This document shows positions 1 to 39,868 of a stretch of DNA of 39,868 nucleotides, in pieces. Under the pieces are notes generated by a model. The model did not search any database. It saw only the letters and a list, made by a program, of their open reading frames with translations, and was not told the DNA's origin. The translations under genes were made by a program, and so were the position numbers. Position 1 is the stretch's first letter. Each line of letters begins with the position of its first letter. Source of the stretch: Clavibacter capsici (lineage in GTDB: Bacteria > Actinomycetota > Actinomycetes > Actinomycetales > Microbacteriaceae); assembly GCF_001280205.1 (NCBI RefSeq), contig NZ_CP012574.1, forward strand, positions 1 through 39,868. The letters are read 5' to 3'.

Positions 1-60
1 AGACGCAAGAAGACAGAGCTCTCCCTATGGCGGGAGGTGTGCTTTTTCGAGCTCCGCTGC

Positions 61-246
61 CTAGGGCTTGCGGGACCAGGCCTTGGCGATCTTCCTGATT
101 CGCTCAGCCGGCTCCTTGCTCTTGCCGAAGAGGACACGGCGCACGATCGGCGCGCCGATGATGATGGCCAGAAGCGGCGGCATCGCGGTGACAAGTGCGG
201 TCAGGAAGTTCACCTCCTCCGGGGACTCGGGAAGCAGGTTCGTCAT
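61..246 (-). CDS. Small membrane peptide, 61 aa (module A)
   Basis: This is a 61-residue protein of unknown function. Residues 1-14 are acidic (MTNLLPESPEEVNF). One hydrophobic helix follows at about 15-36 (ALVTAMPPLLAIIIGAPIV). The tail is strongly basic and ends WSRKP, so it should span the cytoplasmic membrane once with the tail inside. The start at 246 has a purine-rich ribosome site (GGAGAGG) eight bases upstream. An in-frame ATG at 366 would give 101 residues, but between this copy and its paralogue at 3216-3401 nine of the ten base differences in that extension would change the amino acid, which argues that it is untranslated leader. The paralogue is about 45% identical with no gaps. 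A type I toxin-like or membrane-signalling peptide is conceivable; nothing proves either. Confidence 0.6.
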   Translation of the reverse strand: MTNLLPESPEEVNFLTALVTAMPPLLAIIIGAPIVRRVLFGKSKEPAERIRKIAKAWSRKP

Positions 247-257
247 GACGAGCCTCT

Positions 258-374
258 CCGCAGGGGACACGCGAGCGTGTCGGGGTGGCACCGCGCCGGG
301 TGGCGCGGTGAGTTCGGGACGCACCCACGGCGAGGTCGCGGTGGGTGGGCAAGAGGAGAGCGCCACGGGCGCTC
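258..374 (-). promoter_or_regulatory. Hairpin-rich leader of the module A peptide gene
   Basis: Four perfect stem-loops lie in the untranslated region: 266-272/275-281 (GACACGC arms), 289-297/302-310 (CACCGCGCC arms), 322-328/341-347 (CACCCAC arms) and 358-364/368-374 (GAGCGCC arms). All four recur at the same spacing in module B, and the 120 bases before the start differ at only ten positions. Whether it is a cis-regulatory leader on the minus strand or an RNA from the opposite strand is not settled. The one changed pair in the second stem is G-U on the plus strand and C-A on the minus. Confidence 0.55.
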
Positions 375-467
375 GAGCTGCTCAGCTGTCATGGCCGACG
401 TCCGCCGCTGATGGTCGACCTGACCGAAAAGTTGTCGACGTGGTGCTCAGGGGCGCGTTCGGGCATG

Positions 468-492
468 AAAAAAGCCAGCCCGTGGGCTGGCT
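468..492 (-). terminator. Intrinsic terminator inside module A
   Basis: Read on the minus strand, a 9-bp stem AGCCAGCCC/GGGCTGGCT with a two-base loop is followed by TTTTTT. It lies about 220 bases upstream of the 61-codon gene, so it would stop transcription before the leader. It therefore ends an upstream RNA or acts as an attenuator. The identical hairpin is at 3623-3647. Confidence 0.75.
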
Positions 493-640
493 AGTTCGGT
501 GGGAGGGGTCCTATTCGTGCGGCCATAATCGGCTATACGGCGTGCCCACATCGTATGACGTCACTATGTCACAGTGCACAAGAGCGTTCGTGCCCTGTGT
601 CTCTGTGTGGGCATTTCGTGGGCCACGCCGGAGACGAAGA

Positions 641-661
641 AGGCCAGCGCGGGGCTGGCCT
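641..661 (-). terminator. Second terminator-like hairpin in module A
   Basis: The arms AGGCCAGC (641-648) and GCTGGCCT (654-661) form an 8-bp stem with a five-base loop. On the minus strand it is followed by TCTTCG, so the T-run is weak. It is conserved at 3796-3816, where the arms are identical and only the loop changes, which argues for function as a hairpin. Confidence 0.5.
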
Positions 662-860
662 GGATGGTGGACATAGCTCTCCACCGACAAGTTCATCGTA
701 CGACTTTTCGACCGCGGCCGCGAGGACACACACAGGCGCGGTGCGCTCTTAACCGTTGGGGAGGAAGCCACCCTGCGGCAATGTACCGGCCCAGCTCCGA
801 CATCTTGAACCTAAGGGGTGAAGCCACGGATCCCGCGCGTTCACCACCCCGCTCACCTTT

Positions 861-899
861 AAGTAGTGGGGGGACATCGTGCCCATGTCAACTGCGACG
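861..899 (-). promoter_or_regulatory. Conserved TTGACA block, possible module promoter
   Basis: On the minus strand TTGACA (891-886) is followed by a run ending CCCCACTACTT that is nearly identical in module B (TTGACA there at 4052-4047). No convincing -10 hexamer sits at 17-18 bases, so this may be a promoter of unusual type or a protein-binding site. It would drive the roughly 400-base RNA ending at 468-492. From 926 to 1181 I see no gene or clear signal. Confidence 0.35.
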
Positions 900-1181
900 G
901 GCGCCAGGGTTGTCCGAGCCTCATCATTCGATGAGGACTGTGTGGCTCCAGGGTCCGGCGAGCGGTCCGTACGTCTCACGGGCGATGCGTGCCCGGGTAT
1001 CGAACTGTCGAAAGCCGGCGGCGCGTGGAGGGCCAAGCTGGCGGAGTTCTCGGGGACAGGCTCGCTTGGATCGCCCACATGTCCGCTGCTTCGGTGGTGC
1101 CAGACGCCCTTGGCTCCCTTGGAGGACTCATCGCCACCGCCAGAACCTACGCGGCGTCGCCTGCGCGAGGCTCTGGCGTCG

Positions 1182-1841
1182 CTACTGCTGCTCTTGCGCG
1201 GTGACGGCGCGTTCGACTTCTCCGAGGAGAGCGTCGGGTGAGGTCAGCTCGAGCTGGGTGTCGTTGAGGAAGATCGTCGGGGTGCCGGTGACGCCGAGGG
1301 CGATGCCGGCGTCGAAGTCCTGCTGCACGCGCGCCTTCGTTGCTGGGTCCGAGACGACCGCGTCATACGCGGCAAGGTCGAGCCCCAGCTCGTCGGCGAA
1401 GCTGCGGAACAAGCTGGCCTTGGACCCCTGCTGCTCGCCCCACTGGGTCTGGGTGTCAAACATGCGCTGGTACATGGCCTCGAACTGCCCCTGCTGGGCG
1501 GCGGCTTCAACGGCGACAGCGGCGTTCATCGAGTTCTTGTGCGCGGGAATCGGGAAGTACCGGGTGACGAACGTGACGCGGCCAGCGTACTCCTCGCGCA
1601 GCTGCTCGACGTAGGGGTGCACGGCGAGGCAGACCTCGCATTCGAAGTCGAGGAACTCCGTGAACACGACGGACCCTTCAGGCGCCGTATCGAGGCGGTG
1701 GCTGTTTTCGGCAACGACCGTCACCGTGTCCGCATCGATGGTCGAGTCCGGTTGCGCGCGGCTGATGACGAATGCCGAGGCGAGGACCGCGACGGCGAGG
1801 CCGGCGGCGAGGGACAGCTGGATCTTGGTGGTGCGCTTCAT
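1182..1841 (-). CDS. DsbA-family thioredoxin-fold protein, membrane-anchored
   Basis: This 219-residue protein has an N-terminal signal anchor (about residues 8-28) followed by a thioredoxin fold of the DsbA/Thioredoxin_4 group. The active-site motif is CEVC at residues 68-71, and the cis-proline loop is GVTGTP near the C terminus. It should act outside the membrane as a thiol-disulfide oxidoreductase, forming or isomerising disulfides in exported proteins. The start at 1841 follows a GGAGA ribosome site; an in-frame upstream ATG adds 26 residues that overlap the previous gene and look untranslated. It is the last gene of the CmtR-transporter operon, 43 bases behind the transporter. Whether it helps the transporter, with its C-terminal CDCC, or the plasmid's cysteine-rich proteases is inference. 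Confidence 0.85.
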   Translation of the reverse strand: MKRTTKIQLSLAAGLAVAVLASAFVISRAQPDSTIDADTVTVVAENSHRLDTAPEGSVVFTEFLDFECEVCLAVHPYVEQLREEYAGRVTFVTRYFPIPAHKNSMNAAVAVEAAAQQGQFEAMYQRMFDTQTQWGEQQGSKASLFRSFADELGLDLAAYDAVVSDPATKARVQQDFDAGIALGVTGTPTIFLNDTQLELTSPDALLGEVERAVTAQEQQ

Positions 1842-1884
1842 GGGTCTCCGGGGAGGGTGGTGCGGTGACAGTGGCGGTAGGGCG

Positions 1885-2568
1885 TCAGCAGCAGTCGCAT
1901 GCCTCGACCTCGCGCTCACCGGTGAGCGCGGAGACGGGGGTCTTGCACGCGTCGCCGCGCCAGGCTTCCAGTCCCTCGCGGACGGCGAAGACCACGATGA
2001 TGAGGCCTGCGACCGGGTCTGCCCACGTCCACCCGAAGACGAGGTTCAGGACGAGACCGAGGAGGACCGCGGCGGAGAGGTAGCTGCAGATCAGCGTCTG
2101 CTTAGAGTCCGCGATCGCGGACGCGGAGCCGAGCTCCGTACCGGTGCGCCGCTCGAGGAGGCTGAGGAACGGCATGATCGCCAGGCTCACCGCTGCGAGG
2201 ATGATGCCCACGGGCGAGTGGTCGGGTTCCCGGATCCCGGTCAGCGCGAGGACCGCGTCGACGCTCACGTACGCGGCAAGCCCGAAGAAGGAGACCGCGA
2301 TGACGCGGAGCGTGACGCGTTCACGCTTCTCTGGATCCGGGGCAGCGAACTGCCAGGCGACCGCGGCCGCGGAGAGCACTTCGACGATCGAGTCCAGCCC
2401 GAACCCGATGAGCGCGGTGGAAGACGCGACTGTGCCGGCCGTGATCGCGATGATCGCCTCGATGACGTTGTAGGTGATCGTCGCGGCGACGATCCACCGG
2501 ATCCGGCGCTGGAGAAGCGTCCTGCGGGCGGGAGCGAGCACACCGGTTCGGATAGTGGTGGTGCTCAT
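1885..2568 (-). CDS. Cation diffusion facilitator family metal exporter
   Basis: This 227-residue integral membrane protein has about six hydrophobic helices (near 25-48, 53-73, 86-108, 118-136, 150-175 and 183-197). Helix 2 carries FGLDSIVEV and helix 5 carries IADSKQTLICSY, the pattern of a short CDF clade in which these polar residues replace the classical HxxxD sites. It lacks the long cytoplasmic C-terminal domain of zinc CDFs and instead ends in the cysteine cluster ACDCC. The start at 2568 overlaps the stop of the cmtR gene (ATGA), indicating translational coupling; the upstream in-frame ATG at 2586 lies inside cmtR. It probably exports Cd, Pb or a related divalent metal under CmtR control. 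The metal is inferred from the regulator, not from the transporter. Confidence 0.85.
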   Translation of the reverse strand: MSTTTIRTGVLAPARRTLLQRRIRWIVAATITYNVIEAIIAITAGTVASSTALIGFGLDSIVEVLSAAAVAWQFAAPDPEKRERVTLRVIAVSFFGLAAYVSVDAVLALTGIREPDHSPVGIILAAVSLAIMPFLSLLERRTGTELGSASAIADSKQTLICSYLSAAVLLGLVLNLVFGWTWADPVAGLIIVVFAVREGLEAWRGDACKTPVSALTGEREVEACDCC

Positions 2569-2918
2569 GCGGTTACCCCGCAGCACAGCGGAATGTCGCA
2601 GTCCTCATCTGCGCAGGGCACGCCGTCATCGACAGCCAGTACGACATCGACCAGCGCGGTCAGTGCCCGAGTGAGGTGTGCGTCCGCGATTTCGTACCGG
2701 GTAGATCGGCCCTCGGTCACGGCCACCACAATCCCGCAGCCACGAAGGCACGTCAGGTGGTTGGACACGTTGGAGCGCGTCAACTCGAGCTCCACAGCGA
2801 GCTTGCTCGGATAGCCCGGCCCCTCGAGCAGGTGCAGCAGAATTCGAGACCTAGTCGGATCGGCCATGGCCCGCCCCAGCCGGTTCATCACGTCCACGCG
2901 CGAAGCAAGAGTCAGCAT
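2565..2918 (-). CDS. cmtR: CmtR-type ArsR-family Cd/Pb-sensing repressor
   Basis: This 117-residue winged-helix repressor closely follows mycobacterial CmtR in length and motifs: RLGRAMADPTRSRIL, the recognition segment LTRSNVSNHLTCLRGCG, and a C-terminal cysteine-rich tail. Cysteines fall at 57, 61 and 102, the positions that bind cadmium or lead in CmtR. Extra cysteines at 107, 112 and 113 may add affinity. The start at 2918 matches the start of the family; the longer reading frame back to 3077 adds unrelated sequence. It heads the operon with the CDF transporter and the DsbA-like gene. It is expected to bind its own promoter and release it when metal binds. Confidence 0.9.
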   Translation of the reverse strand: MLTLASRVDVMNRLGRAMADPTRSRILLHLLEGPGYPSKLAVELELTRSNVSNHLTCLRGCGIVVAVTEGRSTRYEIADAHLTRALTALVDVVLAVDDGVPCADEDCDIPLCCGVTA

Positions 2919-2960
2919 CCACTGACCATACAGCACATAGTGACCTATCGGCAGGGAAGC
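2919..2960 (-). promoter_or_regulatory. Probable cmtR operon promoter
   Basis: On the minus strand TATGGT lies six bases before the cmtR ATG, which would give a leaderless or nearly leaderless message, common in actinobacteria. No clear -35 is seen. Autoregulation by CmtR is expected here from family knowledge. The stretch 2961-3160 shows no gene. Confidence 0.35.
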
Positions 2961-3215
2961 CCGGATCGTGGCATCCCCCGTTGGGTCACCGAGTGGAACG
3001 CTACGGGGCCTGACCCCGATACTTCGCCCCGGTGATGCGCCATCGAGAGGTACCAGAACACCGCCGTCAAGCGGCAACAGTCATAACCTGAGACGCTAGA
3101 TTCCGCGGCCAACGCTCGGCGCCGAAGTGGTCCGGAGAGGGATCCCCTGCTGAGACGCTTGAAGACAGAGCTCTCCTTAAGCGAAGAGGGTGCGCTTTTT
3201 CGAGTTCCGCGAGGC

Positions 3216-3401
3216 CTAGGGCTTGCGGTTCCAGAACTTGGTGGCCTTCCCAATGCGGTCCATCGTCTTGTCGCTCCTACGGAGCGCAGCGATGTAGACG
3301 AGCGGCGCGAAGACGAGAATCGCGACCGTCTTCGGCTGAGGCGCGAGCGTCGACACCAGGAAGTTCACCTCCTCCAGGATCTCGGGAAGCAGGATCGTCA
3401 T
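3216..3401 (-). CDS. Small membrane peptide, 61 aa (module B)
   Basis: This is the paralogue of the 61-246 peptide, also exactly 61 residues. It shares the N terminus MT.LLPE..EEVNFL and the C terminus FWNRKP. The hydrophobic helix is at about 24-41 (TVAILVFAPLVYIAAL) and the tail is basic. The middle has diverged strongly while length, charge layout and ends are kept, which fits a membrane-active peptide. The start at 3401 has the same GGAGAGG ribosome site. No family is recognised. Divergent paralogues behind near-identical leaders could mean that the leader RNA is the regulated or interacting part and the peptides have specialised. Confidence 0.6.
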   Translation of the reverse strand: MTILLPEILEEVNFLVSTLAPQPKTVAILVFAPLVYIAALRRSDKTMDRIGKATKFWNRKP

Positions 3402-3412
3402 GACGAGCCTCT

Positions 3413-3529
3413 CCGCAGGGGACACGCGAGCGTGTCGGGGTGACACCGCGCCGGACGGCGTGGTGAGTTTGGGACGCACGCACGGCGAGTTCGCGGTGAG
3501 TGCGTAAGAGGAGAGCGCCACAGGCGCTC
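3413..3529 (-). promoter_or_regulatory. Hairpin-rich leader of the module B peptide gene
   Basis: Stem-loops correspond one for one to those at 258-374: 3421-3427/3430-3436, 3444-3452/3457-3465 (one wobble pair), 3477-3483/3496-3502 (one mismatch) and 3513-3519/3523-3529. The fourth stem keeps both arms and changes only one loop base. Confidence 0.55.
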
Positions 3530-3622
3530 GAGCTGCTCAGCCGTCATGTCGGCACTACGCCGCTGAGGATCGACTTAGCCGAAAAGGTGCCGGCGGGATG
3601 CTCGCGGGCGTGTTCGGGCATG

Positions 3623-3647
3623 AAAAAAGCCAGCCCGTGGGCTGGCT
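3623..3647 (-). terminator. Intrinsic terminator inside module B
   Basis: Same 9-bp stem, two-base loop and T-run as at 468-492, identical in sequence. On the plus strand the same bases can be read as a tiny frame MKKASPWAG-stop in both copies, which I take as incidental. Confidence 0.75.
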
Positions 3648-3795
3648 AGTTCGAGGTGAGAGTTTGTGTCCGTACGGCCCTAGTCGGCCACACGACGTAC
3701 CCAAATCGTATGCAATCACTATGTCACGGTGCACAAGAGCGTCTGTGCCCTGTGTCTCGACAGCAGAACCCCGTGGGCGGCGCCGGAGACGAAGA

Positions 3796-3816
3796 AGGCC
3801 AGCGCGAGGCTGGCCT
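3796..3816 (-). terminator. Second terminator-like hairpin in module B
   Basis: Arms AGGCCAGC and GCTGGCCT with loop GCGAG, matching 641-661 except in the loop. Minus-strand direction, weak T-run. Confidence 0.45.
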
Positions 3817-4101
3817 TGACGTGAGCAGGATGCGGACATGCGCATCCGCATGTGTCCTAAGCGTACCGCGATCCGGTTGAGACCGCGCGGGCGCGCAGAA
3901 GACATGCACTAGTAACTGTAGAGGAGGAAGCCACGTCGGAGAGACGCATGACAGCAAGCTCACACCTTGAACCTACGGGGTGACGCCACCGGGCCGACTC
4001 GTCGCCGCCTTGCTCATCTTCAAGTAGTGGGGAGACATCGTGGCGCTGTCAACTGCGACGTGCGCCGGGGTCGTGCCTGCCGCACGGGTCCGCCCTGTGG
4101 C

Positions 4102-4374
4102 CTAGACGACCTTGCGGATCCACTCCCAGGTCTCCTTGTCTAGCCACCCTTGCCGCGCCTTGCCGTCGATTTCGACACAGAAGATTTCGTCGTTGGCGTC
4201 GAGGATCGGCTGTAGCGCGTCAGAGACGCCCTGCGCCGTCAGATAGGGGCCTGAGACGATCCACGTGGACTTGAGGATGTTGGCCCAGGTGCCGTAGGAC
4301 TTGATCTTCTCAATGAGCTTGTCGTATGTCTGGCCCGGCGAGTTGAGGTCGTACGAGATGAGGATGGCGGTCAT
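4102..4374 (-). CDS. Stand-alone Cas2-fold (SinR-like) small protein
   Basis: This 90-residue protein begins MTAILISYDLNSPGQTYDKL, the ferredoxin-like first strand with a YDL motif typical of the SinR/VapD/Cas2-like superfamily. TWIVSGPYLTAQGVSDAL and NDEIFCVEIDGKARQGWL follow. Members of this superfamily include Cas2 and VapD nucleases, while most SinR-like proteins have no tested function. There is no CRISPR array or cas1 here, so a CRISPR role is unlikely. The conserved Asp at residue 9 sits where Cas2 places its metal-binding aspartate. The start at 4374 has no good ribosome site; TAGCGT about ten bases upstream may be a -10 for a near-leaderless message. It is divergent from the ribbon-helix-helix gene and directly upstream of module B on the same strand. 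Confidence 0.6.
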   Translation of the reverse strand: MTAILISYDLNSPGQTYDKLIEKIKSYGTWANILKSTWIVSGPYLTAQGVSDALQPILDANDEIFCVEIDGKARQGWLDKETWEWIRKVV

Positions 4375-4433
4375 GGGTCAGACGCTATTGGCGCTAGCTC
4401 TCCATGGCCGCCCCCAGGCCGGGGGCCGCAGAC

Positions 4434-4456
4434 GCCGACACGCTGTGCGTGTCGGC
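4434..4456. promoter_or_regulatory. Perfect inverted repeat between divergent genes
   Basis: Arms GCCGACACGC and GCGTGTCGGC (10 bp, loop TGT) lie midway between the divergent starts at 4374 and 4491. It is a candidate operator for the ribbon-helix-helix protein encoded beside it, or a hairpin in an RNA leader. Confidence 0.45.
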
Positions 4457-4490
4457 CTCTTAAGGCGGCTAGCCGCGCTACCTTGGCGGC

Positions 4491-4736
4491 ATGACAGAGA
4501 AGGGCACGCCCCGACGCCCCCGCGGCTCGGTTGAGAAGGGGGTGACTCCTCGGTGGACCATCGAGGAGTCGTCTCGTGACGCCGTAAACGCGATGGCGAA
4601 GGCGGCGGGCATCTCCTCGTCGTACTTCGTCGACCTCTCGATCACGCATCTGCGTGCGGAGTTCGAAGTCGACGGTGTCCCGTCTTGGCTGCGCACCGCG
4701 CTAAGCCGTGAGGAGCTGCCGATCGAGCCCACTTAA
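4491..4736 (+). CDS. Small ribbon-helix-helix-like DNA-binding protein
   Basis: This 81-residue basic protein has an N-terminal arm rich in Arg and Pro (1-18). A strand-helix-helix pattern follows: TPRWTIEESSRDAVNAMAKA, then AGISSSYFVDLSITHLRAEF. This resembles CopG/Arc-type ribbon-helix-helix regulators that bind palindromes as dimers. TACCTT lies six bases upstream of the ATG, suggesting a near-leaderless message. It may control the inverted repeat at 4434-4456, the divergent Cas2-fold gene, or copy number of the replication gene that follows. All three are inferences from position. Confidence 0.55.
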   Translation: MTEKGTPRRPRGSVEKGVTPRWTIEESSRDAVNAMAKAAGISSSYFVDLSITHLRAEFEVDGVPSWLRTALSREELPIEPT

Positions 4737-4743
4737 CGAGCAT

Positions 4744-4767
4744 GGCCCCCCGCTTTCGCGAGGGGCC
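4744..4767 (+). terminator. Hairpin after the ribbon-helix-helix gene
   Basis: GGCCCC (4744-4749) pairs with GGGGCC (4762-4767), with an inner CGC/GCG. It lies eight bases after the stop, without a T-run, as is usual in high-G+C genomes. From 4768 to 4962 there is no gene; this may belong to the replication origin. Confidence 0.55.
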
Positions 4768-4962
4768 GAAGCACTGCGCCTTAGACCCTGACTGTTTGGC
4801 GACGGAACAGGTCTACGGCGGATCGAGTAAAGAACCGGCTTCTCAGGGCCGGGCCTTCGTCGTGCCTCCAATGAGCACATCAAGGGAAGCGAGCCCATCA
4901 TAACCACGTCCGTAGACCTCGCAACACCTCCGACACGCAAGACACGTGCGTATTTCCGCAGG

Positions 4963-6564
4963 TTGGCAAACGCCTCGAGCGAGCCGACGCTGCCCGGGTT
5001 GGAGCCGTCGAGCGCGCTCGACGCAGAGAACGCGCCGGCGTCGTGGTCGCTGCCGGTGCCGGCCGGTGCGTACGCCAAGGTGCCGGCGTGGACTTCGCCG
5101 GCCGCGTGGATGGCTGCTGTCCGTGCGGACGTGCTCTCGGCCGAGGGCCACGCTGCCCGCCGGCAGATCGACGTCAGCATTCGCGCCTACCTGGCCGTGG
5201 CGGTCGTCGAGCGCCGCTCGGCGGACTTCAAGACCGGCCGCAACGTCACCACGAGCAACGCGACCGTCTCTGAGCGTGTGTCCCGACTCGTCCGCAAGTA
5301 CGTAGCCCCTCGGGTCGTGGAGCGTGCTCGGGCGCTGCTCATCGCGCGGGGGTTCTCGGTGACGATCGTCGAGGGCCGTGAGCTCACGATCGCGGAGACG
5401 GAGAAGGCGTTCCTGTGGCACGGCGGGTACCAGGCCAAGGCGGCGTCCGTTCGGGCGCTGACGATGCCTCGCAGGCTCGTGTCTGAGCCTTCAACTGGCG
5501 ACCTATCTGTCTTTGAACAAGACACACCCCCCAGTCCAGTTCTTAAGTTGGTCACCAAGAGCCGTCGCGCGTCGAAAACTCGCCCTCCGCAGGCTCCGCA
5601 GCAGCACGCTGCCGCGCGCAGGATGGCCGCTTCGCGGCCGGCATCGACGAATCCGAAGTGCGAAGTCCCGAAGGACCGGGCACCTCGGGCGTTGGCGACG
5701 ATTCGTCTCGCGGCGCAGCTCCAGCAGCGCATGCCGTGGCTTGGGCGGGGCATTCACCAGGGGCATGTCTGCGACATGCTCGACCGGAACCTCGACACTT
5801 CGCGCTATGCGCGATGGGTCGAGCGCGACGGCCGCCGGGTGCTCCTGGTTGATGACCGGGATATCACGTCCCGGATCGAAGCGAAGTTCCGGGATCTGGG
5901 GGTTCCGTTCCTTGATGCGCCTGTGCAGCGCGACCCGATCGGATATCTCGCGTGGGGTATTCAGATGGCGATTGATCCGAGCGAGGAGACACGCATGGAG
6001 CGATACGACCGTGAGCAGGATGCCGCTGCCGAGCGCACCCAGCAGCGCCAGGCGGAGGCCGCTCGGGAGGCCGCGCGTCGCGGCGTCGAGGACTCCCCCG
6101 AGCACCGTGCGTTCCTGGAGCAGGAACGCGAGCTCCGCGCAGCCGCGTCTCGGCGCCGGCCGACGCCGGCCGTGCCGGTCGCACTCCCCCACGAGCCGAC
6201 GCGACGCTCGACCGAGGACGGGGCGTCGGTCGGGATCGACGAGCTTGTCACGGCGGCGCTCCTCGGCGAGGGCCGACACCCGGCGGAGTTCCCCACCGGT
6301 GTCCAGGAGCTGCACGGCCGCGTGCTCCGCCTTGCGCGGATGCTCACCGCTCGCGGCTGGGAGCTCGACGCGGACGCTGCTCGCGCAGCGGGCGACGTCG
6401 TGCTGACGGACGCGGCCGGCGTCGGCCGCATCGCCTTCGCTCCTCCGGCCGAGCTGCCGGCGGATGCCGTCTGGCGGACCGGCGCCGACGGCGCCGAGCT
6501 CGCCGACGACGTGACCGTGCACGAGTACATCGCGGGTGTGGAGAACGCACGCCGCGGTCGCTGA
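4963..6564 (+). CDS. Plasmid replication initiator, winged-helix type
   Basis: A protein of about 533 residues resembling Rep proteins of Microbacteriaceae plasmids. The segment VPAGAYAKVPAWTSPAAW (about 32-49) is characteristic. It is followed by a winged-helix region at about 65-145 (helix-turn-helix around TTSNATVSERVSRLVRKYV, wing near GFSVTIVEGRE). The C-terminal half holds an Arg/Glu/Ala-rich coiled coil (about 345-405) and an unrecognised domain. It should bind the origin and start replication. The start is uncertain: TTG at 4963 opens the frame with no good ribosome site, and the TTG near 4999 is an alternative. A 172-bp hairpin block follows the stop immediately. The right end of the window repeats only its first 71 codons. 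Confidence 0.75.
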   Translation: MANASSEPTLPGLEPSSALDAENAPASWSLPVPAGAYAKVPAWTSPAAWMAAVRADVLSAEGHAARRQIDVSIRAYLAVAVVERRSADFKTGRNVTTSNATVSERVSRLVRKYVAPRVVERARALLIARGFSVTIVEGRELTIAETEKAFLWHGGYQAKAASVRALTMPRRLVSEPSTGDLSVFEQDTPPSPVLKLVTKSRRASKTRPPQAPQQHAAARRMAASRPASTNPKCEVPKDRAPRALATIRLAAQLQQRMPWLGRGIHQGHVCDMLDRNLDTSRYARWVERDGRRVLLVDDRDITSRIEAKFRDLGVPFLDAPVQRDPIGYLAWGIQMAIDPSEETRMERYDREQDAAAERTQQRQAEAAREAARRGVEDSPEHRAFLEQERELRAAASRRRPTPAVPVALPHEPTRRSTEDGASVGIDELVTAALLGEGRHPAEFPTGVQELHGRVLRLARMLTARGWELDADAARAAGDVVLTDAAGVGRIAFAPPAELPADAVWRTGADGAELADDVTVHEYIAGVENARRGR

Positions 6565-6570
6565 CCCCGG

Positions 6571-6605
6571 CGTCAAACTGGTCGCACGGTGCGACCGGTT
6601 TGACG
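6571..6605. repeat. 17-bp-arm inverted repeat directly after rep
   Basis: Arms 6571-6587 and 6589-6605 pair with one mismatch around a single base, centred on GTCGCACGGTGCGAC. It lies seven bases after the rep stop, so it could terminate rep, but a near-perfect palindrome with no loop also fits an initiator-binding site. Confidence 0.8.
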
Positions 6606-6616
6606 ACTGGTTGCGG

Positions 6617-6742
6617 CTTGCTTGCCCTCTCTGCCACTGGCCCCCCGGCTACGCCGCTTCCGAACCTCCCCCAGACAGCAAAAGCATCTGTCTGGGGGAG
6701 GTTCGGAAGTAAAGGGGGCCAGTGGCAGAGAGGGCAAGCAAG
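6617..6742. repeat. 126-bp interrupted palindrome (29-bp and 22-bp arms)
   Basis: The outer arms 6617-6645 and 6714-6742 are perfect complements over 29 bases. The inner arms 6657-6678 and 6688-6708 or 6709 are perfect over 22 bases with a nine-base loop. Between the arms lie 11 bases on the left and four on the right. No reading frame explains this conservation. Location between rep and a Replic_Relax-like gene suggests a replication or transfer origin, for example a single-strand initiation hairpin, or a nick site. No family match is claimed. After it, up to 7052, no gene is convincing. Confidence 0.85.
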
Positions 6743-7052
6743 AAGAGAGAGATAGAGAAGTGATTTCAACACATAAAGAAAGACCAAGTTGGGAGGGTGG
6801 TTGCGTCATGCAGTGTCCCTTGCGTGGGTCAGGCGGACGAGGACGTGTGGTGACGATCTGGGGTGCCACGAACGCTGGGAGCACGAGGCGGTCGCCTCGA
6901 TCACGGGTGTCACGTCTACGGTGCTACGCGCGGTCGTCTCGCTCGCTCCTCGTCGCGTCCCACAGGTCCCCCGTGACGCGTCCTCACGGACGCGCCACGG
7001 GCTCGCGGCTGGCACAGCCAGCCGCGAGCCGCCGAGCCGAGGGACGCACCTG

Positions 7053-7796
7053 ATGGTGCGCCTCACGCGCCGCGACGTCGCCCTGTTCGACTGGTTCGCG
7101 ACCGTGCGCATCGCGAACATGGAAGCCCTCCGCTGGGCGCTGCCGGCGGCCGCCGGCCGCGACGAGCCGGTGACCGTTCGCAAGGCACAGCACTGGTGCG
7201 CCCGCATGGAATCGCTCGAGCTCGTGAAGCGGGAACAGCTCTTCCAAATCGGCGGCGCGGTGGTCTGGCCGACCGCGACGTGGGCGAGCGCACGGCAGCC
7301 ACATCTGCTTTCTCAGACGACCCGACACGAGGTGTCGGTCTCGATCGTCGCCGCGCGGTATCTGGCCGCCGGATACGAGTGGTTCCGGGATCGTCCGGCG
7401 AAACGCGGATACGAGCACCAGGCCGACGGCATTGCCCGGAAGGGCAGCACTCTCGACGCCGTGGAAGTCGAGCTGACCGCAAAGCGGCAGCAGCGGTACG
7501 GAGCCATTTTCCGTGCGTTCGACGTGCGGCTGCAAAAGGGCGAGATAACGCACGTGACGTACTTCACCAACGTCGCTGGCGGCCGCGGGATCCAGCAGGC
7601 TCTATCCGGGTCGGCTGTGCCCGCGAGCGTTCGCAGCCGTCTGCGCATTGTTCCGGTTTTCGACGACCGGGGGCATTGGTTCGGGGATCAGCAGCCCGTC
7701 GAGCTCGGAGGCGAATGGGTGGCGCCCGCGCTGCCGGCGCCTGTAGATCGCAGCTATGCGCGACAGCCGGACATCTTCGACGCCGACCCCCGGTAA
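7053..7796 (+). CDS. Replic_Relax-like winged-helix protein
   Basis: This 247-residue protein opens with LTRRDVALFDWFATVRIANMEALRWAL, the N-terminal winged-helix signature of the replication-relaxation (Replic_Relax) group found on actinobacterial plasmids and integrative elements. A region with an endonuclease-like pattern follows (GYEHQADGIARKGSTLDAVEVELTAKRQQRY, about 126-156): a conserved acidic residue, then E-x-E and K, which resembles a restriction-endonuclease fold. That second point is my inference. It may assist plasmid relaxation for replication or mobilisation. The start at 7053 follows GAGGGA; a longer open frame to 6789 looks noncoding. It is transcribed alone and closed by the hairpin at 7811-7855. 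Confidence 0.5.
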   Translation: MVRLTRRDVALFDWFATVRIANMEALRWALPAAAGRDEPVTVRKAQHWCARMESLELVKREQLFQIGGAVVWPTATWASARQPHLLSQTTRHEVSVSIVAARYLAAGYEWFRDRPAKRGYEHQADGIARKGSTLDAVEVELTAKRQQRYGAIFRAFDVRLQKGEITHVTYFTNVAGGRGIQQALSGSAVPASVRSRLRIVPVFDDRGHWFGDQQPVELGGEWVAPALPAPVDRSYARQPDIFDADPR

Positions 7797-7810
7797 TCCC
7801 GCCGCGCTCC

Positions 7811-7855
7811 CCCGTCGACGGATGGCTGAGACTCCGTGAGGCATCCGTCGACGGG
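7811..7855 (+). terminator. Hairpin after the Replic_Relax-like gene
   Basis: Arms 7811-7824 (CCCGTCGACGGATG) and 7842-7855 are perfect complements with a 17-base loop, starting 15 bases after the stop. There is no T-run. From 7856 to 8228 I see no gene or signal. Confidence 0.6.
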
Positions 7856-8228
7856 AGCTCGGGGAGCCGCTTCGCGGCGGGCATCGACGACCTAGTGAGA
7901 AGTGCGCAGCCAGCACCCGGGATCGGCCGTCCGTCTCCGAGAGCACCGGTCCAGAGCGCCGATGGATCCCCAGCCCTTCCGCCGTCGTTCACCCCCCAAT
8001 GTCACCGCCCACAATCCAAGCTGTGGGACCAGACCACCAAGCCGGCCGCCTCAGCAACAGTCCCCTGACCCGCAGACCCGCGCCTCCAGACCCCGAGATC
8101 GACGTGACCCCCTCCCCCATCAGGGCAAGGCGCAGTGCAGCGCAGCGGAACGGAGCCGCGGCAGCCCGACACCCGACCCGGCCACCGCCCCGACGCTCCG
8201 ACACCCGACCGAAGGTCTCCACAAATGT

Positions 8229-8269
8229 CTAGACCGGGGTTGTCTTGCAGGTCAACCCCGGGCTAGAAT
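8229..8269 (+). promoter_or_regulatory. hicAB promoter with overlapping operator
   Basis: TTGTCT (8240-8245) and TAGAAT (8264-8269) are 18 bases apart, and the hicA ATG is six bases further on, giving a very short leader. The promoter is wrapped in an inverted repeat, CTAGACCGGGGTTG (8229-8242) and CAACCCCGGGCTAG (8253-8266), with one mismatch. This is the expected site of autorepression by the HicB helix-turn-helix domain. Confidence 0.75.
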
Positions 8270-8275
8270 AGAATC

Positions 8276-8485
8276 ATGAAGCCGCAGAAGTCGAAGGATG
8301 TGCGCCAGTTCCTTGTCTCGATCGGGTGGGTCTACCTCCGCAACGCGAAGGGCAGCCACGAGATCTGGGGCGAGCCCGACGAGTCGGTGAAGCTGTCCGT
8401 CCCGTTCGGACACAAGGAGGTCCAGGCGGGCATCCTGACCCAGCTACAGAACCTCGGCGTTCAGGTACCGAAGGAGTGGAAGTGA
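8276..8485 (+). CDS. hicA: HicA-family toxin (mRNA interferase)
   Basis: This 69-residue protein has the HicA double-stranded RNA-binding-like fold. It includes a helix with the pattern VRQFLVSIGWVYLR and the catalytic motif GSHEIW with His28, followed by a basic C-terminal half. Length and motifs match the family. HicA toxins cleave mRNA and arrest growth unless bound by HicB. The stop overlaps the hicB start (TGATG), so the pair is translationally coupled. The pair probably stabilises the plasmid by killing or stalling plasmid-free cells. Confidence 0.85.
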   Translation: MKPQKSKDVRQFLVSIGWVYLRNAKGSHEIWGEPDESVKLSVPFGHKEVQAGILTQLQNLGVQVPKEWK

Positions 8486-8880
8486 TGACCGCACACACGT
8501 ACGACGTGGACGTCTGGCGCGAGGGCCGCTGGTGGCTGTTCCGCATCCCCGAGCTCGACACCGTCGGCCAGGCCCGATCGCTCGCCGAGGTCCCCGAGGA
8601 GGCCGAGGGCATCATCGAGGCGTGGAACGCCGAGCCGCCCGCGCCCTTCGAGCTCAACGTGACCATCACTCCCCCGGTCCCTGACCTCTGGGACGTGTGG
8701 GCCGAAGCCGCACGCGAAGAGGAAGCCGCGCGCAACGCCCAGGCACACGCCGCAGCGATGCGCCGCAAGGTCGTGAAGCAGCTCCGCGGCGCCGACGTGA
8801 GCGTGGCCGACGTCAGCGCGATCCTGGGCGTCAGCAGGCAGCGCGTCTACCAGCTCCAGGACGAGAAGACCCCCGCCTAG
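8485..8880 (+). CDS. hicB: HicB-family antitoxin with C-terminal helix-turn-helix
   Basis: This 131-residue protein has an N-terminal HicB partial-RNase-H-like fold (TYDVDVWREGRWWLFRIPEL, then the helix SLAEVPEEAEGIIEAW). A charged linker helix (about 74-100) follows, then a C-terminal helix-turn-helix (VSVADVSAILGVSRQRVYQL, about 106-125) that should bind the palindrome at 8229-8266. It neutralises HicA and represses the operon. The start at 8485 is fixed by overlap with the hicA stop and a GGAGTGGAAG ribosome site. Confidence 0.8.
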   Translation: MTAHTYDVDVWREGRWWLFRIPELDTVGQARSLAEVPEEAEGIIEAWNAEPPAPFELNVTITPPVPDLWDVWAEAAREEEAARNAQAHAAAMRRKVVKQLRGADVSVADVSAILGVSRQRVYQLQDEKTPA

Positions 8881-8956
8881 GGTCAGGCGCGCGGCTCATC
8901 GGGTTCTGCACCCACAAAGTTACATTTGTAGATCAGTGGGTATGCAGGGATGTGGG

Positions 8957-9072
8957 AACACGGGTACCCATAAACATAGGTAAGTACCTACCCGGGTAGT
9001 CATGTTGTCGGGTACACTGGTACCTACAAACACGGGAAGCATGGTTTTCAGGAACCGTGGTTCTTACACGGG
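8957..9072. promoter_or_regulatory. Repeat cluster upstream of parA, candidate centromere/operator
   Basis: AACACGGG occurs at 8957-8964 and 9029-9036, and TACACGGG at 9065-9072, with a further AACACGGG at 10048-10055 after the parB-like gene. Between them lie palindromes GGGTACCC (8962-8969) and TAGGTA-AG-TACCTA (8977-8990) and another GGTACC near 9019. Such clusters next to parA usually bind the ribbon-helix-helix partner, acting as both partition site and operator. Assignment is by position and pattern only. Confidence 0.5.
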
Positions 9073-9081
9073 AGGGAAGCC

Positions 9082-9756
9082 ATGCGCATCGTTGCTGTCG
9101 TGCAGCAGAAGGGCGGGGTGGGGAAGACCACCATTGCGGTCAACCTCGCAGCCGTCACAGCCGAGCACTCGCGAGTCCTCGTGGTCGACGCCGACCACGT
9201 GCAGCACTCCGCCACGGACTGGGCCGAGGCATCGGAAGCCGAAGGCGCGACGGCCTGGCCTTTCGACTTCACGGACGACGCGCGACCCGAGGTCCTGTCC
9301 CAGCTCCGCGAGGCATCGGACTACGACACGATCATCGTCGACACCCCGGGCAGCCTCGCCCCAAGCGAAATCCAGCGCACCGGCCTCGTGCTGGACTCCG
9401 CGGACTTCGTGATCGTCCCCATGGAGCCGCAGCCGCTGAGCGTCACACCCCTCATGCGGACCATCAAGTCCGTCATCGAGCCCCGCGGTCTCGAGTACCG
9501 CGTCCTGCTGTCGCGCGTGGGGCGCGAGGAGGCGCAGCAGAAGCGCCGGGACGAGACGATCGCGCGCCTCGACGACATGGGGATCCCGAGGCTCCGTACC
9601 GTCATCCGGCAGTACGTCGTCCACTCGGACGCCCCCGCGACGGGCGGCGTCGTGACCACGTACCCGGAGAGCCGCCAGACCGTCCACGCGATCAGCGATT
9701 TCTCCTCCCTCGCGCTCGAACTCACGAGCATCTGGGCCAACGGAAGGAACAAGTGA
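9082..9756 (+). CDS. parA: ParA-type partition ATPase
   Basis: This 224-residue deviant Walker ATPase has the motif QKGGVGKTTIAVNLA (residues 9-23, with signature Lys10 and Lys15) and the second motif VLVVDADHVQHSATDW. A switch region TIIVDTPGSLAP follows. There is no N-terminal helix-turn-helix, so it is the small type Ib class. It moves plasmid copies apart by cycling on nucleoid DNA with its partner protein. The start at 9082 follows GGGAGGGAAG. The stop overlaps the next gene (TGATG), making a two-gene par operon. Confidence 0.9.
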   Translation: MRIVAVVQQKGGVGKTTIAVNLAAVTAEHSRVLVVDADHVQHSATDWAEASEAEGATAWPFDFTDDARPEVLSQLREASDYDTIIVDTPGSLAPSEIQRTGLVLDSADFVIVPMEPQPLSVTPLMRTIKSVIEPRGLEYRVLLSRVGREEAQQKRRDETIARLDDMGIPRLRTVIRQYVVHSDAPATGGVVTTYPESRQTVHAISDFSSLALELTSIWANGRNK

Positions 9757-10022
9757 TGGCACGAGCGGACATGGAGCGCGTCTTCAACAAGGCCGTGGAC
9801 GCCGTGCCAGACCCCGGCCTCGCACAGGAGCCCGAGACCACCGCGCCCGAGCTGCCGGCACCTGCTGTCGTGCCCGACGCGGAAGCCCCGGGCACGCCGG
9901 CCCGCATCACCTTCGACGTCACGCCCGAGCTCAAGCGCGCCTACAAGGTATGGACGGCGGCGCACGGAACGACGATCAAGGATCATCTGACTGCGTACGT
10001 CAAGCAGTCCATCGAATCCTGA
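9756..10022 (+). CDS. ParB-like ribbon-helix-helix partition partner
   Basis: This is an 88-residue protein. The N-terminal part (1-48) is flexible, Pro/Ala/Glu-rich and should contain the ParA-stimulating arm. The C-terminal 40 residues, ARITFDVTPELKRAYKVWTA then HGTTIKDHLTAYVKQSI, form a ribbon-helix-helix. This is the size and layout of the small centromere-binding proteins paired with type Ib ParA. The start overlaps the parA stop. It probably binds the AACACGGG cluster before parA. Confidence 0.75.
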   Translation: MARADMERVFNKAVDAVPDPGLAQEPETTAPELPAPAVVPDAEAPGTPARITFDVTPELKRAYKVWTAAHGTTIKDHLTAYVKQSIES

Positions 10023-10103
10023 ATGCGGCCCACGCCGGCCATGTAGCAACACGGGACCCTCGTACGGTCCATCAAATGTAACTATGTGAGTTTGGGGGAT
10101 TGT

Positions 10104-12305
10104 ATGTCCGTGTCGTCGTACTCGGGGTTCGTCACCGTGGTCATGCTGGCGGTCGTGCTCATGGTGGGCTCATTCGTCGTGCCGATCCTCGTCGCAGGCT
10201 TCGCAAGCAGTCGGGTCATCACGAAGACGCGCTACTGGCTCACCTTCACGTGGTGGCCGTGGGTCATCGTCGGGGGAGCGATCTTCACGGCTGTGATGTG
10301 GTCCCTCGCCGCTCGCGACGTCGCGCCCCTGCTGGGCGTCGGCGGGTCGGATGAGGGCCCGGCGCAGATGGCGCAGATCCTCGGAGGTCACGCCCTGATC
10401 GCGGGCGGCCTCGGGCTGCTCGCTGGCGCAGGACTGGGCCCGCTCGTGTTCGCCGCTCGGCGCCGACGAGTCGCGCTCCGCACGCTGGAGCGCCGCCTGC
10501 CGGACGTGAAGATGCAGGAGGACGTCGAGAAGGCCCGCAAGCGCGCGGCCGACTGGTCCGCCGCCGAACAGCTACGGCTCCAGATGGATCCACGGAACGG
10601 CAAGATCGTCGGCACGAAGCAGACCGGACGGGCCACCCGGTGGGTGCTTCGGCTGCCGGTGTCGCAGCGTGTGGCGAGCTCGCGCCCCGGTCGAGCATGG
10701 GCGGAGCTCCGCCGGCCGATCCGGGCACCATACGGCCGGAACGGGGAATGGGTCTTCGGGCTCGTGCAGCGGCCCACGGTGCGCACCTGGCGCGAGCGTC
10801 TTGCCGACAAGGCAGAGGTGCGGGACTGGACGGCCAAGGGTGGCCGCTTCTTGAAGTGGCCCGAGGACTCCAGCGCGTGGCGCGTGCTGCTGCTCGGCGA
10901 GGCCGGCGCGGGGAAGACCGTGCTGCTGTGGGTGTGGGTGCTGTGCGCCGTGATGATGAAGGCGCCGGTGGTCCTGATCGACGGGAAGGGCATCCACGCC
11001 GACGCTGAGCGGCTGGCAAGCATGCTCCGCAGGATGGGGCGCACGGTGCAGATCGGCGGCCACTGGAACCTGTTCACGGGATCCGCGGCGCAGATCACCG
11101 AGAAGATCATGCGCATCGTGGGGGAGAGCGCGGGCGACGGGCAGTTCTACAGCGACGAGGCGCGCGACCTGCTCGACCTCCTCCAGGTCAAGGCTCCGCT
11201 TCGGTCCATGCAGGACTTCGAGACGCGCCTGCTCGAGCTCCCCCGGTGGTTGAGCTCGCAGATGTACGCCGACTTCAGCGCCCCGATCGACAAGAACGGG
11301 ACCACGAAGGCCATGCGGGCGGCGGCGAAGATCCGCGGTCGGATGCGCAACCTCGCCCCGTTCCTTGCCGAGGACGGGTGGACGTTCGACGACCTCGGCG
11401 CCGACGTGCGGCTCGTGCCGATCCGACCGTCACTCGCGGCCGAGCGGATCCTGGGCGACGTGATGCTCGCTGACCTCCGGCAGTGGCTCGGCGCGCTCAC
11501 CGAGCCGCGTCGCATGCTGTGCGTGGTGGACGAGTTCGCACAGCTCGTCTCGACCACCACCGACCCGGGAGACCTCGCCGCGTCGCTGGCTGAGACGGGC
11601 CGCTCGCAGGGCGTGGGCCTCGTCCTCGCCGCGCAGTCCCTCCCTGGAATCTCGGGTGATCTGACGTTCCGCGATCGACTCAGCAGCTCCGGGATCGCGG
11701 TCGTCATCGGCCGATCCAAGTCACCCGAGGCGGCCGTGTCGCTCGCCGGCACCGTCAAGCGCATGGAGGCGTCCGGGGACGCGAGCGAGGGGGCCGAGCT
11801 CAACACCGGGCGCGCCCAGGACACCTACGCGATCGCCCCGCAGGACGTTCGCGAGACCTGGGACGGTGCGTTCTACCTCATCCAGGGCGGTCGCCACACG
11901 CCCTTCCGCGCGATCCCGCCGGAAGTGCTGACCAGCCGACCCGACGTCTACGTGCCCGCCGTCGACGTCGACGAGGACCCCGACGAGGGCGAGCAGCCGG
12001 CCGCAGCGGCAGCGGATGCGTGGATCGGGCTGGAAGTGCAGCTCCAGGAGCAGGGCGAGGGCCGCTGGACGGCGACGGCCTGGCCCTCCACGGCGGAGTT
12101 CATCGCCGACGACGAGGCGGACCCGGCGCGCGTGGAGTTCACGACGACGGCCACCGCGCCGGCCGTGCCGGTGGGGGAGTGGTGGTGCTCCTGGCGCCCC
12201 GAGCAGGAGACCCAGTGGGGTGCCGCTCGGCACTCGCTCCCCAGCGAGTGGATCGCGGCATGCGAGCGCGTCGTCGGGCAGGCCCGCCAGCGGTACGGCC
12301 TGTAA
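10104..12305 (+). CDS. VirD4/FtsK-type conjugative coupling ATPase
   Basis: This 733-residue membrane ATPase has hydrophobic helices at about 9-33, 48-70 and 95-117. A cytoplasmic motor domain follows, with Walker A GEAGAGKT (265-272), Walker B MLCVVDEF (471-478) and the downstream glutamine motif LVLAAQSL. This arrangement fits coupling proteins (TcpA/TraB/VirD4) that deliver DNA to the conjugation channel. A Pro/Glu-rich C-terminal domain (about 620-733) is unassigned. GGGGG precedes the ATG at 10104; the frame opens at a GTG six codons earlier. It stands apart from the main transfer operon, separated by a regulator on the other strand. Confidence 0.8.
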   Translation: MSVSSYSGFVTVVMLAVVLMVGSFVVPILVAGFASSRVITKTRYWLTFTWWPWVIVGGAIFTAVMWSLAARDVAPLLGVGGSDEGPAQMAQILGGHALIAGGLGLLAGAGLGPLVFAARRRRVALRTLERRLPDVKMQEDVEKARKRAADWSAAEQLRLQMDPRNGKIVGTKQTGRATRWVLRLPVSQRVASSRPGRAWAELRRPIRAPYGRNGEWVFGLVQRPTVRTWRERLADKAEVRDWTAKGGRFLKWPEDSSAWRVLLLGEAGAGKTVLLWVWVLCAVMMKAPVVLIDGKGIHADAERLASMLRRMGRTVQIGGHWNLFTGSAAQITEKIMRIVGESAGDGQFYSDEARDLLDLLQVKAPLRSMQDFETRLLELPRWLSSQMYADFSAPIDKNGTTKAMRAAAKIRGRMRNLAPFLAEDGWTFDDLGADVRLVPIRPSLAAERILGDVMLADLRQWLGALTEPRRMLCVVDEFAQLVSTTTDPGDLAASLAETGRSQGVGLVLAAQSLPGISGDLTFRDRLSSSGIAVVIGRSKSPEAAVSLAGTVKRMEASGDASEGAELNTGRAQDTYAIAPQDVRETWDGAFYLIQGGRHTPFRAIPPEVLTSRPDVYVPAVDVDEDPDEGEQPAAAAADAWIGLEVQLQEQGEGRWTATAWPSTAEFIADDEADPARVEFTTTATAPAVPVGEWWCSWRPEQETQWGAARHSLPSEWIAACERVVGQARQRYGL

Positions 12306-12314
12306 CGGTCGCAA

Positions 12315-12617
12315 TCAGCTCAGCAGGTACTTCACGAAGTCGAGGGCGTCGCCGGCCACGCGCTCGCGCAGAGCCCAGTACCTCGTCTCGGAGGGCTTGC
12401 GACGGTAGGAGGGATCGGCGTCGTCCGTGACGTAGCCGGCCTCCGTGAGGACGTAGATCGCCTGCCGGCACCCCGCCACCGACATGTCGAGCTCCCTCAG
12501 CAGCTCATCGAACGTCGCCGGCCCGCGCAGCAGGTGCCGCAGCACGAGCACGCGCGATTGCGCCTGGAGAACGACCTGCATCCCGCTCACGTTGTCGGGG
12601 GCGTCTCTCTGGCGCAT
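12315..12617 (-). CDS. Winged-helix transcriptional regulator
   Basis: This is a 100-residue ArsR/MarR-like winged helix. The helix segment SRVLVLRHLLRGPATFDELLRELDMSVAGCRQAIYVLTEAGYV contains the turn and recognition helix, and the wing carries YRRKPSETRYWAL. It lacks cysteine clusters, so metal sensing is not suggested. GGAGG five bases before the ATG at 12617 selects this start over one at 12632. It is convergent with the coupling-protein gene and divergent from the transfer operon. The nested palindrome at 12739-12777 is a likely target, making it a candidate repressor of conjugation. Confidence 0.7.
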   Translation of the reverse strand: MRQRDAPDNVSGMQVVLQAQSRVLVLRHLLRGPATFDELLRELDMSVAGCRQAIYVLTEAGYVTDDADPSYRRKPSETRYWALRERVAGDALDFVKYLLS

Positions 12618-12738
12618 CAGATCCTCCGGCATGCCACGGATTGTTCCGTGTTCCGGACCACGCTACCGGCGTGATCGCTTACGGCAATCTACGCACGCGG
12701 CCCGCTTCGCGGCCACGTCCGCCTCATAGCATTCCCCT

Positions 12739-12777
12739 CATGGGTAAATAGGCCGTTGGGCCTTACAATTGCCCATG
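12739..12777 (+). promoter_or_regulatory. Nested palindrome/promoter before the transfer operon
   Basis: CATGGGTAA (12739-12747) and TTGCCCATG (12769-12777) are inverted with one mismatch and enclose AGGCC-GTTG-GGCCT. TACAAT at 12764-12769 could be the -10 of the operon starting at 12862. An operator overlapping the promoter is the simplest reading. Confidence 0.5.
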
Positions 12778-12861
12778 TCGGTCGTGTGCTGTACACCTGA
12801 TCCCGTGACGCTCGTATGGGGGGCGTCTAAATGTGCAGCACGATCAAGGGGAGGGTGCAAC

Positions 12862-14109
12862 ATGTCTGGATTCGGAAGCGGTACACCGAAGGTCTTCGGG
12901 ACCGCAGATCAGGTGAACGAGTTCATCGACGAGGACTTGGCGTCATCGGAGGGGGTGCCGACTCTGCGTCGGCGGTCCGCCGAGGCGTCGTCATCCCCTC
13001 AGCCCGCGGAGCAGCACACTGCGCCGGCTGAGGTGGCGGGCTCCGCTGCGCAGGAAGCGGGCCCATCCCCGCTCGTGCAGCTCTCGGAGCCGTCCACGCC
13101 GGCCCCGACCACACCTCCCCGGTCGGGGCCGGTCGTGGAGCCGCAGGCGGTCACCGTCGCGCGTAGCGCGCTCCGCGGCGAGGGCGTGGCGGTAGCCGCG
13201 CCGGCTGCGCGCGCCTCGACCGGCGTGCGCGGTGTGCTCGCGAAGCTCGGACTGCCGATCGCCCCGAACGAGGCAGAGCGGGAAGCCCTCGCGCTGGACC
13301 GCAATCGGTTCGCCGCGGAGACGCTGATTCGCCAGTCCACATGGACGCGGCCCGTGTCGGTGCTGGTCGCGAACCCCGGCGGCGGCATGGGGAAGACCAC
13401 CGTGTCGCTGCTGCTCGGAGGCACGCTCGCGGCCGTCCGCGGCGGGTTCGTCGTGATCCCCGAGCTCGCCGACGCTCCCGGCATGCTCGCCTACCGCGCC
13501 GAGGGCACTCCGGCGCTCGGCATCGGCGAGCTCGTGCAGAAGGTCGACACCATCACCAGCGCCGGTGCGCTCGATGGGTACACGAAGCCGCAGACCTCGT
13601 TCGCATCCGTGATCGGATCGACCGGACGCCGGGCGACCCTCACTCGAGACGACGTGCGCGCCGTCATGGCCAAGACGGGGGAGTTCTACAAGATCCGCGT
13701 GTTGGACACCGGCAACGACGCGACCTCCGCGGCGTTCCTCGCGGCGGTCGAGGCCGCCGACGTCCTGGTCATCCCGGTCATGGGCGCCGCCGACAGCGCC
13801 GAGCACGCTCTACGGCTCGTCGAGGGACTGCGAGAGGGCGACGCGCACGCCCGCGAGCTCGCGGCCAGCGCGATCGCCGTTCGGCTCGCAGATGGACGCA
13901 CCGAGCACCCCGAGATCGTCGAGCGGGTCGACGCCTCGCTCGCCCAGGCCGGCGTGCGCCGCCTGTTCACGATCCCCTATGACCAGCACATCGCCGACCG
14001 CGGCGAGCTCACGCTGAGCCGCCTCCAGCCGGCCACCCGCGACGCCTTCACGTTCGCGGCCGCCGCGGTGATCGAGACGCTGAACAGCGTCGTCACCCGC
14101 CGCGCCTGA
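12862..14109 (+). CDS. MinD/ParA-like ATPase of the conjugation operon
   Basis: A 415-residue protein. Residues 1-120 are low-complexity, Ser/Pro/Ala-rich and probably disordered. The ATPase domain follows with an unusual P-loop, NPGGGMGKTTVSLLLGG (about 171-187), and a long SIMIBI-type domain (RVLDTGNDATSAAF, then DVLVIPVMGAADSAEHALRL). Such ATPases accompany SCO6880/VirB4 genes in actinobacterial conjugative elements and may organise the apparatus. The exact role is unknown. The start at 12862 follows GGGGAGG. First gene of an operon running to 22817. Confidence 0.7.
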   Translation: MSGFGSGTPKVFGTADQVNEFIDEDLASSEGVPTLRRRSAEASSSPQPAEQHTAPAEVAGSAAQEAGPSPLVQLSEPSTPAPTTPPRSGPVVEPQAVTVARSALRGEGVAVAAPAARASTGVRGVLAKLGLPIAPNEAEREALALDRNRFAAETLIRQSTWTRPVSVLVANPGGGMGKTTVSLLLGGTLAAVRGGFVVIPELADAPGMLAYRAEGTPALGIGELVQKVDTITSAGALDGYTKPQTSFASVIGSTGRRATLTRDDVRAVMAKTGEFYKIRVLDTGNDATSAAFLAAVEAADVLVIPVMGAADSAEHALRLVEGLREGDAHARELAASAIAVRLADGRTEHPEIVERVDASLAQAGVRRLFTIPYDQHIADRGELTLSRLQPATRDAFTFAAAAVIETLNSVVTRRA

Positions 14110-14156
14110 CCGGCGCGCGTCCCACCACACAGACCATCACGACCAGGGGAGAACCC

Positions 14157-14543
14157 ATGTCCACGCTGCACCTCATCGCCGACCACTTCACCGCCGTCGC
14201 CGCCGGCACCATGCCGAACCCGATGGACCACATCACGACCCTCGCCGAGGGCGGGATCCCGAACCCGCTGGACAACATCGTCCCGGACTTCACGATCTTC
14301 GGGACCAAGTTCAACCGGCTCTGGCAGAAGATCGTCGCCGGCATCTGGGGCCTCGGCCTCATCGGCTCCGTGCTCGCATTGATGCTCGGCCTCACCCGCA
14401 TGGCCATGAGCGGCGGAGCGAGCGGCAACCCGCAGAAGTACCAGGACGCCAAGGGCGGCACGCAGGTCTCCGGGATCGCGTTCGGCGTGCTCGCGGCGCT
14501 GGGCGTGGTCGTCGGCGCCGTCCTCTTCTTCGTCAGCCTCTAG
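14157..14543 (+). CDS. Two-helix membrane protein, VirB2/pilin-like
   Basis: This 128-residue protein has two hydrophobic helices, about 62-83 (IVAGIWGLGLIGSVLALMLG) and 105-127, separated by a short polar loop rich in Gly, Ser and Lys (GGASGNPQKYQDAKGG). Size, helix spacing and position ahead of VirB8-, VirB6- and VirB4-like genes fit a VirB2/TrbC-type subunit. No clear signal-peptide cleavage site is seen, so a channel component rather than a processed pilin is possible. GGGGAG precedes the ATG. Confidence 0.55.
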   Translation: MSTLHLIADHFTAVAAGTMPNPMDHITTLAEGGIPNPLDNIVPDFTIFGTKFNRLWQKIVAGIWGLGLIGSVLALMLGLTRMAMSGGASGNPQKYQDAKGGTQVSGIAFGVLAALGVVVGAVLFFVSL

Positions 14544-14551
14544 GACCCGCT

Positions 14552-15265
14552 ATGCGCATGCGCAGCGAATCGACCGGGCTCTCGCGCTGGCCGTGGGTCA
14601 TCGGAGGCACGGCGGTGCTCGTCATCGGCGGCGTCCTGCTCTACGGCCAGGCCACGCCAACCAACACGCCCGCCCCGGCGTCCTCGTCGAGCGTCACGCC
14701 TGCACCCGAGGCGAGCGGAGCCGCGTCCGGTGCCGGTGACGACGACCCCGGGGTGGCCCCCACGGGCTGCCTCGGCGGACTGGACCGGAACTCGACCATG
14801 GTCCTCTCCGCTCAGAAGCAGGCTCCGCACACAACCTATGGGGCAGTCGAGGTTGCGGCAGCGTTTTACCGGTTTATATGGCAGACGCCATTCCCTCAGG
14901 CCGGCGAACTCGCATCCGTAAGCAATTCGGTAATCAGCAGCTCGGCGGCGGCGTCATTCAAGGATCTTGCCGGCAGCTACGCGAGCGTGCCCGATATCAC
15001 AGGTGGCGTTGTTCCGCGAGGCTCGCAATTTCACCTGTCCACAACGAACGGGCTGTGGGCGGTCTCGCCGGACTCCACCTCCGACAATGTCGTCGTGCAC
15101 ATCGCCACAGGCTATGTAATTGACGGCGCCCTGAGTCCGACGAAGGTTGCAGGAATCGGATTCCAGATGACGTGGAGCGATGGTGCCTGGCGTGTTGTTG
15201 CGGGTGCGCTGCTGGATCAAACGCTCATTACTTCAGGTGGCGTGCGCTTCACGGGAGGCTGCTAG
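14552..15265 (+). CDS. Membrane-anchored VirB8/TcpC-like conjugation protein
   Basis: This 237-residue protein has a basic N terminus and a single helix at about 14-33, then a Pro/Ser/Ala linker (35-70). The outer domain pattern (AVEVAAAFYRFIW, then ATGYVIDGAL and GIGFQMTWSDGAWRVVAG) resembles the NTF2-like fold of VirB8 and TcpC. It would be an outward-facing scaffold of the channel. Eight bases separate it from the previous gene. Base use drops in G+C from about 14860 onwards, suggesting that this half and the next gene were acquired together or have diverged in composition. Confidence 0.6.
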   Translation: MRMRSESTGLSRWPWVIGGTAVLVIGGVLLYGQATPTNTPAPASSSSVTPAPEASGAASGAGDDDPGVAPTGCLGGLDRNSTMVLSAQKQAPHTTYGAVEVAAAFYRFIWQTPFPQAGELASVSNSVISSSAAASFKDLAGSYASVPDITGGVVPRGSQFHLSTTNGLWAVSPDSTSDNVVVHIATGYVIDGALSPTKVAGIGFQMTWSDGAWRVVAGALLDQTLITSGGVRFTGGC

Positions 15266-15267
15266 AT

Positions 15268-16695
15268 ATGTCGATCATTGTATCCGCCGCAGCAGCGGAA
15301 GGTGCTGACCTCTCCAATCTTGCACAGCAGTGTAGGGATAATCCATTCATGTGTGGCGCAGACGCCGTGGGCGATGCCGCATCGCAGGCAGTCGGCGGAG
15401 TGGTCAGCGGGGTGAAGGGTGCGGCGGACACCGCGCACACAGTCGTCTCCGTGGGCTCGGATCCGCTGGGCTACCTGTACCAGAAGGCGCAGGACTCGGC
15501 ATCGAGCCTAGCGGACACGGTGCTCTCGGCCGCGGCCAAGACGACCCTGCCGGACCTCACCGCGGACTGGTTCATCGGCGTCTACAAGGCGTCGTTGGCG
15601 ATATCAATTACATTCGCGATGGTCTTACTCATGGTTCAGATATATCGGACCGCGGTCGGGCGACAGGGCGTAAGCGACATGTTCGATGCCGTTGGGAAGA
15701 ACTTCCTTATATTTCTGGGCGGGGCAACCTTCGGGCCTTCGATCGGAGTCATCCTCGTTCAGCTCACCGCCGCGCTGGAGGCCAGCATTATCGAGTGGGG
15801 CACGGCGAAGCTCGCCGGGCAGACAATGGCCGAAATAATCAAGGGGGTCACCACCTCCGCCGTTCCATCATCAATCGCCGGAAACGTCGTTGTGGCGCTA
15901 TGCCTCATGATGGCGCAGGTGGTGGGCCTCTTCATGGTGCTGCTCATGCAGATCATTCAATACCTCATGCTGTATTTCATGGGCGCGCTGCTCCCTCTTG
16001 GGCTCATGTGGCTCATCGACAAGAACCGCCGCACGTTCGCCATGAAGATTGTCGGCGTGTGGTTCGCTACCCTCATCGGCCACCCGCTGCTGATATTCCT
16101 ATTCATGATCGTTTCCATGTTCGTGGTGTCGACGATCAGCTCGAATTGGTTCGGCGTCGAGGCGATTCAAGCCACGGTGAACCTGGCCGCGGCGACCCTC
16201 GCGACGCTCATGGTCGCGTTCGTCCCGTTCATGCTCTACAAGTTCGCGCCGATCCTGCCGCAGGGCGGCTTGCCGGCGTCGAACGCCCGGATGCCGTCAC
16301 CAGGCAACAACAACCGGACCATGGACGACGTGCGCCGGCGGATGCAGGAGCGGCAGCGCGAGCCCCGCTCGGGTCCTGAGAACGGGGCCTCCCCGGCGCA
16401 GAGCGCGGGAGTACCGAGCACGGGAGCGCCGAAGAAGGGCGTGCACTCGGCCTCCGCCGCCTCCCCGGCGGCGAAGGCATCGCAGGCGGGTGACGCGGCG
16501 AAGAGGGCGGCCGCGACCTCGGCCGCGAAGAAGGGCGCCGCTGCCGTGGCCACGGCCGGAACCGGTGGAGCGGCGGGCGCTGTCGTCGCGGGTGCGAAGG
16601 CGGCCAAGACCGTTCAGGACGCCGCCAAGCGCACGGCCACCACGGCTGCCGATCACGTGAGCAAGCACATCGACGACCACGACGAGGAGCGGTGA
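15268..16695 (+). CDS. VirB6/TrbL-like polytopic membrane protein
   Basis: A 475-residue protein. After a soluble stretch (1-100) come about six hydrophobic helices between residues 110 and 330, including LYFMGALLPLGLMWLIDKNR. The last 130 residues are hydrophilic, rich in Ala, Lys and Pro, and probably cytoplasmic. This layout matches the VirB6-like component beside SCO6880 in actinobacterial systems. The stop overlaps the next start (TGATG). GGGAGG lies upstream of the ATG at 15268. Confidence 0.7.
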   Translation: MSIIVSAAAAEGADLSNLAQQCRDNPFMCGADAVGDAASQAVGGVVSGVKGAADTAHTVVSVGSDPLGYLYQKAQDSASSLADTVLSAAAKTTLPDLTADWFIGVYKASLAISITFAMVLLMVQIYRTAVGRQGVSDMFDAVGKNFLIFLGGATFGPSIGVILVQLTAALEASIIEWGTAKLAGQTMAEIIKGVTTSAVPSSIAGNVVVALCLMMAQVVGLFMVLLMQIIQYLMLYFMGALLPLGLMWLIDKNRRTFAMKIVGVWFATLIGHPLLIFLFMIVSMFVVSTISSNWFGVEAIQATVNLAAATLATLMVAFVPFMLYKFAPILPQGGLPASNARMPSPGNNNRTMDDVRRRMQERQREPRSGPENGASPAQSAGVPSTGAPKKGVHSASAASPAAKASQAGDAAKRAAATSAAKKGAAAVATAGTGGAAGAVVAGAKAAKTVQDAAKRTATTAADHVSKHIDDHDEER

Positions 16696-18374
16696 TGACG
16701 ACCGACGAGCTACTCACCCGGCACATCGGTGGGGAGAACACGCGCCGCCGCGGGCGGCTGACGGGCACGGTCTCGAAGACGCGACTGGCGCTCCTGATCC
16801 TCATCGGTTTGGGGACGGCGGCCGCGGTCGCTGTCACGCACAGCATCTGGGTCATCATCGGCGGGGTCCTCGCCGCGATGATCGCGCTCCTGGCGACGAT
16901 CGGCGGTCAGCACGGCTCGCTGCTGGATCGGCGCCGCCGTTCCGCGCGGATGCAGGCCCGTCGGGCGACGGGGACGGATGCGTTCGTGCCGTACGACATC
17001 GCGACGTGGGACCAGCTGACCGCCGCGGTGCGTTCCGGCGAGAAGGACGAGCAGGCGGAGGCCCGTCGGGCGCTCCGTCGCATGCGGTGGGCGCCGGACG
17101 GCGCCGACGGCATGGGGTGGCTCGTGTCCGCGCGAGGAGCGCCCGCCGTCGCGTGGCACTCTCCGCGCGGCGAGGAGGAGTACCTGTCCGTTGCGTTCAG
17201 CGTGACGGGGCAGATGCGGGGCATCGAGTCCACGGCACGGGCCAATGAGGCCGCGGAGGCGTGGGGTCGGTTCCAGAAGAACCGCGCTTCTGAGGCATCG
17301 CTGTTGCGGGGCGTGCAGACCCTCACGCGGGTGCTGCCGCCCGCGGCCGCGCGACAGTCGCGGTGGGCGCAGTTGGAGCTCGATCACAACGATGGGACCT
17401 GGACGTCGCGGTTCGTGGAGGCGTTCGAGCGCATGAAGGCGTCCTACGAGGAGGTGCTGCACCTGTGCACCGAGGGCGCGATGACGCAGCGCCACTTCAT
17501 CATCTGCAAATGGCCTGTGTCGGGTGCGTTCCGCGAGCGGGCGGCCGCGTACGGCGAAGGCCGCGACGGGTGGCGCAAGCTCATGGCCGAGGAGATCCCG
17601 CGCGCCGCCGCAGGGCTGTCCGACGCTCGCCTCGGGAGCGTGCGAGTCCTCGAGGCTCGTGAGGTGGTGGCGCTCATGCGGCACCAGCAGAACCCGAGCT
17701 TGGGGATCGAAGCCGCGAAGCGGATCGACCCGCTCGCCTCGCCCGGTCTGCCGTCGCACGACGAGTTCTCCGCGCACGTCGTCGAGGACGTCGAGCCGGA
17801 CACCGGCCGGCGGACGCAGTGGTTCCACCGCACGGCCGCGATCCTCGCCGAGAACATGCAGGACCAGGCGCGGGATCCGTTCTGGACGCTCAGCCTCATG
17901 CACGGCGCCGACCTCCAGATGATCCGGTCCGTGTCGTTCCACCTACGGTTCGTGCCGGCTGTCCAGGCGCGGGCCGACGCGCAGCAGACCCGGGTGCTCG
18001 CGGCCGCGGAGCGGATCGCGCGCGAGAGCAAGACCGGCCTGGAGGACGGGACGTTGAGGTCGGAGATGACGGGCGCTGAGGCGCGCGCGGCCGACGTCGC
18101 GCCGGGCACCGGCCATCACGGGGCCGAGTGGGTCGGATTCGTGACCATCTCGACCCGTTCGCTCGCCGAGCTCAAGCGGGCGTCGAGCCGGCTGGAGGAC
18201 GTGTGCGCGACCGATATCGGGATCGCGCGGCTGAGCTGGCAGGACTCGTACGCGGCGGCCGCGTCCGGCTGCACCTTCCCGATCGCCCGGGGGCAGAAGC
18301 CCCCGCAGGTGCCGATCGGGTCTCGCATCGAGGCCGGCATCGCCGGCCGCCGGCAGAAGGAAGCACTGACATGA
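16695..18374 (+). CDS. SCO6880-family conjugation protein (VirB3/VirB4 N-domain-like)
   Basis: This 559-residue protein has two membrane helices near 27-45 and 48-68 (VirB3/PrgI-like). A large soluble domain follows, matching the SCO6880 family, which corresponds to the N-terminal part of VirB4. There is no Walker motif. The next gene supplies the ATPase, so VirB4 is split over two coupled genes, as is usual in actinobacterial type IV secretion. The start at 16695 is chosen by overlap with the preceding stop rather than the GTG one codon earlier. Confidence 0.75.
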   Translation: MTTDELLTRHIGGENTRRRGRLTGTVSKTRLALLILIGLGTAAAVAVTHSIWVIIGGVLAAMIALLATIGGQHGSLLDRRRRSARMQARRATGTDAFVPYDIATWDQLTAAVRSGEKDEQAEARRALRRMRWAPDGADGMGWLVSARGAPAVAWHSPRGEEEYLSVAFSVTGQMRGIESTARANEAAEAWGRFQKNRASEASLLRGVQTLTRVLPPAAARQSRWAQLELDHNDGTWTSRFVEAFERMKASYEEVLHLCTEGAMTQRHFIICKWPVSGAFRERAAAYGEGRDGWRKLMAEEIPRAAAGLSDARLGSVRVLEAREVVALMRHQQNPSLGIEAAKRIDPLASPGLPSHDEFSAHVVEDVEPDTGRRTQWFHRTAAILAENMQDQARDPFWTLSLMHGADLQMIRSVSFHLRFVPAVQARADAQQTRVLAAAERIARESKTGLEDGTLRSEMTGAEARAADVAPGTGHHGAEWVGFVTISTRSLAELKRASSRLEDVCATDIGIARLSWQDSYAAAASGCTFPIARGQKPPQVPIGSRIEAGIAGRRQKEALT

Positions 18375-19942
18375 GCGGACGACAGGCCAAGGCGCAGCGG
18401 GCGGCGACGACCGTCGACACGCAGCAGGAGGTGATCGCGCCGCAGCGTCGCGCGACGCGGCTCACGCGCGTGCCGATCGTGAATCGGTTCCTGCCTCCCG
18501 AGGCGTTCGTGAGCGACGTCGAGGAGGTATCCGAGCACGCGGCCGCGGCCGGCGAGCTCGCGCCGTGGGACGTGCCCGGGAGCCAGCTCCGACCGGATGG
18601 ATGGCAGTCCGCGTCCCGAGCTCGGCGGGGCTGGTACGCACCCGCCCACCAGGGGGCAGCGACCACGACTCGGCAGGCGGAGATCGTGGCCACCGCGCAC
18701 TTCGGGGCACCGACCGGGTTCGACGGCATCGTGAACGGCCGCGACACGTTGACGCGCACCGCATTCGCCCACGACCCGATCACGGCCTACCGCCGCACGC
18801 CGCGCGGTCTCACGTCCCCGAACGTCATCGTCCTGGGGCAGACGGGATCCGGGAAGTCCTCGTGGACGACGTGCAACCTCATCATGAAGCCGTTGATGCT
18901 CCGCAAGCGGCGCGCGGTCGTGTTCTCCAAGAAGGACCGGGGCGGCGAGTGTGAGCATGCCGAGACCACGCGCCAGCTGGGGAACGAGCCGTTCCGATTC
19001 CTCGCCAACGGCGCGCCGGGCGAGGGACGGATCATCAACCTCATGGACCCCGCGATCGTGCGCGTCGATGGGATCCAAGGGCAGAAGCTCATGCTGGACA
19101 CGGCGATCCAGCTCCAACGGCACCGCAGCAGCGGGACGGTCGCCTCGGTAGAGGAGGCCGGCTGGGAGGACCAGGCGCTCCGACTCGCGCTCCGCTCGCT
19201 GCTCGCCGACCACGAGGACACACGGACACCGACCCTCGCTGACCTGTCGGCACGGCTCGGCGCCGTCGACCCTCACCGCGGGGACTACTCCCTCCGCTCG
19301 CGCGAGCGGCTGCACCAGGCCGGCCTCTCGATCAGCCACGTGCTGAACGACCTCCTCGAGACGTACGGCGGTGTGTTCGATGGCGAGACGAGCTCGGAAG
19401 TCGACCTCACACACAAGCTCACGACGTTCGACATCTCCCAGCTCCCCTCCGACGGCGCCGTGATCCCCATCGTCATGGCCGCAGCGAACATGTGGATGCT
19501 GGGCCGGATCAAGGACGAGGCCGGCTGGGCGACGAACGTGATCTACGAGGAGGGCTGGCACATGATCGGCGGCCCGTCCGTCGGCCTCATCCAGTCCAAC
19601 GAGAAGCTGTCTCGATCGCTCGGCATGTCGAACATCTTCATCATGCACAAGGGCTCGGATATCCCGCCGGACTCCGCCGGTGTGACCGTCATCCAGGAGG
19701 CGCAGACGGCCTACATCTTCCGCCAGGAGCACGAGCAGGATGCCGCGTGGGCGCAGCGGACGTTCAACCTCGACCAGGACACCACGAAGGTCCTGATGGG
19801 GCTTCGGACGGGGCACTGCATCGCCAAGATCGCGGACATGCCCGAGACCGAGGTCGAGCACCTCCGCTCCGAGTGGGAGAAGGTGCTGACCGACAGCGAC
19901 CAGGCGATGATGGGCGACTCCGCGGACGCCCTCGGGCACTGA
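18371..19942 (+). CDS. VirB4-like conjugation ATPase
   Basis: This 523-residue soluble ATPase has Walker A GQTGSGKS (156-163) and Walker B NVIYEEGWH (389-397), with a catalytic Glu pair. The N-terminal 140 residues lack a membrane helix. It should power assembly or DNA passage in partnership with the SCO6880 protein, whose gene it overlaps by four bases (ATGA). The long spacing between the two motifs is typical of VirB4/TraC motors with a helical insertion. Confidence 0.85.
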   Translation: MSGRQAKAQRAATTVDTQQEVIAPQRRATRLTRVPIVNRFLPPEAFVSDVEEVSEHAAAAGELAPWDVPGSQLRPDGWQSASRARRGWYAPAHQGAATTTRQAEIVATAHFGAPTGFDGIVNGRDTLTRTAFAHDPITAYRRTPRGLTSPNVIVLGQTGSGKSSWTTCNLIMKPLMLRKRRAVVFSKKDRGGECEHAETTRQLGNEPFRFLANGAPGEGRIINLMDPAIVRVDGIQGQKLMLDTAIQLQRHRSSGTVASVEEAGWEDQALRLALRSLLADHEDTRTPTLADLSARLGAVDPHRGDYSLRSRERLHQAGLSISHVLNDLLETYGGVFDGETSSEVDLTHKLTTFDISQLPSDGAVIPIVMAAANMWMLGRIKDEAGWATNVIYEEGWHMIGGPSVGLIQSNEKLSRSLGMSNIFIMHKGSDIPPDSAGVTVIQEAQTAYIFRQEHEQDAAWAQRTFNLDQDTTKVLMGLRTGHCIAKIADMPETEVEHLRSEWEKVLTDSDQAMMGDSADALGH

Positions 19943-19955
19943 CGGCGGACATGCG

Positions 19956-21059
19956 ATGAAGAAGCTCCTGGCCGTGACCGCAGCGGGGGTCTGCGTCGTG
20001 TTCGCCGCGATCGTCGGCATGGTCTCCGTCGTGTTCGCCGCTCCAGGAGGCGGAGCCGGCTGCACGGTGGGGTCGGCCAGCATCGACGCCGCGAAGGCGC
20101 ACGATCCTGTGGCCGGCTACTCCGGCGACCAGCTCGTCAACGCCGCGAGCATCATCAACGCGGGCGCCGCGCTCGGCGTGAGCTCACAGGGACAGATCGT
20201 CGGGGTGATGACCGCCATGGGCGAGTCCGGCCTACGGAACATCGAGTACGGGGACGCGGCCGGCCCGGACTCCCGCGGCCTGTTCCAGCAGCGCGACACG
20301 TGGGGCACGCTGGAGCAGCGCATGAACCCCGCGCAGGCCGCCACGTTCTTCTTCGAGCGCCTGGTGAAGGTCCCCAACTGGCCGTCGATGACGCCCACGG
20401 CCGCCGCCCACGCCGTGCAGCGGAACCAGGACCCGGACCACTACACGCGCTGGTTCGAGCCGGCACAGGCCGTCGTGAGCGCCCTCACGGGCTCGGACAC
20501 GGCGTGCACGGCGGCCGCGGCCGCCACCGTCTCGGGCAACGCGCAGCAGCTCGCGCAGCACCTCGTCGATCTCACGAACCAGGGCGCGATCACGTGGCTC
20601 TCGCCCTCGCACTTCCCCGAGGTGCAGGCCATCGCGGCCGGACAGCCGAAGCCGAACTGCGGCATCGACACACGGGTCCTCCAGGTCATCACCGTCGCCA
20701 CGCAGACGTTCCGGTCCATCGGGATCTCCGACATCAACCGCCTGTGCAGCGGGCAGCGACCGGGGGCCGGTGATGCGTCCGCGCACGTGGTCAACGGTGG
20801 CGGCCACGCCGTCGACTTCTACGCCTTCGACGGCACCCCCACCACGGGCGCCGACCCGAACGCGATCAAGCTCCTCCGCGCCCTCGCGCCCGTCATGCCC
20901 GACGGATCCGGCGTCGGCCAGTCCGACTGCCGCGCGAGCGCCGGCACGAGTCTCGACCTGCCGATGAAGCAGTTCGCCGACACCTGCAACCACCAGCACG
21001 TCCAAGTCGACCCGTGGGGCGACGAACCGATGAAGCTCACCAGCAAGGAGAACCCATGA
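19956..21059 (+). CDS. Exported peptidoglycan hydrolase (VirB1-like)
   Basis: A 367-residue protein. A signal peptide or anchor spans 1-28. A lysozyme/transglycosylase-like region (GQIVGVMTAMGESGLRN, then DSRGLFQQR) lies at about 79-112 with a plausible catalytic Glu in the first motif. The C-terminal domain (about 200-350) carries GGGHAVDFYAFDG and the late HQHVQVDPWG motif, the pattern of the ARB_07466-like domain often fused to such enzymes. It would open the cell wall locally for the channel. It lies in the operon between the VirB4-like and unknown genes. Confidence 0.75.
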   Translation: MKKLLAVTAAGVCVVFAAIVGMVSVVFAAPGGGAGCTVGSASIDAAKAHDPVAGYSGDQLVNAASIINAGAALGVSSQGQIVGVMTAMGESGLRNIEYGDAAGPDSRGLFQQRDTWGTLEQRMNPAQAATFFFERLVKVPNWPSMTPTAAAHAVQRNQDPDHYTRWFEPAQAVVSALTGSDTACTAAAAATVSGNAQQLAQHLVDLTNQGAITWLSPSHFPEVQAIAAGQPKPNCGIDTRVLQVITVATQTFRSIGISDINRLCSGQRPGAGDASAHVVNGGGHAVDFYAFDGTPTTGADPNAIKLLRALAPVMPDGSGVGQSDCRASAGTSLDLPMKQFADTCNHQHVQVDPWGDEPMKLTSKENP

Positions 21060-21511
21060 GCGAATGGCGCTCCACCGAAGACCTCGCCGCGGCCTTGACG
21101 TTCGGCGTCTCTGGCTGTGACACAGCCGCGAACGAGGCGCGGGCGGCGCGGGCCGCCGAAGTCCTGGCCGCGCACTCAGCGGCCGTAGACCGGGCGTACC
21201 TCGACGCCGCCGGATCGACCGTCGATCCGTGGTGGCCCGAGCCGTTCGGCGCCCGGATCGTCGTCGAGTCGCGGGGCGACCTCGACGCGGCCACCAGCTC
21301 CCCCGAGTTCGAAGCAGAGGTGCAGAAGGGCATGAACCTGCACGCCCGCGACGTGCTCGTCAACGACGAGGACGGGTGCCGTTACGAGGCCTTCACCGCC
21401 GCGGCCGAAGAGCTCGAGCAAGTCGTCCCCGAGTGCACGCGGATCCGTGATGCTCTCCGCACGGCTCGCCACGTGAGCGCCTACATCACACCGAAGGGAG
21501 CCCCATGCTGA
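21056..21511 (+). CDS. Unknown conjugation-operon protein, 151 aa
   Basis: A soluble, acidic, helix-rich 151-residue protein with no signal peptide or membrane segment and no motif I recognise. It overlaps both neighbours (ATGA upstream and seven bases downstream), so it is translated with the conjugation operon and is likely to be a cytoplasmic accessory of that system. Confidence 0.6.
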   Translation: MSEWRSTEDLAAALTFGVSGCDTAANEARAARAAEVLAAHSAAVDRAYLDAAGSTVDPWWPEPFGARIVVESRGDLDAATSSPEFEAEVQKGMNLHARDVLVNDEDGCRYEAFTAAAEELEQVVPECTRIRDALRTARHVSAYITPKGAPC

Positions 21512-22029
21512 CCTCCAACCTGCACCCGCTCGCCATCCTCGGAGCTCTACCGCACGCGGCCGCCGCCTCGGCGGACGCCGCGGAGCGGTACTACACCGAC
21601 TGGACCACGGTGTGGCCGTGGACGATCGCACTGGTGTGGTGCGCCGCCTGGGCGGTCGCCTACGTCGGCGTGCTCCGCTTCGCCATCCGCATGAGCGGAG
21701 ACGGGGCGCTCATGGGGGTCGCGTCCCTCGTGCCCGCCGGCTTCTGGACGGCGACGCTCGGCACGATCGCGTCGCACATCCCCTCCGAGCCGGCCGTCTT
21801 CTGGATCTACCTCAGCGGCATCGTCATCCTCGGGGCCACGTTCCTGCTCAGCGAGGTCGGCGGGAAGTGGGGCGCAGGCGGCGCGGCTGTGCTCCTCGTG
21901 GTGCAGGGCGTGGGCGAGATGATCCGCCGGCTCTCGGCCGAAGCCCACATGCCCGAGGGGACGTTCCTCGGGGTCGCCGCCGCAGCCGTCATCGTCGTCG
22001 CCATTCTCGCTGTCGGGAGCAGGCGATGA
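21505..22029 (+). CDS. Unknown four-helix membrane protein
   Basis: This 174-residue protein has hydrophobic segments at about 34-58 (WTIALVWCAAWAVAYVGVLRF), 69-89, 97-117, 121-136 and 153-171. No family is recognised. The position between the hydrolase region and the HNH gene, with overlaps at both ends, makes it a component or accessory of the transfer apparatus. Confidence 0.6.
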   Translation: MLTSNLHPLAILGALPHAAAASADAAERYYTDWTTVWPWTIALVWCAAWAVAYVGVLRFAIRMSGDGALMGVASLVPAGFWTATLGTIASHIPSEPAVFWIYLSGIVILGATFLLSEVGGKWGAGGAAVLLVVQGVGEMIRRLSAEAHMPEGTFLGVAAAAVIVVAILAVGSRR

Positions 22030-22817
22030 CGCCCCGCAGCCGACGCCTGTTCGTCGTCGCCGCCGTGCTCCTGAGTGCGTGCGGCGTCGTCGGCGGTTGG
22101 TACGGCACGGGCTTGGGCTTCACGCAGGAACCGGCCGACGTCGCGACCGCGGCCACCGCCGAGCCGGTCGACGTCGCGGCCGCGAGCGGCGCCGTCGGCG
22201 ACGTCCTCGCCCGGGCCGGCCTCGTGCGCGGCGGCGTGGTCGACGCGGCCGCCGTGCGGGCGCTCGTCGACAAGTTGCCGGCAGACACCCACGCGCGGAC
22301 GCCGGCCTACGACCGGGCCGCCTAAGGGCCGTCCTGGGCCGACACCGACCACAACGGGTGCGACCAGCGAAACGACGTCCTCGCGCGCGACCTCACCGCG
22401 GTCACGTACACGAAGGCGGATCCCGGATGCACCGTGGCCACGGGGCACCTGGCCGACGTCTACACGGGCCGCAGCATCGACTTCACCCGCGGGAAGGCCA
22501 CGAGCGCGGCCGTGCAGATCGACCACCTCGTGCCCCTCGGGTGGGCGTGGCAGCACGGCGCCGCCGCCTGGACGGGGGAGCGGCGCGAGCAGCTCGCGAC
22601 CGACTTCAACAACCTCCAAGCCGTCGACGGGCCGACGAACGAGGCGAAGTCCGACCAGGGGCCCGCGAAGTGGCTTCCGCCGGCCGCGGGCTATGACTGC
22701 CTGTATGTCACCCGGTTCGCGTACGTGCTGAGCACGTACGCGCTCACGATCGACGACGCCGACCGGGCCGCGATCGACCACGCGCTCGACGGCTGCCCCT
22801 CACCCGCTGTCGGGTAG
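22026..22817 (+). pseudogene. Exported HNH nuclease (DUF1524-type) interrupted by an in-frame stop
   Basis: A single frame of 264 codons encodes an N-terminal signal or lipoprotein-like segment (LLSACGVVGG), the family block WADTDHNGCDQRNDVLARDL and the nuclease core QIDHLVPL with the downstream NNLQAVDG and NEAKSDQGP motifs. Codon 100 (22323-22325) is TAA, just where relatives have a Phe in a YDRxxFG segment. Both halves stay in frame, so one nonsense codon is the only defect. As written it makes a 99-residue fragment without the active site. Read-through, re-initiation or a base-calling error are alternatives. It is the last gene of the transfer operon. Confidence 0.75.
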
Positions 22818-22829
22818 GCGCTCAGCGCC
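22428..22829. repeat. Direct repeat, first copy (HNH 3' end)
   Basis: About 400 bp that recur at 23887-24288 in direct orientation with constant offset 1459 and only scattered substitutions. The two copies bracket the Pat-1-like protease gene. The shared part starts at TGCACCGTGGCCA inside the nuclease gene. Confidence 0.9.
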
Positions 22830-22842
22830 TACCCGACAGCGG
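22804..22842 (+). terminator. Strong hairpin closing the conjugation operon
   Basis: Arms 22804-22822 and 22824-22842 are complementary over 18-19 bases with almost no loop, and the HNH stop codon lies inside the left arm. It is missing from the duplicated HNH fragment downstream. Confidence 0.7.
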
Positions 22843-22901
22843 CATGAGTAGCTCATTCCTCGGTGGCATCGTCTGCTCACTCCGGGAGATATGCGGGTCC
22901 C

Positions 22902-23735
22902 TTAGCTTGCTGGTGCCATGTGGTAGCCGCGGAAGTCAGAGAGCACGCGGGCGGCGTCGGTATATCCCATGATGTCGATGTTGGAGGGATCGGAGTCATA
23001 GAGCCCGGAGTCTGTCGCGATACCGTAAAAGACACCCGTTCGGCTCACGACCGCGCCGCCTGAATCGCCTTTCAGGAGATTGGCGCCTATGCTGTGGGCG
23101 GCGGCGTAGACATGGTTTTGCACCCATGCGGGAGGTACATTTGTGCTGGTCCATTCGCAGAGGGATCGAGTAATCGCGCCGCTTGTGCAGAACGTCTCTC
23201 TCGGGCTTGGGACGCCCTGTCTTGTCATCGGTAGGGTGGTCTCATGTCCAGGAGTGAAGCCGGGAAGGAATACTCGATTGAAAGCTTGCGGGGAATAAAC
23301 CGTCGAGGGCATGCAGATGACGTGTCCTGATGTGGCAGAGCAGGTCCTCGACCCGTGCGGTGACCCCTCGATCCGGACCAGGGCGAGGTCGTCGGGGTCT
23401 GCCAGTGCAACTACGCGTCCTACTTCGACGTCTGTGCCGTTGGCCGTTCGGACCTCGATAGGCTCGGTGGTGCGTCGAACGCAGTGCTTTGCTATGACCA
23501 CGTACCGAGCGCCTCGCTCTCTGGGAGACAACGCGGCCCACAAGCCGGATTTTTGAAGTACGACTCCAACTGTGCAGTTTTGGCCGCTCCATTTGCCCCA
23601 CACCTCCGTGCCAACGACGACAGGTACGGAGCTCCGTTCCGGTGAAGTTCGCGCGTTAGCCGCGCTTGGAGCCATGAGTGCTAGTGCTAAAGCACCCAGG
23701 ACTGCGGCGGGCGTCAAGACCCTAAAGTGTTTCAT
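22902..23735 (-). CDS. Secreted Pat-1/Chp-like serine protease
   Basis: A 277-residue chymotrypsin-fold protease with a signal peptide at 1-29. The triad residues are His84 (VIAKHC), Asp116 (DDLALV) and Ser225 (KGDSGGA). Cysteines near 54, 85, 132, 141, 183 and 193 could form disulfides. It is similar in length and layout to the 28282-29115 protein and to Pat-1/Chp proteases, which in Clavibacter act in the plant apoplast as virulence or recognition factors. GGGAG before two consecutive ATGs favours the second. It runs against the conjugation operon and lies between direct repeats, so it was probably inserted. Its target is unknown. Confidence 0.8.
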   Translation of the reverse strand: MKHFRVLTPAAVLGALALALMAPSAANARTSPERSSVPVVVGTEVWGKWSGQNCTVGVVLQKSGLWAALSPRERGARYVVIAKHCVRRTTEPIEVRTANGTDVEVGRVVALADPDDLALVRIEGSPHGSRTCSATSGHVICMPSTVYSPQAFNRVFLPGFTPGHETTLPMTRQGVPSPRETFCTSGAITRSLCEWTSTNVPPAWVQNHVYAAAHSIGANLLKGDSGGAVVSRTGVFYGIATDSGLYDSDPSNIDIMGYTDAARVLSDFRGYHMAPAS

Positions 23736-23886
23736 CATTCTCCCGTCGTAAATTGTTGTGGTTGTAGTAACGAGACCTCGGGGAATCGGCGAGGATCGTG
23801 CACAAGCTAGTCGGAAGAAGAAGCGACAGGGCGATTCCTACACATGCCTTCTCGAGACGAGGCGTTCACGTCGAAAGGGAGATGGC

Positions 23887-31744: not shown

Positions 31745-32551
31745 TCATCCGGTGACGAGGATGCTGGCAGCTGCTTCGATGACGTCATCGGTGATGGTCT
31801 CCAACTGGTTGATCTTGAGCACACGTTGGATCTGCGGGAAGAGCCGCTCGAGGAGGCGGAAGTTGCCGCGGGTGATGCGTTCGATGGCGGCGATGGCCTG
31901 GACATCCGTGAAATCTTCGGTGTTGAGTGTGTGGCCGAGGCGCTTCCAGTGGCGGTCGAGGACGAAGAGGAGCTCTTCCTGGCCGAGGGCACGGTAGCGG
32001 TGGGCGAAGCCGAGGCGGCTGTAGAGCTGCGGGTAGTGGCGGAAGCGCTGGTCGATGCCGGGCATGCCGATGAGGATGATCGCGAGGTGCTCGCGGTCGT
32101 GCCAATCGCGTAGGAGCTCGAGCGCGGTGGGCGTGAGCCGTTCCGCTTCGTCGATGATCAGCAGCTCGACCCACCGGCGCGCGTCGCCGCCGGTACCGAT
32201 GATCTTTCCGATCGTGCGCTGGTGATCCTCGATCCTGATGCCGAGGTCGACCGTCCAGCGGTCGAGCTCTCGCATGAGGTCCTTCGGCCGGGGTAGAACG
32301 TCGGGCGTGTAGAACACGGCGCGCGAGCGGTTGGCGGCGGCGTCGAGCTTGGGGTCATCCGCGCCGCGCCGACCCCACTCGTGGACGTAGGGCTCAAGAG
32401 TGTCCCAGTGCGCGTATCGGCGGGCGGAGTTGGTCTTTCCGACGCCGGCGTCGCCGTGGCAGATCCCGATGGTCTGCTCCTTCCGGACGGCGTTCGCGAA
32501 CTCGACGAACCGCCGGTGCTCTTTCGTGGTGATGAACGTGTCGGGCATCAT
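31745..32551 (-). CDS. tniB: TniB/TnsC-like AAA+ transposition ATPase
   Basis: This 268-residue AAA+ protein has Walker A GDAGVGKT (33-40), Walker B LLIIDEAERL (130-139) and a sensor segment LAIILIGMPG. It should choose target DNA and activate the transposase, like MuB or TnsC. The start overlaps the transposase stop by four bases (ATGA). No TniQ-type gene follows; the remaining 100 bases lead to the element end. Confidence 0.8.
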   Translation of the reverse strand: MMPDTFITTKEHRRFVEFANAVRKEQTIGICHGDAGVGKTNSARRYAHWDTLEPYVHEWGRRGADDPKLDAAANRSRAVFYTPDVLPRPKDLMRELDRWTVDLGIRIEDHQRTIGKIIGTGGDARRWVELLIIDEAERLTPTALELLRDWHDREHLAIILIGMPGIDQRFRHYPQLYSRLGFAHRYRALGQEELLFVLDRHWKRLGHTLNTEDFTDVQAIAAIERITRGNFRLLERLFPQIQRVLKINQLETITDDVIEAAASILVTG

Positions 32552-33936
32552 CCGTCCTCTTCATAGGTGCGCAGCCGCGGCCGCCGCGGCGGCGGTGCTG
32601 TCGCGGGCAGCTCGGCGCGTGCGGCGGCGGTGGTGGGGATGCGGTCGTTGAGGTCCCGGCGCAGCTGCCGGCGTCGGGCACGGCGTGCGGTCTCGACCTC
32701 GCGCAGGCTCATCCGCAGATTCGGGTGCGCCTCGTCGACGGCGACGCAGATGAAGGTGTTGTGGTCGTAGACGCGGATCTCGGAGATGTCACGCGGGTCG
32801 TACCGGATGGTCACGGTCCGGCCGACGAACGGCGCGAGAGTAGGGGCGAGGTACCGCTGGCCCTGGAAGTGGATCCCGTCGCGCTGCACGGTGCGGCTCT
32901 TCGGGACAGTGAGCAGGAGCCCGTCGAGCTCCACGAGACTCTCCGGCATCCGAGGCAGCCACCCGTCGCCGATCCACGCCGCGCGGGGCGTGACGCCGAG
33001 CTCCTTGTGTGGGCGGTCGTTGTAGGTGGAGATGAACGACCCGATGGCGGCGTCGAGGCCGGCGAGGTCGAGCGCCGGGGTCGGATGCCGGTTCCCGGCG
33101 CTGAGGCGGCCGGGGAGGAGCGGGAGCAGTTCCGTGGTGATGGTGCCGAAGAACCGCTCGATCTTCCCGCGGCCCTGGGGGCGGCCGACGGTGGAGTGGA
33201 TGATCCGGATCCGCAGCTCCGCGGCCGTGTGCTCGAGGTGCCGGCTGGTGAAGTCGGTGCCGTGGTCGACATGGAGGATGTCAGGGATCCCGCACATCGC
33301 CCAGCCCGGATCGGGTTTTCGCCAGATCGCTTGCCGCAGCGCCAGGGCGGTGTTCATCGCCGAAGGGGCGCCGGTGAAGACGGTGTACCCGCAGATGGCA
33401 CGGGAGTAATCGTCCATGATGACCGTCAGCCAAGGCCGGTCGGGCTTCCCGCTAGTGCCGACGATGAGGACGTCGAGCTCGGTGTGGTCGGCCTGCCACG
33501 TCTGGTTCGGGCGCTCCGCCCGGCGCCGGTACACGAGCTCGTGCCGATCCCGATACGACGCCGGCCCCTCCAGAGCCAGCGTCACCAACGCGGGCTCGAG
33601 GGCCTGAACGATCTCCCGCACCGTGGAGTAGCTCGGGATCGAGTCTCCGCGCTGCAACGCATCCGCGGCGGCAAGCCGGTGCAGGGTCGCGATGCTCGGT
33701 CGGGGCCTGGTCAGCGCGAGCCGCTCGACGAACGCGACCGTCGCTGCAGCTGTTCGCCGCCGCCCCGCGTCGCCCCGCGCGTGGGGGTCGAGGGCGGCGA
33801 TGCCGCCGGCGCGGTAGAGGTGGTGCCAGCGTTGCAGGGTGCGTGCGCTGACGCCGGTGGTGCGGGCGAGAACCGCGAGCGGGATCTCGTCTTCGACATG
33901 CAGCCGAAGAATCCGCCACCGTCCGAGCCCGTCCAC
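32548..33936 (-). CDS. tniA: TniA/Mu-type DDE transposase
   Basis: This protein of about 462 residues has an N-terminal helix-turn-helix (VLARTTGVSARTLQRWHHLY, about 22-41). An rve catalytic domain follows with DDE residues Asp150 (WQADHTELD), Asp224 (HVDHGTDF) and Glu260 (GRGKIERFFG), and then a Mu-type C-terminal beta-barrel and a basic tail. The spacing of the last two residues fits DD(35)E. The GTG at 33936 gives the start best matching related proteins; the frame opens to 34008, inside the resolvase gene. Confidence 0.82.
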   Translation of the reverse strand: MDGLGRWRILRLHVEDEIPLAVLARTTGVSARTLQRWHHLYRAGGIAALDPHARGDAGRRRTAAATVAFVERLALTRPRPSIATLHRLAAADALQRGDSIPSYSTVREIVQALEPALVTLALEGPASYRDRHELVYRRRAERPNQTWQADHTELDVLIVGTSGKPDRPWLTVIMDDYSRAICGYTVFTGAPSAMNTALALRQAIWRKPDPGWAMCGIPDILHVDHGTDFTSRHLEHTAAELRIRIIHSTVGRPQGRGKIERFFGTITTELLPLLPGRLSAGNRHPTPALDLAGLDAAIGSFISTYNDRPHKELGVTPRAAWIGDGWLPRMPESLVELDGLLLTVPKSRTVQRDGIHFQGQRYLAPTLAPFVGRTVTIRYDPRDISEIRVYDHNTFICVAVDEAHPNLRMSLREVETARRARRRQLRRDLNDRIPTTAAARAELPATAPPPRRPRLRTYEEDG

Positions 33937-33944
33937 GCCTTGAC

Positions 33945-34538
33945 CTACATCGCGGCGCTCTCGCGCGCAGCGTTCGACTGGTGCCGGTACAACGTCGCCC
34001 GGCTCCACCCGACAAGCCGTGCCGCGTCTTCCGCGGTCCGGCCGCGGGCGCGCGCGTCGGTCGCGATCTGGAGCTTGTCGGCGATCACGGCCGGATCGGA
34101 CAGGGGGCGACCGAAGCGGGTCCCGTTGTCGCGTGCGACGGCGATGCCGGCGTTGACGCGCTCGACGATGAGCTCGCGCTCGTACTCGGCCAGGCTCGCG
34201 AGCATGCCCAGCATCAGCCGGCCCGAGGTGGTCGCCGGGTCGATGCCGTCGGAGATGGATCGGATCTGCACACCGCGTTCGCGTAGGAGCTTGACGGTGC
34301 TGAGGACGTCGAGCATGGAGCGGCCCAGGCGGTCAATCCGCCAGACGACGATGGTGTCGCCGTCCTCGGCGTACTCGAGCAGCTTCTTCATCCCCGGCCG
34401 CTCGATCGCGGCCCGGCTGCCGGAGGTGACGTCGGCGAACACGTCCCGCTTCTGCACACCGTCCTTCACCAGCGCGTCGAGCTGGAGCTGCGCATCCTGA
34501 CTCGTCGTGCTCACTCGCGTGTATCCCAGAAGCCTCAC
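33945..34538 (-). CDS. Serine resolvase of the tni element
   Basis: This 197-residue resolvase begins (GTG start) with the family motif LLGYTRVSTTSQDAQ, nucleophile Ser10, and has VVWRIDRLGRSMLDV and the arm helix EYERELIVERVNAGI. A C-terminal helix-turn-helix follows (TAEDAARLVGWSRATLYRH). It would resolve cointegrates formed by TniA. It is only about 30% like the 31012 recombinase by eye. An in-frame GTG at 34586 would start the protein inside the inverted repeat and is less likely. Confidence 0.83.
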   Translation of the reverse strand: MRLLGYTRVSTTSQDAQLQLDALVKDGVQKRDVFADVTSGSRAAIERPGMKKLLEYAEDGDTIVVWRIDRLGRSMLDVLSTVKLLRERGVQIRSISDGIDPATTSGRLMLGMLASLAEYERELIVERVNAGIAVARDNGTRFGRPLSDPAVIADKLQIATDARARGRTAEDAARLVGWSRATLYRHQSNAARESAAM

Positions 34539-34585
34539 CCGAGCAGTCTGCCTCAGAAACGCCCACGGCGGGCTTCCCCGAGACA

Positions 34586-34692
34586 CTTTGCGGTGAGATG
34601 ACTTGACGAGACGTCGAGGCCCCAGTAACCAGGCTCGCTTGACGCGGCTCGGACGGGCACTCGGCGATGTCTTGGAAAGCTATTGGTTTTCG
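34586..34692. other. Junction between the tni element and module A
   Basis: About 100 bp with no gene. In the circle it leads straight into position 1 and the 3' flank of module A. No target-site duplication of the transposon is visible here. Confidence 0.4.
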
Positions 34693-34752
34693 AGACGCAA
34701 GAAGACAGAGCTCTCCCTATGGCGGGAGGTGTGCTTTTTCGAGCTCCGCTGC

Positions 34753-34938
34753 CTAGGGCTTGCGGGACCAGGCCTTGGCGATCTTCCTGATTCGCTCAGC
34801 CGGCTCCTTGCTCTTGCCGAAGAGGACACGGCGCACGATCGGCGCGCCGATGATGATGGCCAGAAGCGGCGGCATCGCGGTGACAAGTGCGGTCAGGAAG
34901 TTCACCTCCTCCGGGGACTCGGGAAGCAGGTTCGTCAT
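34753..34938 (-). CDS. Small membrane peptide, 61 aa (same gene as 61-246)
   Basis: Identical to the gene at 61-246, repeated because the contig overlaps itself. Its leader hairpins fall at 34950-35066 and its terminators at 35160-35184 and 35333-35353. Confidence 0.6.
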   Translation of the reverse strand: MTNLLPESPEEVNFLTALVTAMPPLLAIIIGAPIVRRVLFGKSKEPAERIRKIAKAWSRKP

Positions 34939-35873
34939 GACGAGCCTCTCCGCAGGGGACACGCGAGCGTGTCGGGGTGGCACCGCGCCGGGTGGCGCGG
35001 TGAGTTCGGGACGCACCCACGGCGAGGTCGCGGTGGGTGGGCAAGAGGAGAGCGCCACGGGCGCTCGAGCTGCTCAGCTGTCATGGCCGACGTCCGCCGC
35101 TGATGGTCGACCTGACCGAAAAGTTGTCGACGTGGTGCTCAGGGGCGCGTTCGGGCATGAAAAAAGCCAGCCCGTGGGCTGGCTAGTTCGGTGGGAGGGG
35201 TCCTATTCGTGCGGCCATAATCGGCTATACGGCGTGCCCACATCGTATGACGTCACTATGTCACAGTGCACAAGAGCGTTCGTGCCCTGTGTCTCTGTGT
35301 GGGCATTTCGTGGGCCACGCCGGAGACGAAGAAGGCCAGCGCGGGGCTGGCCTGGATGGTGGACATAGCTCTCCACCGACAAGTTCATCGTACGACTTTT
35401 CGACCGCGGCCGCGAGGACACACACAGGCGCGGTGCGCTCTTAACCGTTGGGGAGGAAGCCACCCTGCGGCAATGTACCGGCCCAGCTCCGACATCTTGA
35501 ACCTAAGGGGTGAAGCCACGGATCCCGCGCGTTCACCACCCCGCTCACCTTTAAGTAGTGGGGGGACATCGTGCCCATGTCAACTGCGACGGGCGCCAGG
35601 GTTGTCCGAGCCTCATCATTCGATGAGGACTGTGTGGCTCCAGGGTCCGGCGAGCGGTCCGTACGTCTCACGGGCGATGCGTGCCCGGGTATCGAACTGT
35701 CGAAAGCCGGCGGCGCGTGGAGGGCCAAGCTGGCGGAGTTCTCGGGGACAGGCTCGCTTGGATCGCCCACATGTCCGCTGCTTCGGTGGTGCCAGACGCC
35801 CTTGGCTCCCTTGGAGGACTCATCGCCACCGCCAGAACCTACGCGGCGTCGCCTGCGCGAGGCTCTGGCGTCG

Positions 35874-36533
35874 CTACTGCTGCTCTTGCGCGGTGACGGC
35901 GCGTTCGACTTCTCCGAGGAGAGCGTCGGGTGAGGTCAGCTCGAGCTGGGTGTCGTTGAGGAAGATCGTCGGGGTGCCGGTGACGCCGAGGGCGATGCCG
36001 GCGTCGAAGTCCTGCTGCACGCGCGCCTTCGTTGCTGGGTCCGAGACGACCGCGTCATACGCGGCAAGGTCGAGCCCCAGCTCGTCGGCGAAGCTGCGGA
36101 ACAAGCTGGCCTTGGACCCCTGCTGCTCGCCCCACTGGGTCTGGGTGTCAAACATGCGCTGGTACATGGCCTCGAACTGCCCCTGCTGGGCGGCGGCTTC
36201 AACGGCGACAGCGGCGTTCATCGAGTTCTTGTGCGCGGGAATCGGGAAGTACCGGGTGACGAACGTGACGCGGCCAGCGTACTCCTCGCGCAGCTGCTCG
36301 ACGTAGGGGTGCACGGCGAGGCAGACCTCGCATTCGAAGTCGAGGAACTCCGTGAACACGACGGACCCTTCAGGCGCCGTATCGAGGCGGTGGCTGTTTT
36401 CGGCAACGACCGTCACCGTGTCCGCATCGATGGTCGAGTCCGGTTGCGCGCGGCTGATGACGAATGCCGAGGCGAGGACCGCGACGGCGAGGCCGGCGGC
36501 GAGGGACAGCTGGATCTTGGTGGTGCGCTTCAT
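35874..36533 (-). CDS. DsbA-family protein (same gene as 1182-1841)
   Basis: Identical to the gene at 1182-1841, with the CEVC active site. Repeated by contig overlap, not a paralogue. Confidence 0.85.
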   Translation of the reverse strand: MKRTTKIQLSLAAGLAVAVLASAFVISRAQPDSTIDADTVTVVAENSHRLDTAPEGSVVFTEFLDFECEVCLAVHPYVEQLREEYAGRVTFVTRYFPIPAHKNSMNAAVAVEAAAQQGQFEAMYQRMFDTQTQWGEQQGSKASLFRSFADELGLDLAAYDAVVSDPATKARVQQDFDAGIALGVTGTPTIFLNDTQLELTSPDALLGEVERAVTAQEQQ

Positions 36534-36576
36534 GGGTCTCCGGGGAGGGTGGTGCGGTGACAGTGGCGGTAGGGCG

Positions 36577-37260
36577 TCAGCAGCAGTCGCATGCCTCGAC
36601 CTCGCGCTCACCGGTGAGCGCGGAGACGGGGGTCTTGCACGCGTCGCCGCGCCAGGCTTCCAGTCCCTCGCGGACGGCGAAGACCACGATGATGAGGCCT
36701 GCGACCGGGTCTGCCCACGTCCACCCGAAGACGAGGTTCAGGACGAGACCGAGGAGGACCGCGGCGGAGAGGTAGCTGCAGATCAGCGTCTGCTTAGAGT
36801 CCGCGATCGCGGACGCGGAGCCGAGCTCCGTACCGGTGCGCCGCTCGAGGAGGCTGAGGAACGGCATGATCGCCAGGCTCACCGCTGCGAGGATGATGCC
36901 CACGGGCGAGTGGTCGGGTTCCCGGATCCCGGTCAGCGCGAGGACCGCGTCGACGCTCACGTACGCGGCAAGCCCGAAGAAGGAGACCGCGATGACGCGG
37001 AGCGTGACGCGTTCACGCTTCTCTGGATCCGGGGCAGCGAACTGCCAGGCGACCGCGGCCGCGGAGAGCACTTCGACGATCGAGTCCAGCCCGAACCCGA
37101 TGAGCGCGGTGGAAGACGCGACTGTGCCGGCCGTGATCGCGATGATCGCCTCGATGACGTTGTAGGTGATCGTCGCGGCGACGATCCACCGGATCCGGCG
37201 CTGGAGAAGCGTCCTGCGGGCGGGAGCGAGCACACCGGTTCGGATAGTGGTGGTGCTCAT
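36577..37260 (-). CDS. Cation diffusion facilitator (same gene as 1885-2568)
   Basis: Identical to the gene at 1885-2568; overlap copy of the CDF metal exporter. Confidence 0.85.
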   Translation of the reverse strand: MSTTTIRTGVLAPARRTLLQRRIRWIVAATITYNVIEAIIAITAGTVASSTALIGFGLDSIVEVLSAAAVAWQFAAPDPEKRERVTLRVIAVSFFGLAAYVSVDAVLALTGIREPDHSPVGIILAAVSLAIMPFLSLLERRTGTELGSASAIADSKQTLICSYLSAAVLLGLVLNLVFGWTWADPVAGLIIVVFAVREGLEAWRGDACKTPVSALTGEREVEACDCC

Positions 37261-37610
37261 GCGGTTACCCCGCAGCACAGCGGAATGTCGCAGTCCTCAT
37301 CTGCGCAGGGCACGCCGTCATCGACAGCCAGTACGACATCGACCAGCGCGGTCAGTGCCCGAGTGAGGTGTGCGTCCGCGATTTCGTACCGGGTAGATCG
37401 GCCCTCGGTCACGGCCACCACAATCCCGCAGCCACGAAGGCACGTCAGGTGGTTGGACACGTTGGAGCGCGTCAACTCGAGCTCCACAGCGAGCTTGCTC
37501 GGATAGCCCGGCCCCTCGAGCAGGTGCAGCAGAATTCGAGACCTAGTCGGATCGGCCATGGCCCGCCCCAGCCGGTTCATCACGTCCACGCGCGAAGCAA
37601 GAGTCAGCAT
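37257..37610 (-). CDS. cmtR: CmtR-type repressor (same gene as 2565-2918)
   Basis: Identical to the gene at 2565-2918; overlap copy with Cys57, Cys61 and Cys102. Confidence 0.9.
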   Translation of the reverse strand: MLTLASRVDVMNRLGRAMADPTRSRILLHLLEGPGYPSKLAVELELTRSNVSNHLTCLRGCGIVVAVTEGRSTRYEIADAHLTRALTALVDVVLAVDDGVPCADEDCDIPLCCGVTA

Positions 37611-37907
37611 CCACTGACCATACAGCACATAGTGACCTATCGGCAGGGAAGCCCGGATCGTGGCATCCCCCGTTGGGTCACCGAGTGGAACGCTACGGGG
37701 CCTGACCCCGATACTTCGCCCCGGTGATGCGCCATCGAGAGGTACCAGAACACCGCCGTCAAGCGGCAACAGTCATAACCTGAGACGCTAGATTCCGCGG
37801 CCAACGCTCGGCGCCGAAGTGGTCCGGAGAGGGATCCCCTGCTGAGACGCTTGAAGACAGAGCTCTCCTTAAGCGAAGAGGGTGCGCTTTTTCGAGTTCC
37901 GCGAGGC

Positions 37908-38093
37908 CTAGGGCTTGCGGTTCCAGAACTTGGTGGCCTTCCCAATGCGGTCCATCGTCTTGTCGCTCCTACGGAGCGCAGCGATGTAGACGAGCGGCGC
38001 GAAGACGAGAATCGCGACCGTCTTCGGCTGAGGCGCGAGCGTCGACACCAGGAAGTTCACCTCCTCCAGGATCTCGGGAAGCAGGATCGTCAT
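37908..38093 (-). CDS. Small membrane peptide, 61 aa (same gene as 3216-3401)
   Basis: Identical to the gene at 3216-3401. Module B as a whole recurs at 37853-38778, with terminators at 38315-38339 and 38488-38508. Confidence 0.6.
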   Translation of the reverse strand: MTILLPEILEEVNFLVSTLAPQPKTVAILVFAPLVYIAALRRSDKTMDRIGKATKFWNRKP

Positions 38094-38793
38094 GACGAGC
38101 CTCTCCGCAGGGGACACGCGAGCGTGTCGGGGTGACACCGCGCCGGACGGCGTGGTGAGTTTGGGACGCACGCACGGCGAGTTCGCGGTGAGTGCGTAAG
38201 AGGAGAGCGCCACAGGCGCTCGAGCTGCTCAGCCGTCATGTCGGCACTACGCCGCTGAGGATCGACTTAGCCGAAAAGGTGCCGGCGGGATGCTCGCGGG
38301 CGTGTTCGGGCATGAAAAAAGCCAGCCCGTGGGCTGGCTAGTTCGAGGTGAGAGTTTGTGTCCGTACGGCCCTAGTCGGCCACACGACGTACCCAAATCG
38401 TATGCAATCACTATGTCACGGTGCACAAGAGCGTCTGTGCCCTGTGTCTCGACAGCAGAACCCCGTGGGCGGCGCCGGAGACGAAGAAGGCCAGCGCGAG
38501 GCTGGCCTTGACGTGAGCAGGATGCGGACATGCGCATCCGCATGTGTCCTAAGCGTACCGCGATCCGGTTGAGACCGCGCGGGCGCGCAGAAGACATGCA
38601 CTAGTAACTGTAGAGGAGGAAGCCACGTCGGAGAGACGCATGACAGCAAGCTCACACCTTGAACCTACGGGGTGACGCCACCGGGCCGACTCGTCGCCGC
38701 CTTGCTCATCTTCAAGTAGTGGGGAGACATCGTGGCGCTGTCAACTGCGACGTGCGCCGGGGTCGTGCCTGCCGCACGGGTCCGCCCTGTGGC

Positions 38794-39066
38794 CTAGACG
38801 ACCTTGCGGATCCACTCCCAGGTCTCCTTGTCTAGCCACCCTTGCCGCGCCTTGCCGTCGATTTCGACACAGAAGATTTCGTCGTTGGCGTCGAGGATCG
38901 GCTGTAGCGCGTCAGAGACGCCCTGCGCCGTCAGATAGGGGCCTGAGACGATCCACGTGGACTTGAGGATGTTGGCCCAGGTGCCGTAGGACTTGATCTT
39001 CTCAATGAGCTTGTCGTATGTCTGGCCCGGCGAGTTGAGGTCGTACGAGATGAGGATGGCGGTCAT
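38794..39066 (-). CDS. Cas2-fold SinR-like protein (same gene as 4102-4374)
   Basis: Identical to the gene at 4102-4374; overlap copy. Confidence 0.6.
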   Translation of the reverse strand: MTAILISYDLNSPGQTYDKLIEKIKSYGTWANILKSTWIVSGPYLTAQGVSDALQPILDANDEIFCVEIDGKARQGWLDKETWEWIRKVV

Positions 39067-39182
39067 GGGTCAGACGCTATTGGCGCTAGCTCTCCATGGC
39101 CGCCCCCAGGCCGGGGGCCGCAGACGCCGACACGCTGTGCGTGTCGGCCTCTTAAGGCGGCTAGCCGCGCTACCTTGGCGGC

Positions 39183-39428
39183 ATGACAGAGAAGGGCACG
39201 CCCCGACGCCCCCGCGGCTCGGTTGAGAAGGGGGTGACTCCTCGGTGGACCATCGAGGAGTCGTCTCGTGACGCCGTAAACGCGATGGCGAAGGCGGCGG
39301 GCATCTCCTCGTCGTACTTCGTCGACCTCTCGATCACGCATCTGCGTGCGGAGTTCGAAGTCGACGGTGTCCCGTCTTGGCTGCGCACCGCGCTAAGCCG
39401 TGAGGAGCTGCCGATCGAGCCCACTTAA
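39183..39428 (+). CDS. Ribbon-helix-helix-like protein (same gene as 4491-4736)
   Basis: Identical to the gene at 4491-4736; overlap copy. The inverted repeat recurs at 39126-39148 and the hairpin at 39436-39459. Confidence 0.55.
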   Translation: MTEKGTPRRPRGSVEKGVTPRWTIEESSRDAVNAMAKAAGISSSYFVDLSITHLRAEFEVDGVPSWLRTALSREELPIEPT

Positions 39429-39654
39429 CGAGCATGGCCCCCCGCTTTCGCGAGGGGCCGAAGCACTGCGCCTTAGACCCTGACTGTTTGGCGACGGAAC
39501 AGGTCTACGGCGGATCGAGTAAAGAACCGGCTTCTCAGGGCCGGGCCTTCGTCGTGCCTCCAATGAGCACATCAAGGGAAGCGAGCCCATCATAACCACG
39601 TCCGTAGACCTCGCAACACCTCCGACACGCAAGACACGTGCGTATTTCCGCAGG

Positions 39655-39868
39655 TTGGCAAACGCCTCGAGCGAGCCGACGCTGCCCGGGTTGGAGCCGT
39701 CGAGCGCGCTCGACGCAGAGAACGCGCCGGCGTCGTGGTCGCTGCCGGTGCCGGCCGGTGCGTACGCCAAGGTGCCGGCGTGGACTTCGCCGGCCGCGTG
39801 GATGGCTGCTGTCCGTGCGGACGTGCTCTCGGCCGAGGGCCACGCTGCCCGCCGGCAGATCGACGTCA
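39655..39868 (+). CDS. Replication initiator, first 71 codons (same gene as 4963-6564)
   Basis: Identical to the start of the gene at 4963 and cut by the end of the window at residue 71. This is an artefact of where the contig stops, not a truncated gene. Confidence 0.75.
   Translation, partial: MANASSEPTLPGLEPSSALDAENAPASWSLPVPAGAYAKVPAWTSPAAWMAAVRADVLSAEGHAARRQIDV

What the first reader, a model, noticed from the sequence alone, without database searches (positions are those of the whole stretch)
8..4086. Two copies of an undescribed module: structured leader plus 61-residue membrane peptide
Modules A (8-925) and B (3161-4086) keep the same order of TTGACA block, short conserved boxes, two terminator-like hairpins, a four-hairpin leader and a 61-codon gene. 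The peptides share only about 45% of residues but keep exact length, an acidic N terminus, one helix and an RKP tail. The parts conserved are mostly noncoding, which suggests that the RNA or DNA signals are the core of the system. It could be a type I toxin-like system, a membrane-signalling switch or a plasmid stability element.
Basis: partly seen in the sequence, partly recalled or inferred. Interest (0 to 1): 0.8.

Follow-up and report, generated by a model that had tools for sequence, protein, structure and literature searches.

The report
RNA-locked membrane-peptide module of actinobacteria
Two copies of a mobile module on a bacterial plasmid encode a tiny membrane peptide whose messenger RNA looks built to lock its own start signal, much as known self-poisoning plasmid modules do, in a phylum for which the papers seen here list no such module.

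Summary
Modules A and B lie on the minus strand of a circular plasmid (about 34.7 kb) of a Clavibacter-genus genome; they recur at 34.7-38.8 kb only because the contig overlaps itself. They belong to a mobile family: eight plasmid records by DNA, about 10 of 398 Microbacteriaceae genomes, and distant mycobacterial plasmids. No curated family matches. Leader hairpins covary.

New here: the peptide's Shine-Dalgarno (SD) can pair with an element just after its stop codon. The fold is predicted in 9 of 13 modules (B, not A) and uses 0.48 of SD bases with native tails, 0.16 with swapped, 0.07 with shuffled ones; flanks differ yet pair. Seven of 14 modules lie 0.4 kb before a serine resolvase, a place where Tn3 transposons keep toxin-antitoxin genes.

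Best explanation: a type-I-like module, an RNA-restrained membrane toxin that helps its element persist. Transcription, toxicity and an antitoxin RNA are not shown; no antisense partner or standard promoter was found. A new family using a known kind of logic.

The parts
61..246 (-). Module A peptide gene, 61 aa, one predicted membrane helix, acidic N side, basic C side
   Evidence: Translation; best 19-residue hydropathy 2.16 at residues 17-35, net charge -3 / +8; relatives
3216..3401 (-). Module B peptide gene, 61 aa
   Evidence: Translation; 44% identity to A; hydropathy 1.60 at 22-40
253..259 (-). Shine-Dalgarno of the A peptide (GGAGAGG)
3408..3414 (-). Shine-Dalgarno of the B peptide
   Evidence: paired with the 3' element in the MFE fold and at 0.70 of SD-window bases in the ensemble
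10..60 (-). A 3' element after the stop codon, with hairpin 21-37; the opposite strand reads as terminator-like
   Evidence: short complementarity to the SD, but ensemble pairing only 0.02 for A
3165..3215 (-). B 3' element; core CCUCUUCGC at 3181-3189 complementary to GCGGAGAGG; hairpin also terminator-like on the sense strand
291..308 (-). Leader hairpin H-b of A
   Evidence: covariation
266..281 (-). Leader hairpin H-c of A
   Evidence: covariation
3446..3463 (-). Leader hairpin H-b of B
3421..3436 (-). Leader hairpin H-c of B
243..392 (-). Overlapping leader ORF of A (49 aa); its stop overlaps the peptide start (ATGA)
   Evidence: weak coding signal
3398..3547 (-). Overlapping leader ORF of B (49 aa)
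461..492 (-). Terminator T2 of A with tail TTTTTTCATGCCC
3616..3647 (-). Terminator T2 of B with the same tail
640..661 (-). Hairpin T1 of A (broken T tract; not scored as a terminator)
3796..3817 (-). Hairpin T1 of B (not scored as a terminator)
550..581 (-). Weak promoter-like TTGTGC-N20-TACGAT before T2 of A (score below the shuffle mean of maxima; inferred)
3705..3736 (-). Weak promoter-like TTGTGC-N20-TACGAT before T2 of B (inferred)
857..891 (-). TTGACA-N20-TACTTAAAG block of A
4018..4052 (-). TTGACA-N20-TACTTGAAG block of B
804..820 (-). Box 2 of A
3966..3982 (-). Box 2 of B
742..771 (-). Box 3 of A
3905..3934 (-). Box 3 of B
34669..34696 (-). 28-bp palindrome like a res site I, directly after module A (seen in the second reading of A)
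   Evidence: the name res is by likeness, no binding data
33945..34535 (-). Serine resolvase gene after module A (motif GYTRVST encoded from 34526; start codon chosen by eye)
   Evidence: Pfam Resolvase 1e-41
32548..33960 (-). DDE transposase with rve and Mu-transpos_C domains (TniA-like; name recalled)
31745..32551 (-). AAA_22 ATPase (TniB-like; name recalled)
   Evidence: AAA_22 3.9e-20
34693..39868 (.). Terminal redundancy: identical to 1-5176, so A and B appear a second time

Best explanation
[quoted passage not shown] that label is recalled). Inferred course: transcription starts upstream of T2 and mostly stops there; read-through RNA folds so that the peptide's Shine-Dalgarno is held by the complementary element after the stop codon, with CU-rich leader segments as possible earlier traps; removal or opening of the 3' element, or loss of a short-lived inhibitory RNA when the element is lost, frees the ribosome site; the peptide then inserts in the membrane and impairs the cell, which favours keeping the plasmid or transposon. 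Shown by sequence: anatomy, family, covarying leader hairpins, covarying SD/3'-element pairing, resolvase/res neighbourhood. Inferred: transcription, termination, toxicity, maintenance. Missing: an identified antitoxin RNA.
For: Family. A leader covariance model finds at E 7e-10 or better the same 9 of 398 genomes that the peptide profile finds at E 4.1e-9 or better; the model was built from members of this set, so this shows mainly that no further member turned up. Leader hairpins in 12 modules: 7 of 13 pairs changed on both sides (1 of 500 shuffles reach that), 18 cells (0 of 500). SD/3' helix: in the MFE fold of 9 of 13 Microbacteriaceae modules; mean share of 14 SD-window bases paired with the own tail 0.48, with swapped tails 0.16, with dinucleotide-shuffled tails 0.07; segment-swap test over 11 modules z -4.0, p 0.0002; flank bases pair although they differ between modules (0.975 native, 0.645 swapped, ten modules, register chosen by hand). 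Peptides: best 19-residue hydropathy 1.5-3.4; C-side net charge positive in 19 of 20. Resolvase motif 398-421 bp after the peptide start in 7 of 14 Microbacteriaceae modules, and a res-like palindrome 47-56 bp after the stop in 7 of 14. [quoted passage not shown] aapA3 mRNA is held inert by a 5'-3' interaction that masks the SD (PMC6733600, passages).
Against: No antisense RNA found: longest complementarity of the upstream RNA to leader or ORF is mostly within shuffles (isolated exceptions, such as 13 nt in pCP, are not shared); no antisense promoter stands out, and the recurrent one near -63 has a poor -10 and coincides with a conserved hairpin. The standard promoter scan found none in A, B, VKM2855 or Mpall. 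The SD helix is not predicted in 4 of 13 modules, A among them; in some modules with it a few foreign tails pair as well or better (for example VKM2855 3 of 12, B and pCP 2 of 12); plain longest-match counts of leader against tail do not exceed shuffles. One unrelated segment pair (ORF start x ORF end) scored as extreme, z -4.2. One of five covariation measures, pair types, is no better than shuffles. dN/dS is near or above 1 in several Clavibacter comparisons. G383's frame lacks the relatives' stop and runs to 89 aa. pCP's peptide has a negative C side. In the two mycobacterial folds the SD pairs with another stretch (39-53 after the stop), not the same element. Toxicity is untested.
Confidence: 0.48

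Rival explanations
1. A superinfection-exclusion or surface-specificity peptide: the membrane peptide blocks entry of related plasmids, phages or transposons, and its expression is kept low by the leader.
For: Peptides diverge fast while control regions stay (dN/dS 1.05 for A/B, 1.12 for B/pCS1, 1.26 for B/Rfest); two different peptides coexist on one plasmid; patchy mobile distribution.
Against: Other pairs show purifying selection (Rfest/G383 0.45, Rfest/Agreia 0.35, Mpall/Mabs 0.22); the segment around the membrane helix and the PA.R motif is shared with mycobacterial relatives; no known family matched. GC-biased third positions may inflate the ratios.
Confidence: 0.18
2. A signal-responsive attenuator: T1/T2 and the leader respond to metal or envelope stress and switch on a membrane peptide that helps neighbouring metal-resistance genes.
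For: Metal genes lie near several modules: ArsR, cation efflux and DsbA-like genes after B; arsenic genes near pCP; an ArsR-like gene after G219, judged by eye; ArsR and cation transporter near Mpall. Tandem terminators upstream of the peptide in VKM2855.
Against: Other copies have no annotated metal gene in the stretch fetched (pCS1, pCM2); metal cassettes are common plasmid passengers (general knowledge); no Rfam family at gathering score in the window.
Confidence: 0.13
3. Leader and regulator of the adjacent resolvase/transposase operon: the module mainly controls transcription into the resolvase gene.
For: Constant distance to the resolvase in 7 of 14 modules; no sense-strand terminator-like site after the gene in A or VKM2855.
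Against: In B the 3' hairpin itself scores as a sense-strand terminator. Modules without a downstream resolvase in the stretch held (B, pCM2, G238, Hdaph, G365, G219; also Hmoech, where only 196 bases are held) keep the architecture. A close resolvase is in 72 plasmid records, the module by DNA in 8. The SD/3' pairing concerns the peptide.
Confidence: 0.1
4. A hitch-hiking recombination cassette whose DNA palindromes matter and whose peptide is incidental.
For: L038 and L039 share the module and diverge at the centre of the res-like palindrome.
Against: Open frame, SD and hydrophobic pattern kept from Microbacteriaceae to Mycobacteriaceae; RNA-level covariation.
Confidence: 0.05

Closest known systems
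aapA/IsoA type I toxin-antitoxin (Helicobacter)
   Same: Toxin mRNA held inert by a 5'-3' long-distance interaction that masks the SD, plus CU-rich upstream anti-SD segments (PMC6733600, passages)
   Different: No antisense RNA seen here; T2 and the resolvase neighbour are extra; different phylum; no direct sequence comparison with AapA was made
hok/mok/Sok
   Same: Plasmid-borne small membrane peptide; 5'-3' fold-back (PMC8167048, passage); an overlapping upstream ORF in the Clavibacter copies recalls mok
   Different: The overlapping ORF has only weak coding support; no Sok-like RNA found; here the fold-back covers the peptide's own SD
Tn3-family toxin-antitoxin passengers at res site I
   Same: Position next to a res-like site upstream of a resolvase; exchange at the site's centre
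   Different: The type II pairs described there are protein-antitoxin pairs in Tn3 transposons; here an RNA-structured peptide gene beside a resolvase with rve/Mu-transpos_C and AAA_22 genes
msoT1/msoA1 (Microcystis)
   Same: Type I-like locus proposed outside the classical phyla (PMC12390103, passages)
   Different: Cyanobacterial; an antisense RNA is proposed there
Type III systems (ToxIN)
   Same: Promoter, short RNA, terminator, then toxin gene on one strand (recalled, no call)
   Different: Membrane peptide here instead of an RNase toxin

Membership tests
Type I toxin-antitoxin | Small hydrophobic peptide with a membrane helix and cationic C terminus | tested here: met
   20 peptides: 47-68 aa (G383 trimmed from an 89-aa frame), best hydropathy window 1.5-3.4, C side positive in 19. 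Ten of 20 exceed the 'less than 60 aa' given in PMC8309996 (passages)
Type I toxin-antitoxin | Antisense RNA antitoxin | tested here: inconclusive
   No shared complementarity and no convincing antisense promoter; sequence alone cannot exclude one
Type I toxin-antitoxin | Toxicity of the peptide, relieved by the RNA | not testable with these tools
   Needs expression tests
Type I toxin-antitoxin | cis RNA structure that hides the ribosome site (common, not universal) | tested here: met
   Predicted in 9 of 13 modules; not in A, pCS1, pCM2, Hmoech
Known type I toxin families | Sequence match to a curated family | tested here: not met
   Pfam for A and B, NCBIfam for 10 peptides (best E 0.075), PADLOC for 9, PHROGs for 9 (best E 0.12), Rfam for the window. 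T1TAdb itself was not searched
hok/mok/Sok | Translationally coupled overlapping ORF | tested here: inconclusive
   ORF ends ATGA on the peptide start in A, B and pCS1; codon-position pattern favours coding for A/pCS1 (5,3,10) and A/B (3,3,6), not for B/pCS1 (5,4,4)
Type III (ToxIN) | RNase toxin with a tandem-repeat RNA | tested here: not met
   The gene encodes a membrane peptide; one search lists no direct repeat of 20 nt or more within one module (a tandem-repeat finder was not run)
[quoted passage not shown]
   Resolvase motif within 0.42 kb in 7 of 14 and a res-like palindrome in 7 of 14 Microbacteriaceae modules, both together in 5, G383 having a diverged site that the pattern missed; B has neither. 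res function not shown

The most novel reading that the evidence does not exclude
The first type-I-like (RNA-restrained) toxin family of Actinobacteria, shared by Microbacteriaceae and Mycobacteriaceae mobile elements, in which the inhibitory RNA is not antisense but the short terminated RNA made from the same strand just upstream (promoter, hairpin, A-run, T1/T2), and which moves between elements by recombination at resolvase res sites.
Probability: 0.2. Interest if true: 0.88.

Novelty: new variant of a known kind. Interest (0 to 1): 0.68.

Why it matters
A 2025 paper (PMC12390103, abstract and passages) states that type I systems had been identified only in Proteobacteria, Firmicutes and Tenericutes and proposes the first in Cyanobacteria. 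A family with the same RNA logic on plasmids of plant-associated actinobacteria and of mycobacteria would extend the kind to another phylum, would give a concrete RNA helix to mutate, and would suggest that RNA-controlled peptides, not only protein pairs, are attached to resolvase/res recombination units.

Tried and rejected
Upstream RNA as a base-pairing antitoxin: longest complementarity to leader or ORF mostly within 60 shuffles; isolated longer matches (pCP 13 nt, pCM2 13 nt with G-U, Agreia 11 and 12) are not shared. Native-versus-swapped test of 28 segment pairs in 11 modules: SD x 3' tail stands out, but so does ORF start x ORF end, unexplained; SD x the two upstream segments reached only p 0.037 and 0.040. 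Own promoter scan: sense promoters clearly above shuffles directly before T2 in pCP, VKM2855, Hdaph and G219, farther upstream in G383, moderate in G365; no convincing antisense one; the standard scan found no promoter in A, B, VKM2855 or Mpall. Leader ORF as a conserved mok-like gene: open in A, B and pCS1, and read by eye in pCM2; support mixed; no such chain of ORFs noted in Rfest, and not tested in every relative. Peptide-profile hits dropped: one search lists 18 of 398 genomes at E 0.01; I count 10; the other 8 (E 5.5e-5 to 0.006, long open frames) were not counted, and of them only G075 was read. Leader-model hits dropped: 12 of 21 genomes at E 4.7e-6 to 0.01; 7 of these 12 were read and none has module features. 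Viral contigs and phages by peptide: none. Order: own genome only of 396; phylum: own plus one of 396. Mycobacterial relatives were left out of the SD/3' statistics because they lack the same element; pCM2 and Hmoech were left out of the ten-module matrix as near-duplicates, and G383 was not entered there. G219 was left out of the hairpin alignment.
Full report
What the window is. The window is the whole contig C2 (39,868 bases) of its genome. Bases 34693-39868 equal 1-5176 exactly, so this is a circle of about 34,692 bp read with an overlap; modules A and B occur twice in the window but once each per plasmid. The genus is Clavibacter by inference: two genomes of the same genus carry contigs of the same length and match position as pCS1 of C. 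sepedonicus and the plasmid pCP of C. phaseoli.

The observation. Both modules lie on the minus strand in the order TTGACA-N20-TACTTRAAG, two related boxes, hairpin T1, a weak promoter-like pair, terminator T2 with T6 and the tail CATGCCC, a leader with hairpins, a Shine-Dalgarno, a 61-codon gene and a conserved 3' element. A 300-nt block is 88% identical while the peptides are 44% identical. The terminator scan found T2 but not T1, and the standard promoter scan found nothing in either module.

Family. By DNA the module is in 8 of 72,556 plasmid records, seven Clavibacter and one Rathayibacter, the last over 31% of the query. A peptide profile finds it at E 4.1e-9 or better in 9 of 398 Microbacteriaceae genomes, and in a tenth (G219, E 1.5e-5) where the flanking elements are present; eight further rows up to E 0.01 were not counted. 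A covariance model of the leader finds the same nine at E 7e-10 or better; since it was built from members of this set, the new information is that no further member appeared, and 7 of its 12 weaker genomes were read and are unrelated. A scan of species genomes gave five loci, in Microbacterium, Agreia, an unnamed Microbacteriaceae bacterium and two Herbiconiux. Shorter relatives (47-63 aa) are on mycobacterial plasmids; the sequence link is modest (E 6e-4 to 1e-3 from the VKM2855 peptide for the full matches; 14 of the 18 records are mycobacterial), but six loci that I read have the same order of terminator with a like tail, leader, Shine-Dalgarno and gene, and so does one further genome of the phylum. 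Order-wide sampling found only the own genome of 396; viral contigs and phages gave nothing by peptide. The distribution is patchy. The peptides match no family of note: Pfam was asked for A and B only, NCBIfam for ten, PADLOC and PHROGs for nine members, Rfam for the window.

Leader structure. Across 12 aligned modules the two hairpins before the Shine-Dalgarno keep 88.5% of cells paired; 7 of 13 pairs are changed on both sides (1 of 500 shuffles reaches this) and 18 cells (0 of 500); slid versions pair at 30-54%; the count of pair types is no better than in shuffles. These are real RNA (or cruciform) structures.

Long-range helix. Folding the RNA from the end of T2 to 58 nt past the stop codon pairs the Shine-Dalgarno with the element after the stop in 9 of 13 Microbacteriaceae modules: B, pCP, Rfest, G383, Agreia, VKM2855, Hdaph, G365 and G219. 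It does not in A, pCS1, pCM2 and Hmoech; in the two mycobacterial modules folded the Shine-Dalgarno pairs with bases 39-53 after the stop, a different stretch. With 50-nt tails, on average 0.48 of 14 Shine-Dalgarno-window bases pair with the own tail, against 0.16 with tails of the other modules and 0.07 with dinucleotide-shuffled tails; foreign tails that equal or beat the own one number 0 to 3 of 12 in the nine modules, and 8, 5, 2 and 3 of 12 in A, pCS1, pCM2 and Hmoech. The bases flanking the GGAGG:CCUCC-type core differ between modules and still pair: GCGG/CCGC, CCCGG/CCGGG, CUCGC/GCGAG, CCAG/CUGG, ACCCAG/CUGGGU, ACUCAG/CUGAGU, CAGU/ACUG; 0.975 native against 0.645 swapped over ten modules, in a register that I chose by hand. 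In a test of 28 segment pairs over 11 modules the SD x 3' tail pair had z -4.0 and p 0.0002; ORF start x ORF end had z -4.2, which I cannot explain. A plain count of the longest leader-to-tail match does not exceed shuffles. Several modules are close relatives, so the independent cases are fewer than 13.

Coding. The frame is open in the full-length relatives read; G383 lacks the relatives' stop and reads 89 aa. Pairs such as Rfest/G383, Rfest/Agreia, B/pCM2, Hdaph/Hmoech and Mpall/Mabs have dN/dS 0.22-0.60, but A/B (1.05), B/pCS1 (1.12), pCS1/Rfest (1.16) and B/Rfest (1.26) do not. GC-biased third positions make these ratios uncertain. The leader ORF has a coding-like codon pattern for A/pCS1 and A/B but not for B/pCS1.

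Surroundings. In 7 of 14 Microbacteriaceae modules a serine resolvase motif is encoded 398-421 bp after the peptide start, on the same strand; in 7 of 14 a 27-28 bp palindrome like res site I begins 47-56 bp after the stop; five have both. In the window, module A is followed by such a site, a resolvase, an rve/Mu-transpos_C transposase and an AAA_22 ATPase; calling these TniA- and TniB-like is recalled. Two loci, L038 and L039, share the module and diverge at the centre of this palindrome. [quoted passage not shown] The association is one-sided: 72 plasmid records carry a close resolvase at E 1e-60, 8 the module by DNA. Module B is followed by ArsR, cation-efflux and DsbA-like genes.

How it most likely works. 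Shown by sequence: family, leader hairpins, long-range helix, peptide type, neighbourhood. Inferred: a transcript from upstream of T2 is mostly terminated; read-through mRNA is held inert by the SD/3' helix, as aapA mRNAs are by their 5'-3' interaction (PMC6733600, passages); release yields a membrane-active peptide that punishes loss of the element. Not shown: transcription, termination, toxicity, an antitoxin RNA. Upstream RNA has no shared complementarity to the mRNA, and I found no convincing antisense promoter. So I do not file it as a proven type I system; it works like one in its mRNA design.

Novelty. PMC12390103 (abstract and passages) states that type I systems were known only in Proteobacteria, Firmicutes and Tenericutes, and proposes the first in Cyanobacteria. 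My searches showed no description of this module in the rows listed: Clavibacter with toxin-antitoxin (34 papers, 12 listed; PMC4059874, passages, names YefM/YoeB and an unspecified system), Clavibacter with small RNA (7), type I with Actinobacteria and plasmid (17, 15 listed), a distribution query (0), type I with Streptomyces and other terms (57, 12 listed), T1TAdb (6). Only open-licence papers are held.

Noticed in passing
window 34693-39868: Exact copy of 1-5176: overlap of a circular contig, so repeats between the two ends are assembly redundancy.
   Followed up: yes
Possibly a widespread read-through or processing signal.
   Followed up: partly
L041 1135-1200, L056 2685-2730, L057 2685-2730, L067 1400-1465: The first short RNA upstream looks alike in Microbacteriaceae and mycobacteria: hairpin like GCG.UUCGUGCGC, A run or spacer, then a terminator (read by eye).
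   Followed up: partly
window 4102-4374 (-): Small protein, phrog_1090 (2.5e-27), weakly Cas2-like, just upstream of module B; a similar gene lies upstream of the pCS1 module.
   Followed up: no
window 22434-22817 and 23758-24276 (+): Two alike GmrSD_C proteins flank a trypsin-like gene, suggesting a local duplication.
   Followed up: no
window 22902-29115: Four trypsin-like proteins (three above a Pfam cut-off, one below) and one pectate-lyase family protein on the plasmid.
   Followed up: no
L015 1450-1600: Truncated module remnant (3' end only) beside a res-like site and a resolvase, by eye.
   Followed up: no
L010 4911-5578: Two small HTH genes upstream of the Rathayibacter module; the first is HTH_17 2.9e-6, the second was judged by eye.
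   Followed up: no
ORF start and ORF end segments also pair better natively than swapped (z -4.2); not explained.
   Followed up: no
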